Source: Bacillota bacterium (GTDB lineage Bacteria; Bacillota; SHA-98; Ch115; JABLXJ01). From it: a stretch of DNA of 64,000 nt. Positions 1 through 64,000 of the stretch are shown here, in pieces (position 1 is the first letter of the stretch; the number at the start of each line of letters is the position of its first letter). Where the stretch lies: positions 1-64,000 of the forward strand of contig JABLXJ010000009.1 of NCBI GenBank assembly GCA_013178125.1, in the 5' to 3' direction. The notes under the pieces were generated by a model. It was given only the letters and a program-made list of their open reading frames with translations, ran no database searches and was not told the origin of the DNA. The position numbers were made by a program, and so were the translations under genes.

Positions 1-81
1 GCTATGCCTCAGGGGGTGGCCAGACCTGCCCCTGCCAACCTAAGGCCATTGTCTCAGGAAAGCCCCAAAACTTCAAGTCCT

Positions 82-191
82 GGGCTGTGGATATGGCGCA
101 TCTGTGGACTTATGGATAACCCCTTCGAGGTTACCCACAGGGTCCACAGATGCTTGGACAACGCTACGCGTTGACCACATATCCACAGCCC
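82..191. repeat. Nested palindrome, possible three-way-junction element
   Basis: The outer arms GGGCTGTGGATATG (82-95) and CATATCCACAGCCC (178-191) are a perfect 14-bp inverted repeat. Inside are a perfect 11-bp inverted repeat, GCATCTGTGGA (98-108) with TCCACAGATGC (143-153), a nearly perfect inner stem (114-121 with 129-136), and a 6-bp hairpin CAACGC/GCGTTG (159-173). The parts could fold as a three-way junction. CTGTGGA occurs four times, two in each direction. ATATCCACA (179-187 and, on the other strand, 86-94) is one base from a DnaA box, and TTATTCACA at 205-213 fits the box exactly. It could be an origin-like site, a mobile-element end or a structured RNA. The sequence does not decide between these. 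Confidence 0.6.
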
Positions 192-697
192 CGGCGACGA
201 CTATTTATTCACAGGTATATTTCTTGGAGTCTATTGTGATCTCAGCTAAAGTATACGAGGGGGTATTACCCTCGCAAAATTTCCTCAGTTTCTGTTCTGC
301 TGTTACTTTCCAATACTTTACATAGATAACTACAAAGGCTAAGTTGTGAAGGGACGAAGATGGAAAATCTTCTTGAAGTTTGAGGGATAGGCACCCGAAA
401 TCTATCGTCGTAACACTCAAGAAGTTAAGGTTTTGGCGAGATAATAGCATGGTTTTCCAAAATTTCATTTCCACTATGCAGGAAATCAACGAAATGAATC
501 GAAAAAACACATTGGCATGAGCACTGATCATATTTCGTAGACTTTCTGCCGCCTGGTGGCTGGTAGAGCCAGCTAGAAAGGTGGAGAAGGCCCAATATGG
601 TTCCTAATTCCATATTTGGTATCATATCTTTTGCGGGTCCTATTTACAAAACGCATCTGCCTGGCTCATGCACTCCATAGAATTGGAGGGTATCATA
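192..697. other. Leader region with no supported gene
   Basis: Short open frames occur on both strands, but none has a good ribosome site or a recognisable product. The sequence is AT-rich compared with the right part of the window. A small hairpin with arms CGAGGG and CCCTCG lies at 256-274. A promoter for the operon starting at 698 is expected here, but no convincing -35/-10 pair was picked out. Confidence 0.4.
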
Positions 698-2290
698 ATG
701 GCAAGGTTGGAGCGGACACAGAAACCCACCAGTCTATTAGTAGAAGAACTAAAGCAGGGGGGATTGGGGTTCCCCGAGATCCAGAGGGGTTATGTTTGGA
801 ATAGGTCTCAAGCCAGAGACCTGATAGATTCCCTTTACCGTGAATACCCGTCAGGTCTCATCCTCCTTTGGAGGCCTGAGGAACTGCCAGAATTACGAGA
901 AGGTCCTGGGGGCTCGACGTTCCAGAGGAGACCAGATTACCTGATTATAGATGGGCAGCAACGTTTAACTTCCCTAAGCCGGGTGTTCGATGGCACAATC
1001 AATGTCTATTTCAATGTGGAAGACGAGGTTTTCCAGGTCTATAGCACAAAACTTAAATCCAATCCCTTTTGGGTATCTGTCAAAGATGTGCTCAACGGGG
1101 GAGCGATTACGGCCTTACTTAATCTACAGCGAAACTCTAACTTGGATGCGGAAAAACAGACTATCTACGGCCAAAGGTTAGAACGGCTTGCAAAAATCAA
1201 AGACTACCTCTATCCTGTGATGATAATTCACACCGATGATTATGAGGAAGTCGCAGAATCCTTCATAAGAATCAATTCAAGGGGAACACGTCTACGAGAG
1301 GCCGAATTGGCAATGGCCCGCCTCGCCTTTCACTGGCCGGGATCAATTGTAAGGGAATTTGAGAAGGCATTGGATGAATACGAACAAGCAAATTATGATT
1401 TTGAAGCTCGTTTCTTGATGCGGTGCTACGTTGCGGTAGCCACAAACCAAAGTAGGTTCCGTCATCTCGGTGCACTCTGGCAGAAAAGCCAGGGGGAACT
1501 AGAAGATATATGGAAAAGGACGAAAAAGGCAATTGATCACACAATCAATTTCCTGAAGAACAACGCGGGTATTGAATCACTGGACTGGATCCCGTCTATC
1601 AATGCCCTCGTGCCGCTCGTCGGGTGGTTTTCGAAGAAGGATCTACTTTCAGAAGCGGAAGCAAGGGGCCTTCTTTTCTGGTTCTTTGAAGCCACGATAC
1701 ATGGAAGGTTTACGGGGAGCCCTGAGGCAAGGATTGACCAGGATCTACGAGCTATAGATAGTACCACTCCTCTCGAGAACATGATATTAAATCTCAGGCG
1801 TGAAATCGGAAGCTTTGAGGTTACCTCGGAGATGCTAGAGGGCAAACATCAAAGGCATCCTTTTGTTCCCTTACTATTTGTCATTTTTCGCAAGAATGGG
1901 GCCACCGACTGGTTTACTGGGACAATATTGAGTTCGACAAATGTAGGGGCCCCGCACCAGCTGGAACTCCATCATGTCTTCCCCAAGGCGATACTAAAAC
2001 AATCAGGCCTATATGATTCTGACAAGATCGATGACCTGGCCAATATTGTATTTCTGTCCCAACAAGCAAACCGAGCGATCCTCCAATCCTCGCCAGAAAA
2101 ATACCTACCGGAAATTGAAAAGGAAAAGCTCCAATCACAGCTCGTTCCATTAGACGAACGTCTCTGGAGAGTTGAGAGGTTTACTGAGTTTCTGAAAGAA
2201 AGAAGAGATCTATTGGCGAAGGCCATTAATACCTATTTGGGTGAGCTTGGGAGAGACCATCTTTCTAGCGGGAGGACTGTCTCTAGTTGA
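698..2290 (+). CDS. DUF262/HNH protein, GmrSD-like endonuclease candidate
   Basis: A 530-residue protein. The N-terminal half is a DUF262 (ParB-like) domain with PEIQRGYVW at about residues 26-34 and IDGQQRL at 84-90, the motif linked to NTP-dependent action in this family. Near residue 425 comes HHVFPK, then a conserved Asn-rich stretch (ANIVFLSQQANRAI), together an HNH-type nuclease end like DUF1524. This layout is shared with GmrSD and BrxU modification-dependent nucleases. The ATG at 698 was chosen because GGAGG lies at 685-689; an in-frame ATG at 668 has no such site. It heads the five-gene set and is 66 bp from the next gene. Nuclease family membership is fairly secure. The target, such as modified phage DNA, is inference. 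Confidence 0.85.
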   Translation: MARLERTQKPTSLLVEELKQGGLGFPEIQRGYVWNRSQARDLIDSLYREYPSGLILLWRPEELPELREGPGGSTFQRRPDYLIIDGQQRLTSLSRVFDGTINVYFNVEDEVFQVYSTKLKSNPFWVSVKDVLNGGAITALLNLQRNSNLDAEKQTIYGQRLERLAKIKDYLYPVMIIHTDDYEEVAESFIRINSRGTRLREAELAMARLAFHWPGSIVREFEKALDEYEQANYDFEARFLMRCYVAVATNQSRFRHLGALWQKSQGELEDIWKRTKKAIDHTINFLKNNAGIESLDWIPSINALVPLVGWFSKKDLLSEAEARGLLFWFFEATIHGRFTGSPEARIDQDLRAIDSTTPLENMILNLRREIGSFEVTSEMLEGKHQRHPFVPLLFVIFRKNGATDWFTGTILSSTNVGAPHQLELHHVFPKAILKQSGLYDSDKIDDLANIVFLSQQANRAILQSSPEKYLPEIEKEKLQSQLVPLDERLWRVERFTEFLKERRDLLAKAINTYLGELGRDHLSSGRTVSS

Positions 2291-2356
2291 CTGTTCCAGA
2301 TTAGGTATATCCTCGGAGACCCACATTTTAACTAGATTTGAAGGACGGGGCGGATA

Positions 2357-3289
2357 ATGGAGCCGATTGAGCGTTATCGCGGGTGCCTTCTGGGCCTTGC
2401 AGTAGGCGATGCCCTCGGAACCACGTTAGAATTCAGTCAGCCAGGTTCATTTGAGCCAATCAATGACATGATTGGCGGTGGGCCTTTTGATCTCCCGCCT
2501 GGCCAGTGGACAGATGATACCTCCATGGCGTTGTGCCTGGCTGACAGTCTGATTGCCTGCGAAGGTTTCAATCCGGTGGATCAATTGGAAAAGTATTTGC
2601 GGTGGTATCACGAGGGCTATCTCAGCAGTACGGGCTATTGTTTCGACATCGGTAATACTGTCTATAAGGCACTCATGCGATTTGAAAGGACCCATGAGCC
2701 TTATTGCGGTTCCATTGATCCTTATACCGCCGGCAATGGTTCTATTATGCGTCTTGCCCCCGTGCCTATGTTCTATGCCCTAAGCCCTCTGGAGGCAATT
2801 GAGAAGGCCGGTGAGAGTTCGCGAACAACTCACCAGGCTCCCGCGGCAATTGACGCCTGTCGATATTTTGGAGGTCTGCTTGTGGGCGCACTTAATGGGG
2901 AATCCAAGGATAGGCTGCTTTCAGGACGCTATTCTCCTATCCCTGGGCTTTGGGAAGATAAGCCGCTTGTGCCTGAGGTCGATGAGATTGCTTCGGGATC
3001 TTTCAAGCACCGAAATCCTCCCAAGATACGCGGTACAGGTTATGTTGTGGAATCGCTCGAAGCGGCCCTTTGGGCCTTCTACAATAGCGATTCTTTCGAG
3101 GAAGGGTGCCTTCTAGCGGTCAACCTCGGTAACGACGCAGACACCACAGGTGCGGTCTATGGGCAACTCGCTGGGGCGTTTTATGGAGAACAAAACATTC
3201 CAGAATCATGGCGCATGAAGATCGCCCATCGGGATTTAATTGTTAACATGGCTGAGCAGCTTTTCGCCCTATCCAGAAAAGGACGATAA
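2357..3289 (+). CDS. ADP-ribosylglycohydrolase family protein
   Basis: A 310-residue member of the ADP-ribosylglycohydrolase (DraG/ARH) family. These enzymes remove ADP-ribose from proteins, nucleic acids or small molecules using two magnesium ions. The metal-site motifs are present: GDALG at 17-21, TDD at 52-54, GNGSIMR near 126, TTHQ, and [12 protein letters not shown] from 258 onward, where D260, D262 and T263 fit the second ligand group. Length is normal for the family. GGGGCGG upstream of the ATG is a modest ribosome site. The gene lies between a nuclease-like gene and a helicase, with only 29 bp before the latter, so it is probably co-transcribed. In this setting it may reverse ADP-ribosylation in self-control of defence or counter a phage ADP-ribosyltransferase. 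That role is inferred; the fold is well supported. Confidence 0.92.
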
Positions 3290-3318
3290 AATATGTCTGT
3301 CCCATGGAGTGAACGCAG

Positions 3319-6300
3319 ATGCAGGAATGTAGTATAGAAGCGGGAATGGTGATAATGGGCCCGATGTTCCCTGAGCCGGTAAGGGTCCTTGCTGCCAGGT
3401 ATATCGGCTCAAGCAGGGTCAAGATCGAGGCTGTCGGAGTCAATTCAAAGAAGTATTACGATCCAATTCTTGGCCTTGATGAACTATCTCGACTGACGAC
3501 ATCCCAAGGGGATACCCTCAACTTCACTGGTGACGGTGAACGGCTTTTTCTTTTCCTTGAGGCACACCGTATTCGCAATGCCTTTCAGTTTGACCCTTAT
3601 TATGGTGTGAGCGTTTCCCAGGTAGATGCTCTGCCGCACCAGATCGAGGCGGTATATCACTATATTCTCAAGAACCCGAATATCCGGTTTCTATTGGCTG
3701 ACGACCCAGGAGCGGGAAAGACCATTATGGCCGGGCTTGTTCTCAAGGAATTGAAATACCGGGGGCTGGTGAACCGCACGCTCATCATTGTTCCGGGGCA
3801 TCTGAAAGGTCAGTGGCTCAGGGAAATGAGAGAACGATTTCAAGAGAACTTCATCATTGTTGACCGCGGTGTTATGAATGCCACCTGGGGGCAGAATGTT
3901 TGGACGGAACGCCACCAGGTCATCACTTCGCTGGATTTCGCGAAACAGGAGGACGTGATGTTCACCCTTAAGGATTCCTCCTGGGATCTGGTGATCGTGG
4001 ATGAGGCTCACAAGATGTCTGCATATAAGTACGGTGACAAGATTGACAAGACCGTTCGGTATCAGTTTGGGGAATTGATCTCGGAAATTGCCAAGTACCT
4101 TCTCTTTCTGACTGCGACACCCCATCGTGGCGACCCAGAGAACTTCCGTCTCTTCTTGGATCTCCTGCAGCCAGGGTTTTTTGCCAACACCAAGATGCTT
4201 GCTGAGTCTATTAAAGATAAGGATAACCCCCTCTTCTTAAGGCGACTCAAGGAGGACCTCAAAGGATTTGATAATTCCCCTCTCTTCCCGCCCCGGCGGG
4301 TGGAGACGATAAAGTATCGGCTGAGCGAGCAAGAGAAGAAGCTTTATAACGCTGTCACGAAATATGTGGAACAGAACTTCAATAAGGCGCTACAAAAGGA
4401 AAAGCGGAATGTCACATTCGCCCTTACCATTCTGCAGAGGAGGCTTGCTTCTAGCATCAGGGCAGTACGCAAGTCTCTGGAGCGTCGCCGCAATAGGCTT
4501 GAAGAGCTGTACAGGAAGGGACAGATTCTCCAGGAGGCAGGATACTCTGAGAATTATTTAGAGGATCTCGAAGAAAGCCAGCGCTGGGAAAAAGAGGAGG
4601 AACTTCTCGAGAAGCTTACTTCAGCTGACTCTCTTGAGGAACTTCAGGATGAGATCAATAATCTGGATGAACTCGTAGGCTTGGCAAAAGAGGCTGAGAA
4701 GGGCGAAATTGAGACAAAGCTGGTACGAATCAAAGAGGTCTTGGATCAGGAGAGAATACGCGAGACGGGGACTAAGCTGCTTATTTTCACCGAATCAAAG
4801 GATACGATGGAGTATCTAGCGGAAAAACTGCGTCAATGGGGGTATATCGTTACTGTTATTCATGGCGGGATGAACATGGATGACCGCATCAGGGCTGAAC
4901 ATGAATTCAAGAATAGAGCACAGATCATGGTAGCCACTGAGGCGGCCGGCGAGGGTATCAACCTGCAATTCTGTTGGTTGATGGTGAACTACGATATCCC
5001 CTGGAACCCTAATCGCCTGGAGCAGAGGATGGGGCGCATTCACCGATATGGTCAGCGAAATGAAGTGCATATTTATAATCTGGTAGCAGTGGACACCCGC
5101 GAAGGAAGGATTTTGGAGAAGCTCTTTGAGAAGCTGGATCGTATGAAGGAACATCTGGGAAGCGACCGTGTGTTTGACGTAATTGGGGATGTATTGCCCG
5201 GAACAAGCCTGAAGGACCTTATACTCGATGCCATCTCTAGTCGGAGAACCATGGAGGATATCCTGGCCGAGATGGAGAGGATTCCAGATGAGGAAGCTAT
5301 CCAGAAGGTCAAGGAGGCCACCATGGAAGCCCTGGCTACTCGGCATATAGACCTTTCTCGAATCCTGGGGGAACAGAGAACGGCCGTGGAAAACCGGCTG
5401 GTGCCAGAGTATATCGAAAGATTCTTTCTCCGTGCGGCGCAGATGATCGGCATAAGGGTGGAAAAGCGCCAAGACGGCTTTTGGCGGATTACAGCTATCC
5501 CATTCGAGGTGCGCAACCAGCCCTATGAGTTCAAGGTAAAATATGGCGAAGTACAGCGGGAATACCTGAAGGTAGCCTTCGATAAGGTTATAGCCTTTAA
5601 GGGGCAGGCTGAGTTCGTAACCATGGGGCATCCCCTAATGGAAGCTGTATTAGAAACCGTACTTAAGGGATACAGACAGGACGCAGATAAAGGAGCAGTA
5701 TTTATCGACCCTGATGGCAAGCTCGATGGGCTACTATGGTTCATGACCGGGGAAGTCAAGGACGGGAAGGGCGATGTTGCAGGTCGTAGATTGCTTTGCG
5801 TCTATCAGACATCTGGTGGACAGCTCTTTCCTATCAACCCTTCGATTCTCTGGGATTTGAAGCCTGGGGAAGAAAATACCCCCCGTTGTTCACAGGCCGA
5901 AACCACGATATTTTCCAGGGAAGATGTCATAGATTTTGCTATCGAGCACCAGCTTACACCGTACAGGGACGAGCTCTTGGCACAAAGGCAGAGAGACGCC
6001 GAGATTAAAGCCAAATATGGTCTAAGATCTATTGACTCCATGATCCTGGAATCAGAGGCCAAATTGACCGAGTACGAAACGAGAAAGATCAAGGGTGAGA
6101 GCATTCCTGAAGTCGCTATTCTGCAGGAGCGACGAAGAAGGGAGGATCTCGAGGGAAAAAGGCAAAGGCTCCTTGATGATATCCGGGCTCATACAAATCT
6201 TTATCCTTCTGAGCCTAATGTGCTTTCCGTTATCCGTGTAATTCCGGGCGCACCCCGAGGAGATATGAATGGCGACGAGGACATAGAAAGGGTTGGTATG

Positions 6301-6657
6301 GAAGTCGCTATGGAATATGAGCGAAGTCAGGGTAGGACTCCCGAAGACGTATCCCTGCAGTCCCTTGGTTATGATGTTCGTTCAGCGGACATATGCGGAG
6401 ATTATCGCTACATAGAGGTAAAGGCCCGCGCCAGGACAGGAGCTATCGCCTTAACCCCAAATGAGTGGCTGATGGCTAACCGCCTGGGTGATGAGTATTG
6501 GCTATATGTTGTAGAAAATGCGACCAGCACCCCAGTTCTATTCACCTTACAGAACCCGGCGGCCCAACTTAAACCTGAAGAAGAGGTAGGCATAGTTCGC
6601 TATATCGTAAAAGACTGGCGAGAGAAGGCCTGTGTTGTTGGAGAGGGGCAGTTATAA
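3319..6657 (+). CDS. SNF2-type DEAH helicase with C-terminal DUF3883
   Basis: A 1112-residue superfamily 2 helicase or DNA translocase. Walker A is DPGAGKT (129-135), the Walker B box is DEAH (228-231), and motif III is TATPHRG. The second RecA lobe ends with QRMGRIHRYGQ near residues 569-580, the signature of SNF2/RapA-like enzymes. A charged, probably coiled-coil insert spans about 370-480. The last 110 residues carry a DUF3883-like domain with IEVKAR, resembling a PD-(D/E)xK nuclease core where E and K are the expected catalytic positions. GGAG lies 9 bp before the ATG. The gene ends in TAA directly followed by the ATG of the methylase gene. Helicase-DUF3883 proteins of this kind are recurrent in defence islands. 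It probably moves along invading DNA, but nuclease activity is untested. Confidence 0.93.
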   Translation: MQECSIEAGMVIMGPMFPEPVRVLAARYIGSSRVKIEAVGVNSKKYYDPILGLDELSRLTTSQGDTLNFTGDGERLFLFLEAHRIRNAFQFDPYYGVSVSQVDALPHQIEAVYHYILKNPNIRFLLADDPGAGKTIMAGLVLKELKYRGLVNRTLIIVPGHLKGQWLREMRERFQENFIIVDRGVMNATWGQNVWTERHQVITSLDFAKQEDVMFTLKDSSWDLVIVDEAHKMSAYKYGDKIDKTVRYQFGELISEIAKYLLFLTATPHRGDPENFRLFLDLLQPGFFANTKMLAESIKDKDNPLFLRRLKEDLKGFDNSPLFPPRRVETIKYRLSEQEKKLYNAVTKYVEQNFNKALQKEKRNVTFALTILQRRLASSIRAVRKSLERRRNRLEELYRKGQILQEAGYSENYLEDLEESQRWEKEEELLEKLTSADSLEELQDEINNLDELVGLAKEAEKGEIETKLVRIKEVLDQERIRETGTKLLIFTESKDTMEYLAEKLRQWGYIVTVIHGGMNMDDRIRAEHEFKNRAQIMVATEAAGEGINLQFCWLMVNYDIPWNPNRLEQRMGRIHRYGQRNEVHIYNLVAVDTREGRILEKLFEKLDRMKEHLGSDRVFDVIGDVLPGTSLKDLILDAISSRRTMEDILAEMERIPDEEAIQKVKEATMEALATRHIDLSRILGEQRTAVENRLVPEYIERFFLRAAQMIGIRVEKRQDGFWRITAIPFEVRNQPYEFKVKYGEVQREYLKVAFDKVIAFKGQAEFVTMGHPLMEAVLETVLKGYRQDADKGAVFIDPDGKLDGLLWFMTGEVKDGKGDVAGRRLLCVYQTSGGQLFPINPSILWDLKPGEENTPRCSQAETTIFSREDVIDFAIEHQLTPYRDELLAQRQRDAEIKAKYGLRSIDSMILESEAKLTEYETRKIKGESIPEVAILQERRRREDLEGKRQRLLDDIRAHTNLYPSEPNVLSVIRVIPGAPRGDMNGDEDIERVGMEVAMEYERSQGRTPEDVSLQSLGYDVRSADICGDYRYIEVKARARTGAIALTPNEWLMANRLGDEYWLYVVENATSTPVLFTLQNPAAQLKPEEEVGIVRYIVKDWREKACVVGEGQL

Positions 6658-9345
6658 ATGGCAAGGAGATCATTCATAGAAGCAAGTTTCCCAGTCCAAG
6701 CAGTAAGCGAGGAATCAGCAAAGGAGAAAAACATCCGCCATGGACATATCTCGACGCTCCATATTTGGTGGGCAAGAAAGCCATTAGCTTCATCGCGTGC
6801 CACCATTTATGCTGCTTTGATCCCAGAGCCAGAAGATGAACAGGAGAGGATAGCCAAGGCGAGCTTTATATCAAATCTATGTAAGTGGGAGAACTCGTCC
6901 AAGTCATATTACCTGGAACGAGCTAGGCGGGACATCCTGACATCATATGGCGGTAATTCCCCTAAGGTCTTAGACCCTTTCGCTGGGGGTGGCTCCATGC
7001 CTCTCGAGGCCTTGAGATTGGGTTGTGAGACCTATGCCAGCGATCTTAACCCCGTAGCCGTGCTAATTGAAAAGGCAACTCTAGAGTTTCCGCAGCGATA
7101 TGGCAAGGCGCAGAGAAGAAAAGAGAAAACCCCCATGGGGGAAATAGACAAGGAAGTCAATCCGCTCCTGGAAGACGTCAAGTATTGGGGAAATTGGGTT
7201 CTGGAAGAGGCTAGGCGAGAGCTTGAATGTTTCTATCCTGATGAACCTGATGGAAGTATCCCTGTGGGTTACTATTGGATGCATACTGTGCATTGTCAAA
7301 ACCCGGCATGTGGTTGCGAGATACCTTTAACAGCCAATTGGTGGCTAGCGAAGAAAGATAATAAGAGGGTAGCTCTACGCGTAGTGCCAAGAGGTAACAA
7401 AATCGGCTTTGAGATTGTCGAGGGGGGAAAAATCGACTTTGATCCCGAGGAAGGAACCGTCGCGAGGGCCAAAGTGATATGCCCCTGCTGTGGCAGCGGC
7501 CTTTCGGACAAAGAGGTGCGTAGGCAATTCCAGGAGGGGAAAGCAAGCCAACGAATGGTAGCCGTGGTACTCCATCATCCCCACAGACAGGGCAAAACCT
7601 ACCGGCTTGCAAACGAGCAAGACCTGGCCGTCTTTCAGGAAGCGGAAAGATATCTAGAAAAGAAGAGAGAGGAGCTATGGGATAAGTGGGGGATTGACCC
7701 GGTGCCAGATGAACCACTTGGACGAGTTCCTGTTACCTTCGGAGTAATCAATGTATGGGTCTATGGAATGAATAGTTGGGGCGACCTTTTCAATTTTCGA
7801 CAGAAGCTGGCTCTCATCACCTTTGAGGAGAAGGTGCGGCAGGCGCACGAGAAGATGCTGGCTGAGGGGTACGAGGAGGAATACGCCAGGGCGGTGGCGA
7901 CGTACTTGGCGTTTGGCGTGGATCGGCTAGCTTCACATCTAGCGGTGCTGGTAAGATGGCGGCCTGACGCTCTTTCTTTTGAAAGAGTATTTGATAGGCA
8001 GGCTTTGCCTATGGTTTGGGATTACGGTGAAGTCAACTCGTTTAGTGATGCAAGGGGACAATGGGATTTAGAACCAATACTGGAAGTGGTCAACTCTCTT
8101 TCGGTGGTTTCTGCTCCCGCCACTGTTACCCAGGCCTCCGCTATCTCATTGCCCCACCCTGACGACTACTTTGACGCCGTGGTCACCGACCCGCCGTACT
8201 ACGATAATGTACCCTACTCCTACCTTTCCGACTTTTTCTACATCTGGCTTAAACGAACGATAGGGCATTTATACCCTGACCTTCTTGCTACTCCTCTTAC
8301 CCCTAAATCTGAGGAAATCGTAGCTTATTCGCATGGTGAAGACGGCTTTGGAGGAGGCAAGAGGTTCTTTGAAGATATGATCACCAAGGCCTTCCGGGAG
8401 ATCTATCGTGTTCTAAAGCCTGAAGGTATCGCCGTAATTGTTTTTGCCCATAAGACTACTGATGCCTGGGAAACTATCATAAATGCCTTATTAGAGTCTG
8501 GACTCTATCTTACTGCCTCCTGGCCATTAAATACCGAAATGAAAGCGCGCCTTAGAGCTAAAGAATCTGCAGCTTTGGCTTCTTCCATTTACATGGTCTG
8601 TCGCAAAAGGACAACGAAAGAGACAGCTTACTTCAACGAAATCAAGCCTCAGGTAGAAAAGAGGATTCGTGAAAAGCTCGACCAGTTTTGGAATGAAGGG
8701 ATCAGCGGCAGCGACTTCTTCATTGCAGCCATCGGCCCCGCCTTGGAGGTATTCGGCCGGTATGAGAAGGTGGAGACTTATTCCGGGGAACCAATATCGG
8801 CAGAGAACCTGCTCGAGTTGATCCGCAGGACGGTTAGTGAATATGCTTTGGCCAGGATTCTCAAGGGTAGTCACCTGGGTGGAATCGATGCGGAAACCCG
8901 TTTCTACTTACTCTGGCGCTGGACATATAACGGTGCTAAGGTCCTCTTCGATGAGGCCCGTAAACTCGCTAATGCTGTGGGAATTGAGCTTACAGAGCAC
9001 TGGAATAACGGCTTTATTAGGAAGGATAAGGAATTCATTAGTGTACTGGGTCCCAAGGAACGGGACAGGAAGTTTCTGGAGAAGGAAAGGCTCAATAGCA
9101 TGGTGGATGTCCTTCATGCCTGCCTTCTTCTATGGGAGAAAAATGAGCGGAAGCGCATTACGGAAGTCCTCGAAGATACAGGGTATCTTTATAACAATGC
9201 CTTCTGGCAAGTGGCCCAGTCTATCTCTGAAGTGCTGCCGCCAGGGGAAAAGGAAAGGCAAATGCTACAGGGTTTCCTTTATGGCAGGGAGACTTATCAG
9301 AAGACCCAAGATGGCAATAGTGAAAAACAAGGTCGCCTGTTTTAA
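6658..9345 (+). CDS. DUF1156 adenine-specific DNA methylase with Zn ribbon
   Basis: An 895-residue N6-adenine methyltransferase of the COG1743 type. An N-terminal DUF1156 block ([19 protein letters not shown] near residue 30) precedes the AdoMet motif [14 protein letters not shown] at about 105-118. The catalytic motif DPPYYDN begins at residue 511. About 390 residues separate the two motifs, far more than in small adenine methylases. This insert holds two cysteine clusters, HCQNPACGC near 210 and CPCCGSG near 275, that could make a zinc ribbon. The start codon touches the helicase stop codon, which implies translational coupling. In defence operons such an enzyme marks host DNA as self; the target site cannot be read from the sequence. 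The family call is strong. Confidence 0.94.
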
Positions 9346-9372
9346 GGTCGCATTTATCGGGAGGTGTAAGTT

Positions 9373-12066
9373 GTGAGCTTACCAGCATGGTGGCAGGTGG
9401 TGACGCCTCATAAAGATATCCGGGAAAAGTCCTTCAGTGAAGCAGTCTTTGCTGCCGACCTTGGTGACGTCTTAAGTGGAACCGCTCCGCAGGAGTATGG
9501 TGATCCTCGCCTCTTCTTTGAAAAAACCTATATTACCGCAGGGCTGGCGAACCTTGTCCGTAATGTCCTGTCGCGGCTGACTACTGGCCAAGGAGATCCT
9601 GTAATTCAATTGCAGACCCCTTTTGGTGGGGGTAAGACTCACTCTCTCTTAACCCTTTATCACCTAGTTAATTCCTTTGACCATGTCAGCCACCTGAGTC
9701 AAGTTCAGGAGATGGTAGCAGGCCGCAGGCTTCTTGGTACGCGTGTGGCAGCTTTCGTAGGCACATCAGCAGACCCTGTAAAAGGAAGAACACCCTGGGG
9801 CGAGATTGCCTATCAATTTGGCTGTTATGAGATCGTTAAGGAACACGATGAACGTCGGGTGGCCCCAGGCAAGGAACGCATAAAAGAGATCCTCCAAAAA
9901 AGTGGGCCAACCCTTATCCTCATCGACGAATTGCTGCAATATGTAGTCAAGGCCAATCGGGTGGAGAAGGTAGATAAGATTACACAAGGGCAGACTTTGG
10001 CTTTCCTGCAGGAACTGTCAGAAGCAGTAGCCACGTCAGATAGGTCAGTCCTGGTCCTGACGCTGCCAGCTAGCATTTTGGAACAATACGATGAAGAGGC
10101 GGAAAAAGCCTTGTCTCAGATGCAAAAAGTGTCAGGCCGACTGGAAAGCATCTATGTACCTGTGGATGGAATGGAGCTCTATGAGGTAATCCGCAAACGC
10201 CTGTTCGAAGACTATGGGGATTCCAGGCTACATCGTCAAGTGGCAGAATGGTACTTCAAATCTTATCAAGGACTAGGCAGCGACGTGCCGAGTGAGGTAA
10301 AGGAGGTAGCTTACAGAGATAAGATAGAGCGAGCCTATCCCTTTCATCCTGAATTCATTGATGTCCTGTATGAACGTTGGGGGTCCTTCCCCACATTTCA
10401 GCGCACCCGTGGGGTTCTTAGGCTCCTGGCCCAAGTTGTCGGCGATTTGTACGAGCGCAAGGTTTCTGGACCTCTAATCCATTCATCAATGGTAGATTTG
10501 TCTCACCCGGCAGTGAGAAGGGAGTTTATCAAGCATATCGGCAATGAATATGACAGCATTATTGCAGCCGATATTGCAGGTAAAGCACGGCGGATCGACC
10601 GAGAAATGGGTAGCGAATACGAGAAGTATAGTATCGCCAACGGACTGGCCACATCTATCTTCCTGCATTCCTTTAGCGGCGGGGAGCGCAGAGGGGCGAC
10701 TCTCCCCTGGCTGAGGGTTTCGTTACTACGAGAGGGAATTCCGTCTACTATAGTGGGAGATGCCGTAAGTAAGCTCGAAGATTCTCTTTGGTATTTCCAT
10801 AAAGAGAAACGCTCTTACAGTTTCAAGAATCAGCCAAATCTAAACCGGATTATAGTGGATAAGGAAGACGCTATCGAGCCCGAACAGGTCCAGAATACTC
10901 TTCGTGAGTATCTAAGTAAGTTATCAAAGGGTGCCCCTTTTGATGCATATCTATGGCCAAAGGCCTCAGGGGATGTGCCTGACCACAGGCGACTTAAATT
11001 AGTGCTCCTAGGACTCGATCTCAAGCATGGGCAAAACGAGACGGATCGGCTTGCTAAGGAGCTAATAGACAATGCGGGCTCCTCTTTCCGCATTTACAGG
11101 AATACGATCTTTATTATGGCTCTGGACCCCGGTGCTTATATTAACCTAGAAAAGCAATTGAGACGTTTCCTTGCCCTGAAGGAAATTTCTGGTGATACGA
11201 GTATCATTTTAACTCCCGATGCCAGGGGGGAACTCCAAACCAGGCTTAAGCAATTGGAAGACGACCTCCCATTCCAAGTCGTCGCTACATATCGGCACGT
11301 AGCGTGGTACAGTACTGGTGGGCTCGTTTGGCATGATATGGGATTACCTACTGTAGGAGAGTCGTCGTCTATCGCTAAACGAGTATTCCAGTATCTGAAA
11401 GATGAGGAAAGGATTTTGGCTTCCCTTACGCCAAAGTTGATTCTTGATAAGGCTTTTGGCGATGGTGAAATAGAAAAGAGCCTGCAAGAAATCTACGACA
11501 TCTTCCTAAAAACACCTGGGCTACCTTGCCTGGAAAATGAGACGGTGCTCATAGAGGCTGCCAAGCAGGGAACAAGATCAGGACTCTTGGGACTGCGTAT
11601 TGACGGTACCCTCTATTTTGAAGAGTCTCCGCCTGACCCACCTATGGAGGCTCTCCTGCTGCCACCTGCAAGGGCAGCAGAAGAGAAAAAGGCTAGTTGG
11701 GAGGCTAGCTATGCCCCAGGAGACACTACCTCTGCCAGTAGTTACAAAGGTATTGTTCCAATAAGACCGGGCAATGTGATGGATGGGGCCGAAGATAAGA
11801 AAGTGACTGTTGAGGGGGAGCCCCTACAGCCTGCCCAATCCCGAGTCAAACGAGTTGCCATCAAGGCCGCCATTCCTTGGGACAAACTCTCGCAGATAGT
11901 TACTGGTGTCATTCGCCCACTGAAGGCTCTTGGGTCTGATCCGGAGATCGTTATCGAGATCAAAGCGGAGGCCGAAAATGGTTTTGATCGCACAACACTG
12001 GATAGTAAAGTAAGGGAGACTTTACTACAGTTGGGTTCGAACATAGTGGAATGGAAGGAAAACTGA
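9373..12066 (+). CDS. DUF499 AAA-type P-loop ATPase
   Basis: An 897-residue protein of the DUF499 (COG1483) family. Walker A is GGGKTH (85-90) and Walker B is ILIDE (182-186). The N-terminal stretch before it, with a 'PRLFFEKTYIT' segment, is typical of the family. The C-terminal part, about 780-897, is more variable. The GTG start at 9373 is preceded by GGGAGGTG at 9359-9366, a strong site. The gene follows the methylase by 27 bp and ends the tight operon. DUF499 and DUF1156 proteins are repeatedly found together with helicases in defence islands. Its role is unknown; sensing or remodelling of DNA or of partner complexes is a guess based on the ATPase class. Confidence 0.92.
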   Translation: MSLPAWWQVVTPHKDIREKSFSEAVFAADLGDVLSGTAPQEYGDPRLFFEKTYITAGLANLVRNVLSRLTTGQGDPVIQLQTPFGGGKTHSLLTLYHLVNSFDHVSHLSQVQEMVAGRRLLGTRVAAFVGTSADPVKGRTPWGEIAYQFGCYEIVKEHDERRVAPGKERIKEILQKSGPTLILIDELLQYVVKANRVEKVDKITQGQTLAFLQELSEAVATSDRSVLVLTLPASILEQYDEEAEKALSQMQKVSGRLESIYVPVDGMELYEVIRKRLFEDYGDSRLHRQVAEWYFKSYQGLGSDVPSEVKEVAYRDKIERAYPFHPEFIDVLYERWGSFPTFQRTRGVLRLLAQVVGDLYERKVSGPLIHSSMVDLSHPAVRREFIKHIGNEYDSIIAADIAGKARRIDREMGSEYEKYSIANGLATSIFLHSFSGGERRGATLPWLRVSLLREGIPSTIVGDAVSKLEDSLWYFHKEKRSYSFKNQPNLNRIIVDKEDAIEPEQVQNTLREYLSKLSKGAPFDAYLWPKASGDVPDHRRLKLVLLGLDLKHGQNETDRLAKELIDNAGSSFRIYRNTIFIMALDPGAYINLEKQLRRFLALKEISGDTSIILTPDARGELQTRLKQLEDDLPFQVVATYRHVAWYSTGGLVWHDMGLPTVGESSSIAKRVFQYLKDEERILASLTPKLILDKAFGDGEIEKSLQEIYDIFLKTPGLPCLENETVLIEAAKQGTRSGLLGLRIDGTLYFEESPPDPPMEALLLPPARAAEEKKASWEASYAPGDTTSASSYKGIVPIRPGNVMDGAEDKKVTVEGEPLQPAQSRVKRVAIKAAIPWDKLSQIVTGVIRPLKALGSDPEIVIEIKAEAENGFDRTTLDSKVRETLLQLGSNIVEWKEN

Positions 12067-12188
12067 GGTGGGCAACGTTGGTAGTCATTAGCACGAAGGT
12101 CTCACTATAGATTCCCATCGTAAGCAGGTCCTCGAGTGCCATAGATATCTAGTTTTCCATAGGGTTACTCGGGAAGGGGTTGGCCCGT

Positions 12189-13004
12189 ATGTCTATGGGT
12201 TACCTGCACTCTGTATTGACATTAGTCTTCATAAGCATAACAGTTTTCATAACGATAGTTATCGGAGTTAGATTTGGCTTTCGCCTCAAGGGGCAAAGGC
12301 TTTGGCTCATGCTGTCGTTCCTCTGTTCCGTATCATCTGTCTCGAGTTCCGTCATACATTATACCGTTCAGTGGGAATTAATAATCGACGTGGTTCAGCT
12401 TGCTAGTCTAGCAACAGTTTTCTCGGCAATTGCTGCATTCGGGGTGATTGTCGAACTAGCTCGATGCCCTCTTGTGTACACCAGCATCTGTTCTACCGAG
12501 ATTACAGATCCACTAGGTATTGTTGTTTATCCAGGTCATGATGTAAAGGTCAATCTGTATGTGCATAATTGTTCAAAAATTACTGCAAATGATGTTGTAA
12601 TACAAGCATTATTACCACCACCAGTGACGGTGTTAAGTATTGATACCCCGACCGTCAGTAACATTACACAAGACGGCCATTGCGCGGAGGTCCATTTTGA
12701 CAGTGATCGAAGTTACAACCCAGTACATCCTTTTACCTATTCCTCTTTCTCCATGACAATTCGCAGTGAAAACCTGTCCTTTCCCATTCCGATAATAGTC
12801 TATGCGATGGCAAAAGACATGCCTAGAATAGGGCATACCTTCTTTCTGACCATAGAACCCCTTGATTTGCATAGACGACAGCTATGGAAGATTCTTAAGC
12901 GAACTCACTTACCTCTGGTTAGAACAAGGGAACTGTATTTTCTCTATCAGAGATTGCTTTCGTTGGCATTGTTTATCTTGGCTATACTTCCTTGGTTATT
13001 GTGA
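12189..13004 (+). CDS. Membrane-anchored protein of unknown function
   Basis: About 271 residues and not recognised as a named family. Three or so hydrophobic segments occupy residues 1-100. A polar middle domain (about 105-225) has alternating beta-like pattern (YPGHDVKVNLYVHN), suggesting an Ig-like or CARDB-like sandwich. A final hydrophobic helix lies in the last 25 residues. ATG at 12189 was preferred over TTG at 12180 because GGAAGGGG sits 9 bp before it. It starts about 120 bp after the DUF499 gene, so it may share the operon or be separately expressed. A membrane protein beside a defence operon could be an effector, but nothing in the sequence shows this. Coding status is fairly good because the ribosome site and the topology agree. 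Confidence 0.65.
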   Translation: MSMGYLHSVLTLVFISITVFITIVIGVRFGFRLKGQRLWLMLSFLCSVSSVSSSVIHYTVQWELIIDVVQLASLATVFSAIAAFGVIVELARCPLVYTSICSTEITDPLGIVVYPGHDVKVNLYVHNCSKITANDVVIQALLPPPVTVLSIDTPTVSNITQDGHCAEVHFDSDRSYNPVHPFTYSSFSMTIRSENLSFPIPIIVYAMAKDMPRIGHTFFLTIEPLDLHRRQLWKILKRTHLPLVRTRELYFLYQRLLSLALFILAILPWLL

Positions 13005-13246
13005 TTGTGACTATCATAGTCTTCTCGTGGCTTGGCTATCAGTGGTGAGACTATGTGATTTTAAAGGCACTCGGGGGCGATTATGGCAACGGGTCAAAGT
13101 AATAGTATCTCAGAGATTACCTCACGCCCCCAACACCATAACGTATGAATCCCTCTCAAAACCCATGAGGCACGGTGGCGTTATAAGCTACTTTTCTGCG
13201 GATCGTGTTCATAGTCAATCCGATTGGTAAATATGAATACTGAAGG

Positions 13247-15361
13247 ATGAATGTCGAAATGCACACTCGTATTGAAGTTATTGGTAAGGAATCTCCCCAC
13301 TTGGCCACCGTAGAGGCCCTTTGGAGAGCCAATGCCTCGACTCTTGGTTTCCTTCCAGAGGGAGCATTTATCGAGTACGCCACCCGAGGGAATATAATTG
13401 GTGCTTTGGATGATGATGGGAAGTGCATTGGCTATTTGATGTTTCGAAAAACGCACGGCCGGGTCACCATTGTTCATCTCTGCGTTGACAGGTTATATCG
13501 TCGCAAGGGAGTAGCGCGTGAACTTGTCAATCATCTTATCTGTCTCACCCAAGATTCCCTAGGGATCGGTCTGACATGTCGCCGGGACTTTGAAGCAAGC
13601 AGGCTTTGGCCTGAGTTAGGCTTTGTTGCTCTATACGATAAGATTGGCAAAAACCGACAAGGTATTAACCTTACTTTCTGGTGGCTCGATCACGGGCATC
13701 CAACCCTGTTCACTTTGCCTCAAACAGAACAACCGCTATCCAAGTTTCGTGTTGTTATTGACATGAACATCTTTCTCGACTTACAGGACCATGCCAATCC
13801 CGGCGCCGAGGAGTCCAAATCATTACAAGCCGATTGGTTACAAGAGAGTCTTGAACTGTGCATGACCGAGGAAGTGTTCAATGAGATAGACCGAATTAAA
13901 GATCCCGAGGAAAGGAACCGACGACGGGCAATGGCGCACATGTTTACCATTGTTAGGTGCAACAGCCAGGCTTTTGAATCTGCATTGCAGTCAACGCGTA
14001 GATTCTTTCCCGAAGTCATGAGCGAGAGTGACAAGTCTGACCATCGTCACCTGGCAAGAACCGTAGCATCTGGAGAGCAGTTCTTTGTAACCCGCGATGA
14101 AGACCTATTGCGAATCGCAGATGACTTGTATGAGGCTGTTGGTATTTCGGTGGTTTCTCCGTCTGAGGTGGTTATTAGACTAGATGAATTGCTCAGGGAG
14201 GCTGAGTATCACCCTGCTCGGCTAGCCGGTACAGCTTTTCATATAGGCCGTGTTTGCAGCGGGCAAGAAAGGGCAATGTTGGATGTCTTCCGCTGTGCGA
14301 ATAAAAGGGAAAGGAAGTCTGATTTTTCCCAGCAGATGCGTCGTTTTCTTGCTTATCCGCAGAGATTTACCTGCCTTATTGTTTCCAATGAACAGCGGGA
14401 ACCGGTCGCGTTGGTTGTATATGATAAAGGAAACGAACATGTGTTAGAAATTCCGATAATTCGAATCCGACCGGGGCCTTTAGAGGGAACCATAGCGCGA
14501 CACTTAATCTCCCGAGCGGTGACGCTCTCATCGAGGGAAAGGCGGGTTTTGACAAAAATTAGTGACCACTATAGCAGCGATGTCATAATAGCCGCCCTTC
14601 GTGAAGGCGGTTTTATTCAGGCTAATGAGGAATGGATAAAAGTGAATCTGGCAGTTGCGGAGCCTGCTGCGCGACTCTCTGAACGTCTAGCCAGTCTGAT
14701 TCAAATACACGGACTCGAGCATGAATGCTTCACTCGTCTTATGAGTACTCTTGGCATACATGAAGCAACCATGGACCCTCAAATTGCTGCACAGATCGAA
14801 CATTTATTGTGGCCTGCAAAGATTATTGATGCAAATATACCCACGTTTGTCATCCCTATTAAACCCAAATGGGCGCAACATCTATTCGACGAAAACTTGG
14901 CTAGACAAACATTATTTGGGGCCATACCAGAAATCGCGCTGAACCAAGAGGCTGTGTATTATCGTGCGGTTCGTCCGTCTGGCGGGCTAGTGGCGCCTGG
15001 GCGGATTTTATGGTACGTTAGCTATGATAGACGTTACCCTGGGTCTGGGCAAGTACGGGCGTGTTCTCGCCTTGATGAGATTGTAATTGATCTCCCGCAG
15101 GTTCTATACCGGCGGTTTCGTCGGTTAGGTGTATATACGTGGCGGGATGTTCTCAGGGGGGTACATGGACGCCCCGACAGTGTCATGATGGCTATTCGGT
15201 TTAGCAATACAGAATTATTTGCTAATCCCATTCCATGGCAAGTACTTCAGGATATCCTACAAGCGGAGGGCCATAAGTCCCAGATTCAATCGCCGCTGCG
15301 TATCCCAAACCGTATCTTTGAGAAACTATACGTCTTAGGCACACGAGTTAACGAGGGGTGA
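13247..15361 (+). CDS. GNAT-PIN-ASCH-like multidomain fusion
   Basis: A 704-residue protein with at least three parts. Residues 1-150 are a GNAT acetyltransferase, with the acyl-CoA loop RRKGVARELV near 85-95. Residues 165-315 look like a PIN ribonuclease: VVIDMNIFLDL (first acidic site near 171), TEEVFNEID near 207, and TRDEDLL near 282. Residues 320-480 may be a second, degenerate GNAT. From about 530 to 650 a PUA/ASCH-like domain follows (FVIPIKPKW, ILWYVSYDRRY, RRLGVYTWRDV). The next gene, a stand-alone ASCH protein, begins directly after it, so the two probably act together. The ATG at 13247 has only AAGG touching it; ATG at 13259 is an alternative. It may act on tRNA or other RNA, possibly as a toxin or RNA-directed defence. 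Domain calls are better supported than function. Confidence 0.8.
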   Translation: MNVEMHTRIEVIGKESPHLATVEALWRANASTLGFLPEGAFIEYATRGNIIGALDDDGKCIGYLMFRKTHGRVTIVHLCVDRLYRRKGVARELVNHLICLTQDSLGIGLTCRRDFEASRLWPELGFVALYDKIGKNRQGINLTFWWLDHGHPTLFTLPQTEQPLSKFRVVIDMNIFLDLQDHANPGAEESKSLQADWLQESLELCMTEEVFNEIDRIKDPEERNRRRAMAHMFTIVRCNSQAFESALQSTRRFFPEVMSESDKSDHRHLARTVASGEQFFVTRDEDLLRIADDLYEAVGISVVSPSEVVIRLDELLREAEYHPARLAGTAFHIGRVCSGQERAMLDVFRCANKRERKSDFSQQMRRFLAYPQRFTCLIVSNEQREPVALVVYDKGNEHVLEIPIIRIRPGPLEGTIARHLISRAVTLSSRERRVLTKISDHYSSDVIIAALREGGFIQANEEWIKVNLAVAEPAARLSERLASLIQIHGLEHECFTRLMSTLGIHEATMDPQIAAQIEHLLWPAKIIDANIPTFVIPIKPKWAQHLFDENLARQTLFGAIPEIALNQEAVYYRAVRPSGGLVAPGRILWYVSYDRRYPGSGQVRACSRLDEIVIDLPQVLYRRFRRLGVYTWRDVLRGVHGRPDSVMMAIRFSNTELFANPIPWQVLQDILQAEGHKSQIQSPLRIPNRIFEKLYVLGTRVNEG

Positions 15362-15366
15362 GGTAT

Positions 15367-15840
15367 ATGCAAGAAAAATCGATACTACTCCTGTCAATCC
15401 GTTCTCAGTATGCAGAAAGAATTTTCAATGGGGCGAAGACGGTTGAACTTCGGCGGGTACGCCCGAGGGTCCGGGAAGGCGATTGGGTCCTAGTCTATGT
15501 TCCATCTCCCGTTAAGGCCATAATGGGTGGATTTAGAGTCAGGAGCGTTGTGGAGGCGGCACCCTGTGACCTTTGGTACAGAGTTAAGCATTTTGCATGT
15601 GTGTCCCGCCAGAAGTTCGATACCTATTATGCTGGAGCATCTATAGGCTTCGGTATCTTCCTATACAATCCCAGGCTCCTTAAATATCCAATAAGCCTTG
15701 GATATCTGAGACAATTCTGGCCTGGCTTCCGAGCGCCTCAAGGATATCGCTATGTGCCAATCAATGCTATTAGCTTTCTTGGAATCACTGACCAATTGCT
15801 GACCGTCACCGGGATGGAACAACTTGAGATGGTTCTATGA
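15367..15840 (+). CDS. ASCH domain protein
   Basis: A 157-residue ASCH (PUA-superfamily) protein, a fold that binds RNA or modified nucleotides. The recognisable core is LLLSIRSQYAERIFNGAKT followed by VELRRV, GDWVLVYVPSPVKAIMGGF and a trailing aromatic-rich segment. The ATG at 15367 is preceded by GAGGGG; a GTG at 15358 overlapping the upstream stop is the alternative. The upstream fusion protein itself carries an ASCH-like end, so this pair could form a heteromeric complex. It could be the antitoxin or RNA-recognition partner of the PIN nuclease, which is inference. The stop overlaps an ATGA motif, but the downstream gene most likely starts later, at 15936. Confidence 0.85.
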   Translation: MQEKSILLLSIRSQYAERIFNGAKTVELRRVRPRVREGDWVLVYVPSPVKAIMGGFRVRSVVEAAPCDLWYRVKHFACVSRQKFDTYYAGASIGFGIFLYNPRLLKYPISLGYLRQFWPGFRAPQGYRYVPINAISFLGITDQLLTVTGMEQLEMVL

Positions 15841-15935
15841 AGATAAGAGGTCGGTTTGATGCTCAGTCATATTCCATGGGGTCTATTGTAATTCCAGCCC
15901 AGATATGCAGGCCAGAGTATACGAGGGGAGATAGT

Positions 15936-16946
15936 ATGAAGCAAGGCAGTTATACTATTGCGTTTATGCCATGGGCATTTCTAGGCAGCGAACTTCTTGT
16001 TGGCAATTACCGAATATGGAATTTTTGGGCTCTATGAGACAAGTATGTGACTGATCCCTTAGTAAGGACTACGCTTGAAAAATACTTCTCCCGCTATCTC
16101 TACACAAAGCTACGACCTGGATTCCAGGAGGTCGTCTGCGAGAGTCTGTCAGTAATATCACCGGGGCAAGGGTTAAATGTAGACGATATCGAAAACGTTC
16201 TAAGAGTAGCGCGGGCAGTAGCTTTCTCAGCGATTATGGATGACCCGTGGGAAAGGGTTTCAACAGATACTTGGGCCGTCTATTTCCAAAATTATTCTCC
16301 CGGCCATTCAGGCATCACTATTGGAGATTCATACTTTTCGTCGGTAGACCTGGTGAAGTTCCTCAGGCCATACTCTGCTTATGAACCACTTGTTCCGTTT
16401 TGCGGTAACAAATTTTTGTCTGGATTGGGAGAAATAGTCGGCAGTAAAGGGGAAGAAATCCAAAGGATTTTCACTGCGCTTGAATGGTTCTGTCGCGCGT
16501 GGACCCGAAATGAGATGGTCAGTGATTGGTCAAGAATTGTGTGTTTGGTGATAGCCTTTGAGTCTCTGTTTGATTTTGACAACAAGTTTGAATTCATGAG
16601 TAAGGTGAAGGAGATTGTCCGAGACCCAGCGCCAATCAATGAGACGCGCAAGATTCCAAACCAGGACTGCAGGGAAAAGACGGAAAGAGAAATGACTCGA
16701 AGCCTTGTTGAGTGGTGGGCTTACGACCTTTACAATCTTCGAAACGCTATCGTCCATGGAAGGACTCCGGACCCAAGCAGGCTCACCTACAAGGGAAACA
16801 AGTCACATCTTATAATTGCAAAGAGAGTTTTTGAGAAAGCTATCAAACGGTGCCTAGTTGAGCTAAATCTATATCCCATGAGCGAAATAGAGGAAATCTT
16901 CGAGTCTGAGCCTATAGATCAATGGCTTTCACAGGCAGATGAATAG
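15936..16946 (+). pseudogene. HEPN-type gene interrupted by an in-frame TGA
   Basis: One reading frame runs from the ATG at 15936 (GAGGGGAG just before it) to 16946, broken only by TGA at 16035-16037. The frame resumes as DKYVTDPLVRTTLEKYF, and a GTG at 16047 could restart a 299-residue protein. The C-terminal part has RNAIVHG near the end, the Rx4-6H motif of HEPN domains, in an Apea-like context (DLYNLRNAIVHGR). HEPN proteins are often RNases in toxin-antitoxin and abortive infection systems. The 33 codons before the TGA (IAFMPWAFLGSELLVGN and what follows) look like the natural N-terminus. It may therefore be a recent nonsense mutation, a sequencing error, or a gene read from the internal GTG. 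Confidence 0.7.
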
Positions 16947-17244
16947 GGTGGACTCTTGGGCTTGACCCATAGGGGGAATTCCCGCCCAATTCCCTTAAAT
17001 GGGGCAAAGGCCAAAAAGGAAAAGACTCCCTGGTAATTTGGGTTCTCTTTTGTCCGTCAGATGTAATATTTAATATTCAATAATAACCGGGAATGAACGG
17101 GAATTGATGCATGAACGGGCCAGATATCTCGGCGGCTGCGGCAACCCCACCTAGGACGCCTGGTAGTAAAGATATATAGTGGTGCGTTCCCATGGTATAG
17201 CCGGAATCCCACAATGTAATCGTGGACAATGTTCAGAAACCTAT
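16947..17244. other. Intergenic stretch, no gene seen
   Basis: About 300 bp of AT-rich sequence between the HEPN gene and the convergent small gene. It has no convincing reading frame, RNA gene or strong terminator. A short complementary pair, GGGGGAATTCCCGCCC, lies near 16972-16987, but it is not followed by a T-run. Confidence 0.4.
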
Positions 17245-17529
17245 TTAAGGCAGCTCTTCAACGAAGGACTCCTCGCCTCCGAACTCGGCGAGTCGTGCCA
17301 CACCGAGAGTGGCCCGTAGCTTGATGTCTTCTGGGCACTCGTCGAGGTAAGTTTCTGTGCAGAGGATTGGGGGCCCGTCATGGTTGTCAAGGTAGCCGAT
17401 CACGGGCTGGTACTGACGGACGTATGGACCTTCCACCTCGAGCGCGCACTCGCCCTCTCGTCCCTCGGGTCCATACCATATGGCATAGTCGCCCGGGCCT
17501 GACACGTCGGGCTCACGCCAAGGCTTCAT
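17245..17529 (-). CDS. Small hypothetical protein
   Basis: A 94-residue acidic protein, not recognised. It begins MKPWREPDVSGPGDYAIWYG, contains paired charged and aromatic residues, and has no membrane segment or signal peptide. The start was placed at the internal ATG because AAGGGAGA lies 7 bp upstream; a longer frame to 17577 lacks such a site. It lies inside the island on the same strand as the recombinase, about 300 bp downstream of it. It could be cargo. Coding likelihood is moderate because GC usage is higher than in the flanking non-coding DNA. Confidence 0.5.
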   Translation of the reverse strand: MKPWREPDVSGPGDYAIWYGPEGREGECALEVEGPYVRQYQPVIGYLDNHDGPPILCTETYLDECPEDIKLRATLGVARLAEFGGEESFVEELP

Positions 17530-17788
17530 AGACAACTCTCCCTTCTCTTCGAATCGTTTTGATGCAGGCTCTCTCATGCCGCACGGGGCAAGACATAAAC
17601 TGTGACAAGATTGAGGCCCATGTAGCTTCCTATATACAAGGGGTGGGGCTCCGAAAGAATTCTGGGAATAAGGTTGGATTACGTAGGGCCCCGGAGAAAA
17701 AACCTGCTATTCTGTAGGGTATTAAGCGCAATCCCGCATCACATCTGAGTGTTAATGTCCGTTCATAGAGAAAAAGGACTTACTCCAT

Positions 17789-17820
17789 AAGGGCCCCTAG
17801 ATCCAGCTCTAGGGGCCTTT
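17789..17820. terminator. Hairpin terminator after the recombinase gene
   Basis: Arms AAGGGCCCCTAGA (17789-17801) and TCTAGGGGCCTTT (17808-17820) pair over 13 positions with one mismatch around a 6-base loop. It lies 9 bp beyond the recombinase stop codon. A short T-run follows on the plus strand, so it may work in either direction. Confidence 0.6.
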
Positions 17821-17828
17821 TGGGTTAC

Positions 17829-18818
17829 CTATGACTGGGAGTTTCTTCTTTTGATCTTTGTAAGCCTTTCGCGGTTCTGGTCAGCCAGGATTTTCATGAC
17901 CGGAGATGCGGTTTTATGTTCCCGCTGTATATCCTCGGCAAGGAGTCTTGCATAACGTTCTGTCATCGCAAATGTAGTATGTCCGAGCATCCTCTTGAGG
18001 GCAAGGAGTTCTCCCCCATTTCTCAGGAACATGATAGCAAACGTGTGGCGAAGGTCATAGCTTCTTGTTTCCTTTGAGAGTTTTGCCTTTGTGGTATATT
18101 TCTTAAAATCATGCTCCCACGAGGTTTCTAGGCGTTTCTTTCCATCCCATGAACAGAAAATGGGCTTGTCCTCCCCCCAGGTACTTGGTCTCACCCTCAG
18201 GAGCGATCTAAGCTCCAATGAAGTCTTGGTAGATATGGGAACGACGCGGTCCCTGCGCGTTTTGGAAATGCTGGCAGGTATGTATATTGTGCAGTCAGTG
18301 GGATTGAAATGACGGGGAAGTATACTTAAGGCTTCGCTGGGGCGGATGCCGCAATCGAGCATAACCAGCATTATGACATAATCCCGAAAACCTGAGTATT
18401 CGCGTTTGTTGGGCGCTTTGAGGAGCTCACGAATCTGATCCTCTGAAAGATAGTGTATTTCGTCCTCGAGTTTCCTATTTTTAACACCATTCAGCGGGTT
18501 GGTTTCGAGCACCTCTTCCTGAATGAGCCAGTTAAAGAAGGCCTTCAAGTAGGTTTTTCGGAGGTTGAAGGTGTAGGAGTTATCGAACGCGCTGAGATAT
18601 TCGAGGGCTTTTTCTTTGAGGTCATTGCTGTCGTTATGATTTGCGCCAGTCCTGCTGAAGAACTGGGTGATGGTCTTTTTATAATCCAGGAGTGTCTTTG
18701 GGGCAGAGCCACATGTCTGCTTGAAGAAGAGGAATTTCTCAAGCACCTCCTTCCACGACTCGAATTTGTTGGTGGCAACTTTCGGTCCCTTTGGTCTGGG
18801 GCCGCCCCATTTAACCAT
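17829..18818 (-). CDS. Tyrosine recombinase (phage-type integrase)
   Basis: A 329-residue site-specific recombinase. The N-terminal SAM-like core-binding domain (about 15-110) is followed by the catalytic domain with the Arg in GIRPSEAL, the H-x-x-R box YDLRHTF near residue 255, the second His in LGHTTFAMTERYA and the nucleophile Tyr in that same motif. All active-site residues are visible, so it should be functional. The start MVKWGG was selected because GGAGGG lies a few bases upstream; the longer frame to 18920 is not supported. It faces away from the tRNA array and lies about 180 bp from a truncated tRNA-Lys, the usual place for an island integrase. It probably mobilised the left-hand island, whose other end is outside the window. 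Confidence 0.93.
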   Translation of the reverse strand: MVKWGGPRPKGPKVATNKFESWKEVLEKFLFFKQTCGSAPKTLLDYKKTITQFFSRTGANHNDSNDLKEKALEYLSAFDNSYTFNLRKTYLKAFFNWLIQEEVLETNPLNGVKNRKLEDEIHYLSEDQIRELLKAPNKREYSGFRDYVIMLVMLDCGIRPSEALSILPRHFNPTDCTIYIPASISKTRRDRVVPISTKTSLELRSLLRVRPSTWGEDKPIFCSWDGKKRLETSWEHDFKKYTTKAKLSKETRSYDLRHTFAIMFLRNGGELLALKRMLGHTTFAMTERYARLLAEDIQREHKTASPVMKILADQNRERLTKIKRRNSQS

Positions 18819-19000
18819 AACAAAACCCTCCAAAAGATGTAATATTTGGAGGGCCAAGTCATCTGTCGCAAAAATCTTTGTTTGGTGTATCATCACTACT
18901 CTGCTTCTGATCAGCGACAAGGGACTGTGGGGTCATTATGTACCTTTTTGCCACCCGATTATGGCTTCTAGCAGGGGTTTTACATATTCTAGTCGGCCTG

Positions 19001-19041
19001 GGATTAAGAGTCAGCTGCTCTACCAACTGAGCTAATGGCGC
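19001..19041 (-). pseudogene. 5' half of a tRNA-Lys (CTT), truncated
   Basis: Reading on the minus strand from 19041, the sequence gives a full acceptor 5' strand, T8-A9, a normal D arm, the 5' anticodon stem and loop CTCTTAA with anticodon CTT. From the 3' side of the anticodon stem on, the sequence is unrelated (CCCAGGCCGACTAG). No variable loop, T arm or 3' acceptor strand follows, so the tRNA cannot fold. It sits between tRNA-Met and the recombinase gene and may be a remnant of island integration, or a misjoined contig. Confidence 0.75.
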
Positions 19042-19062
19042 ACGCAAACTGAAATAAAATTA

Positions 19063-19139
19063 TGGTAGCGGCGACTGGATTCGAACCAGTGACGCCACGG
19101 GTATGAACCGTGTGCTCTGACCAGCTGAGCTACGCCGCC
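19063..19139 (-). tRNA. tRNA-Met (elongator, CAT)
   Basis: A 77-nt cloverleaf with encoded CCA. The acceptor is GGCGGCG paired with CGCCGCT (a G-U at position 1-72). The anticodon stem is CACGG/CCGTG with loop TTCATAC, anticodon CAT. The T arm is TGGTTCGAATCCA-like. The paired 1-72 position and lack of three consecutive G-C pairs distinguish it from the initiator next to it. Confidence 0.96.
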
Positions 19140-19144
19140 ACATA

Positions 19145-19220
<76 letters not shown>

Positions 19221-19495
19221 TCGTTTCTATCGTTTTTGGTGAAGATCGCGATCACCAGCTATTATTATAGCAGATGGAACGCTCTAGTCAAGGGGTATAG
19301 GCGAAGTTGTTCGAGACCCATCCCGGTCCCTATACCCACCCGATACCGGTAACCTGTTCGTATAATGACTCATATCATACTCATGAGCCAACAAGAGCTC
19401 CCGATGAAGCAACGGAGTCTTGAAACGACCGTCCCGCAAATCAAATTTCGCAGGTCAAATCGCTTAAATTGGCCGTTTCGCAGGAGGTGAGGTCC

Positions 19496-19955
19496 ATGCC
19501 TTCTTTTACCTTTACGTCAGATGCTTCCAATACCGGTAACCAGGTGCTTACCGCGACGGTGAGCGTTGCTATATCGCCGGAAAGGCAATATTAGCATCGC
19601 CCGCCCTTTTGCCCGGAGCCTCGGTTGTAGGCACGGTAGCTGTATCCAATGCGGGTGATGTGAGCTGCCTGTATTTTGTATCCGCGGACTGGGCCGCGGT
19701 TTCGCCGACCACCGCGAGCATGGCACAGATCCTGGCAAGCTCGCTTAACGCGAGTGTGGTGGCGAGCCCCCTGTCAGCACGATTTACACGGGCGCATTAA
19801 GTGGCCTCATAGATCAGCCAGCTGCGGGCCAATCCTTGCCGCTGGGATCGGTGCAGGAGGTAACCTTCACGGTAGCCTTACAGCCTGATGCTGGGAATCT
19901 CGTCCAAAACCGCGATCTAGCGGTCGACTTTATATTTGTGGCACAGCAGGCTTAG
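19496..19955 (+). pseudogene. TasA/CalY-like gene with two frameshifts
   Basis: A ribosome site AGGAGGTGA (19482-19490) precedes ATG 19496. Reading continues in three frames: MPSFTFTSDASNTGNQVL in the first, ALLPGASVVGTVAVSNAGD in the second (about 19600-19775), and STIYTGALSGLIDQP to AVDFIFVAQQA with stop at 19953-19955 in the third. Joined, they resemble the TasA/camelysin (CalY) family, secreted fibre-forming or spore-matrix proteins usually processed by SipW. No signal peptide is visible and the two shifts cannot both be avoided, so the gene is probably dead. The region between it and pckA shows other gene debris. The alternative, two sequencing errors, is possible but less likely. Confidence 0.65.
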
Positions 19956-20265
19956 TTTCTATGGCACGGCAGGTATGATGCAGCAGACCTAATTGATCCA
20001 TAACTCGGCTACAACTCGATGATCCCATTTCGACGACCCTGTAAGATCCTGTAAAGATGGTCCTATGAAATACGATCATTGTCAAGGCAAGAGTAAGGTA
20101 TAAGATCGACAAGAGTGGCGAGGGGACTCGCTCTTGCGGGCTCGCCTCGCCTTTAAAAGCTCCATAGCGCGCATAAGCCCAGGGATGGAGACGCTATTTC
20201 AATCCAGGACACCACGCCTTGGGAATGAGTGGGCATCTTATGCACGCTATGGAAAACTCTAGAAA
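19956..20265. other. Intergenic stretch with a hairpin
   Basis: No gene is supported. A hairpin with arms GGCGAGG (20117-20123) and CCTCGCC (20145-20151), followed by TTT, may be a terminator for the damaged TasA-like gene. The rest looks non-coding. Confidence 0.4.
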
Positions 20266-20986
20266 ATGGGAAGGAGTTGTAGAAGCAGGGGGAATCAGGC
20301 TAATGTCGAAAACATCTCCAGGGATATCACCCAATATGAGTGCCAGTGGCGAGAATTCGGTCGTAGATCGCGCCCTGAGCCTGAGTGTGAAGAAAAGGCT
20401 TCAAAATCCGCAAAGCCTCAAGACAGTAAACTCAGACTTCAAGGCAATAAGCTCACCGCTATGATGGTGGTGAGAAATGAGGCGGGTAGGTTTCTTGTCC
20501 AAGTCCTCGACGATCTTACTCAATGGGTTGACGAGATCGTGATCCTGGATGATGCGTCTTTGTAGGCCGGTCTCACGATGATGTCCTCGAAAAACACATG
20601 ATCCGGTGGGCGTCGATGAACGACCAGATTTTTTATTACTGGCGCCCCCCTGGATGATACCCTGGACCTATCAAAACATGGATGTAGCGCTCATCCCCTC
20701 CAAGGCGACTGAAGGGACATCCCTCTCCTGCCTGGAGGCTATGGGGGTAGGCTGCGCCGTGATCGCCTCCTATGTTGGTGGCTTGTCGGACCTGATAATC
20801 GAGGGCTACAACGGCCGCCTCATAAAGCCGACTGTTGAGAACCTGGTGTCTACCCTGGTCGAACTCATCGAGGACTCTGAAAAGCGCGCCTATCTATGGA
20901 GAAATGCCAGGGAGACCTCCCTGAGCTTCACCCTTGATATGTGGAGACTGCGATGGGCGAGGGTCATAGGTGAAGTATTCCGATAA
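20266..20986 (+). pseudogene. Remnant of a two-domain glycosyltransferase
   Basis: Two fragments in different frames. The first, ending at 20565, contains LTAMMVVRNEAGRF and VDEIVILDDAS, the start of a GT2-type glycosyltransferase with its nucleotide-binding acidic residues. The second, 20606-20986, holds the C-terminal half of a GT4-type enzyme: DVALIPSKATEGTSLSCLEA, then GVGCAVIASYVGG and a typical last helix. The middle of both domains is missing, so neither can work. GT2-GT4 fusions occur in surface or spore polysaccharide clusters. The deletion joins them within about 40 bp, which looks like internal loss. Part of the frame before 20450 is unrecognised and may not be coding. Confidence 0.65.
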
Positions 20987-21336
20987 GGTATTTCGATGAA
21001 TCTTGCTGTGAGCATTCCTAGAATGCAAGGGAAGGGATAAATCCGGGTGGAATAGGAGAAAAGGCCCCCGGAATAGGCCTCCCCACCCTCCTTTAGGATG
21101 GAAAGCCCGGCTCCAAACGCAGACGCACCAAATATACAGGGCACACAGGGCATGAGCATGCGGGGTACGACCATGAGATCCACCCCGCATCATCAAGGCC
21201 CTGTATCATCGTCTATCATCATCAAGGTCAAGCGGTCAAGGTTAAAACGGCTAGAAGAGACGCTATTCTGAAGAGACTATTCGGGTGTCATTCATACTCA
21301 TATCCATAATAGATGCTGCTCGGCCTTGACTGGATG
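20987..21336. other. Intergenic stretch downstream of pckA
   Basis: About 350 bp without a convincing gene. A short hairpin with arms GCGGGGT and ACCCCGC lies at 21160-21188 with a 15-base loop, and no T-run follows. Repeated GTCAAG motifs near 21220-21240 have no clear meaning. Confidence 0.35.
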
Positions 21337-22920
21337 TTACTCGGCCCTGGGGCCTGCCGCGACAACGCTCTCCGGCACGCCCGAAAATTTCTCGAAGTTC
21401 TTTGCGAAGCGCCTGGCCAGCTCGCGGGCTTGCTTATCATATGCCTCCTTGTCAGCCCATGTATTCACGGGCCTGAGTATCTCGCCTGGCACATCGGGGC
21501 AGCTCTCCGGCACGAGCACTCCGAAAATGGGGTCAGGGGTGAATTTGACGCCCTCAAGCTCGCCATTCAGCGCAGCGCTCACCATTCTCCGGGTATATTT
21601 GAGGTTTATCCTCTTCCCAACCCCGTATGGCCCTCCGGACCAGCCGGTGTTGATCAAGTAGACCTGCGCTTTATGCTTCCTGAGCTTCTCCCCGAGCAGG
21701 TTTGAATAAACCACGGGGCGCAACGGGAGGAATGGAGCCCCGAAACAGGTAGAGAAGGTTGCCTCCGGCTCTATGATTCCCCGCTCGGTCCCGGCCAGCT
21801 TGCTGGTGTAGCCCGAGAGGAAGTGGTACATCGCCTGGTCCTCAGTGAGCCTGGCGATAGGGGGCAGGACGCCGAACGCATCGGCGGTGAGGAAGACCAC
21901 GGTCTTCGGGTGGCCTGCCACGCCCGGGACGACCGCACCGGGGATATGATCGATTGGGTAACCCGAGCGCGTATTTTCCGTGATGGCGTTGCTATCGAAG
22001 TCTATATCGCGAGTCTCCTCGTCGACCACCACATTCTCCACGACGGCGCCAAAGCGGATCGCGTCCCATATCTGGGGCTCGGTCTCGGGTGACAGGTGAA
22101 TACACTTGGCATAGCAACCGCCCTCGAAGTTGAACACCCCGTCGTCGGACCAGCCATGTTCATCGTCGCCGATCAGGCGCCGGTCCGGGTCCGCCGAAAG
22201 CGTGGTCTTCCCGGTGCCGGAGAGCCCAAAGAAGAGGGCCACATCCCCGTTCTTGCCGACATTTGCTGAGCAGTGCATCGGGAAAACGCCCTTATGAGGC
22301 AGTATGTAATTCATGACGGTGAATACGGACTTCTTCATTTCGCCAGCATATCTCGCAGCACCTATAATCACGACGTTCTTTTCATAGTTGATGATGACGA
22401 AAGCCTCGGACCTCGTGGCATCGATCTCGGGAACCGCATTGAAGCCCGGCGCGCATATGACGGTGAATTCGGGCTTGTGCTCTTTGAGTTCCTCTGCTGA
22501 GGGGCGCAGGAAGAGTTGGTGCGCGAAGAGATTCTGCCACGCAAGCTCGTTGACGACGCGGACCGGCAGGCGATACCTGGGGTCTGCGCCGACGAAACCA
22601 TCGAAGATGAAAAGCTCGCGGTTCTGCAAGTAAGCCGTAAGCCGCTTGTAAAGCCGCTCGAATGCGTCGGGGGCAAATGGTTTGTTAGGACCGCCCCATA
22701 GTATCTCCTCGTGAGCCGTCCCGGAATCAACGAAAAACCGGTCATTGGGTGAGCGCCCGGTGTATTTTCCCGTCCTTACGCTCAGGGCACCCTTGGTGGT
22801 GAGCATTCCTTCTCCGCGCGCGAGGGCGCGCTCCACCAGTGAAGGCACCGAGAGATTGCGGTGGACCTTCCCGGGGTTAATGATGCCGAGCGATTCAAGG
22901 TTGTAAGTTTCAGTGTTCAT
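21337..22920 (-). CDS. pckA: Phosphoenolpyruvate carboxykinase (ATP)
   Basis: A 527-residue cytosolic enzyme converting oxaloacetate and ATP to PEP, CO2 and ADP, or running in reverse as an anaplerotic, energy-saving step in anaerobes. The P-loop GLSGTGKTT lies near residue 237, followed by LIGDDEHGW (metal and nucleotide contacts). The N-terminal [14 protein letters not shown] motif and the C-terminal [12 protein letters not shown] and WSGGPYGVG segments are characteristic of the ATP type. Length matches the family. ATG 22920 was chosen with GAGGTG 9 bp upstream; the upstream GTG lacks good spacing. It stands alone. A perfect palindrome lies about 240 bp before its start, but linkage is not proven. 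Confidence 0.97.
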
Positions 22921-23329
22921 AGTTGCGATCACCTCTTAAATTATGTTCTGCCTTTCCCCTGTTTTAATTCTTGTTTTCTTTTCCCTCAGCCGGGGCTGGG
23001 GCAGGGATCGCTGGCCAGAAAGATATTACACCTACTATACCATATGGCTTATCAGGAGTCAATGGCGTTTGACGCGGTTTATCCTGAAGAGCCTCAGTTA
23101 TGGCGCTCATCTGCAAGTATAATCCCTCAGACACGGTTTCAGGAGGACACGCACCTGTTATGCATATTTATGCATAAATATGCAAACCCCAGAATGCCCT
23201 GACACCTCCCGGGCAAGCCGGTCAGTCGCGGGGTCGCAGGGCTACTGGTCACAGGGCTGACCAGGGGATAAAAGAGGATTTCCGCCCGGGGCGTCGAAAT
23301 AGCTTGAGGTAACGGATGGGGTGATTTAT
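22921..23329. other. Divergent intergenic region between pckA and the DUF89 gene
   Basis: About 400 bp with no gene. It must hold promoters for both divergent genes. A 24-bp perfect palindrome at 23161-23184, listed separately, is the only strong element seen. Confidence 0.5.
23161..23184. promoter_or_regulatory. 24-bp perfect palindrome resembling paired ARG boxes
   Basis: The sequence is its own reverse complement across 24 bp. It contains TGCATATTTATGCA (23161-23174) and TGCATAAATATGCA (23171-23184), which share TGCA. Each fits the TGMAT-WWWW-ATKCA arrangement of ArgR/AhrC sites, although C is used at the variable base. It lies between divergent pckA and the DUF89 gene. An arginine regulator would be a natural binder, but another repressor cannot be ruled out. 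Confidence 0.5.
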
Positions 23330-24235
23330 GTGAAGGCGAGACCCGAATGTATTACATGTATCATGGATGATGTTATCGGCGCGGCAAAAACCATCCCCTT
23401 GGACGATAGTTCAATGTTTCAACTGATCCGTGAAGCGCTTTCGGCTCTATCCACATCCTATAACGCAGATACGTTTCCCTCATACTATATAACCAAGGTC
23501 CATAGGATCCTGAAACACCTGGCCCGGAAATCCATCCTCTTTGAGGAACAGCGGGCGGCAGCAAACGAGGTCGGCATGCGCGTGCGGGAGAGGCTCCGGC
23601 AGCGCGCGCAAGGCCTCAGCGGTGCTGAGAGATTTTATCTCCTGGCCAGGTGGGCGATAGCCGGAAACAGCCTTGATTTCAGGACTGTCGGGACGGGCTA
23701 CGATCTATCACTCGATGCCATCGAAGCGATGCTTGATAGCTACGCCTCGAGGCCGCTCGTGCGCGATGATCTGCAGGGGATACTCGCGGCGGTCAGATCC
23801 GCGCGACGAATTCTATATGTCCTCGACAATGTTGGCGAGATCGCCCTGGACTGCCTCCTCATAGAGGAGATTAAAAACCAGGCACCTTGTGCGCCCCACG
23901 TGACTGCGGCTGTAAAGAGCGGGGCTATAACGAGCGACGCCATCTATGAAGATGCTTCCCGCGTCGGCCTTCCCGGGGTTGCCGATAGCATCGTAACCTC
24001 TGGGTCCGACACGCTCGGCATAAGCTATGACGAGATGTCAGGCGAGCTCAGGGAGGAGCTTGCCGCGGCCGATCTCATCATCTCAAAAGGCCAGGCGAAT
24101 TTCTACGTCCTCTCGGAGCCAGTTGACATAATCCACGCGCAGATAGCTTGCCTCTTCACCACGAAGTGTTTACATGCTGCAAGGGCCGCGGGCATGGAGG
24201 TCCTCGGACCGTCGGCCGTGCTGCTTCGCGCTTGA
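23330..24235 (+). CDS. DUF89 (ARMT1-like) metal-dependent phosphatase
   Basis: A 301-residue DUF89 family protein (COG1578). Family members are damage-control phosphatases acting on aberrant phosphometabolites. The N-terminus has the paired cysteines in RPECITCIMDD. Conserved Asp and Asn residues sit in LYVLDNVGEIALD and ADLIISKGQANF; the former holds the metal-binding Asp-Asn pair of the catalytic site. GTG at 23330 gives a normal N-terminus just before the cysteine motif, with GGGGTG upstream; GTG at 23321 is also possible. It has no operon partner. The substrate is unknown. Confidence 0.85.
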   Translation: MKARPECITCIMDDVIGAAKTIPLDDSSMFQLIREALSALSTSYNADTFPSYYITKVHRILKHLARKSILFEEQRAAANEVGMRVRERLRQRAQGLSGAERFYLLARWAIAGNSLDFRTVGTGYDLSLDAIEAMLDSYASRPLVRDDLQGILAAVRSARRILYVLDNVGEIALDCLLIEEIKNQAPCAPHVTAAVKSGAITSDAIYEDASRVGLPGVADSIVTSGSDTLGISYDEMSGELREELAAADLIISKGQANFYVLSEPVDIIHAQIACLFTTKCLHAARAAGMEVLGPSAVLLRA

Positions 24236-24423
24236 GCAGTTCGTGCCCGATTCATCCGCTCCTGACCCGGGTCACCTGTGCTTGAGGGTGCTTGAGGCGT
24301 TTCAAGCCGCCCGGACCTATCGTGCCTAAATAGCCCTCTCTAAGCAACTCGTATTTGTCTCGTATTTGTATTGATAAATTTTATGCACGCCAAGCACGCC
24401 AACTTAATTTAACATACACTAAC

Positions 24424-24873
24424 TCAATTCAACAATAGCTTGGCCCCGGCGGCTAGCAGCACCAGCCCGAGGCCCTTGAGCCATGTGAAGGGAACGCGCT
24501 GGAGGCCGAACAGCCCGTAGTGGTCTATTATCAAGGCGGTCATAACCTGGCCAACGATGATCAAAGTCGTTGCCACTGCGACGCCGAGCCTGGGGATGCT
24601 TACAACAACGCCGTAGACAATCAGCACCCCGAGCAGGCCGCCGGTGAGCGTATACCAGGGAGCGCCCGGGAGCCGTCCGATATCGCCCTTGCCGAGGCCC
24701 AGGACGAACAGGATTATGGCGATGGTGATAAGCCCAACTACGTGGACAACCAGGGTGGCCTCCCAGAGGCCTATGACCTTTCCGAGGCGCGAGTTCAGCG
24801 AGCCCTGGACGGCCATGAAGACGCCGGAGAAAACAGCTACAACAAGGGCGACGAGCTTAAATGAAAACGGCAT
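24424..24873 (-). CDS. YdcZ-like (DUF606) DMT-superfamily membrane protein
   Basis: A 149-residue integral membrane protein with about five hydrophobic helices. MPFSFKLVALVVAVFSGVFM at the start, then QGSLNSRLGKVIG and the last helix GLGLVLLAAGAKLLLN match the DUF606/YdcZ family of drug/metabolite-type transporters. These short forms often act as dimers. ATG 24873 is favoured because GGGGTG lies just before it; the longer frame adds 15 unlikely residues. No neighbouring gene suggests a substrate. Confidence 0.85.
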   Translation of the reverse strand: MPFSFKLVALVVAVFSGVFMAVQGSLNSRLGKVIGLWEATLVVHVVGLITIAIILFVLGLGKGDIGRLPGAPWYTLTGGLLGVLIVYGVVVSIPRLGVAVATTLIIVGQVMTALIIDHYGLFGLQRVPFTWLKGLGLVLLAAGAKLLLN

Positions 24874-25254
24874 AGACACACCCCGCGGCCCCTCCTGCCC
24901 GGGAGAATACTGACGCAAATCCCGCCGGGAGATAGATACTGCCCGGGATAATAGATACTACCTAGAAAATAGACATTACCCCAGCTAAGGCCATTTTCAT
25001 TCCCTGCTGGTGCCGTCCAAGGCGGCATGGGCGTCTGCTAGGAAATACTCTTGCTCCTGGAGAGGGGCTTTTATCTTCACTCCTATTTTAGCCCCCCGGA
25101 GAGTCATACATTCACCTACTTAAATTTTATTCGCTCATTACCTATATGCATCATTATCTACTCAATTATCTACTCACCCAATCCGGTCGAACTCATCCGA
25201 TCCGGCAGCGAACCCAATAGCCATCCGGCGGCTATTATACCCTCGCCCAGCCAG
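24874..25254. other. Intergenic stretch, no gene seen
   Basis: About 380 bp between the YdcZ gene and the end of birA. AT-rich runs around 25130-25180 lie on the downstream side of birA. No RNA gene or clear terminator hairpin was found. Confidence 0.35.
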
Positions 25255-26187
25255 CTATCTTGTCCCCTGCGTGCCTCCTGCAACCTGCCCGATAATCTCA
25301 CCAGCCGATATCGTAATGGAGCCCTCGCTGGTTTCGATCACAAGGGAGCCATCAGCGCTCAATGCCCGGGCCACGCCCCTGACCTGCCGGTTGCCGCTGG
25401 CCACCGTCACATAGGAACCCAACGTGCAGCAGAGAAGCTCCAGCTCACGCAGGATATCGGCGAAGCCCGAGGCCAGGTAACGGTCGTAAAGCGCCTCGAA
25501 TTCGCGCAATATGTGGTCAAGCACGTTATCGGGGTCCAGCTCAGGCTGCTGCTCCAACTCAGCCTGCGAATCCGGCTCCGACGCCAATCTCGGCTCGATC
25601 TCTGCCAATATCGACGTGGCCCGCCCCTGCAATTCCTCCGGGAATTCGTCCCTCCTGATGCGGATATTCAAACCCATTCCGAGCACAATATACTCAATCC
25701 TATCCCCGGCGATCCTGGCCTCCGCCAAAACCCCACAAAGCTTGCGCCCCTCGACGACTACATCATTGGGCCACTTCACCCTCGCATCGATCTCCGCAAT
25801 TCTCCGCAAGACCCTGGCAACCGCAAGCGCCCCGATGAGCCCCACCTGCCCTGCAGACCCCGCCACGACCCCCGGGCGCAGGATCATCGAAAACCACAGG
25901 CCGCCGCCAGGCGAAAACCATACGCGCTTCATGCGACCGCGACCAGCAGTCTGCCGCTCTGCAACCACGCATGTCCCCTCGGGCTCCCCCTCCTCGGCCA
26001 GCTTCCGGGCGAAAATATTTGTCGAATCGACCTCGTCAAGTCGAATAATCCTCCGACCAATGCCCCCCCGACCTACAACCTTATGATCTACAACCTTCTG
26101 ACCCATATCTATTCGAGCCATAGCCATCCTGTCTAAACCCATGCCCAGGCCCATGTCCATGTCCATATCCACGTCACCTAAACCCAT
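25255..26187 (-). CDS. birA: Biotin-protein ligase, no HTH domain
   Basis: About 300 residues. It activates biotin with ATP and attaches it to a lysine of carboxylase carrier proteins. The biotin/ATP loop GRGRMKRVWFSPGGGLWFS, the KWPNDVVVEGRKLCGVLAEA strand and GMGLNI are clear. The C-terminal SH3-like domain ends the protein (GSYVTVASGN, GIIGQVAGG-like). There is no N-terminal winged helix, so it should not be a repressor. The first 20 residues are a Gly-Met-Asp low-complexity tract encoded by a short duplication, so the true start may be one of several later ATGs. It overlaps the folK stop by 10 bp (ATGGGTTTAG), implying coupling. Confidence 0.93.
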   Translation of the reverse strand: MGLGDVDMDMDMGLGMGLDRMAMARIDMGQKVVDHKVVGRGGIGRRIIRLDEVDSTNIFARKLAEEGEPEGTCVVAERQTAGRGRMKRVWFSPGGGLWFSMILRPGVVAGSAGQVGLIGALAVARVLRRIAEIDARVKWPNDVVVEGRKLCGVLAEARIAGDRIEYIVLGMGLNIRIRRDEFPEELQGRATSILAEIEPRLASEPDSQAELEQQPELDPDNVLDHILREFEALYDRYLASGFADILRELELLCCTLGSYVTVASGNRQVRGVARALSADGSLVIETSEGSITISAGEIIGQVAGGTQGTR

Positions 26188-26197
26188 GCCCAGGCCC
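26133..26197. repeat. 20-bp direct repeat at the folK-birA junction
   Basis: CTAAACCCATGCCCAGGCCC occurs at 26133-26152 and again at 26178-26197, 45 bp apart. The right copy carries the folK stop codon and the first possible birA start. The left copy lies inside the birA frame and encodes the repeated Gly-Met stretch. It seems a small tandem duplication. Confidence 0.8.
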
Positions 26198-26744
26198 TTT
26201 TGTATAGCCTTACGCCCCCTTTTGAACCTAAATCCTCCAAATGCTCTTTAGTGAGCAGATCACGCAGGCTCAGGCCCCGTCCCCCCGTTCCCGGAGTGAT
26301 GGTGATATTAGTGATATCCGTATATGGATTCAAGTCCGCCAGCGGCACTAAAACAAAGCCCCGCTGCCACATGCGGGGGTGGGGTATTTCTAGATCCTTA
26401 TCCCTGATGGTCCGATTACCGTAAAGAAGGATATCGATATCGACCGTCCGGGGCCCCCAGCGAACCGGCCTTACCCTCCCGAGTGCGTCCTCCACATGGA
26501 GGGCCCGTGCCAGCAGCTGGTGCGGATCGAGGGTCGTCTCAATCTCCACCACGGCATTCAGGAACGGGCCCTGTTCCGTGTAGCCAACCGGGTCGGTTTC
26601 ATAGAGGGGCGAGACCTTCAAGAGGGTTACTCCCGGCCCCTCGACAAGCAACTGTAAGGCCCGCCTCAGGTTTGCCTCGCGGTCCCCGAGGTTGGAGCCA
26701 AGGCCGAGATAAGCTATGATAGGATTAATTTTATTCCAAATCAT
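26178..26744 (-). CDS. folK: 2-amino-4-hydroxy-6-hydroxymethyldihydropteridine pyrophosphokinase
   Basis: A 188-residue cytosolic enzyme that transfers pyrophosphate from ATP to 6-hydroxymethyl-7,8-dihydropterin, the step before DHPS. AYLGLGSNLGDREANL near the start, then DPVGYTEQGPFLNAVVEI and RWGPRTVDIDILLYG are diagnostic; the DIDILLYG Asp residues bind Mg. HPRM follows. ATG 26744 overlaps the end of folB, with the folB stop inside it, and is preferred over a longer frame. It forms a tight folP-folB-folK-birA run. Confidence 0.96.
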   Translation of the reverse strand: MIWNKINPIIAYLGLGSNLGDREANLRRALQLLVEGPGVTLLKVSPLYETDPVGYTEQGPFLNAVVEIETTLDPHQLLARALHVEDALGRVRPVRWGPRTVDIDILLYGNRTIRDKDLEIPHPRMWQRGFVLVPLADLNPYTDITNITITPGTGGRGLSLRDLLTKEHLEDLGSKGGVRLYKRAWAWV

Positions 26745-27108
26745 GGCCTGCCTTCCCGCGGGTGATCTCCACCTCAACGTAATCCAGGACCCCACCGACC
26801 GCGGCGTGGGGCTTGCGAACCCTGACCGTTATCTTCCTGAGATCATACGCCGACAGTATTTCCTGGGCAATAGCCTCCGCCATGGCCTCAATCAGGCTAA
26901 ACTCGCGCTCCTCGACGATATCCTTTACGATCGTATAAACATCCACATAATTGATGCTGAGTTCAAGATCGTCCGCCTGGGCTGCTGCCGAGAGGTCTGT
27001 GAACATCTCAACATCCACTTCAAACTTCTGCCCGAGTTCCTTTTCGGCTGCAAAGGCGCCATGATAACCGTACAACACCATGCCTTTAAGAGATAGTTTA
27101 TCGCTCAT
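26731..27108 (-). CDS. folB: Dihydroneopterin aldolase
   Basis: A 125-residue enzyme cleaving 7,8-dihydroneopterin to 6-hydroxymethyldihydropterin and glycolaldehyde, also an epimerase. MVLYGYHGAFAAEKELGQ and INYVDVYTIVKDIVEE, followed by SLIEAMAEAIAQ, carry the conserved Tyr, Glu and the substrate-binding region. The C-terminal VRVRKPHAAVGG has the catalytic Lys. ATG 27108 overlaps the folP stop (ATGAGCGATAA), with AGGAAAGAG just upstream. Length is normal. Confidence 0.95.
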   Translation of the reverse strand: MSDKLSLKGMVLYGYHGAFAAEKELGQKFEVDVEMFTDLSAAAQADDLELSINYVDVYTIVKDIVEEREFSLIEAMAEAIAQEILSAYDLRKITVRVRKPHAAVGGVLDYVEVEITRGKAGHDLE

Positions 27109-28387
27109 CTCTTTCCTCCTCTCTAAGTATGGCATCAGCCATACGAGCAACCCGTGTCATCTCCCGGACATCATGAACCCGCACAATATCAGCTCCCCTG
27201 GCGATAGCCAGGGCCACCGTGGCCGCTGTCCCCTCGACCCTCTGATCGACCGGGAGCCCGAGTACGTTGCCGATGAAGGATTTCCGCGACGTGCCAACGA
27301 GAATCGGCTGCCCGAGGCCCTTGAATTCGTCGAGCCGGCGCAGGATCTCGAGATTATGCGCTGTGGTCTTCCCGAAACCGATTCCCGGGTCGATAATTAT
27401 GTTCTCACATTTCACTCCGAACTCGAGCGCCTTTGCGATGCGTTCACGGAAAAAAGCATATATTTCCGATATCACATCATCATAATGAGGATTCGCCTGC
27501 ATGTATTTGGGCATACCCTGCATGTGCATCAGGACGACCGGGACATCATACTTCGCCACAAGCCTGCCGAGCTCGGGGTCAAATCTCAAGGCACTGATAT
27601 CATTTATTATATGCGCACCTGCCTCCAGAGCGCGCCTGGCAACCCCGGCCTTGCAGGTGTCAACGGATACTGGCACCGGGACCTCCCTCACAAGCCTCTC
27701 GACTACAGGGATGACCCTCGCGATCTCTTCCTCTTCGGGAACGGGGTCGGAGCCGGGACGAGTGGATTCGCCACCCACATCGATAATATCCGCCCCATCT
27801 TCCACCAGCTCCCTGGCGCGGGCCACCGCCCGGTCCGCGTCGAGCCACCTCCCACCATCGGAGAAGGAATCCGGCGTGACATTCAGGATCCCCATAATAT
27901 GGGTCTTCGCCCCAAAACGCAGCGTATACCTACCACCCCTCAATTCGGCTGGTTCGCACCTCGAGCTGCAGGTCGAGGCCTCCAGCGCTTCCTCAATTTC
28001 ATCCGCGATGGAAGGGAGGCCGAAAGGTTGGCTCCTCAGGGTGTCCAGGACGAGCTGGTACTGGCGCAGCGTGCCCATGAGAAGCACGTCAGTCGTGTGG
28101 ACATTCAAGCACGCCACATCCCACGACACCGCAGCCTCCCCGCCCTTCGCAAGCATCTCCTGCTTGAGCAGGATGGCAGCCTTCAGGGGAACCCCCGTGA
28201 GCTTCACTATCCGGTGAACACCCTTCGGGGCCATAATACCAACGCCATCAGGCGAAACCCCCATCTTCCTCATCTCGCCCGCCAGGGAGCGCTGGTCATC
28301 AAGCCTGAGGATTCGTGCGATGACCCTTCCCTTATCGTTCACCTTATTGCTATTGTCTACGCCGGTTATTCCACTAATCTCTCTCAT
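27098..28387 (-). CDS. folP: Dihydropteroate synthase with long N-terminal extension
   Basis: A 429-residue enzyme condensing hydroxymethyldihydropterin pyrophosphate with p-aminobenzoate. The catalytic TIM barrel occupies about the last 265 residues: MGILNVTPDSFSDGG, DVGGESTRPGSDPV, NDISALR, DPGIGFGKT and GTSRKSFIG are all present. The first 165 residues are an extra domain with KGVHRIVKLTGVPLKAA and LNVHTTDVLLMGTLRQYQ; similar extended DHPS proteins occur in other Clostridia. ATG 28387 with AAAGG upstream is preferred. The gene leads the folate run and overlaps folB by 11 bp. Confidence 0.95.
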   Translation of the reverse strand: MREISGITGVDNSNKVNDKGRVIARILRLDDQRSLAGEMRKMGVSPDGVGIMAPKGVHRIVKLTGVPLKAAILLKQEMLAKGGEAAVSWDVACLNVHTTDVLLMGTLRQYQLVLDTLRSQPFGLPSIADEIEEALEASTCSSRCEPAELRGGRYTLRFGAKTHIMGILNVTPDSFSDGGRWLDADRAVARARELVEDGADIIDVGGESTRPGSDPVPEEEEIARVIPVVERLVREVPVPVSVDTCKAGVARRALEAGAHIINDISALRFDPELGRLVAKYDVPVVLMHMQGMPKYMQANPHYDDVISEIYAFFRERIAKALEFGVKCENIIIDPGIGFGKTTAHNLEILRRLDEFKGLGQPILVGTSRKSFIGNVLGLPVDQRVEGTAATVALAIARGADIVRVHDVREMTRVARMADAILREEERDER

Positions 28388-28546
28388 GCTACGGACCTTT
28401 TCCATAACGACGCATAAAAAAGGAATTGCCGTGCCTGGCAATTCCATTATATTCGAACCATACCCCGACTGCAAGCCAAAAGTCGAAGGGAATCGCGGGC
28501 ATACGCCACGCAGATACGCTAAGTCAGTCCACGCAAGTGCGCTGAG

Positions 28547-29047
28547 TCAGTGAGCATAGGCTCTGCCATTGCGCCGCATGGCTATACCTGCGGCCTTCGC
28601 TATCGCAAGCGCTATCAGGCCGTCAGCGATGTGGTGCAGGGCAGTGCCCAGGCCCACGACGATCCCGGCCTTTGCAAGGGTAAACCCGAACAGCAGAACG
28701 ATGAGCGCCTCCGCTGTAGCATGTACCGGCAGGGTGAGCAAGAGGGCTTGCCAGAAAGACATGCCTCGCCTTATCGCAACCGCCCCGACGAGGCCAAATA
28801 CCGCATGCATGGCTGCCCGGGCCGCGATCACGGGGCCGAGCTTAACTAGGAATCCGAAAGCCGAACCCAGCCCGACCATCACTGCAACCCAGGGACCGAA
28901 GAGCATCGAAATCATGACTGGTACATGCGAAGTAAGGGTGGCCGAGAAAGGCGGGATGACGATGCCCAACACACCCCCGAATGTGAGAGGAATCAAGAGA
29001 GATAGTGCAGTCAAGATCGCGCCCCACACGAGTTCCCTGGTCCTCAT
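28547..29047 (-). CDS. ECF transporter S component (substrate not certain)
   Basis: A 166-residue membrane protein with five or six hydrophobic helices, the right size for the substrate-binding S component of an energy-coupling-factor transporter. RELVWGAILTALSLLIPL at the start and the alanine- and glycine-rich helices fit. No ATPase or T component is nearby, as usual for group II ECF systems that share an energising module. It lies between ftcD and folP, which hints at folate (FolT-like) uptake, but niacin is also possible with niaR near. No riboswitch was recognised upstream. Confidence 0.8.
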   Translation of the reverse strand: MRTRELVWGAILTALSLLIPLTFGGVLGIVIPPFSATLTSHVPVMISMLFGPWVAVMVGLGSAFGFLVKLGPVIAARAAMHAVFGLVGAVAIRRGMSFWQALLLTLPVHATAEALIVLLFGFTLAKAGIVVGLGTALHHIADGLIALAIAKAAGIAMRRNGRAYAH

Positions 29048-29176
29048 ACTCCCCTATACCTTCCTTCCTGTTATCACCATTAATGTTCATCATTCCAGCT
29101 CCAGTTCAACCCCTTATTCAACCCCTTAGGAGTAGTATATGACCGAATGTAATGTCTTGTCAAGTGTCTTGACTGC

Positions 29177-30127
29177 TTATATATCCCACAATCGGGCCTC
29201 GAGAACGCGATCCCTCACTGAACCCCTGTGACCCTCAAGGCCTTCAAGCCCCAGATAACGGGACGCAACATCCAGGAGGGCGTCAAGCGGCACGAGCCCG
29301 ATTATCTCGCTCCCGATTACAGGAATGCCGTAGCGCTCCGCCTCGGCCTTGACGAGGTTGAAAACCTCATGTATTGAAGTCTCGCGGAAGTTCAGCAGGT
29401 TCATGGTGACCTGGGCGACCTGGCGGTCGTGGAGCATGATACCCAGGGCCCTCACATGCCTGAGCCCACCATCTTTCTCCCTGATCCTCTTCGCTATCTT
29501 TTTCGCAATAGACACGTCACTCGTGCCGAGATTTACATTGTAGGCGATGAGGAAATCACGCGCCCCTACAGCCGTAGCCCCCGCCGTCGGGTGAAGCCTC
29601 GGCGGGCCAAAGTCCGGCCACCGCTCAGGACTGGCGATGGACTCCTTGAGGCCCTCGTACTGGCCTCTCCGGATGTTCGCGAGGTTCCGCCGCTCCGGCC
29701 GGACCGCGGCCTCCCCATAAAGATATACAGGTATGCCGAGCTCACCCGCGATCCTCTGCCCGAGCCTCCGCGCCATTTCAACGCATGCCTGCATAGTTGT
29801 CCCCCGGAGGGGCACGAGCGGCACCACATCAGCGGCGCCTATCCGCGGGTGCTCGCCTGTGTGATCCTCCATGTTTATAAGGCGCGCCGCAGCAGCAACG
29901 GCGCGAAACGCTGCCTCGCAAACGGCGCCGGCACCCCCGGCAAAAGTGAGAACGGAACGGTTATGATCGGCATCCATGGAGCAATCAAGCAACTTCACGC
30001 CATCCACCGAATCTACGGCGGCGACTATCTGCTCCACGATAGCCCTTCGCCGCCCCTCGCTAAAATTCGGAACGCACTCCACCAGGCCGCCCGGTATACC
30101 GTCCGGCATGTCGCCCGCCGGCCCCAT
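29177..30127 (-). CDS. ftcD: Glutamate formimidoyltransferase
   Basis: About 317 residues. It moves the formimino group from formiminoglutamate to tetrahydrofolate in histidine degradation. LVECVPNFSEGRR at the N-terminus, DADHNRSVLTFAG, HTGEHPRIGAADVVP and FLIAYNVNLGT are signature stretches; His in NMEDHTGEHPR is the catalytic region. The cyclodeaminase domain found in fused enzymes is absent, which is normal for bacterial short forms. Two ATGs (30139, 30127) are possible; the second leaves better spacing from GGAGG. It has no histidine-degradation neighbours. Confidence 0.93.
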   Translation of the reverse strand: MGPAGDMPDGIPGGLVECVPNFSEGRRRAIVEQIVAAVDSVDGVKLLDCSMDADHNRSVLTFAGGAGAVCEAAFRAVAAAARLINMEDHTGEHPRIGAADVVPLVPLRGTTMQACVEMARRLGQRIAGELGIPVYLYGEAAVRPERRNLANIRRGQYEGLKESIASPERWPDFGPPRLHPTAGATAVGARDFLIAYNVNLGTSDVSIAKKIAKRIREKDGGLRHVRALGIMLHDRQVAQVTMNLLNFRETSIHEVFNLVKAEAERYGIPVIGSEIIGLVPLDALLDVASRYLGLEGLEGHRGSVRDRVLEARLWDI

Positions 30128-30167
30128 TAATGATCCCATCCTCCATCCCCGCTATCTTCGTATTTGT

Positions 30168-30199
30168 AGATATCAATATCTTTATAGATATCAATATCT
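30168..30199. promoter_or_regulatory. Two 14-bp near-palindromic repeats upstream of ftcD
   Basis: AGATATCAATATCT occurs twice, at 30168-30181 and 30186-30199, 18 bp apart. Each has perfect 6-bp arms around a 2-base centre. They lie between the ends of niaR and the start of ftcD, where a promoter is expected. They may be operators or overlap a promoter. Confidence 0.45.
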
Positions 30200-30237
30200 T
30201 CGTGAACTTGAAGAAATCTATTCTGAGTGCCCCAGGT

Positions 30238-30771
30238 TCAGGTTTTCTCGAAGAGGTAACCCTTCGCCCCAAGGGCGCGCTCGATGTTATCGAGGGCCGC
30301 TTCGCTTGCTGCCTGGATCGTGTGAAGGTGAATACCCTCGGTTAGCACTGAAAGGGGCTTCGCCTCCTTTTCGGAAAGCGTGCGTACAAACCCCTCCACA
30401 TCGTCTGCCGATTCTATCATGAGCATGCCGCGTAGCTCACCGTAGAGGGGATGCTCCACGACCACGTCGACTACCCTCCCGCCGAGCCCGACAATGGTGA
30501 GGAGCTCATCTCTGAGCTCCTCTACTCCACTATGCCTGCACGCCATAACGCGAGTAGGAATGCGACCGGCCGCGGCCTCAGCCAGTATATACCCCCGCGG
30601 AGTCGCGACCAGGTCCACGCCTTCCGCCCTCAGGATGGCAATATCCTGCACTATGACCTGCCTGCTCACTGAGAGCATCCCAGCGAGCTCGCTGCCGGTG
30701 ACCGGCGCCCTGCGCTTTCTCAGTACCTCTAGCAGCTCCTTACGCCGCCTCTCCCCTGTTAGTGGGACCAT
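30238..30771 (-). CDS. niaR: NiaR-type transcriptional repressor of NAD synthesis
   Basis: A 177-residue regulator. Residues 6-60 are a winged HTH (RRKELLEVLRKRRAPVTGSE, LSVSRQVIVQDIAILRAEG). The remaining part is a 3H domain that binds nicotinate or nickel-dependent ligand, with conserved histidines in CRHSG, VVEHPLYGEL and EGIHLHTI. Known family members repress nicotinate salvage and NAD biosynthesis genes. ATG 30771 was chosen because GGGGTGG lies just before it; the longer frame is not supported. No target operator was found here. Confidence 0.92.
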   Translation of the reverse strand: MVPLTGERRRKELLEVLRKRRAPVTGSELAGMLSVSRQVIVQDIAILRAEGVDLVATPRGYILAEAAAGRIPTRVMACRHSGVEELRDELLTIVGLGGRVVDVVVEHPLYGELRGMLMIESADDVEGFVRTLSEKEAKPLSVLTEGIHLHTIQAASEAALDNIERALGAKGYLFEKT

Positions 30772-30796
30772 CGAGAGACCACCCCATGTTAAATGG

Positions 30797-32782
30797 TCAA
30801 GCGGTACCTGGATTCTGAGCAAGGAGCGAAGGCCTCCGCTCGCCCTTGCCCGTTGCCCCGGTGGCTTGCTGGCCGGGGTGCTGCGCATCCTTCGCCGTCT
30901 CGACTTCCGATGCGGCCGCGCGCCCAGCCTCCTTTGAGCTGGCCGCCACGCCCTTGGCATCACCGGCAAGGGCAGCCATCTCATTTAACAACGCCTCGAG
31001 CTCCTCTCCTTCTATCGTTTCCTTCTCTTTCAAGACCCTGGCGATATGCTCAAGCTTATCTCTATTCGCCGTGAGAATACTCTTCGCAGTCTCGTAGCAC
31101 CTGGTTACAATGGAATGGATCTCCTCGTCGATCTCGGCTGCGACCTCCTCGCTATAATTCCTTTCCCTTGCGATATCGCGGCCGAGGAAGATGGTATCTT
31201 CGTGCCTCCCGCCGAGCGTAAGAGGGCCAAGCCTCTCGCTCATCCCGTATTCGGTGATCATCTTGCGGACCAGCTTTGTTGCCTTCTCGAGGTCGTTCTG
31301 GGCCCCTGTGCTTATCTCGCCCAGGACTATCTCCTCGGCAACCCGGCCCGCCATAAGCACGGTAACCTCGTCAAGCAGCTCCGAACGCGTCAGGAAGTAG
31401 CGGTCCTCCTCGGGCAACATCAATGTATAGCCGCCGGCCCGCCCCCTGGGGATTATGGATACCTTGTGGACAGGGTTTGCATGGGGCATGAGCTTGCCTA
31501 CAAGGGCATGGCCGCTTTCGTGATAGGCCACTATATTCCTTTCCCGCTCGCTCATCACCCTGCTCTTCCGCTCAGGGCCGGCTATCACCCGGTCGATGGC
31601 CTCCTCGCACTCGATCATCATTACCTTCTTCTTGCCGCGACGCGCAGCAAGGAGCGCTGCCTCGTTTAGCAGGTTCTCGAGATCCGCCCCTGTGAAGCCC
31701 GGCGTCCTGCGCGCTAGCACCTTGAGGTCAACATCGGGACCGAGGGGCTTCCCCCTGGCATGCACCCTCAAAATGGCCTCACGCCCCACCAGGTCCGGCA
31801 TATCTACCACAATCTGCCGGTCGAAACGTCCCGGCCTGAGAAGCGCGGGATCCAGCACATCCGGGCGGTTAGTGGCGGCCAGGATGATTATGCCCGTATT
31901 GGGCTCGAAACCATCCATCTCTACGAGCAGCTGGTTTAGCGTCTGCTCCCTTTCGTCATGACCACCGCCGAGGCCGGCACCGCGCTGCCTGCCGACAGCA
32001 TCGATTTCGTCTATGAAGACGATACAGGGGGCGTTCTTCTTGGCCTGGTCGAAGAGATCCCTGACGCGCGCGGCGCCTACGCCTACGAACATCTCGACAA
32101 AATCAGAGCCGCTGATGATAAAGAAAGGCACACCGGCCTCTCCGGCTACCGCCCTTCCCAGCAGCGTCTTGCCCGTGCCAGGCGGACCCACCAGCAATAT
32201 GCCTTTAGGGATCTTCGCCCCGACCTCCGCGAACTTCTTCGGGTGTTTCAGGAACTCAACTACCTCCGCGAGCTCTTCTTTGGCCTCATCCACGCCCGCT
32301 ACGTCGGCGAAGGTCGTCTTGCCCTTATCCTCGACGTGAAGCCTCGCCTTGCTCTTCCCGAAGGACATGGCACGGCTTCCCCCGCCCTGCATCTGGTTAA
32401 GCACAAAGAGCCAGAGCCCCACGAGGAAGAGGGTAAATATCAACTGTGGCAGGATGGACATCCACCAGGGCGGCGTCGGCGCAGGCTCGGCTGTAACCTG
32501 AATCTGGCGCGCCACCCCGGGTTGTTCCTTGAGCTTATCAGTTATCAGGGTTATATCCGGCGCATACGTTTGAAAGCTCGTGCCATCCTTAAGCGTCCCG
32601 GTCACGATGTGCTCGCCGATTATATGAATCTCCTTTACCCTGCCGGCCTCCCAGTATTCCATGAATTGGCTCAGGCTCATCTTCTCAGGCTCATGCCTGG
32701 GCCCGTAGAAATTACTCGCTATAGAAACAGTAATGAGGCCCAGTAAAAGCCAGAGCCCTAGCGTCTTCAAAGCTCTATTCAA
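30797..32782 (-). CDS. ftsH: ATP-dependent zinc metalloprotease FtsH
   Basis: A 661-residue membrane-anchored protease. Two membrane segments (about 8-25 and 109-128) flank an outer domain. The AAA ATPase has Walker A GPPGTGKT (199-206), Walker B IDEID (257-261) and the SRH region [19 protein letters not shown]. The zinc site is HESGH (421-425), with a further Asp downstream. A long C-terminal tail is Ala/Glu-rich. TTG at 32782 starts it, with AAAGGAGG right upstream; this rare start is better than a longer frame. It follows tilS, but hpt, often between them in Bacillota, is absent. Confidence 0.97.
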
Positions 32783-32929
32783 AAAGAATTCCTCCTTTAG
32801 ATCCCACACTAGAGACCCTACATCAGGCTCCAAGTTAGGTCCCGAGTAGGCAAGCGATCTTGCGCAAGCAAGATATTCTAAGCAAATAGCCCCACCTGTG
32901 CTATTATATACAATCCTCCAGCGTACGTA

Positions 32930-32958
32930 ATTATAGCATACCACCCTGGTGAATACAA
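32930..32958 (-). promoter_or_regulatory. Candidate sigma-A promoter for ftsH
   Basis: On the minus strand, TTGTAT at 32953-32958 and TATAAT at 32930-32935 are 17 bp apart. A second TATAAT lies at 32903-32908. Both are upstream of ftsH. The -35 match is weak. Confidence 0.4.
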
Positions 32959-33073
32959 CCAAGCTGAAGCCAGATAAAGCCAGACAGACAGATGCCAGAC
33001 GGAAGCCAGGAAGCCAGGCTGGCGCCTGCCCCAGGGCTCGCTCGTCTGGCCTTAATAGCTGCATTCCATGCCT

Positions 33074-34543
33074 TTATGCCTTTGCCGCCTCGTCGCTATA
33101 TCGCGCCACCAGGTGAAGAACCTTCCTAGTGGCCCCAGTAACCTTAAAACGCTCGCCAATTCGGTAACCGATAACCCAGATTATCTCATCACCCGCCACA
33201 ATAAGGGGGATGCGATCCCGGCGCCCCCTCGGGATCTTGAGGTCTATGAAAAACTCCTTCAACTTCTTGGTCCCATCCATGCCCAGCGGCCTGAACCTGT
33301 CGCCGTGGCGGCGGGTCCTTACGACCAGGGGACCGGGAATCGCGTCGGAATCGAGGAATTCCTCGAGACAGACTCGATAACCTCTGGCGCGCTTCCTCCC
33401 CTCCCGCGGCAGGGGCATTTCCCCGATATCCAGCACCCTCGCCTCGATCTCGCAGCTTAGCTCGGGGATACGGGTGACCCCGGGGATCACAAGGACGCGC
33501 TCGGGCACAACAGGGCGTTCCGGCAGGGGCGCGGCCCCCCTGGTCTCAATACGGAGCCTCAGCTTACCGTATTCATATTCAGCCATGATGCCACCAGGCA
33601 TGTCGAGGCTCGCCCCGGAAACGCCCCGTCTCGCCATGGCAAGGACCGAATGAATGTGCTCGGACTCTATATCCTTCACCTCGCCGCCCCTGAGCCTAGC
33701 TACGGCCTGACGGATGATCCTTCCCTGAATGGCCCCGTGCTGCCGAAACAACGCACCACAATCCAGGATCACACTATCCTCCGTCCAATCAAAGAGCGCA
33801 TCCTGGAAGGCCGCGGCGGCCATTCCCTCGATATAATCCGAGTCCAGGCGCAGGATATCGGCCGTCCTTAGGAGGGCCTCGCGAATGCGGCTGTTATATT
33901 CTCGCTCCAGCAGTGGTATCAGCTCAAGCCTTATCTTGTTCCGGAGATACTTGGGTTTCACATTTGAGGCATCGAGCCTGGTGGCAAGGTTATTCGCCTC
34001 ACAATATGCCGCGATCTCCGAGCGACTGGCCCTGATGAGCGGCCTGATGTAGGTTATATCGCCCTCGGCCCTGACGGGCGGTATAGCCGTCAGGCCCGTA
34101 AGCCCCGAACCTCTGAAGAGCCGCATCAGGATGGTTTCAACCTGGTCATCCGCATTATGACCAAGCGCAACCTTATTCGCCCCTACATCCCGGGCGACAC
34201 GCCTGTAGAAGTCATAGCGGACCTCTCGCGCGCCCTCCTGGGGTGAGCGTCCCGTCCTCCTGAGATAGGCCGGAACGTCATATGACTCGACAATGCAGGG
34301 AAGCCCCAGGCTATCGGCGAATTCCTTGACGAACCTGGCATCCTCCTCCGCCTCATTCCCCCTGAACATGTGGTTCAGGTGGGCGACATGCAGAATCAGC
34401 CTGTACTCTCCGGCAAAGCTATATAGAATATGCAGGAGAGCCACAGAGTCGGGCCCTCCCGATAGGCCAACGACGACGCGATCGTTCTGTTCGAGCATCC
34501 GGTAGTCTTCTATAACCACTCTGATCGTATCAACATCAATCAT
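33074..34543 (-). CDS. tilS: tRNA(Ile)-lysidine synthetase
   Basis: A 489-residue enzyme that attaches lysine to cytidine 34 of tRNA-Ile(CAT) using ATP, changing its codon specificity. The PP-loop SGGPDS lies near residues 28-33. HNADDQVETILMRLFRGSG and the RPLIRASRSEI segment follow. The C-terminal substrate domain (RPLGMDGTKKLKEFFIDLKI, IGERFKVTG) is complete. ATG 34543 was chosen; ribosome-site evidence is weak. The gene lies between spoIIE and ftsH as in many Bacillota. Confidence 0.96.
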   Translation of the reverse strand: MIDVDTIRVVIEDYRMLEQNDRVVVGLSGGPDSVALLHILYSFAGEYRLILHVAHLNHMFRGNEAEEDARFVKEFADSLGLPCIVESYDVPAYLRRTGRSPQEGAREVRYDFYRRVARDVGANKVALGHNADDQVETILMRLFRGSGLTGLTAIPPVRAEGDITYIRPLIRASRSEIAAYCEANNLATRLDASNVKPKYLRNKIRLELIPLLEREYNSRIREALLRTADILRLDSDYIEGMAAAAFQDALFDWTEDSVILDCGALFRQHGAIQGRIIRQAVARLRGGEVKDIESEHIHSVLAMARRGVSGASLDMPGGIMAEYEYGKLRLRIETRGAAPLPERPVVPERVLVIPGVTRIPELSCEIEARVLDIGEMPLPREGRKRARGYRVCLEEFLDSDAIPGPLVVRTRRHGDRFRPLGMDGTKKLKEFFIDLKIPRGRRDRIPLIVAGDEIIWVIGYRIGERFKVTGATRKVLHLVARYSDEAAKA

Positions 34544-34563
34544 AATCAATCATAAACCCGTCC

Positions 34564-34589
34564 CCGGGGTCCCGGTGCCGGAACCCCGG
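34564..34589. terminator. GC-rich hairpin between spoIIE and tilS
   Basis: CCGGGGTCCCGG and CCGGAACCCCGG pair over 12 positions with one mismatch around a two-base turn. No T-run follows, so it may be an attenuator or simply a repeat. Confidence 0.3.
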
Positions 34590-34691
34590 CGCTGACCCTT
34601 TCTCCCATCCTCTCTCTAACATCCTCGTATTATCATAACAGACAGGACCCCCTATCCGCAACTCAATTGTTCGATTAATTATGCAATATTA

Positions 34692-37091
34692 TTAGATCGC
34701 GCCCGCTTTCAGCCGTGCACCCGTTTTAGAGCTTGCAGCATGAGGCATAGAACTCCTGCCACGCCCTTGCCTGTCCACCCTGGCGACAATAACCGTCATG
34801 TCATCAAACAACCTGCCGCCAGTATTCTCCCTCGCCTTCTCCACGATTACTCGCGCGATATAATGAGGATCGTCACTATCGATCCGCTTGAGCATCCGGA
34901 CAAACCATTCATCCTTCCCCCCTGGATCCACCCTGGAATCAATAACCCCGTCGCTTACCATTATGAGAATATCCCCATCAACAAGGCGTTTCCGAGATCC
35001 CTCGACATCTATGGCGCTGAAGATGCCCGCAGGCAGGGACGATGACCGCACTGTTATGATCTCCTCGCCGCGCTTCACAAAGCTTGGCGAGGATCCTATC
35101 TTTATAAATTCCGTATCCCCCGTAAAGAGATCGAGAACAGCAAGGTCGACGGTGGCGAATGTCTCGCCGGGGGACCGCAAGAGCAGGATAGAATTTACAG
35201 TCTTGACTGAAAACTCATGATCAAAACCGGCCTCAATCAGGCGTTCTAACATAGAGACCGCCGTGGTGCTTTCGGCAGCCGCCTGAGGTCCGACACCCAT
35301 CCCATCGCTTAAAACGATAGCAAACCTGCCGTCGCTGAGCTCCCTCGTGGAGTATGCATCCCCTGAAACGCCGCCATGATCCCTTGCCACCCTGGTCACA
35401 GCGACGGTAACACGGAGGTTTCTGGCCGGTGTCAGGTGAAATTCACACACAGGCCGGCCCTTTCTGGCGTCACAGTTGGCCCCCCATACGATAAGCGGCT
35501 GTCCGACCATCGCCGATACAATAGGAGCCATCGCCCTCCTGCATTCTTCCGCACTACCGCACGCATGCTTGGATATAATGATATCCAGATATTTCCTCTC
35601 CTTCGACCGTATCACGCTCACCTCATCCGCCGGCAAGCCCACTTCCGCAAGGCGCCTTGCAATCAAATCCTCCATGCCTACATCGAATTCGATACTGGCG
35701 GCGAGCTCCGCTGCAAGGCCTCGCATCATATCGGAGATTCCCCTCAATTGCCCCGATACCATCAGCCTGCTTTCGGCGAGCTTCCTCATCCAGTGGCGGT
35801 CCACCGAGTAGTTTTGCAGGAGTTTGTTGACCGTCTCCACAAGCCGACTCGTCTGAATGCACCATTTCCCAATCCGGCCGGAAAGGTCATCGATGCCTAC
35901 ATCCCCCTTCAATTCAGCGAGCGCTACCAGGTCCAGGAGATCCCTGTAAGTCTTGTAGAAATTCTTGGCCCAGCAGTTATAGTAAGAAATGCAGTTACTA
36001 CAGCAAAGAGACATTATCATATGGATGAGCGTGATGGCCTCGGCCCTGTCCCTGGCGGGGTTCGCCTGTGGCATGTGATCGAGATTTGAAGCCAGCTCCT
36101 CAAATATTCTCGAAAAATCTCCCAGCTTCTTCGATATCTGCTTCTGGAGCCTCCTGGCGCAGGCCACATCGCGGTTCCGTACCGGCCGCGCTACCGGCAC
36201 CATATTCTTTATGGAGGGAAGCGCCCCTCCTGGCATGATCAGGAAGAGGAGCGAGGCCAGGAAATTCTCCGCTATAAAGACCGGAACGGCAGGCCCGCTT
36301 ATTACCTGAAAAGCGAGCATCGCCCCTCCAAGTGCAAATCCCGCCGCAACCCCGGCCTTCCCATAATCCCGGCACAGCCCGGCGATGAGACCCCCGAATG
36401 CATAGGCGCCAGCGAGAGGAAGCATCCTCCCCTGCGACATGGACATGGCACATACAAGACCTATCATTGCGCCACCTGCCGCACCGGGTCCTGCCCCGCC
36501 CAGGAGCGCGAGCCCGGCCACGCAGGCCCCACCTATGATATTACCAACAGAGAATCTCCCTACCTGGATGCCGGCAAGACCAGCCACCAGGCCTGCAAGA
36601 AGCAACACCAGGGCTTCCGGCCTCCCAGCCGCATGCCTGTCGACATAGACGCTGCGGCCCTGAAATAGGCCAGAGGCGATGATGCCAGCAAGGCCAGCCT
36701 CGAAGGCCACCAGGATCATGCCTTTCTCCCCAGGTCTCAGGCCAGCACGGGCGATAAGCCCGGCTGCGATAGTCGCCCCACCGACAGCGGCGCCCACGCT
36801 CCACCGGGACGTTACAGCCCTGGTATAAAGCCAATGCGATATAAGATAGACGAGGACCAGGATAACGAGGTAACCGAGCGCACCTGGATCGAACCATCTG
36901 AAAGTGGGCTTCCGGCTCAGGACTCCGATCATCACGCCGAAGAGCGACCAGATCGCAAGAGCCCCCTGCGCCGCACCAACAGCCCCGACGTATGCGATCC
37001 CAAACGGCGATATGGAGTTAAATAAGAAAGCCCTACCCAGGATAGCCCCTATGAGAATGATTGCAAGCCTGTTGCGGCTCACCCGATACAC
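34692..37091 (-). CDS. spoIIE: Stage II sporulation protein E
   Basis: A 799-residue PP2C-type serine phosphatase in the sporulation septum that dephosphorylates SpoIIAA and so activates sigma-F in the forespore. About ten hydrophobic helices fill the first 300 residues. A central regulatory region precedes the PP2C domain near the C-terminus: GDAYSTRELSDGRFAIVLSD, GMGVGPQAAAES and MVSDGVIDSR hold the metal Asp residues. GTG 37091 was chosen, with GGAGG about 9 bp before it. This is strong evidence that the host forms endospores. Confidence 0.97.
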   Translation of the reverse strand: MYRVSRNRLAIILIGAILGRAFLFNSISPFGIAYVGAVGAAQGALAIWSLFGVMIGVLSRKPTFRWFDPGALGYLVILVLVYLISHWLYTRAVTSRWSVGAAVGGATIAAGLIARAGLRPGEKGMILVAFEAGLAGIIASGLFQGRSVYVDRHAAGRPEALVLLLAGLVAGLAGIQVGRFSVGNIIGGACVAGLALLGGAGPGAAGGAMIGLVCAMSMSQGRMLPLAGAYAFGGLIAGLCRDYGKAGVAAGFALGGAMLAFQVISGPAVPVFIAENFLASLLFLIMPGGALPSIKNMVPVARPVRNRDVACARRLQKQISKKLGDFSRIFEELASNLDHMPQANPARDRAEAITLIHMIMSLCCSNCISYYNCWAKNFYKTYRDLLDLVALAELKGDVGIDDLSGRIGKWCIQTSRLVETVNKLLQNYSVDRHWMRKLAESRLMVSGQLRGISDMMRGLAAELAASIEFDVGMEDLIARRLAEVGLPADEVSVIRSKERKYLDIIISKHACGSAEECRRAMAPIVSAMVGQPLIVWGANCDARKGRPVCEFHLTPARNLRVTVAVTRVARDHGGVSGDAYSTRELSDGRFAIVLSDGMGVGPQAAAESTTAVSMLERLIEAGFDHEFSVKTVNSILLLRSPGETFATVDLAVLDLFTGDTEFIKIGSSPSFVKRGEEIITVRSSSLPAGIFSAIDVEGSRKRLVDGDILIMVSDGVIDSRVDPGGKDEWFVRMLKRIDSDDPHYIARVIVEKARENTGGRLFDDMTVIVARVDRQGRGRSSMPHAASSKTGARLKAGAI

Positions 37092-37119
37092 TCCCCCCTG
37101 CCTCCATCCTTTCCCTGGT

Positions 37120-37125
37120 ATTATA
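37120..37125 (-). promoter_or_regulatory. Candidate -10 element for spoIIE
   Basis: TATAAT lies on the minus strand about 30 bp upstream of the GTG. A matching -35 and a Spo0A box were not found with certainty. Confidence 0.35.
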
Positions 37126-37233
37126 GCATAGAGGCATGGAAGGAACTTGTTGCTTTTTGTAGGGCCGGCCTGGGAATCAGCTGACAGGTGACCAGAAAAA
37201 ACGCGAAAAGATACCATGGATCAGAACGCAGTA

Positions 37234-38436
37234 TCATTCATACCGCAGCGCCTCAACTGGCCTGAGGCTTGCCGCCCGCCAGGCAGGATACGTCCCGAAA
37301 ACTAGCCCGACCAGCGATGAGGAGAGCAGCGCAACAATGATGGAAGAGGCGGATATGAGAGCCGGCCACCCCCCAATAGCTGCCACGGCGTGCGCTATGG
37401 CGCTCCCCAGGATCACACCGGCCAGGCCACCAGCAATGCACATTGCCGCCGCCTCAATGATAAACTGACGAAGTATGTCGCGCCTCTTTGCCCCGACCGC
37501 TTTGCGTATACCTATCTCACGAGTCCTTTCGCTTACCGTGGCAAGCATTATGTTCATAACCCCGACCCCTCCTACCAGGAGGGAGATGCCCCCAATCCCG
37601 CCCAAGATCGCTGTAAATATAGAGAATGTGGCCCGGGCGGCCCTGACCATAGCCTCGATATTCTGGACCCGGTACTTGAATGATGCCCCGTAACGGCGCC
37701 TCAGGAGCGCTTCCACCTCCCTGCATGCCTGGCCCACGGTATCCGGCCGGGTGGACTGGGCAAGGATCGTAGAGACAGCACTGGATCCAGTCATCCGCTC
37801 CGCCAGAGAAACAGGCAGGTAGATGACCATACCGCCAGCGCTATCACTGGCGAGACCAACACCCCTGTTGACCTCGGCTATAATACCGATTACAATAAAC
37901 CCCTGCCCATTCAGCCTGATTTTCCGTCCCAGGGGATTCCGGCCAGGAAAGAGCCTTTCCACGAGACCCGCATCGAGGACTACAACCGGGCGCCGTCTAG
38001 CGATGTCGAGCTCGCTCAAAAATCGCCCGGCCTTCAAACGGTTACCACCTATCCTGGCGGCGTCGTGCGTTGTATATATCGTGGCAACCTCCTCGTGCCT
38101 GCCCCCGCATCTTACCAGGCCCTTGCTCACGATCTCCGGCGTCACGCTGCTCACGAGCGAGCACAAGTCCTCGATTGCACGCGCGTCATCAAGCGTCAGG
38201 GGTTTGAAATCACCCCGCTTGACGTCCTCATCAAGGGGATCCGGCTTGACCAGGATCAGGTTGGCCCCGAGGTTGCCCCACTCCCCTGAGACCTCATGGC
38301 GCGCACCCTCGCCAATGGATATCATCGCGAGCACCGCGGCAACGCCGATGATAACGCCCAGGAGCGTGAGACCGGATCGCATTCTGTTGGCTTTGATGCT
38401 CGATAGGGCGAGGTTTAAGCAGTCCATAAATCCCAT
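37234..38436 (-). CDS. MacB/FtsX-type ABC transporter permease
   Basis: A 400-residue membrane protein with one N-terminal helix, a large outer MacB-PCD domain, and three C-terminal helices with the FtsX signature (ERTREIGIRKAVGAKRRDIL, LATVSERTREIG). It should couple to an ATPase and an adaptor for export of peptides, lipids or drugs. ATG 38436 is favoured with GAGGTG 8 bp upstream. The adaptor gene lies just behind it. No ATPase gene is in this locus, which is unusual. Confidence 0.9.
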   Translation of the reverse strand: MGFMDCLNLALSSIKANRMRSGLTLLGVIIGVAAVLAMISIGEGARHEVSGEWGNLGANLILVKPDPLDEDVKRGDFKPLTLDDARAIEDLCSLVSSVTPEIVSKGLVRCGGRHEEVATIYTTHDAARIGGNRLKAGRFLSELDIARRRPVVVLDAGLVERLFPGRNPLGRKIRLNGQGFIVIGIIAEVNRGVGLASDSAGGMVIYLPVSLAERMTGSSAVSTILAQSTRPDTVGQACREVEALLRRRYGASFKYRVQNIEAMVRAARATFSIFTAILGGIGGISLLVGGVGVMNIMLATVSERTREIGIRKAVGAKRRDILRQFIIEAAAMCIAGGLAGVILGSAIAHAVAAIGGWPALISASSIIVALLSSSLVGLVFGTYPAWRAASLRPVEALRYE

Positions 38437-38512
38437 GCACATAGCACCTCGAGATTGCTTAATGGATGATGAGATAGGATGAGGATGCAATTAATGAAAT
38501 ATAGAGTAGAGG

Positions 38513-39982
38513 TCATTCTATTTTAAACTCTATGAAGCTCCCGGCCCCTTCCCGCCTGATTGAAACAGCATCCCCGTCGTTCAAGGTTTCCAGGGCCTCA
38601 TACGGCCCAACGATCACCTCGTCGCCAGCCTCCAGTCCCCCGGCAACTTCGACATCTGAAATAGTCTCGAGCCCGCATATCACCGGGACCTCCTTAACCC
38701 TGCCGCCAGCCGCAACAAGGACAACCTTTCGCCCATTTCGTATGGTGATCGCCTGAGCCGGCACCACCAGCACCCTGGGCCTGCGCGCCGTGATCACCTC
38801 GACGTCCGCGGACATCCCCGGCCTGAGCACCCCATTAGTCGCACGCGTACCAGTCGCCCCCATGTCAACCCTTATGTTAAACCTGGATATCCCCGGTTCG
38901 GGGACAGCCCCGGGTGCTATATGTGCGACCGTGCCGTAAAACTCCCGCCCCGGACATGCATCGAAAGAAATCTTCGCCCTCTGCCCGATCTCTATGCGGG
39001 CGATATCCACCTCATCGACCCCCGCCTCGACGAAAAGGCGACCGGGGTCTATAACCTCCGCCACAAGCATCCCAGCGCCGACGGGCTCCCCCGACGATGC
39101 CTTCAGCGATGCCAGGATTCCCCCCGTATGCGTCCTGATCCTGGTAGCATGCATCTGTTTCCCAAGGAACTCCAAATTGGCCCTGAGATGGGAAACTCGC
39201 TCCATGGCGGCCCGCTTCGCCGTCTCGCGAGATCGGGCCTGCGCCACAGCAAGCGCGAGACCGGCCTCAGCCCCCCTGAGCTGGGCAAAGGCTGCATCGA
39301 CATCAGTTTTCCTGGGGCCATAAGCTACGGCCCCATATTCCTTCTTTGCCATCTCATATTGGGACCGACGGGTCTTGAGTTGCACCATTGCCTCATCCAT
39401 GGTCTTTCGTGGAATTGCGCCCGCCACATACAGCTCCTTCATCAAGCCCGCCTCCCTCTCCGCTTCTTTCCAGGCCATCTCTGCCTGGCCGAGCGCATTC
39501 TCCGCCCGGTCCACTTCCACGCCCGCGGGGCCCTGGCGGGCCTCCTCAAATCTGGCGCGCGCAAGGTCGAGCCTGGCCTGCGCCTGGATGACCTCGAGGT
39601 CCTGCCCCGGTCCGGCCGACATATCCCCCAGCCGGGCCAGGTCCGCCTCCGCCGATGCGAGCTCTGCCATGACCCGGGCGTATTCGAGGGCGAGCCCGGC
39701 CTGGTCGAGCTCGAGAATCACCTGACCGGGAAGCACTACCTCGCCTTCTTTTACATTGACCCGGACCACTCTCCCACTTAGCTCGGAGCGGATCTCGTCC
39801 CTGGCCGCTGACCTGACGATGCCGCTCGCCGTCACCGTCGCAACCAGTTCCCGCCTGGTTACCTTATGGGTCTCAACAGGGATAACCTCAGCCCTAGAGC
39901 CATGCCCCCTGAATGCCAGGACCAACACCGCGCTCATAACTAGGAGTCCGCTCAAGATAAGAACCGCTTTCCTACCCTGCAA
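38513..39982 (-). CDS. Membrane-fusion (MacA/HlyD-type) adaptor protein
   Basis: A 489-residue protein with an N-terminal hydrophobic anchor (VLILSGLLVMSAVLVLAF), biotinyl-lipoyl halves (RVNVKEGEVVLPGQVI and later ASSGEPVGAGML), a long coiled-coil hairpin (about residues 95-265), then beta-barrel and C-terminal domains. It links an inner-membrane permease to an outer partner; in single-membrane cells it may assist substrate presentation. TTG at 39982 has GTGAGG upstream. It lies 76 bp before the permease gene and is likely co-transcribed. It may be a lantibiotic- or drug-related exporter; the substrate is unknown. Confidence 0.9.
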   Translation of the reverse strand: MQGRKAVLILSGLLVMSAVLVLAFRGHGSRAEVIPVETHKVTRRELVATVTASGIVRSAARDEIRSELSGRVVRVNVKEGEVVLPGQVILELDQAGLALEYARVMAELASAEADLARLGDMSAGPGQDLEVIQAQARLDLARARFEEARQGPAGVEVDRAENALGQAEMAWKEAEREAGLMKELYVAGAIPRKTMDEAMVQLKTRRSQYEMAKKEYGAVAYGPRKTDVDAAFAQLRGAEAGLALAVAQARSRETAKRAAMERVSHLRANLEFLGKQMHATRIRTHTGGILASLKASSGEPVGAGMLVAEVIDPGRLFVEAGVDEVDIARIEIGQRAKISFDACPGREFYGTVAHIAPGAVPEPGISRFNIRVDMGATGTRATNGVLRPGMSADVEVITARRPRVLVVPAQAITIRNGRKVVLVAAGGRVKEVPVICGLETISDVEVAGGLEAGDEVIVGPYEALETLNDGDAVSIRREGAGSFIEFKIE

Positions 39983-40190
39983 GCTTCCTCACCCCCACAG
40001 CAGGATGCGCCCAATGGTATGCGGCTTGTCCCCATCCCGTACAGATATCATCTCGCACAGATATAATGTATCACCTCGCGGACGAACTCAACAATCGCCC
40101 ATTCGGGTGATATTCAGGGTGATTTTAGGGACGTCGCGCCGCCCAGCCAACGTATAAACGCAAGCTGGCCGGCGCGCCGCGCCCCAGGTC

Positions 40191-41774
40191 TCACGCCTCC
40201 GGTATCGTGATGGCATCCCCCACCTCAATCCGCTCCGGATCCCTGATACTATTCGCCCGCATAATCGCCTCGACCGAGACCCCGTAAGTCTGCGCGATCA
40301 CCCAGAGGCTCTCCCCGGGCTTCACAATGTGCACCCTCCCAGCGACCGGCGGCACCAGCGCCACGCCTGGCTGGGCCACCACAGCCTCCCGCTCCGTGAC
40401 TATAATGGGAATCGTCCTGATCTCCGTTACGAGAGCCCACGTCTTCAGGACGACCCGCACATCGAAGGCCCTGGGGCCTATGGGCTCTGCAGAGGCTTTG
40501 AGAACATCAACATCCGCCACCGCGAACATCCCGGGCATAGCCCCTGGAATATGCACAAACGTCAAGAACGATATCGTGTCCTGAGCCGCGAAGACCGGCT
40601 GGTCGGGGAGAGCCCCCACATACAGGATGGTAATGCTCAACAGGCCATCTACTATGACCTTATCCTGAATGACCTTGACCTCTTTGACCTTGGCCCTGGC
40701 CGTAACCGCGATGACCCTCGATATACTGGGATTGCCAGGGGGCACGCCCACAGTGGCCTTGACCACGGATGTCTGTTCGGCCTGCCCCACGATCTCCTCG
40801 GCGAGAAACTCCCTTGTGACCAGCGGCGGCGGGGCAGGAATCTCCAGCCTGGATATGAACTCTATCTCCTTCCGGAGGGTCACGATCACCTTTATTTTGA
40901 CAATCGCTCGAACCCTTATCTTGCGGGAGTCGATGACCTCCGCCCTGATGTCCTCCACATGGGATATTGCAAATGCAAACATGCCTGGATCGACGCCGGG
41001 CAGGCTTACGAACCCGCTGAAATCGATGGAGCCCTCCACAGCAAAGACCGGCTGCTGCGGCAGGGCAGCGACGTAAAGCACCTGGACATCAACGCGGCCA
41101 TCCACAATGACCTTCCCGTAGATCACATCCGCCTCTACAACCCTGGAAACCCCGTCAACGTGGACAACGCTTGCAGCAGGTGGGCTTCCCGCCGGTATGG
41201 TTATTGTACCGGTAGCTACGGTCTCCGCCTCCCCCTGCATCACGGCCTCCTCCAGGGTGATCTTCCTGCGCTCAACCGGCGGGGCGGGAATGGGGATCAC
41301 CTTGACGGGGAGATCGACCACAACTTCGACGATCTCCTCCCTGATCACGCGCACCTTGAACTCCAGTATTACATTCGCCTCAACCGTTCTCGGGTCAATA
41401 ACGGTATATCTGCCAAACTGGGCCGTGACGAAGACCTCAGCTATCATCCCGGGATATATCCCCGGGATATTGACAAAATGGGTGAAGGGGACCCTGGCTT
41501 CGAAGAAGTGAACGGGCTGTGAAGGTAGAGCTGCGACGTACATGATATTGAGAGTCAGCATGCCCTCGATTATGACTGTGCCGGGTATTATCGTAACCCT
41601 GGTGATCACAGGTTCCTCCCGGGCGCTCAGGACAGAGGCCACATCGGGCTTACCCGCCGGCACGGTAAGCGTCTCGCGAACGACCATGCTGGATGATACT
41701 TCGGCAACAACAAACTCCGTCTTCACCCTTTTCCTCCTGAAATCCAGGCTCAAATCTGAAACGCTTTCGGTCAT
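40191..41774 (-). CDS. SPOCS (DUF3794) triple repeat with LysM
   Basis: A 527-residue protein with three copies of the SPOCS/DUF3794 domain, each with a pattern like ITILYVGALPDQPVF followed by FVHIPGAMPGM, and a C-terminal LysM (HIVKPGESLWVIAQTYGV near residue 480). Members such as SipL in clostridia lie in the spore coat-cortex interface, binding SpoIVA or peptidoglycan through LysM. It is likely a structural protein of the spore surface. ATG is preceded by GGGGGGAG. It is the third and last of three tandem paralogues. Confidence 0.9.
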   Translation of the reverse strand: MTESVSDLSLDFRRKRVKTEFVVAEVSSSMVVRETLTVPAGKPDVASVLSAREEPVITRVTIIPGTVIIEGMLTLNIMYVAALPSQPVHFFEARVPFTHFVNIPGIYPGMIAEVFVTAQFGRYTVIDPRTVEANVILEFKVRVIREEIVEVVVDLPVKVIPIPAPPVERRKITLEEAVMQGEAETVATGTITIPAGSPPAASVVHVDGVSRVVEADVIYGKVIVDGRVDVQVLYVAALPQQPVFAVEGSIDFSGFVSLPGVDPGMFAFAISHVEDIRAEVIDSRKIRVRAIVKIKVIVTLRKEIEFISRLEIPAPPPLVTREFLAEEIVGQAEQTSVVKATVGVPPGNPSISRVIAVTARAKVKEVKVIQDKVIVDGLLSITILYVGALPDQPVFAAQDTISFLTFVHIPGAMPGMFAVADVDVLKASAEPIGPRAFDVRVVLKTWALVTEIRTIPIIVTEREAVVAQPGVALVPPVAGRVHIVKPGESLWVIAQTYGVSVEAIMRANSIRDPERIEVGDAITIPEA

Positions 41775-41933
41775 TATTCTCCCCCCTCGAACAAATGGGC
41801 GACGGCCAGCGTATCAAGCATGGCCTGTCGCCCCTCTAGTTTGCGCAGCGGCTATTTGCGCAGCGGCTCTCCGTTCCCGATCTGTCGATCCGGTCGACCT
41901 GTCGACCCGTCGGCAATAGGCAACCAGCACTGG

Positions 41934-43358
41934 CTAGGCTGGATCCCAATCACGCCAGTCCGGCGGTGTGGTGACGTTCGTTACAACGTTTATCTGCACC
42001 ATCTTGGTTACCTTCACGAGGACCTCGAGAATCACATCGATCAGAAGCTGCGTTGTGCCCCCATATGGTAGCTCGGGCATGGGGACCATCTGGACATTGG
42101 AGAATTCAACCTGCGGCCGCACCTGGACCTCCATGCCGACCAGCGCGCCCGGCACATCGATGAAGTCGGTGAACTCTATAACGCTCTGAACTTCATGCAC
42201 GGGCTGGTCTGGAAGCGCGGCGACATAGACGATCTGAACCGTAACCCTGCCCTGGATCACGACCTTGCCGTCAAGAATCTCAGCGCTTGTGATCTCAACC
42301 TTCGTATTAAATATGCCGAGAAGCTTCCCCACAGGTGGCTTCACCGCGGGCACAGTCACCTGGCGCCTTATATTTATCTGTTTCGTGACCTCATTTACAA
42401 CCTCACTCATTTTGACCAGGTGAGTTTCGAGTTTAATCGGCACCTTGTCGGACCGGACGTCGGTTACGACCCTCATCTGGGTTATCTCCGTGACCCTCGC
42501 TGTGATCTTGAGTATGACCTCCTGGAGAACAGTGGTGCCCGTCACCAACCGCGCCTGGGCGAATTCCACCGACGGCGTAACCTCGACCATCATGCCTGGG
42601 CGAGCCCCGGGGATATCCACATATGTAAAGAAGCTCGTCGTGAGGTGGGCATGATGCACCGGCTGGTCCCCTGTGGGCGTCTCCGCGACGTATATGATCT
42701 GGGTGGTCAACGTCCCCTGGACCACCACCTTATCTGGAATGACCCGGACCTCGGTGAAAGTTACCTCCCACCCTACTATATTGAGAATCTTCTGGGCCGG
42801 CGGCTTCTCAGGAGGGATCGTCAGGGTATCCCTCAGATTGACCTGGGCCACGTTCTCCCCGAGCACCTCTTCGACCTTTACAAGCTCCTTCTTGACCCTC
42901 GCCGGTATGCTCTTGAACTGGACATCGGTTACAACGTCGAGCTCCACCAGTTGGGTCACCTTGACGAAGAACTCGATTATAACCTCTATTTCAACAGTAT
43001 CAGGGGAGCGCATGATTACATTGGAATAATCCACCCTGGATCGTATAAATACATTCATCCCGGGAGCGGCGCCTGGCACATCCACATACTGGAGGAAGGT
43101 CAGTGTGTGATGCATATGATGGACGGGCTGTTCCGGCATGGCTGCGACATACAGGGTCTGGGTCGTCACGGTCCCCTGAATGATGACCTTATTAGGAATG
43201 GCTGTCCCGGTGGCCGAGACGGTCACATTTACAACTCCGAGGACCTTTTCGATATTGGGCTTCCCTTCGGGAACGCCCTGGACGCCCCTCACGACGGCCC
43301 TCGCGGCCTTCTCGTTGACCACCTCAAATACTTTCAGCCGTTCCTTCTTGAGAACCAT
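41934..43358 (-). CDS. SPOCS (DUF3794) triple repeat without LysM
   Basis: A 474-residue protein with three DUF3794-like repeats, each carrying a YVAxxPxQPVH block (for example TLYVAAMPEQPVHHMHHT and VYVAALPDQPVHEVQ), followed by YVDVPGAAPGM. No LysM is seen; the end is DWRDWDPA. GGAGGG is 9 bp before the ATG. It lies between two LysM-bearing paralogues and probably forms part of the same spore-surface structure, perhaps without its own peptidoglycan contact. Confidence 0.9.
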   Translation of the reverse strand: MVLKKERLKVFEVVNEKAARAVVRGVQGVPEGKPNIEKVLGVVNVTVSATGTAIPNKVIIQGTVTTQTLYVAAMPEQPVHHMHHTLTFLQYVDVPGAAPGMNVFIRSRVDYSNVIMRSPDTVEIEVIIEFFVKVTQLVELDVVTDVQFKSIPARVKKELVKVEEVLGENVAQVNLRDTLTIPPEKPPAQKILNIVGWEVTFTEVRVIPDKVVVQGTLTTQIIYVAETPTGDQPVHHAHLTTSFFTYVDIPGARPGMMVEVTPSVEFAQARLVTGTTVLQEVILKITARVTEITQMRVVTDVRSDKVPIKLETHLVKMSEVVNEVTKQINIRRQVTVPAVKPPVGKLLGIFNTKVEITSAEILDGKVVIQGRVTVQIVYVAALPDQPVHEVQSVIEFTDFIDVPGALVGMEVQVRPQVEFSNVQMVPMPELPYGGTTQLLIDVILEVLVKVTKMVQINVVTNVTTPPDWRDWDPA

Positions 43359-43514
43359 TTCACCTTTCCCTCCTTTTCCTGCACGCTTTGGGGCCCCAAC
43401 CTCATATCACGAATTCATATACAGGAAGACCACGGGATGCCCGTCCTGCCCGTGATCTCCTGCACGGCTCCAGGTGAACCCGCAGCTCCCGCTGGTCTTC
43501 CTGGTGGGCCCTTT

Positions 43515-45107
43515 CTATCCCTTGGGCGGCGGGCAAACCGGAATCTGGAGAACCTGCCCGACCTGGATCATATTAGGATCGGCTATGTTGTTGGCTTTAA
43601 CGATTGCCTCTACCGTCGTGTTATACTTGCGAGCTAGAGCCCACAGCGTATCGCCTTTTTGCACAGTTACAAAGGTCATGGTCGGCGTCGGGCATGGCAC
43701 CTCAGGCGGTGTCACAACGACCACATCGATCACGACATTGAGTTGCAGCGGCTCCGTAACCTTGACAGCGATCACCACGAGGACCCTGACCTGGAAGGTC
43801 CTATCGTCAACTATTTCAAATTCGACGTGCTCCACATCGGCGCGGACATCAGCCACCATCTCGGGCTCGGCGCCCTTGATCTCAACGACCTGCGTGAACT
43901 TGAGGCTGTGCTCCATGTGGTGGACCGGCTGGTCTCCCTCCATGGTTTGAGCCACATAGAGAGTCTGGAGATCCAGGGTTCCATCCACTATCACCTTGTC
44001 CTTCAATATCTTGGTTTCTTCTACATTGACCGTTGAATCAACCCGCAGGATCCTCTCGAGGTTCGGCTTCTCCCGCGGGACCTTCAACGTCTCCTTGACT
44101 ATTATCTGGGTTACATCCTCACCGATTACATCCTGGACCTTCAGGAGCCTCTTGGCGACATCCAGGACGACGGTGGCGGAAGTCACCTCTGTAACAATCT
44201 CCAGCTGCTTTGTTATAGTGACCTTGGCGACGAATTTGAGCACGGCGTCGATGCTCACGGTCCTGGCGTCGACGAGATCCGAGTCAACCGCCTCCTCTTC
44301 GAAGGTGACCTGGACGTGCATGCCCGGGGCAGCTCCCTTGACCTCGACAACGTGGGTAAACCTTATCTGAGCCTCCATGAAGTGGACCGGCAGCCTGGTC
44401 AGGTAGGGGTCGTGGACGTCTGCCGCGTACATGATGTCGACATCAATCATGCCCTCGATGACAACCTGGTCATCCATGATCTGCACGTCGGTAAGCCGCG
44501 CCTTGGCCTGGACGCTGATGATAGACTGGATATCAGGCTTCTCCTCAGGCACCGTGACCCTGTCGGTTATAACCGCCTGGGAAACCTGCTCCCCAACGAC
44601 CTCCTCCACCTTGAGCAATTCCTTGGAAACCTTAATGCCCTCGGGCCCCGCTACATCGGTAACCACCTCGAGTTGCTCGGTCCGGGTGACCTTGGCAAAC
44701 CCATGGAGGACGATCTGGACCTCAACAGTCTGGGAGTTGAGAAGGTCGAATCCGACCTGCTGGGCCTTTACTGAGATCTGGACCGTCATGCCCGGCTGTG
44801 TGCCTGGGATCTCTACAACTACATCATACGCAATATCCTCTTCCAGGAGTTGCACAGGTTGAGTGCCGGCCGCCGTCCTGCCGACGTAGAGGACCTTCAC
44901 ACCGAGGGTGCCTTCGATGAGGACCTTATCCTTTATAATCTCAAAGCTTGATGTCTTGACTTCTACATCCACGCTTACAACTTTCTCAGCAGTAGGTCCG
45001 CCAGCCGGTATGGCGATCTTCTCCCGCATGGCCTTTCGAACACTGGCCTCGCCGACGACCTGTTCGACCTTGAGCAGCTCCTGCTTCAGCTCCACACCCA
45101 CAGCCAT
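43515..45107 (-). CDS. SPOCS (DUF3794) triple repeat with LysM
   Basis: A 530-residue protein with three DUF3794-like repeats (VKVLYVGRTAAGTQPVQ, VDIMYAADVHD, LQTLYVAQTMEGDQPVHH) and a C-terminal LysM near 484-528 (FVTVQKGDTLWALARKYNT). AGGGGG is 7 bp before the ATG at 45107. It is the first of the three tandem genes and is probably a peptidoglycan-binding spore coat or cortex protein. Confidence 0.9.
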   Translation of the reverse strand: MAVGVELKQELLKVEQVVGEASVRKAMREKIAIPAGGPTAEKVVSVDVEVKTSSFEIIKDKVLIEGTLGVKVLYVGRTAAGTQPVQLLEEDIAYDVVVEIPGTQPGMTVQISVKAQQVGFDLLNSQTVEVQIVLHGFAKVTRTEQLEVVTDVAGPEGIKVSKELLKVEEVVGEQVSQAVITDRVTVPEEKPDIQSIISVQAKARLTDVQIMDDQVVIEGMIDVDIMYAADVHDPYLTRLPVHFMEAQIRFTHVVEVKGAAPGMHVQVTFEEEAVDSDLVDARTVSIDAVLKFVAKVTITKQLEIVTEVTSATVVLDVAKRLLKVQDVIGEDVTQIIVKETLKVPREKPNLERILRVDSTVNVEETKILKDKVIVDGTLDLQTLYVAQTMEGDQPVHHMEHSLKFTQVVEIKGAEPEMVADVRADVEHVEFEIVDDRTFQVRVLVVIAVKVTEPLQLNVVIDVVVVTPPEVPCPTPTMTFVTVQKGDTLWALARKYNTTVEAIVKANNIADPNMIQVGQVLQIPVCPPPKG

Positions 45108-45198
45108 CTTTTTTCCCCCTTTCCTCTCCAACTACGAAACGGACAGCCGCTTTTCATTTATACTATATGCGCGGTCCCCAAAAACGTGCATAAATTTC

Positions 45199-46278
45199 TC
45201 ATACGAGCATAGATAGACCCGGATCAACCAAACTCCCGCGACCTATCGTGCTATTCGCCGCCATGATAATGAATTCAAGCTGGCTCTCCTCTCCTATCTG
45301 GCAACCGCTTTCCACAACACACCGGCGCACTCTGGAACGCCTGCCGATAAAGCTGTGGGAGTGAATCACAGACTCTACGACAACTGCGTTTTCCCCGACG
45401 CATACCTCATCGCCGACAACAACCCAGGGCCCTACCTCGGCCCCCGGCCGGATGGTCACCCTGTCGCCGAGGATGACCGGGCCGACAAGCCGCGCCGATC
45501 TATGTATCCTCGCGTCCCTTCCCATGCGGACGCCCCGCGAGAATTTCCGCCCTGGCAGCATAAGATCAAGTCTAGCATTCAAGATATCGAAATGGCACTG
45601 GAAATACCGCTGGAGCGTCCCGATATCAAGCCAGTAGCCGTCGGCAACATACCCGTAGATATCCCCTCCCTCCCTGACGATCTGGGGGAATATATGGCGC
45701 TCGAGCGATACTTCCCGGCCCCTTTCTATGCGCCCTAGAATCTCTGGCTCAAAAACGCAAACGCCCGCGTTGATTGTATTCGTCGTCACCTCTTCCCAGC
45801 CTGGCTTCTCAATGAAGCCGGTTACCCTCCCCTCATGGTTTGTCTCGACGACGCCGTAGACGGTTGGATCCTCAACCCTTACAAGGGTCAATGTCGCTTC
45901 CCCGCATTTCGCCCTGTGGTATTCGAGCACATCCGAAATTTTTATATCAGTAAGAACATCACCGTTTAACACGATGAAGGTCTGGCCATCTAATAAAACC
46001 TCGCAGTTCTTCACCGCGCCCGCTGTCCCCAGGGGTACATCTTCGATCGCGTACGATATGGACACCCCCCACCTCGCCCCATCCCCGAAGTACTTCCGGA
46101 AATCAGCGGCCCTGTAGCTCAGGCTGAGGATTACATCATTGATCCCGTTAGCCATCATCAGCTCGAGCTGGTATTCCAAAAACGGCCTGTTTACGACGGG
46201 CACGAGGCCCTTGGGCCTGGAGAATGTAAGCGGCCTGAGGCGGGTGCCCTTGCCCCCTGCGAGTATAATTCCTTTCAT
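45199..46278 (-). CDS. NDP-sugar pyrophosphorylase, left-handed beta-helix type
   Basis: A 359-residue nucleotidyltransferase. It joins an NTP and a sugar-1-phosphate into an NDP-sugar. LAGGKGTRLRPLTFSRPKGL at residues 6-25 is the nucleotide-binding loop, followed by NGDVLTDI (metal Asp) and FIEKPGWEE. The C-terminal third is a left-handed beta-helix (hexapeptide repeats). The mannose-1-phosphate guanylyltransferase-like group is the nearest, but the sugar is uncertain. GGGGGTG is 8 bp before the ATG. It may make polymers for spore or flagellar glycosylation. Confidence 0.9.
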   Translation of the reverse strand: MKGIILAGGKGTRLRPLTFSRPKGLVPVVNRPFLEYQLELMMANGINDVILSLSYRAADFRKYFGDGARWGVSISYAIEDVPLGTAGAVKNCEVLLDGQTFIVLNGDVLTDIKISDVLEYHRAKCGEATLTLVRVEDPTVYGVVETNHEGRVTGFIEKPGWEEVTTNTINAGVCVFEPEILGRIERGREVSLERHIFPQIVREGGDIYGYVADGYWLDIGTLQRYFQCHFDILNARLDLMLPGRKFSRGVRMGRDARIHRSARLVGPVILGDRVTIRPGAEVGPWVVVGDEVCVGENAVVVESVIHSHSFIGRRSRVRRCVVESGCQIGEESQLEFIIMAANSTIGRGSLVDPGLSMLV

Positions 46279-46392
46279 GCGTCATGCACCCCCTTTGTCA
46301 GCCACCTCCTATCGCACCTGGATTTGCGGGCTTACCTCAACAAGAATTTACGGGTATCCCTCAACAAGTGAGCTTACCTTAATAATATGTAA

Positions 46393-46417
46393 GGTCCTCC
46401 GCGATGTGCGAAGGACC
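46393..46417 (-). terminator. Candidate terminator at the end of the flagellar operon
   Basis: Arms GGTCCTCCGC and GCGAAGGACC pair over 10 positions with one mismatch and a 5-base loop. On the minus strand an AT-rich tail with short T-runs follows. It lies past the last flagellar-operon gene. Confidence 0.5.
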
Positions 46418-46511
46418 TCGATCGTCGCTCGATCGTTGACCTCGACCGTTGACTGCTCATTGACTGTTGAACCCGCCCGGGGTGAAACTGCCCGGGGCGA
46501 GCCTGCCTGGA

Positions 46512-46922
46512 TCAAACCTCAATATCAAGCTTCGAACCCCTCACCACAACCCCATCCACGACCCCGCTTTCGATATCCCCGGGGTTCTTGCGCCCCCCGA
46601 CACCCCGACCTCCCGCTTCACTCTCACCTTTATCCCCAGCTTTACCGCTGGCTTTGCCGCTACCCTTGCCGCCCTTACCATTATCCTTGCTGCCACCCTT
46701 CTGACGCCGCTCCTCGATCTTACCCCCCCTGGCCTCGGGCGCTGATGTAACCTGCTGGGACCTCTCGTCGGCCTTGTGCTGCAATTCCGAGGCAAAAGCC
46801 TGCTGCTGGAGCTTTGCCCCCTCGTCCTGAACCCTCTGAATCCTCTCGACCTCTTGAGCTTTGGAAATGACGTTTTGCAGATCAAGGGGTCTGATGGACA
46901 CGACAATCCCCTCCTCGCTCAC
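46512..46922 (-). CDS. Small hypothetical protein downstream of fliA
   Basis: A 136-residue protein with a predicted helical or coiled-coil front half (LQNVISKAQEVERIQRVQDE) and a Gly/Lys/Ser-rich disordered tail. The GTG start overlaps the fliA TGA by 4 bp, so it is likely translated with it. Similar short proteins follow sigma-28 in several Clostridia, but I do not recognise a named family. Confidence 0.7.
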   Translation of the reverse strand: MSEEGIVVSIRPLDLQNVISKAQEVERIQRVQDEGAKLQQQAFASELQHKADERSQQVTSAPEARGGKIEERRQKGGSKDNGKGGKGSGKASGKAGDKGESEAGGRGVGGRKNPGDIESGVVDGVVVRGSKLDIEV

Positions 46923-47764
46923 GCTTCGATAAGGCCCTCGGAGGTCAGCTTCCCATGCAGCCTCAGGATGGCCTGGGTATGGAGCTGAGAAACTCTGGAT
47001 TCAGAGACCCCGAGGACCTTTGCGATCTCCCGGACGGTCAATTCCTCGTAGTAGTATAATGAAATGACCAGTTTCTCCTTATCGGGAAGCTCGTCTATGG
47101 CCTGCCCGAGACGCCTCACGAGCTCCGCTTTTTCGATCACCCTGATGGGATCCGGGCTGTCAGGATCCCTCATGACGTCCACGATGGCCACCGTCCCCCC
47201 ATCCTCATCGGCCTGGAGGAGCTCATCGAGGGAGACTATGCCGCCACGATTTATATCGGCAACCATGGAATCCAGGAAGGCCCTGTCGATTCCAAGGGCC
47301 TTAGCCACCTCCTCGTTCGTGGCAGGGCGACCCAGCTCCTGTTCAAGGGATGTGTAGGTCTGCTCGAGCTTTTTGGCCTTCGCCCTGATGGAACGCGGCA
47401 CCCAGTCGAGGTTTCGTATCCCATCCATTATGGCGCCGCGGATCCGGATCTGCGCATAGGTCTCGAACTTCACGCCGCGCGAAACTTCAAACTTGCTGGC
47501 GGCATCGAGCAGGCCGATGATGCCATATTCCACAAGGTCATCATACTCAATGTTCAACGGGAGGTTAATGGCCACCCTCCCGGCAATATAGCCGACCAGG
47601 GGGAGGTACTTGAGGACGAGTTCCTCCCTGGCTCTCTCCGGACTTTTTTGCCTGTAAGTCGCCCAGAACTCTTCATCCCCGCTTGTCCCGCTTTTCCCGT
47701 GGTTCCCTGCATGCACACCAGCCATCCCGGTTGTTGAAGCCACATGCGCCTGCCGCACTGCCAT
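46919..47764 (-). CDS. fliA: RNA polymerase sigma-28 factor
   Basis: A 281-residue sigma factor (FliA/SigD) driving late flagellar genes. Region 2 (ELVLKYLPLVGYIAGRVAI, LVEYGIIGLLDAASKFEV) and region 4 (ELTVREIAKVLGVSESRVSQ) are clear. AAGGAGAAGG precedes the ATG. It is near the end of the operon, so late gene expression follows hook and export assembly. No anti-sigma gene flgM is visible in the window. Confidence 0.97.
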   Translation of the reverse strand: MAVRQAHVASTTGMAGVHAGNHGKSGTSGDEEFWATYRQKSPERAREELVLKYLPLVGYIAGRVAINLPLNIEYDDLVEYGIIGLLDAASKFEVSRGVKFETYAQIRIRGAIMDGIRNLDWVPRSIRAKAKKLEQTYTSLEQELGRPATNEEVAKALGIDRAFLDSMVADINRGGIVSLDELLQADEDGGTVAIVDVMRDPDSPDPIRVIEKAELVRRLGQAIDELPDKEKLVISLYYYEELTVREIAKVLGVSESRVSQLHTQAILRLHGKLTSEGLIEA

Positions 47765-47838
47765 AAAACCTTCTCCTTCCTCCGAACCTAGGGTCCCGGA
47801 CCCACCAGGACGCCTTCCTCCTGTAGCGCGTCTTTTCG

Positions 47839-48519
47839 TTATAGCACGCCTTTTAGCCTCAATTCGCGCTGGCGCTCGACTATATACCTTATAATATCCT
47901 CGTAATCGCGCTCCTCGACCCTGGTAAAGGAAATAGCCATCTTATACAAGCTCCCGAACTCCGTATCTCCTTCCTTCCATACACGTATCGCCCTGCCCCC
48001 CAGCCTCACCGGGAGGTCGCGCCCCGGGAGGTAGAGCTCGAGCTCCAGGTCGCTGTCGTCACCCGGTATTGGTGTGCGGCTGGAGGCCGAAAACACGGCA
48101 AGGAGTCCCCCGCCGCTTATATCCACTGTCTCTGCGGGATCCATCAGCTTTTTATGTGCCATCGGATCACTGAGATTCCGGTAGTAAACGGGCAGCTTCG
48201 CCGGCACCCGCACGTGCTCGCGCCGCTGCGATCTTTCAGCCGCCGACGATACCCTCAACTCAACCAGGGGAACCGGCTTCAGGGTCCGGCTGACCACCTG
48301 AGCGTCAAAGGAGTAGACGGCATCCCGGGCCGCAACGCTCACCTGTACCAAGCTCCCGGGTCGAAGAGGCACCAGTCTGCGGTTGAAGAGGGGCATGGCT
48401 ACGATGAGCGCGTCATCTCGGATGTCCTCGATCCGGCTATTGTACGTCTCTGAGTACTCCCCCGAGCTAACTTTGATCTGTATCAGCTGGTTTATCCTCA
48501 GAAAACGCCCTGGGATCAC
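47839..48519 (-). CDS. PilZ domain flagellar brake-type protein
   Basis: A 226-residue cytosolic protein with an N-terminal YcgR-like domain and a C-terminal PilZ domain, which binds cyclic di-GMP. The binding motifs are RREHVRVP (RxxxR) and DISGGGLL. Such proteins slow or regulate the motor when c-di-GMP rises. GTG at 48519 follows a strong GGGAGGGGGAGG site, and the gene overlaps the flhG end by 53 bp. Its place between flhG and fliA is typical of Bacillota. Confidence 0.92.
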   Translation of the reverse strand: MIPGRFLRINQLIQIKVSSGEYSETYNSRIEDIRDDALIVAMPLFNRRLVPLRPGSLVQVSVAARDAVYSFDAQVVSRTLKPVPLVELRVSSAAERSQRREHVRVPAKLPVYYRNLSDPMAHKKLMDPAETVDISGGGLLAVFSASSRTPIPGDDSDLELELYLPGRDLPVRLGGRAIRVWKEGDTEFGSLYKMAISFTRVEERDYEDIIRYIVERQRELRLKGVL

Positions 48520-49600
48520 TGCCTCCCCCTCCCTGTGACACTTGAAATGCCTGAAATACCTGGAACCTTGCCTCGAGCATGCGCCATAGGAGGCCGGCCA
48601 GCCCAGAGTAGGGCCGCGCTGCCCCAGCCCTAGTCGCTGCCCCGGTCCCGGTCGCAGTTACCCGGGTTGCCCCGGCTGTGTTACCAGCCCGGGCTGCTGG
48701 GGACGCCATCGCCGCCGCGGCCGCTGGCGCTACCTGCGCCGCTCCCGGCCCGATTGCGGCACGAGTGACACCCCGAGGAAGCGGCTCCAGGGAGCGGGCT
48801 ATGGCCCGGATGCACCGCGCCGCGGCGGACTGCGGGTAAGCCGTGATGAATGGCTCCTGGCGCATCACGGCCCTTCTCACGAGGATATCGTTGGGAACGT
48901 ATCCGGCGAAGGTTGGTCTGCGGCCTATGAAGCGCTGGGTTACAAGGCCCAGTTTCTCTGCGACATGCCTGCCTTCACCGGCATCCCTCACCATGTTGAC
49001 CACGAGCCCAATCTCCGCCCCCGGGTTCTCGCTATAGATGGCCTTTATCATAGCGTAGGCATCGGTGATCGACGTCGGCTCAGGGGTCACTATGACAATG
49101 ATATCGCGCACCGCCTTCAGGAATCCCATGACGCCCGGCCCCAGGCCCGCCCCGGTATCAAGCATGAAGATATCTGTCTGGCTTTCCAGCTGGGTCAGGG
49201 AGGCCATTATCTTTGTAAGTTCATCCTCTGAAAGCCTGGCAAGCTCCGGGATCCCCGATCCGCCCGGGATCACCCTTATGCCACCCGGACCGGTTATCAC
49301 AACCTCATCCAGGCCGACATCCCCCCTGATGAGGTCCAGGAGATTATACCGGGGAGTAGCGCCCAGAAGGGTATCTATATTCCCAAGCCCGAGATCGGCG
49401 TCGAGGATCGCAACCCTCACCCCGGAGAGGCCCAGGGATATGGCCGCATTCAGCGTAAAATTGGACTTGCCGACGCCGCCCTTGCCGCTCGTAACAGCGA
49501 CGATCCGGGGCCCCCCGGCCCCGGCCTGGGGATCATCGCGGGGATCACCGTCCCGTGAATCCCCCATGAGCATCCTGAGCTTTTCCGCCTGCCCGCTCAT
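48467..49600 (-). CDS. flhG: FlhG, MinD-like ATPase of flagellar number
   Basis: A 377-residue ParA/MinD-family ATPase. SGKGGVGKSN (38-47) is the deviant Walker A, with Asp in DADLGLGNID. It limits the number of flagella in concert with FlhF. The C-terminal 100 residues are long and Ala/Gly-rich and rather variable. ATG overlaps the flhF stop (ATGA-like). The region between 270 and 350 is low complexity, which is unusual. Confidence 0.94.
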   Translation of the reverse strand: MSGQAEKLRMLMGDSRDGDPRDDPQAGAGGPRIVAVTSGKGGVGKSNFTLNAAISLGLSGVRVAILDADLGLGNIDTLLGATPRYNLLDLIRGDVGLDEVVITGPGGIRVIPGGSGIPELARLSEDELTKIMASLTQLESQTDIFMLDTGAGLGPGVMGFLKAVRDIIVIVTPEPTSITDAYAMIKAIYSENPGAEIGLVVNMVRDAGEGRHVAEKLGLVTQRFIGRRPTFAGYVPNDILVRRAVMRQEPFITAYPQSAAARCIRAIARSLEPLPRGVTRAAIGPGAAQVAPAAAAAMASPAARAGNTAGATRVTATGTGAATRAGAARPYSGLAGLLWRMLEARFQVFQAFQVSQGGGGSDPRAFSEDKPADTDQS

Positions 49601-50805
49601 GAAGCATCACCGATAATCAGGCTCGCAAGCTTTTCTGCATCGGCGGCCTCAATATCATCCGGCACATCCTGGCCCGCAGTCACATAAGATATCGGTTTCT
49701 GGGCCCTTGCTGCGACGTTCAAGATGCCCCCGTAGCATGATGTCTCATCTAGCTTGGTGAAGATGATCCGGTCGAACGATATAAGCTCGAAATTGCGGAG
49801 GGCATCCAGAAGATCCACCGATTTCGTGGCGACGCTCAGGACGATATGGGTTTCATCCGGCCTCGCCGCATCAACAAAGGCCCGCAATTCCGAGAGTCTT
49901 ACCCTATCCTTCGGGCTCCGCCCGGAGGTATCTATGAAAACTAGATCAAAGTCCCTGTATCGCTCCATCGCCGTTCGCATTTCCGATGGCGTATGCACAA
50001 CATCAAACGGGACACCCAGGATCTCGGCGTATGTCCTCAGCTGCTCGACAGCAGCCACACGATATGTATCGGCAGTAACAAAGGCGACCTTCCTGTGATC
50101 GACGAGGGCGCACCTGGCGGCCAGCTTCGCCAGGGTTGTGGTCTTGCCAACCCCCGTGGGCCCTATAACGGCGACCCTCCTGCAACTCCCGCCACCGGCG
50201 GAATCCGGCTCTGAATCCGGCCCTGCCACGGGGAGCATCTTCCTGATAGCCAGCGCGACGCTTCTCTCGAGCATCTTCGGATGCACATGGGCGCGAGCCC
50301 TCCCGCCGGCCCTCCTGCTCTGCGGGCTCTCGAATTCATCTCTTGCGGCGTTTACCAGCGATAGAGCTATATCCCCATCCACACCCTGGTCAAGGAGCCT
50401 GCGGTATATCTCGTCATACCTGGGATCGCTCCAGGCAGCCTTCGTATTATTCACCGCAAGCTGCGCGATTGCGGCCTTGATCTCCTTCAATTCCCGCGCG
50501 ACAGGGTCGGCCGGCGCATCCCTTGCAACCGGATCTCCCGTCGGTTTCATTGCAGTCGTAGCAGCCGCAGCCATCTCTCTCTCACCCGGGCTTATACCCG
50601 GGGCGCCCGGCTGGCGGGCGAAGGCAGGGGCCGGCCTCCCGTCGAGAGCTGCCACAACCTCAGCCCGCTCTCTTATGAAGTGCTTGAGGAATCCGGGCCA
50701 CGGGAGCTTGCGGGCATTCAGGATCACCGCATCAGGCCCGAGCTCAGCCTTGACCCTTTTTAAAGCGTCTTGCACGTTCCACGCTACATATCTCTTAATT
50801 TGCAT
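49597..50805 (-). CDS. flhF: FlhF, SRP-type GTPase
   Basis: A 402-residue GTPase that sets flagellar position. The G1 loop is GPTGVGKTTT near residue 215, followed by the SRP-type DTSGRSPKDR segment and FTKLDET. An N-terminal B domain is disordered, with acidic and proline-rich parts. ATG 50805 was chosen with GGTGAG 8 bp before it; it overlaps the flhA end. SRP-like dimer partner FlhG is next. Confidence 0.95.
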   Translation of the reverse strand: MQIKRYVAWNVQDALKRVKAELGPDAVILNARKLPWPGFLKHFIRERAEVVAALDGRPAPAFARQPGAPGISPGEREMAAAATTAMKPTGDPVARDAPADPVARELKEIKAAIAQLAVNNTKAAWSDPRYDEIYRRLLDQGVDGDIALSLVNAARDEFESPQSRRAGGRARAHVHPKMLERSVALAIRKMLPVAGPDSEPDSAGGGSCRRVAVIGPTGVGKTTTLAKLAARCALVDHRKVAFVTADTYRVAAVEQLRTYAEILGVPFDVVHTPSEMRTAMERYRDFDLVFIDTSGRSPKDRVRLSELRAFVDAARPDETHIVLSVATKSVDLLDALRNFELISFDRIIFTKLDETSCYGGILNVAARAQKPISYVTAGQDVPDDIEAADAEKLASLIIGDAS

Positions 50806-52894
50806 TGTCAATACTCACCATCCCTACCGTCCGGACTTTCTGGTCGGGGACGATCTCGTTGTAGGAAAGGACAACAAGGTTGGGCAGGAGGCGCTCCGTC
50901 AGCCGCCTGACGTATGGCCTCACGCTCGCCCGGCAAAGAACGACCGGCTGGTTGCCGGATTCCACCATCTTCTCCGCCTGCTTCGCCAGCGCCGCAGTAA
51001 AGCGGTGGACCACGGCGGGCTCAAGGGCCAGGGTCGACCCGGCCTCGGAATGCTGTATTGCCTGGGCTATGATGTCCTCAACTCCCGGGTCGATGGTGGC
51101 CGCAACAAGCTCGCCCGCCGCATTCTTGTACTGCCTGCAGATGTTGCGGGCAAGGGCCGCCCGGGCATATTCAGTAAGGGCGTCAATGTCCCTCGTAACG
51201 CGCGCATAATCCCCGAGGGCCTCGAGGATCGTGGCCATGTCGCGTATGGAGATCCGCTCGCGCAGGAGATTCTGCAACACCTTCTGGACCTCGCCGATGG
51301 TCAGGAGGCTGGGTACAACCTCTTCGACAACCGCTGGCTGCGATTGTTTCAGGTTGTCAAGGAGGTTGGATACGTCCTGGCGTCCCAGGATCTCGGCCGC
51401 GTGCGCCTTTATGACCTCAGCGAGGTGGGTGACAATGACTGAGCTCGGATCGACAACTGTGTAGCCGGCCGCCTCCGCATTCTCCTTCACATCCTCCGTC
51501 ACCCAGATCGCGGGCAATCCAAACGCAGGCTCGCGGACCTCTATCCCAGGGACCGGCTCGGTGGCAAGGCCGGGGTTCATCGCAAGGTAGCGCCCCATCA
51601 ATATCTCTCCCCGGGCGAGCTCAACGCCCTTGATCCTGATGGCGTATTCCCCGGGCCTCAGCTGGATGTTGTCACGTATCCTGATATGAGGCAGGACGAG
51701 GCCGAGCTCGAGGGCAACCTGGCGCCTCACCATGGTTACCCTGTTGAGAAGATCCCCTCCTTCAGCCTCATCGGTAAGGGGGATGAGCCCATACCCGATC
51801 TCCAGCTCGAGGGGGTCGATGGCCAGGAGGTTCATGAAATTCTCAGGCGCCCTGGGCTGGTCGGCGGGTTTGGGTGCGGCCTCCTCTGTCGCGGCCTCGC
51901 CGGCGCTATAGAGGGCGTACGCCAGCGCCCCTGCTGCTATGGCGATCATAAAGAAGGGGGCCTTGGGCAGGCCCGGAACCATGCCGAAGAGAAGCAGCAT
52001 CCCAGCACCTATGGCGACGGCCCTCGGCTGGGCAAGCACCTGGCGGGCGAGGTCCTCACCGAGGTTTGACTCGGACGCCGCGCGGGTTACTATAATCCCT
52101 GTGGCGGTGGAGATCAAGAGCGCAGGTATCTGGCTCACGAGCCCGTCGCCGACGGTCAAAAGGGCGTAGCGCTGGAGAGCCTCCATCACGGGCATCTTCA
52201 GTTGAATCACGCCGATCACGATCCCGCCGAGTATATTGATGCAGGTGATAATGATGCCGGCTATGGCGTCGCCCCTCACGAACTTGCTCGCGCCGTCCAT
52301 GGCGCCATAGAAATCCGCCTCCTGCTCGATGGCTCGCCTGCGCGCCCGGGCCTCCTGCTCGGTGATGAGGCCGGCGTTCAGATCTGCATCTATGCTCATC
52401 TGCTTGCCGGGCATTGCATCGAGGGTGAAACGCGCCGCCACCTCCGCAACCCTGCCCGCTCCGTTTGTAATCACGATGAACTGGATAACGACCAGGATAA
52501 GGAAGACAACCATCCCAACGACATAATTCCCGCCGACTACGAAGTTTCCAAAACTCTCTATGACCCTGCCGGCGTAAGCGTGGAGCAGGATGAGCCTCGT
52601 GGATGAGACGTTGAGCGCAAGCCTGAAGAGCGTCGCGATCAATAAGAGAGAAGGAAAGGCAGAGAAATCAAGGGGCTCGAGGGCATACAGGGTTACAAGC
52701 AATATCACCAGGGCGCCGGTGATATTCAGCGTAAGAAGCACATCAAGAACCATCGTCGGCATCGGGATGATCATCATAACGAGGATGGCGACTATCGCCA
52801 CGGCAACAAGGATGTCGCTATACTTCGCGAGATTGTTGACTGGTATACGCCTCGCGATTCCTAGGTTGGCGGTTCGTAGATTCCCGACTGCCAT
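50795..52894 (-). CDS. flhA: FlhA, export-gate membrane protein
   Basis: A 699-residue protein with eight N-terminal membrane helices and a large cytosolic domain. The conserved FHIPEP-type region is visible as NVSSTRLILLHAYAGRVIES, and DALPGKQMSIDADLNAGLI appears in the loop as DAMPGKQMSIDADLNAGL. It is the nonameric ring that receives export substrates. AAAGG lies before the ATG. The position between flhB and flhF is typical. Confidence 0.97.
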   Translation of the reverse strand: MAVGNLRTANLGIARRIPVNNLAKYSDILVAVAIVAILVMMIIPMPTMVLDVLLTLNITGALVILLVTLYALEPLDFSAFPSLLLIATLFRLALNVSSTRLILLHAYAGRVIESFGNFVVGGNYVVGMVVFLILVVIQFIVITNGAGRVAEVAARFTLDAMPGKQMSIDADLNAGLITEQEARARRRAIEQEADFYGAMDGASKFVRGDAIAGIIITCINILGGIVIGVIQLKMPVMEALQRYALLTVGDGLVSQIPALLISTATGIIVTRAASESNLGEDLARQVLAQPRAVAIGAGMLLLFGMVPGLPKAPFFMIAIAAGALAYALYSAGEAATEEAAPKPADQPRAPENFMNLLAIDPLELEIGYGLIPLTDEAEGGDLLNRVTMVRRQVALELGLVLPHIRIRDNIQLRPGEYAIRIKGVELARGEILMGRYLAMNPGLATEPVPGIEVREPAFGLPAIWVTEDVKENAEAAGYTVVDPSSVIVTHLAEVIKAHAAEILGRQDVSNLLDNLKQSQPAVVEEVVPSLLTIGEVQKVLQNLLRERISIRDMATILEALGDYARVTRDIDALTEYARAALARNICRQYKNAAGELVAATIDPGVEDIIAQAIQHSEAGSTLALEPAVVHRFTAALAKQAEKMVESGNQPVVLCRASVRPYVRRLTERLLPNLVVLSYNEIVPDQKVRTVGMVSIDNAN

Positions 52895-52932
52895 TCTGCA
52901 TCAACCTTTCACCAGTAACATGCCCGTCTTGT

Positions 52933-54006
52933 TCAGCTTGTTGTGGCACGCTTGTTCAGCTTGTTCAAATAAAACACATATGCCAGGATCTCTGCAACGG
53001 CCTTGTAGAGATGGGGCGGTATCTCCTTCCCTATATCCACGGCCTTGTAAAGCGCCTGGGCGAGCGGGGGGTTCTCAACGACCGGGATGTTGTGCTCCCT
53101 TGCAATCGCCTTGATCCTCTCCGCAATGAGCCTCGCCCCCCTGGCCACCACCCTGGGCGCGTTCATGGTCTTCGAATCATACTTCAATGCAACTGCGAGA
53201 TGAACAGGGTTTGTGACGACCACATCAGCCTTGGGGACGTCCTGCATCATCCGGTGCATCGCGATCTGACGCTGTCTGGCCCGGATTCTCGATCGGAGAA
53301 CCGGATCCCCTTCCATCTGCCTGAATTCCTCCTTGACCTCCTGCTTGGTCATCCGGAGGTTTGCCTCGAATTCGCGCCGCTGAAATATATAATCGGCGGC
53401 CGCCAGGACGGCCAGGGCCGGGAGCATGCGGAAGCCTAACCTGAATGAGAGCCCCCGGATAAGCGCTACTATGCTCGCATTATCCATGCCCGATGCCATA
53501 ACCAGCCTCGGGAGCTCCTGCCGGAGTGTAGAGTAGCCTATATACCCCACGATCGCGACCTTGGCGACCGATTTTACCAGCTCCATCCCGGCCCTTGGCG
53601 AGAAGAGGCGGGAGAGCCCGTTCGCCGGGTTGAGGCGGTCGAGGCGCGGGATGAGCGGCTCCAGGGTGAGGAGGAACCCGAGCTGTGCAAAATTGCTTAA
53701 GAGCCCGGCCAGGGCGCACGCCAGGATCACGGGGCCCGCGACGCGGGCGACCTCGACCAGGACGGCCCAAGAGATCGAGCTCAGCTGCGATTCATTGAGC
53801 TCTATGGCTGCGCTCCGGGCCAGGATACCCCGGGTAAAGGTAAAGAGCTGGGAGAAGCTCGACATCCCCCATGCGCTGAGGGCCACGAGGCCGGCGAACA
53901 AGATCATGGCTGTATTCACTTCTATGCTCCTGACCACCTGCCCTCGCCTGCGCGCCTCCTGGCGCCTGCGGGGTGTGGCGGCCTCGGTCTTGTCTTCGCG
54001 AGGCAA
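52933..54006 (-). CDS. flhB: FlhB, export-specificity switch protein
   Basis: A 357-residue protein with four membrane helices and a cytosolic tail that self-cleaves to switch export from hook to filament substrates. The cleavage motif, usually NPTH, reads NPVH here (TNPVHLAVALKY). Asn and Pro are kept, Thr is changed. TTG at 54006 has GGAGGTGA 9 bp upstream. It is placed after fliR, as usual. Confidence 0.95.
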   Translation of the reverse strand: MPREDKTEAATPRRRQEARRRGQVVRSIEVNTAMILFAGLVALSAWGMSSFSQLFTFTRGILARSAAIELNESQLSSISWAVLVEVARVAGPVILACALAGLLSNFAQLGFLLTLEPLIPRLDRLNPANGLSRLFSPRAGMELVKSVAKVAIVGYIGYSTLRQELPRLVMASGMDNASIVALIRGLSFRLGFRMLPALAVLAAADYIFQRREFEANLRMTKQEVKEEFRQMEGDPVLRSRIRARQRQIAMHRMMQDVPKADVVVTNPVHLAVALKYDSKTMNAPRVVARGARLIAERIKAIAREHNIPVVENPPLAQALYKAVDIGKEIPPHLYKAVAEILAYVFYLNKLNKRATTS

Positions 54007-54022
54007 TCCTGGATCTCACCTC

Positions 54023-54856
54023 CTACGCTCCGTGCAGCAGGAGCAGCAGCTCGCTCTCGAGCCCCGAAAAAATCTCCCGGAGTATCGCCACGAAGACCGG
54101 CAACGACACGATCATAATGATAAATCCAACAGCGATCTTGAGCGGGAAGCCTATAATAAAGACATTCATCTGAGGCACGGTCCTCGCGACAACCCCCATG
54201 GCTATATCCGCCAGCAGCAGCGTCACTGTGATGGGCGCGGCGATCTTGAATCCAATCGCCGTGATATCGCAAAACAACCTCACCAGGCCCGGCTGGATTA
54301 TCCCGACCGGGAATATCTGGCCCACCGCGAGCTGGCCGCTGGCTGCACCGGCCGCACCGACTCCGCCTGCGAGCGGCACCACATTATAGCTCTTCACCAC
54401 CGCCGAGATCAGCCAGTGGTGACCATTCAAGACGAGGAACAGCAGCATCGCCAGGAGGTATTCGAATTGCCCGATCACCGTGATCTGCCGGTTCGCCATG
54501 GGATCGACGATATTCACAAAGGCGAACCCCATCTGGAGATCGATGAAGCTTCCCGCAAACTGGACAGCCACCAGGAACAACGACGCAGCATACCCCATTG
54601 CGAGCCCCACCAGAATCTCTCTTATGACGATAAGGCTATAAGCAATGATATCCGCTGGGTACCCCCCGGCCGCCGCTACCCCCGCGCCGACGACCGGCAG
54701 CGCTATCAGGCTTATTGCAAAACACAGCGCCGCCTTCACCTGGACCGGGATATTATACCCGCTGAAGACGGGCGCAAAGGCGAAGACGCCACCTACCCGC
54801 GCGACGATAAGGAGAAAGGTCTGCAGTTGCGCCAGGGTCCAGCCCGTAAGGTACAT
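54023..54856 (-). CDS. fliR: FliR, export-gate protein
   Basis: A 277-residue membrane protein with six helices, part of the FliP5-FliQ4-FliR1 export gate. VKAALCFAISLIALP and ISIVDPMANRQI-like segments match. ATG 54856 is favoured with GAGGTG about 9 bp upstream; a GTG at 54913 adds 19 residues and is less likely. It follows fliQ by about 70 bp. Confidence 0.95.
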   Translation of the reverse strand: MYLTGWTLAQLQTFLLIVARVGGVFAFAPVFSGYNIPVQVKAALCFAISLIALPVVGAGVAAAGGYPADIIAYSLIVIREILVGLAMGYAASLFLVAVQFAGSFIDLQMGFAFVNIVDPMANRQITVIGQFEYLLAMLLFLVLNGHHWLISAVVKSYNVVPLAGGVGAAGAASGQLAVGQIFPVGIIQPGLVRLFCDITAIGFKIAAPITVTLLLADIAMGVVARTVPQMNVFIIGFPLKIAVGFIIMIVSLPVFVAILREIFSGLESELLLLLHGA

Positions 54857-54925
54857 GCCCCACCCCACCTCGAGTAGCCTGATCCACCTTGATTCACCTG
54901 CGGCCCGGCTCACTTCATACCAGGC

Positions 54926-55195
54926 TTACCTTATGTAATTCGGCAGGTTCGTATAGAGCTGCATGGTGAATGCCGTGAGCACCTTTATCATCCACGGGCC
55001 GAATATCATCAGCGCCGCGATGACCGCGATTATCTTGGGAACGAGCGCGAGCGTCATCTCCTGGATCTGCGTCACGGCCTGGAGCACGCTCACGATTATC
55101 CCGACGACCAGCGCAAATATGAGCGCGGGCGCGGAGAGTTTCAGGATAGTCCAGATGGCCTGCTGGCCCAGGCCGATCACGAACTCTTCATTCAC
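54926..55195 (-). CDS. fliQ: FliQ, export-gate protein
   Basis: An 89-residue two-helix membrane protein. IVSVLQAVTQIQEMTL and LVPKIIAVIAALMIFGPWM are typical. GTG starts it, following GGTGGT. It forms a helical layer around FliP/FliR. Confidence 0.96.
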   Translation of the reverse strand: MNEEFVIGLGQQAIWTILKLSAPALIFALVVGIIVSVLQAVTQIQEMTLALVPKIIAVIAALMIFGPWMIKVLTAFTMQLYTNLPNYIR

Positions 55196-55239
55196 GTTAG
55201 CACCACCGCCTATCCCGGACGTCTCGAGGGCAAATATCC

Positions 55240-55923
55240 CTAATGAAAACTCCTGACCAGCGACCCTATCACGAGATTCCAGCCATCGACCATGACAAAG
55301 AGCAGTATCTTAAATGGGAGCGAGATCATAACCGGCGGCAGCATGAGCATGCCCATGGACATCAGGATGCTCGCCACGACCATGTCGATCACCAGAAACG
55401 GTATATATATGACAAACCCTATCTCAAAGGCCGTCTTGATCTCACTTATCACAAAGGCCGGTATAAGCACGTAGGTCGGGACATCGCCGGGATTCTTCGG
55501 CCTCGGCGCCTTCGCGAGCTTCACAAACAGGGCGAGGTCCTTCTCCCGGGTCTGCCTGAACATGAACTCCCTAAGCGGGCGAACGGCCCTCTCAAGGGCA
55601 ACCTCCTGGGTTATCTGGCCCTTCAGATATGGCTGGAGGGCCTGTTCATTTACCTTGTTTAGGGTTGGGGCCATAACAAAAAATGTAAGAAATAATGCCA
55701 GTCCGATCAGGACTTGATTGGGCGGCACCTGCTGGGACCCAAGAGCATTACGAATGAAAGATAAGACTATGACTATCCTCGTGAAAGACGTGAGCATTAT
55801 GAGGATAGCCGGCGCCAGGGTTAAGATCGTGAGCAAGATCAGTATCTGGAGCGACATCGCGACGTCCTGAGGCGCCGCAGCCTGGCCCATGCCGATTTCA
55901 AACCTGGGAATTGGAATCCCCAT
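55240..55923 (-). CDS. fliP: FliP, export-gate protein
   Basis: About 227 residues with four membrane helices. [38 protein letters not shown] and [20 protein letters not shown] are diagnostic. A clear signal peptide, common in FliP, is not obvious. ATG 55923 is chosen, overlapping fliO by about 26 bp; other ATGs lie nearby. Confidence 0.95.
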
Positions 55924-56200
55924 ACCCCTCAACCTTTCCAATAAGCGCAAGCCCCGCGTTGCTCGTCCCTATCAACATGACTTCCTTTCCGACCCTCACA
56001 AGGTGCAACGCCTTCCCGGGCTCGAGGGCGAGCGATTCTATGACCATCATGGAGCGGGCACGCCCCGCCAGGAGCTTTCCCTGGCCCCTCGCCGCGAAAT
56101 AGCGCAGGATATAAATGGTGAAATATATGAGGCCTATAACCAGGCCGAGAGATGCTATCGTCCTCAGGACAAGAAGGAGACCGCTCATGTTAATCGTCAC
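55898..56200 (-). CDS. fliO: FliO, export-assembly protein
   Basis: A 100-residue protein with one membrane helix ([20 protein letters not shown]) and a small cytosolic domain ([20 protein letters not shown]). It aids assembly of the FliP ring. The GTG start overlaps the fliN stop by 11 bp; ATG at 56188 is the alternative. Confidence 0.9.
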
Positions 56201-56537
56201 CGGCCACCCTCTCGCCGGGCTCGACTATGTCCACGACCCGCACCCCGAAATTCTCATCGATCACGACCACCTCGCCCTTGGCGATGAGCTTCCCGTTGGC
56301 GAGGATGTCAACAGGCTCCCCCGCGATCCTGTCCAGCTCCACCACGGAGCCGGGCGCAAGGTTCAAGATGTCCTTGATAAGCATCGTAGTCCGCCCCAGC
56401 TCAACGCTTATCGGCAGCGACAGGTCTAAAACCCTCCCTATATTCCCCACGGCCTGGTGCTGAGACTCACCTGCGAGGGGCTTCAGCTCCATGGGAGCAG
56501 GCGTGATATTCCCTCCATTGCTGGCATTATTGGGCAT
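56190..56537 (-). CDS. fliN: FliN, flagellar switch protein
   Basis: A 115-residue SpoA-domain protein in the C-ring. LPISVELGRTTMLIKDIL and LAPGSVVELDRIAGEPVDIL are the domain core. The CheC-like front part found in FliY of many Bacillota is missing, so this is FliN rather than FliY. ATG 56537 overlaps the fliM end by 11 bp; upstream GTG at 56549 is possible. Confidence 0.92.
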   Translation of the reverse strand: MPNNASNGGNITPAPMELKPLAGESQHQAVGNIGRVLDLSLPISVELGRTTMLIKDILNLAPGSVVELDRIAGEPVDILANGKLIAKGEVVVIDENFGVRVVDIVEPGERVAGDD

Positions 56538-57645
56538 CTGATCTGGCACCCGGATCACCCTCTCCATCATTATCATTATCATTCCTGTTATTGTCGCCGT
56601 TGTTGATGCCCCTTCCATCGCCCGGGACGCTGCCATTTAGCCTGCCATTATTGATTCCTTCCGCAGCGCCCGTAAAGGCTGTAATCTCCACGGCAACCCG
56701 CCTTCCCACGAGCCCGGCCCTTCCCAGGAACTTGGCACCCGACCCGACGAAGACCCTGAAATCGCTCGGGGCGTGCCTGTCCAGTTTGATGATATCCCCT
56801 GGCTCCAGCCCGAGTAGTTCCCTTACAGTGATGGCCGCCCTGCCGACTTCGACGGATATGGGCAGCTTTACGCGCTCGATCTCCTTGCGCAGGGCGAGTC
56901 TCTTAGAATCCTGGATGCCCCTTCTACCCTCCGCGAACCATTGCTGGGCGCCGAGCCTCGGGATGATCGGCTGCAACGTGAGGTAGGGCAGGCAGAGGCT
57001 CATGGTGCCGGACATATTCTCAGCGCTGATCTCAAAGGCGAGCACGCTTACGGAATCATTGGGCGACATGGCCTGTACGAACTGAGGGTTCGTCTCCATG
57101 TTCTCGAGGCTCGGCTCGAGCTGGATGAGGTTCGACCACACCCCGGCCATATCGTCAACGACTCTGGCCATGAGCTTCTTCATGAGCATCTGTTCGAGAT
57201 CGGTCAACTCCCGGGGCTCACCCTCGAATCTACCGGCTCCCCCCAGCAACCTGTCGATCATCGAAAAGGCAACCGCCGGATTTATCTCGAGGACTGCCTT
57301 CCCGTCGAGCGGGGACATGTCGATCGATGCGATGACGGTCAGGGCCGGAAGGGACGATATGAACTCGTCAAACGTAAGCTGTTCGACAAGGGTGAGCGTC
57401 ACCTTGATAGGGGTCCTCAAGTGGGTCGAAAGGGTCGTCGAGAGGTGCCTCGCAAAGGTGTCGTGCAGCATCTCCAGCGTCCGCAGTTGAACCTTCGAGA
57501 ATTTATCAGGCCGCCGGAAATCGTAGGGCTTCACGTCTTTCGGGCCTGCCGGCGCGGGAGCACCTGCCGCTTCTTCGGACGCCTGGTCCTCCATGAGAGA
57601 TGAAAGAAGCGCATTGATCTCCTCTTGTGAAAGTATATCCGACAA
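56527..57645 (-). CDS. fliM: FliM, flagellar switch protein
   Basis: A 372-residue C-ring protein. DILSQEEINALLSSL at the N-terminus binds phospho-CheY. The middle domain and a SpoA end (LPISVEVGRAAITVRELLGL) follow. The last 45 residues are an odd Asn/Gly/Asp-rich tail partly encoded by a 6-bp repeat near 56567-56585. CheY-binding suggests chemotaxis genes elsewhere. Confidence 0.96.
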   Translation of the reverse strand: MSDILSQEEINALLSSLMEDQASEEAAGAPAPAGPKDVKPYDFRRPDKFSKVQLRTLEMLHDTFARHLSTTLSTHLRTPIKVTLTLVEQLTFDEFISSLPALTVIASIDMSPLDGKAVLEINPAVAFSMIDRLLGGAGRFEGEPRELTDLEQMLMKKLMARVVDDMAGVWSNLIQLEPSLENMETNPQFVQAMSPNDSVSVLAFEISAENMSGTMSLCLPYLTLQPIIPRLGAQQWFAEGRRGIQDSKRLALRKEIERVKLPISVEVGRAAITVRELLGLEPGDIIKLDRHAPSDFRVFVGSGAKFLGRAGLVGRRVAVEITAFTGAAEGINNGRLNGSVPGDGRGINNGDNNRNDNDNDGEGDPGARSDAQ

Positions 57646-57796
57646 CCATGATCCCCCCTCGCTATAACCTGCCCGCCCCGCTGTGATCCACTCGACTTGC
57701 TTGCGATAATCTCGGCTTTCTCCGGCACTGCCTTACCCTTACCCCGACTCACCCCGGGTCAACGGGTTTCCGGCCTCCGGGTTTCCGCCTGCTCAC

Positions 57797-58366
57797 TTAC
57801 TGAATTACGAAATCAGTAAAAAACACATTGCGCACCTTCCCCGTGTCGAGGTTACTATTAAAAGCCTGGACAAGCTCGCGACGCAATTCTTCCTTGCCCT
57901 TCGGGCTATCAAGTTCGGACAGGGTCTTGCTTGTCAGAACGTTGATGACTACATCCCTCATCCTGACGAGCTTGGTCTTGACCTCGCGGGCGGCGCTTGC
58001 GGTCGTAAGCTCTATAGATATGGAAACCTTCAAGTAGCGCTCGGCATCCGTGCGAGCTATATTTACAATGAATGGGTCGAAGGATTCGATCGGCCCCTGC
58101 ACATCCTGGAGTTCAGCCTGCTTGGCGGCCCCGTTCAGCATGATCGGGTGCTTCTTGGAGATGCCATAGTAAGCCCCGGCCGCCAGAAGCAACAGGATGA
58201 TGCCGATGAGCGTGAGGTTCCTTCCGAAGAACACCCCGGCGAGCCCGCGCCCCCGGCTCCCTTGAGCCCCTCCGGGGAGCCGCGCCCCTGGCTGCATACC
58301 TCGAACGCCCTGATAAATGCCCCGGTCCCCGGGCGCCCCGGGTGGGACAGGTCTATTCCCTGGCAT
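57797..58366 (-). CDS. fliL: FliL, flagellar basal-body protein
   Basis: About 189 residues with a Pro/Gly-rich cytosolic N-terminus, one membrane helix (about 45-65) and an outer domain (FDPFIVNIARTDAERYLKV and LRRELVQAFNSNL). It helps stabilise the stator-rotor contact. ATG 58366 has GGGGGT upstream. Confidence 0.92.
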   Translation of the reverse strand: MPGNRPVPPGAPGDRGIYQGVRGMQPGARLPGGAQGSRGRGLAGVFFGRNLTLIGIILLLLAAGAYYGISKKHPIMLNGAAKQAELQDVQGPIESFDPFIVNIARTDAERYLKVSISIELTTASAAREVKTKLVRMRDVVINVLTSKTLSELDSPKGKEELRRELVQAFNSNLDTGKVRNVFFTDFVIQ

Positions 58367-58419
58367 GGTCCATACCCCCAAACAGCATCTGAGCTAACTA
58401 GTCTCGCCTGAAGTCTCAC

Positions 58420-59232
58420 CTAATCGACCGTAACCGTCTTTGCTGAATTACCCCCTGCAGCCGGCCTACCCCCTGTAGTTGGCCCGGGCGCCTTGCCTGG
58501 CTCCTCCCACCGCCTCTTCTCCGTCAATATCACCATGTCAACACGGCGGTTGAGGGCCCTGTTTCGCTCGCTCGTATTCGGGACCTTGGGGTGGTACTGC
58601 CCGTAGCCCATGGCCGAGAAACGCTCGGGCGGGAGGCGCAGCGATTCGACAAGATACCTCAGAACCTCTGTGGCCCGGGCCGTCGAGAGCTCCCAGTTTG
58701 ACGGGAATTTCGCGCTGTGGATCGGCAGGTCGCACGTATGTCCCTCGATCCTGATATCATTTGGCAGCTTCTTAATCAACCCGGCCACCTCGATCAGGAC
58801 CTTTTTCGCATCGGGCTTCAGCGTTGCCTCGCCCCGGTCGAACAGCACCTTATCCATAAAGCTCACCACCAGCCCGCGCTCATCGAGCTTGAGCTCGACA
58901 TCATTCGACAAGCCCTTCTCGCGGAGATAGCCCTCAAACCTCCTCATGACGCCCATGAGATTCCTCCGCTCGCGCGCCTCGGGGCTCTCAGAAGGGGGCT
59001 TTTGAGCCGGCAGGTCGCCGAGATTGAGCGGCCTCGGTCCCCCCGTGAGCACCCCCAGGGCCCCCTGGAGGGAGATGATCGCCTGCCTGAACTTTATGAT
59101 ATCGATCCTTGAAAAGGCGAACATCAACACAAAGAAACACATGAGGAGGCTCATTAGGTCGCCGTATGTAACCATCCAGGCCGGAGCCCCGCTGATCCCA
59201 TCGTTGCCTCCGCGCCTACGCTTGTTCCTCAT
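58420..59232 (-). CDS. motB: MotB, stator protein
   Basis: A 270-residue protein with one membrane helix. D25 in TYGDLMSLLMCFF is the proton- or ion-carrying residue. An OmpA-like peptidoglycan domain follows (IRIEGHTCDLPI, GYGQYHPKVPN, NRALNRRVDM). It overlaps motA by 17 bp. The end is a Pro/Gly tail. Confidence 0.96.
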   Translation of the reverse strand: MRNKRRRGGNDGISGAPAWMVTYGDLMSLLMCFFVLMFAFSRIDIIKFRQAIISLQGALGVLTGGPRPLNLGDLPAQKPPSESPEARERRNLMGVMRRFEGYLREKGLSNDVELKLDERGLVVSFMDKVLFDRGEATLKPDAKKVLIEVAGLIKKLPNDIRIEGHTCDLPIHSAKFPSNWELSTARATEVLRYLVESLRLPPERFSAMGYGQYHPKVPNTSERNRALNRRVDMVILTEKRRWEEPGKAPGPTTGGRPAAGGNSAKTVTVD

Positions 59233-60016
59233 AGCCTCCCACCACCGGTCGCCTGTAAGTTATGTTTGCCCTCATAGAGGGGGAGAGGTAAGCCCGGAGC
59301 TTCTCCTCCACGATGCGTGGGTTATCCCCTGATTGAATGGCCAGGATGCCTTCGAGCATTATCTCCTTGAGCAGGGTCTCCTTCTCGCTCCTGAGCTCGA
59401 GCTTCCCTGCAATGGGTGTGAAAACCAGGTAGGCGAGCATGGCGCCATAAAACGTGGTGATCAAGGCGGTAGCCATGCCCGGCCCGATCGCGCTCGGATC
59501 GTTGATGTTCCGCAACATCTGGATGAGTCCGATGAGCGTCCCGATCATGCCGAAGGCCGGGGCATACGTCGCCATCGCCTGGTATATCTGCCTCCCGGCC
59601 TTGTGTCGCTCTTCCGAGCACGCGATGTCGTTCTCGAGGATCTCGCGTATGAGCTCGGGCTCTGTTGCATCCACAACAAGCTGCAAACCTCTTCGCAAGA
59701 AATCATCCTCCACGTAATCGAGGCTATTCTCGAGGGCGAGGAGACCCTCGCGGCGGGCCTTTTCGGCGAAGCCGATGATCTCGCTGATCACGACCGTCGG
59801 GTCGTCCACCTTCTCTGTGAAAGCAATCCTCGTGATCCGCAGGACGCTCCTTATCTCCGAAAAGGGGAAATTCACAAGCGTAGAGGCTATGGTTCCTCCG
59901 ATCGTAATAAATACGGATGGGAGATCGTAAAATGTGCGCAGCGCCCCGCCCATGAATATTGCCGCCCCGACGAGAACAGCGCCGGCTACGATGCCAAGGA
60001 ATGTAGTAACATCCAT
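59216..60016 (-). CDS. motA: MotA, stator protein
   Basis: A 266-residue membrane protein with four helices. IGGTIASTLVNFPFSEI, YAPAFGMIGTLIGLIQM and a conserved proline region are typical of MotA. ATG 60016 has AGAGGTG about 9 bp upstream. It works with MotB as the ion channel driving rotation. Confidence 0.96.
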   Translation of the reverse strand: MDVTTFLGIVAGAVLVGAAIFMGGALRTFYDLPSVFITIGGTIASTLVNFPFSEIRSVLRITRIAFTEKVDDPTVVISEIIGFAEKARREGLLALENSLDYVEDDFLRRGLQLVVDATEPELIREILENDIACSEERHKAGRQIYQAMATYAPAFGMIGTLIGLIQMLRNINDPSAIGPGMATALITTFYGAMLAYLVFTPIAGKLELRSEKETLLKEIMLEGILAIQSGDNPRIVEEKLRAYLSPSMRANITYRRPVVGGYEEQA

Positions 60017-60067
60017 CAACGACGACACCTCTCTCTGGATAGAGCCATTAACCTCGATGTCAGGTGC

Positions 60068-60349
60068 TTACGCGCCGGCATCCCGGTCCTCGACTGACTC
60101 GTCGCCCAGCCCGCGCTGATCCGGCCCATACCGGCCCGGGGCCTCGCCAGGGTGCTTAAAAGTCAGGCCCTGGGCGATGCAGCGGCGGTAATCGATGACC
60201 TTCTGGATTACCTCATCGACGCCCTGCCGCACCAGGAGCTTCCTCCCGGTGGTCAGCGTGATTATCGTATCGGGCGTGGCCTCCACAGTCTCTATGAGCT
60301 CTGCGTTCACAACTATCTCCTTCTGGTCGAGACGGTTGACCTTGATCAT
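60068..60349 (-). CDS. flbD: FlbD-type flagellar protein
   Basis: A 93-residue protein. MIKVNRLDQKEIVVNAELIE and TITLTTGRKLLVRQ-like stretches are typical of the FlbD family of Bacillota (not the Caulobacter regulator). The C-terminus is extended and Gly-rich. GGGGGTG is just before the ATG. Its function is not known precisely. Confidence 0.9.
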   Translation of the reverse strand: MIKVNRLDQKEIVVNAELIETVEATPDTIITLTTGRKLLVRQGVDEVIQKVIDYRRCIAQGLTFKHPGEAPGRYGPDQRGLGDESVEDRDAGA

Positions 60350-60547
60350 GCTCCCACCCCCCTGCCGTCTCACTCCTTTGGACCCGGCCTCCGGACCCGT
60401 ATCAGGCTGCACACCACCGTTCCGCCACACCACTACTATCCCCCGGGCGGAGGGCGGTGTGCAGCCAGACCAGCGGAAGGTGACTGCTTGAATGCCGTTT
60501 TGAATGCCATTTGAAGAGCCCGGCGATCCCCCACATCAACTTAGAAC

Positions 60548-61783
60548 TTAGCGCTTCAGCGTGAGAAGGTCCTGCAGCATCTCGTCCGCGGTGGTGATTA
60601 TCCTCGAATTCGCCTGGAAGCCGCGTTGCGTGATTATCATGTCTGTGAACTCCCGGGCGAGGTCCACGTTGGACATCTCGAGCGCACCCTCCACGATCTT
60701 ACCGCGCGCCTCGGTCGTCGCCACCCCTATAAGCGCCGCTCCTGAATTCGCCGATGACCGGTACATGTTGCTCCCGAGCCTCTCGAGCCCCGCGGGGTTC
60801 GCGAAGTTGGCCAGCACTATCTGCCCCAGGGGCTGGTGCTGCCCGTTGGTGTAAACCCCCGTTATCAACCCGTTGTCAGCTATGCTGAAGTCCTCCAGCG
60901 AACCGGGCGGGAAGCCATCCTGGCTCGCCATGCTCACCACGGAGCCGGAAGAGGTATTATACTGGGTCATGGTCGAGAAGTCGAGGGTGACCGTCTGGGG
61001 CGTGGTAGCACCCCCGGTTGGGTTAAGTTGTAACGAACCCGTGGACACCCCAGACTGACCATCGGCGTCGAAGGTTATCTGTGCGGGAGACGGACTCGTT
61101 ATGCTTGGCGAACCATCCCCGCTTGCGCTGAGACTCCACTGTCCACCGGCAACCTTCTCAAATGTCACCGTCAAATCATACGCCTTCCCGAGCGAGTCAA
61201 ATACCTCGACCGGGACGTCTACAGTATCGCCCACAGCCGCCCCCGCATCCAGGTTGCCGCGCAGCTTCACATTGGCCGTCGCCTTCGCGAGCATCTTTTC
61301 GCCAAGCGGGATCTTCACATCCTGAATCGGCTGGGTCGTATCGATGTGCCCCGCCGCATCAGCGATCCAGCCCTGGACCCTGTAGCCCGTGGACGGGTTC
61401 ACGAGGGTATTGGCCGCGTCGAGCTTGAATGCCCCATCGCGCGTGAAATACTGCTTCTCGCCGTCCGACACCACGAAGAACCCCGCCCCCTCGATCGCCA
61501 GGTCGGTGGGCAGGTCGGTCGTTTCAAGATTGCCCTGGGTCTGGAAGGTATCTATGCTCCTGACGCCCGTTCCCAGCCCGACCTGCATCGGGTTTACGCC
61601 GCCGCGGCCGCCCGGCACCGGAGCAGCCCCGTTTTTGAGGGTCTGGCACAGGACCTCGTGAAACGTCACGCGGCTGGCCTTGAACCCTATGGTATTTATG
61701 TTCGCGATGTTATTTCCTATGACATCCATCCTGACCTGGTGAGCCTTTGACCCCGAAACCCCTGAAAACATGGCTCGCATCAT
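60548..61783 (-). CDS. flgE: FlgE, flagellar hook protein
   Basis: A 411-residue hook subunit. GNNIANINTIGFKASRVTFH at the N-terminus and FQANSRIITTADEMLQDLL at the C-terminus are the coiled ends of the axial protein family. The middle has the D2 hook domain (GTGVRSIDTFQTQG and later). Length is normal. An upstream GGGGAGG lies 11 bp before the ATG. Confidence 0.96.
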   Translation of the reverse strand: MMRAMFSGVSGSKAHQVRMDVIGNNIANINTIGFKASRVTFHEVLCQTLKNGAAPVPGGRGGVNPMQVGLGTGVRSIDTFQTQGNLETTDLPTDLAIEGAGFFVVSDGEKQYFTRDGAFKLDAANTLVNPSTGYRVQGWIADAAGHIDTTQPIQDVKIPLGEKMLAKATANVKLRGNLDAGAAVGDTVDVPVEVFDSLGKAYDLTVTFEKVAGGQWSLSASGDGSPSITSPSPAQITFDADGQSGVSTGSLQLNPTGGATTPQTVTLDFSTMTQYNTSSGSVVSMASQDGFPPGSLEDFSIADNGLITGVYTNGQHQPLGQIVLANFANPAGLERLGSNMYRSSANSGAALIGVATTEARGKIVEGALEMSNVDLAREFTDMIITQRGFQANSRIITTADEMLQDLLTLKR

Positions 61784-61958
61784 AGTCGCATCGACCTCCC
61801 CTGGGTTTTATTGGGTTCGCCGGCTTCAATTCGCCAGCTTCAACTCCAAGATTTACTAGTTACCGCCTCAGTCGTTCAGCGGCCCCGGGCCCCCTCCGAG
61901 AGGTCCGGCCCGTTAGATATTGCTTAAACGCCTCTTCACTAGCTGAATTGGCTGAACG

Positions 61959-62402
61959 TCAGATAATCACAGCGCTATCGATATTTGTAAAGACATTCTC
62001 CCTGGCGCTCGCGCTGTCGATCGCCGTTATCACAGTCCGGTTCTCGATGCTCACCACCAGCGCCAGCCTGTCCATCAGCACGAGCGACTCCTTCGCGCCC
62101 TTCGCCGCAGCCTTCGCGACCGCGGTATTCAGCTTCGCCACATCCCGGCTCGAAAGCCTTATATTCCTCAGCCTCATGCGGGCCTCTGCATGCGCCGAGA
62201 ACTTGATGCCCTGCTCCGCCACGGCAGCACGGAGGACCGAATCAAAGGGCTCGATATGCCCACCAACTCCCCTGGCGGGCCCTGACCCCGGGCGCATTGC
62301 CTCCGGCCCCTGAACTGGGGCGGCAACTGGCGCGACATAACCTGGTCCTGGTCTAACGGCGTAACCTGATCCATTCGCATTCAGCCCGCCGACCACCGTC
62401 AT
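61959..62402 (-). CDS. Flagellar operon protein (TIGR02530-like)
   Basis: About 147 residues. The core IKFSAHAEARMRLRNIRLSS with SLVLMDRLALVVSIENRTV is characteristic of the conserved unnamed family between flgD and flgE in Bacillota. No biochemical role is known. ATG 62402 has GGAG about 8 bp upstream. Confidence 0.88.
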   Translation of the reverse strand: MTVVGGLNANGSGYAVRPGPGYVAPVAAPVQGPEAMRPGSGPARGVGGHIEPFDSVLRAAVAEQGIKFSAHAEARMRLRNIRLSSRDVAKLNTAVAKAAAKGAKESLVLMDRLALVVSIENRTVITAIDSASARENVFTNIDSAVII

Positions 62403-62509
62403 CCCCTCCACTCCATCCTGTGATTCCTGGGTCCTTAGATCCTCGGAATCCCCGGCATCCTCTCGCCCCCGCGGCCTCCCGCAACCACGATAACCGCAAG
62501 GCCGCCAGG

Positions 62510-63001
62510 TTATGCTGGCAGGATGCTGGTGACCTGGGACAATGCGATGCTATGCCCATCCACCTGGAGCATGGGGACCCCATTCTGGAATGTGACGGCT
62601 GAAACAATGCCCGTGACCTTGCCCTGGTTGTCAATCGCCGCCTCGATCTTATGCCCGATGAGGCTGCAGGCCTGCGTGGCGAGCTGCATATGCATGAGCC
62701 CCGTGAAGGCCTGGTTGAGGTTTTGCATCTGTTCCAGCGCCGAAAACTGCGCCATCTGGGCTATGAATTCCTTCTGGTCAGTCGGGTCTGTAACCGTCTG
62801 GCACCTGAGCTCCGTGATGAGAAGCCTCAGGAACTCATCCTTTCCCAGCTCGCCGCCGGCCGGAGCCCCAGCCCCGGAAGCCTCTGAAGGGGCAGCAGTC
62901 GTTTGAGCGGCGCGCGCCATGGCCACCCGCCGGCTATCAGGGTTGGTCGCCGCGCCACGGGATGTGGCCAGCAATTCCCCTCTTATCCCCGCTATATCCA
63001 A
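62510..63001 (-). CDS. flgD: FlgD, hook-capping scaffold protein
   Basis: A 163-residue short FlgD. LGKDEFLRLLITELRCQTV then DQKEFIAQMAQFSALEQM is the recognised core; the C-terminal beta domains found in proteobacterial FlgD are short or absent. TTG at 63001 has GGGAGGTG 6 bp upstream. It caps the growing hook. Confidence 0.93.
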   Translation of the reverse strand: MDIAGIRGELLATSRGAATNPDSRRVAMARAAQTTAAPSEASGAGAPAGGELGKDEFLRLLITELRCQTVTDPTDQKEFIAQMAQFSALEQMQNLNQAFTGLMHMQLATQACSLIGHKIEAAIDNQGKVTGIVSAVTFQNGVPMLQVDGHSIALSQVTSILPA

Positions 63002-63093
63002 CGTTCACACCTCCCTCAATGTGTCATTGCTATGGACACCCGGCTGGCCCTACCAGCCTATCAGCCTACCAGCCACCAAGTTGTCCAGATCGC

Positions 63094-64000
63094 CTAAACA
63101 GCGTAATCTATGAGGCCCGTGCCCCCTCGAGAAGAAGGAGCCCACGCGGCCCCAATGACCCCCTCATCCAGCTTCTTCACGGCTCCAGCCGCGCGCCCGC
63201 CCTCTCCCCCTCTCGGCCCCATATCTTGCCATGCATCGCCCCGTTCAAATCCGAACTGGGGTGCTCCGTACCCCGGGCCGGTGAAGACCGTAAATTGCTC
63301 GATATTGAACCCCTGGCTTGCGAGAGAGGTCTTGAGTTGAGGGAGCCCGGCCTCGATCAGCGCACGCACAGCTTCGCTCTCCGCCCGGATCCCCGCCGTG
63401 AGCGTGCCGGCGTGATCTATGACGCTGATGTGAATGCGTCCAAGGTAGTCGGGCTTGAGCTGGACCGTCATCTCCGTGCGGCCCTCCCTGAACCTCAGGA
63501 CCGCCTTCTCGACGACCTGAGCCACAACCTCATCCACCAAGGCCCTCAGCGGCTCCGGAACGGCTCTATCCCCGGGGTACGGCTGCTGCACGGAGTCAGG
63601 CGCGGGAACCTCGCCCGCGTGCTGGACTGCACCCATCGCCTGCTGGTGCTGGCTCGAACCCTGCTGTTGTGAGCCCTGATCCATACCCTGCCCCGCCCGC
63701 CGGTCCGCGGATTCACCGCCATACACGCTCCGGTATCCTGCATCCACTGCTGCACCCACGCCGCTGGCCGGCACGCCCGGGGCTTCACCGGGCTCTACAG
63801 CGCCCCTCTCGATCTCGCGTCCGGCCCCAGCTCTAGTTACAGCCCCGGCCGCAGCCCCCTCTACAGCTTCAACCGTTTCGCCAGACCCCCGGCCGCCCTG
63901 TAGGTGCCGACTCTGCACGGAATACGCCTCCGGGCGCTGGCTTGCGCCCAGGGACCAGGAAGGGCCGCCGGCATCGCCTGTGCCGGAGCCATCATGTCGC
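63094..64000 (-). CDS. fliK: FliK, hook-length control protein, cut by the window end
   Basis: At least 302 codons, open up to the right end of the window, so the N-terminus is missing. The C-terminal Flg_hook domain reads EMTVQLKPDYLGRIHISVID, then LIEAGLPQLKTSLASQGFN. The front part seen here is disordered, rich in Gly, Ala and Gln. It measures hook length and signals FlhB to switch substrates. Confidence 0.92.
   Translation of the reverse strand, partial: RHDGSGTGDAGGPSWSLGASQRPEAYSVQSRHLQGGRGSGETVEAVEGAAAGAVTRAGAGREIERGAVEPGEAPGVPASGVGAAVDAGYRSVYGGESADRRAGQGMDQGSQQQGSSQHQQAMGAVQHAGEVPAPDSVQQPYPGDRAVPEPLRALVDEVVAQVVEKAVLRFREGRTEMTVQLKPDYLGRIHISVIDHAGTLTAGIRAESEAVRALIEAGLPQLKTSLASQGFNIEQFTVFTGPGYGAPQFGFERGDAWQDMGPRGGEGGRAAGAVKKLDEGVIGAAWAPSSRGGTGLIDYAV

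Follow-up and report, generated by a model that had tools for sequence, protein, structure and literature searches.

A tyrosine integrase at a tRNA-Lys(CUU) gene split in its anticodon arm, and the possible loss of that tRNA to a defence island in a Bacillota bacterium

In this study, we analysed a stretch of 64,000 nucleotides from a Bacillota bacterium (hereafter, the window), which makes up the opening 64 kb of contig C9 in a genome assembled in 54 contigs. A gene encoding a tyrosine integrase of 330 amino acids (int) is located at 17829-18821 on the minus strand. It was identified by its Pfam domain (PF00589, 6.7e-27), its PHROG integrase match and its position in the integrase tree, and its likely start is the ATG at 18821, not the TTG at 18920. 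Positions 19041-19002 of the minus strand read GCGCCATTAGCTCAGTTGGTAGAGCAGCTGACTCTTAATC, which corresponds to positions 1-40 of tRNA-Lys(CUU). The same 40 nt are 100% identical to part of an intact tRNA-Lys(CTT) gene in a genome of the same genus (G001; L065:1465-1540, minus strand), and the match runs through the anticodon loop and 2 nt of the 3' stem before it ends. This lone 5' half is a single copy in its own genome at up to three mismatches (0 with a reversed-pattern control), and neither ARAGORN nor Rfam called a tRNA at 19002-19041. Upstream in the same tRNA cluster are two intact tRNA-Met genes called by ARAGORN and Rfam (19063-19139 and 19145-19220, both on the minus strand), the latter of which we take to be initiator-like, judging by its 5' end. 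The former is separated from the half tRNA by 21 bp. A sigma-70-like promoter of the cluster, TTGACT-16-TATAAT (19264-19291, minus strand, 11 of 12 consensus bases), points towards the half tRNA and int. The equivalent place in G001 has the same order of two tRNA-Met genes and then the intact tRNA-Lys(CTT); a chance similarity of the 5' half was ruled out, as the 40-nt match is exact and syntenic.

The 180 nt between int and the half tRNA (18822-19001, minus strand) constitute both the arm of the element next to the crossover core and the int leader, so that int reads in the direction of the tRNA about 180 nt from the core. This arm aligns with the arms of six other loci, including a conserved GCTAgAaGcC-like block. 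A preliminary description had noticed a recombinase adjoining a tRNA-Lys cut in the anticodon loop; the exact 40-nt half and the PF00589 integrase beside it establish this arrangement as real, and a crossover made by this integrase within the anticodon loop is supported. The junction is almost certainly a genuine attL of a site-specific insertion.

The GC content is 45-50% in the island and 54-60% to the right of 20 kb. The cargo, all on the plus strand, includes a HEC-05-like GmrSD_N (DUF262-type) protein (668-2290; domain and defence profile matches), an HmaA-like SNF2 helicase (3319-6657; PADLOC 8e-213), an HmaB-like DUF1156 DNA methylase (6658-9345; PADLOC 4.8e-142), and an HmaC-like DUF499 ATPase (9373-12066; PADLOC 5.2e-144). 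Neighbours of the Hma-type system (3319-12066) are the GmrSD_N gene, an ADP-ribosylglycohydrolase gene, and PDC-M11A/B-like genes. With an Hma-type defence system and other defence-like genes as its cargo, the element is therefore a defence island. No cognate tRNA is present in window positions 1-19001 or among the tRNAs of the genome, and the rest of the element is unassembled. The island continues beyond the contig end, at which positions 1-127 (no strand assigned) are a repeat of exactly 127 bp common to the ends of C8, C17, and C39. This repeat is a mobile or repeated sequence. Such an exact 127-bp overlap among the ends of four contigs suggests that the assembly graph was built with k near 127, and in such a graph a 76-bp tRNA with repeats of 40 or 50 bp should not break the assembly.

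The int leader contains a perfect 9-bp inverted repeat, CCCTCCAAA/TTTGGAGGG (18826-18853, minus strand, z -3.2), which pairs the Shine-Dalgarno sequence of int: TTTGGAGGG contains this sequence and is predicted to fold against CCCTCCAAA. Many members of the integrase family have a hairpin that covers the Shine-Dalgarno sequence just ahead of the integrase start. A start was obtained for 33 of 34 loci, and 31 had a good Shine-Dalgarno match; at least four of five Shine-Dalgarno bases were paired with an upstream partner in 24 of these 31 members versus 129 of 403 control ORFs (odds ratio 7.3, p 8e-7, with base composition not matched and related loci not weighted). With the island integrated, transcription from the host tRNA promoter would run through the lone half into int. 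We infer that int is now driven by the severed tRNA promoter and that a hairpin hides its ribosome-binding site; by analogy with ICEKp1, the family may borrow the tRNA promoter for int and throttle int in this way.

Matches to int at E 1e-30 or better were found in 47 of 398 genomes sampled from the phylum. The search returned 69 rows, two of which are one gene, giving 68 places, and 35 of these, including the window, were examined. At 19 loci, a complete tRNA on the same strand precedes the integrase by approximately 85-300 nt; at 11 loci (window included), the preceding same-strand tRNA is a lone 5' half; five could not be classed. The lone halves derive from tRNA-Lys (window, G013, G010), tRNA-Phe (G009), tRNA-Thr (G012), tRNA-Arg-TCG (G012, G015), tRNA-Arg-CCG (contig C13 of the own genome), and tRNA-Leu (G348, G307, G214). 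In the phylogenetic tree, in which L149 and L158 are partial rows, the window integrase groups with that of G009, its closest relative (71% identical over 306 columns, support 100/100). Both belong to a nine-row clade with lone halves in all seven classed rows (two are unclassed), and the sequences just after the core are homologous within this clade. Mapped on the tree, the lone-half label requires three changes, compared with a mean of 9.1 for shuffled labels, and the anatomy occurs in three places. The G009 integrase cuts tRNA-Phe (L150:13512-13564, contig C45), and a far-end search of this assembly gave only the lone Phe part and no complete tRNA-Phe. Since a cell cannot lose tRNA-Phe, far ends of islands do go missing from assemblies. 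At L155 (about 4300-4520, G010:C18), the integrase is preceded by only a tRNA-Thr anticodon core and then an apparent host gene end, a possible secondary integration site. L119, at first free-attP-like, was left unclassified, as we presume its upstream side to be a host gene end. A scan of the genome contig collection for int covered 12 stretches and gave no relatives, and viral contigs gave one distant relative.

The far end could be seen in five elements, and all five have there a complete tRNA with an element-borne 5' half, behind a promoter in four. In the single-contig genomes G348 and G214 and on contig C1 of G307, following the expected direction for about 8-14 kb leads to the complete tRNA, and its sequence on the upstream side of the core matches that of the lone half without a difference over 99 (G348), 60 (G214), and 60 bp (G307), including a -10 box. 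In G010, 44 bp are common and a new promoter, TTGACA-17-TAAACT, precedes the complete gene. The own genome carries a second island of the same integrase family, with a restored tRNA-Arg(CCG): the lone half is on C13 (L161, about 6332-6373) and the complete gene on C19 (L020:1498-1573), with 48 bp in common and no promoter shown directly upstream of the complete gene. The arms of this pair share a 17-nt motif (16/17, E 0.002). In the clade of the window, the element ends of G010 and G012 are homologous over 82 nt, including the promoter region (71%, E 7e-6). A further match of 56 bp in G013 lies at a contig start and may be an empty-site allele: two contigs, L148 (positions 1-56) and L147, have exactly 56 bp in common ending at the core, and one contig leads into the island and the other into the intact tRNA-Lys, possibly as both alleles in one population. 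The restored far ends indicate that the family contains islands carrying a 5' half, together with a promoter in G348, G307, G214, and G010. A lone 5' half, which had been considered odd, is thus the ordinary scar that such islands leave, with the complete tRNA at the far end in the finished relatives.

The missing 3' half of the host tRNA-Lys had been expected at the far end of the island, and a search of the genome with a T arm and acceptor-end pattern gave one exact match, on C41 (8434-8458, minus strand), a contig of 9265 bp. The minus strand reads CCCTTG|GCTGACTCTTAATC|AGCGGGTCC...ACCA, and L103:8434-8483 on this contig comprises the 3'-terminal 50 nt of tRNA-Lys and matches G001 at every position. 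The two halves overlap by the 14-bp core GCTGACTCTTAATC of the anticodon stem-loop (19002-19015 of the window, minus strand; L103:8470-8483 on C41), at which each of them ends exactly and which has two copies in 225,572 bases of own-genome loci. This 14-nt overlap is the pattern of attL and attR expected when a host tRNA recombines with an element that shares only the 14-bp core. On this sequence evidence the window and C41 junctions look like attL and attR of one insertion, and both core copies would then belong to one element. The expected 3' half thus exists, and C41 is probably, by inference, the far end of the same island. An intron was rejected as the cause of the split because the far half is on another contig beside an integrase and different tRNAs are split in the same way in relatives.

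The sequence before the core on C41 (the X side) was evaluated as a possible degenerate 5' half. Its structure score, based on acceptor pairs, the D stem, and GG in the loop, is 11, which is reached by 9% of 20,000 random stretches and hence no better than chance; the true tRNA-Lys 5' half scores 16. Rfam gave the C41 junction 26.4 bits against a cut-off of 29 with three of seven acceptor pairs broken, and a full-length score of E 0.0019 despite these broken pairs. No significant motif is common to the window arm and the X side (best 12-mer, E 0.77).

A second integrase gene, int2 (L103:7120-8327, plus strand), faces the 3' end of this tRNA-Lys half and is split by a frameshift. Matches to int2-type integrases were found in 85 of the 398 genomes at E 1e-50, and ARAGORN found at least one complete tRNA in the examined stretch at 21 of 30 loci (29 from the 398-genome search plus L081). 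At four of them (L081, L192, L205, L211) the integrase lies at the 3' end of a complete tRNA-Lys(CTT), and tRNA-Lys is therefore a shared target. The most likely reading of C41 is that an older int2 island has the window's island stacked upstream of it, and this stacking leaves room for the X side to be the end of a third element. In the single-contig genome G391, a lone tRNA-Lys(CTT) 3' half (L191:2532-2579) lies directly behind a same-strand int2-type integrase, and no matching 5' half was found in the surrounding 160 kb. The ORF at L103:9009-9263 has no match in plasmids, phages, Pfam, or PHROGs. A scan for int2 found no relatives in 24 stretches of the genome contig collection or in viral contigs.

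Rfam gave 43 tRNA matches in the own genome, all of which could be typed, and none is a tRNA-Lys. A BLAST-type search of four genomes with tRNA-Lys(TTT) found the two halves as the only Lys-like places in the own genome (G000), intact Lys genes in G001 and G003, and no Lys gene in G002, of the same order; the absence of a Lys gene from an assembly is thus not rare. The own assembly is incomplete, and this absence is accordingly not proof of loss. The assembly must lack at least one Lys tRNA, because no cell can do without any. tRNA-Lys(TTT) adjoins tRNA-Glu(TTC) in G001 and G003, and both are absent here; as they are neighbours, one assembly gap explains both, and tRNA-Lys(UUU) presumably lies in it. 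The ratio of AAG to AAA is 45:21 in five host ORFs and 170:110 in eight island ORFs of the window. This preference for AAG means that losing the CUU tRNA would be costly if tRNA-Lys(UUU) did not read AAG, but tRNA-Lys(UUU) should read it.

We propose that int used the 14-bp core to insert an island of defence genes into the host tRNA-Lys(CUU) at its anticodon stem-loop. The host 5' half would remain at the integrase end as attL (19002-19041) and the host 3' half at the far end as attR (L103:8434-8483), next to an older, frameshifted integrase that belongs to another island. In contrast to its relatives, the window's island would bring no recognisable replacement half, so that tRNA-Lys(CUU) would be inactivated and AAG then decoded by tRNA-Lys(UUU). 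We assign this account as a whole (one insertion, C41 as the far end, tRNA-Lys(CUU) not restored) a probability of roughly 0.6. Counting against it are the restoration in all five family elements with a visible far end, the promoter on two homologous ends in the window's own clade, the position of the closest relative (72%) in tRNA-Phe, and the failure of the window and C41 arms to share a motif, whereas the Arg pair of the own genome has one.

The restoration in all five of these elements also favours the strongest alternative, in which the island is an ordinary 5'-half carrier: its promoter and spare 5' half would form a complete tRNA-Lys(CUU) with the host 3' half in an assembly gap, and the C41 half would come from another stacked island or a circular int2 island. 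The G009 assembly likewise lacks its required complete tRNA-Phe, and int2-type integrases at the 3' ends of complete tRNA-Lys(CTT) genes suit such a source of the C41 half. However, this reading requires both that a complete tRNA is missing and that a further element or circle exists; int2 carries a frameshift, attP-like patterns have no matches in viral contigs, and a single insertion would predict the overlap seen between the two halves. We consider this reading a possible but less probable explanation. Of the causes suggested earlier for the lone half, an island that came in without restoring the gene fits best here, though it is not proven. A later deletion is not needed, as both halves exist and each ends exactly at the shared core. 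Restoration followed by a deletion or rearrangement that removed the restored tRNA, with decay of both ends, would agree with the decayed islands indicated by the frameshifted int2, but the clean ends at one core and the intact int, close to its relatives, make it improbable. Least likely is an assembly or binning misjoin at 19001, despite the fragmented assembly and the repeat at the end of C9, since the same junction type and homologous downstream arms recur in four relatives (G013, G010, G012, and G009) and the graph behind the contigs resembles one built with k=127; moreover, the integrase is adjacent, and the breakpoint falls exactly in the anticodon arm.

The usual view is that an island leaves its target tRNA unharmed. 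If the window's island does not spare its tRNA, it shows that the killing of a redundant tRNA is tolerated, and it would represent a stage on the way to phages that have to supply a tRNA themselves. The occurrence of the 5'-half state in three places of one integrase family makes the switch between carrying 3' and 5' halves, of which few bacterial descriptions exist, testable in close relatives, for example, L161 and L159.

Islands that carry a 5' half are known but rare, given that 159 of the 3919 islands in Islander have a 5' fragment (PMC4383910) and that a review describes the arrangement as seldom met in bacteria (PMC8371274). As in the 5'-fragment class described for Islander, the window has a tyrosine integrase, an anticodon-centred crossover, and the host 5' fragment displaced at one end, and relatives of int match this class in that the far-end tRNA is restored by an element-borne 5' half; unlike in that class, no restored tRNA was found for the window's island (PMC4383910). 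The pTN3-like integrases described in the review are archaeal, unlike the bacterial relatives here, and transcription of their rebuilt tRNA starts at a promoter of the element, as in G348, G307, G214, and G010 (PMC8371274). In ICEKp1, the tRNA-Asn promoter is described as serving int, with leader stem-loops as an attenuator (PMC13023037). The window int similarly lies downstream of a tRNA promoter with predicted stem-loops in its leader, but ICEKp1 keeps a complete tRNA-Asn, whereas the window has a half tRNA and a hairpin over the Shine-Dalgarno sequence (PMC13023037).

In tRNA-dependent lysogeny, as reported for Fionnbharth, LeBron, Gaia, and other phages, 8-17 bp are common with the target, the tRNA is not rebuilt, and a cognate tRNA is carried; the commonest target is tRNA-Lys, as the UUU isoacceptor (PMC10865867). 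The window's island resembles these phages in its 14-bp core within a tRNA and, if C41 is the far end, in the lack of rebuilding at either junction; it differs in its CUU target and in that no cognate tRNA is seen on its 19 kb (PMC10865867). It would need no carried tRNA because tRNA-Lys(UUU) should read AAG. The lone 5' half itself is ordinary, and the special feature of this island is that the tRNA was apparently not restored. Tentatively, we suggest a defence island, so far alone in a clade of 5'-half carriers, that lost its spare half, switched tRNA-Lys(CUU) off permanently, and turned the tRNA promoter and half tRNA into a hairpin-throttled int leader. Such an island would stand as an intermediate, outside actinophages, between islands that restore their tRNA and tRNA-dependent lysogeny.
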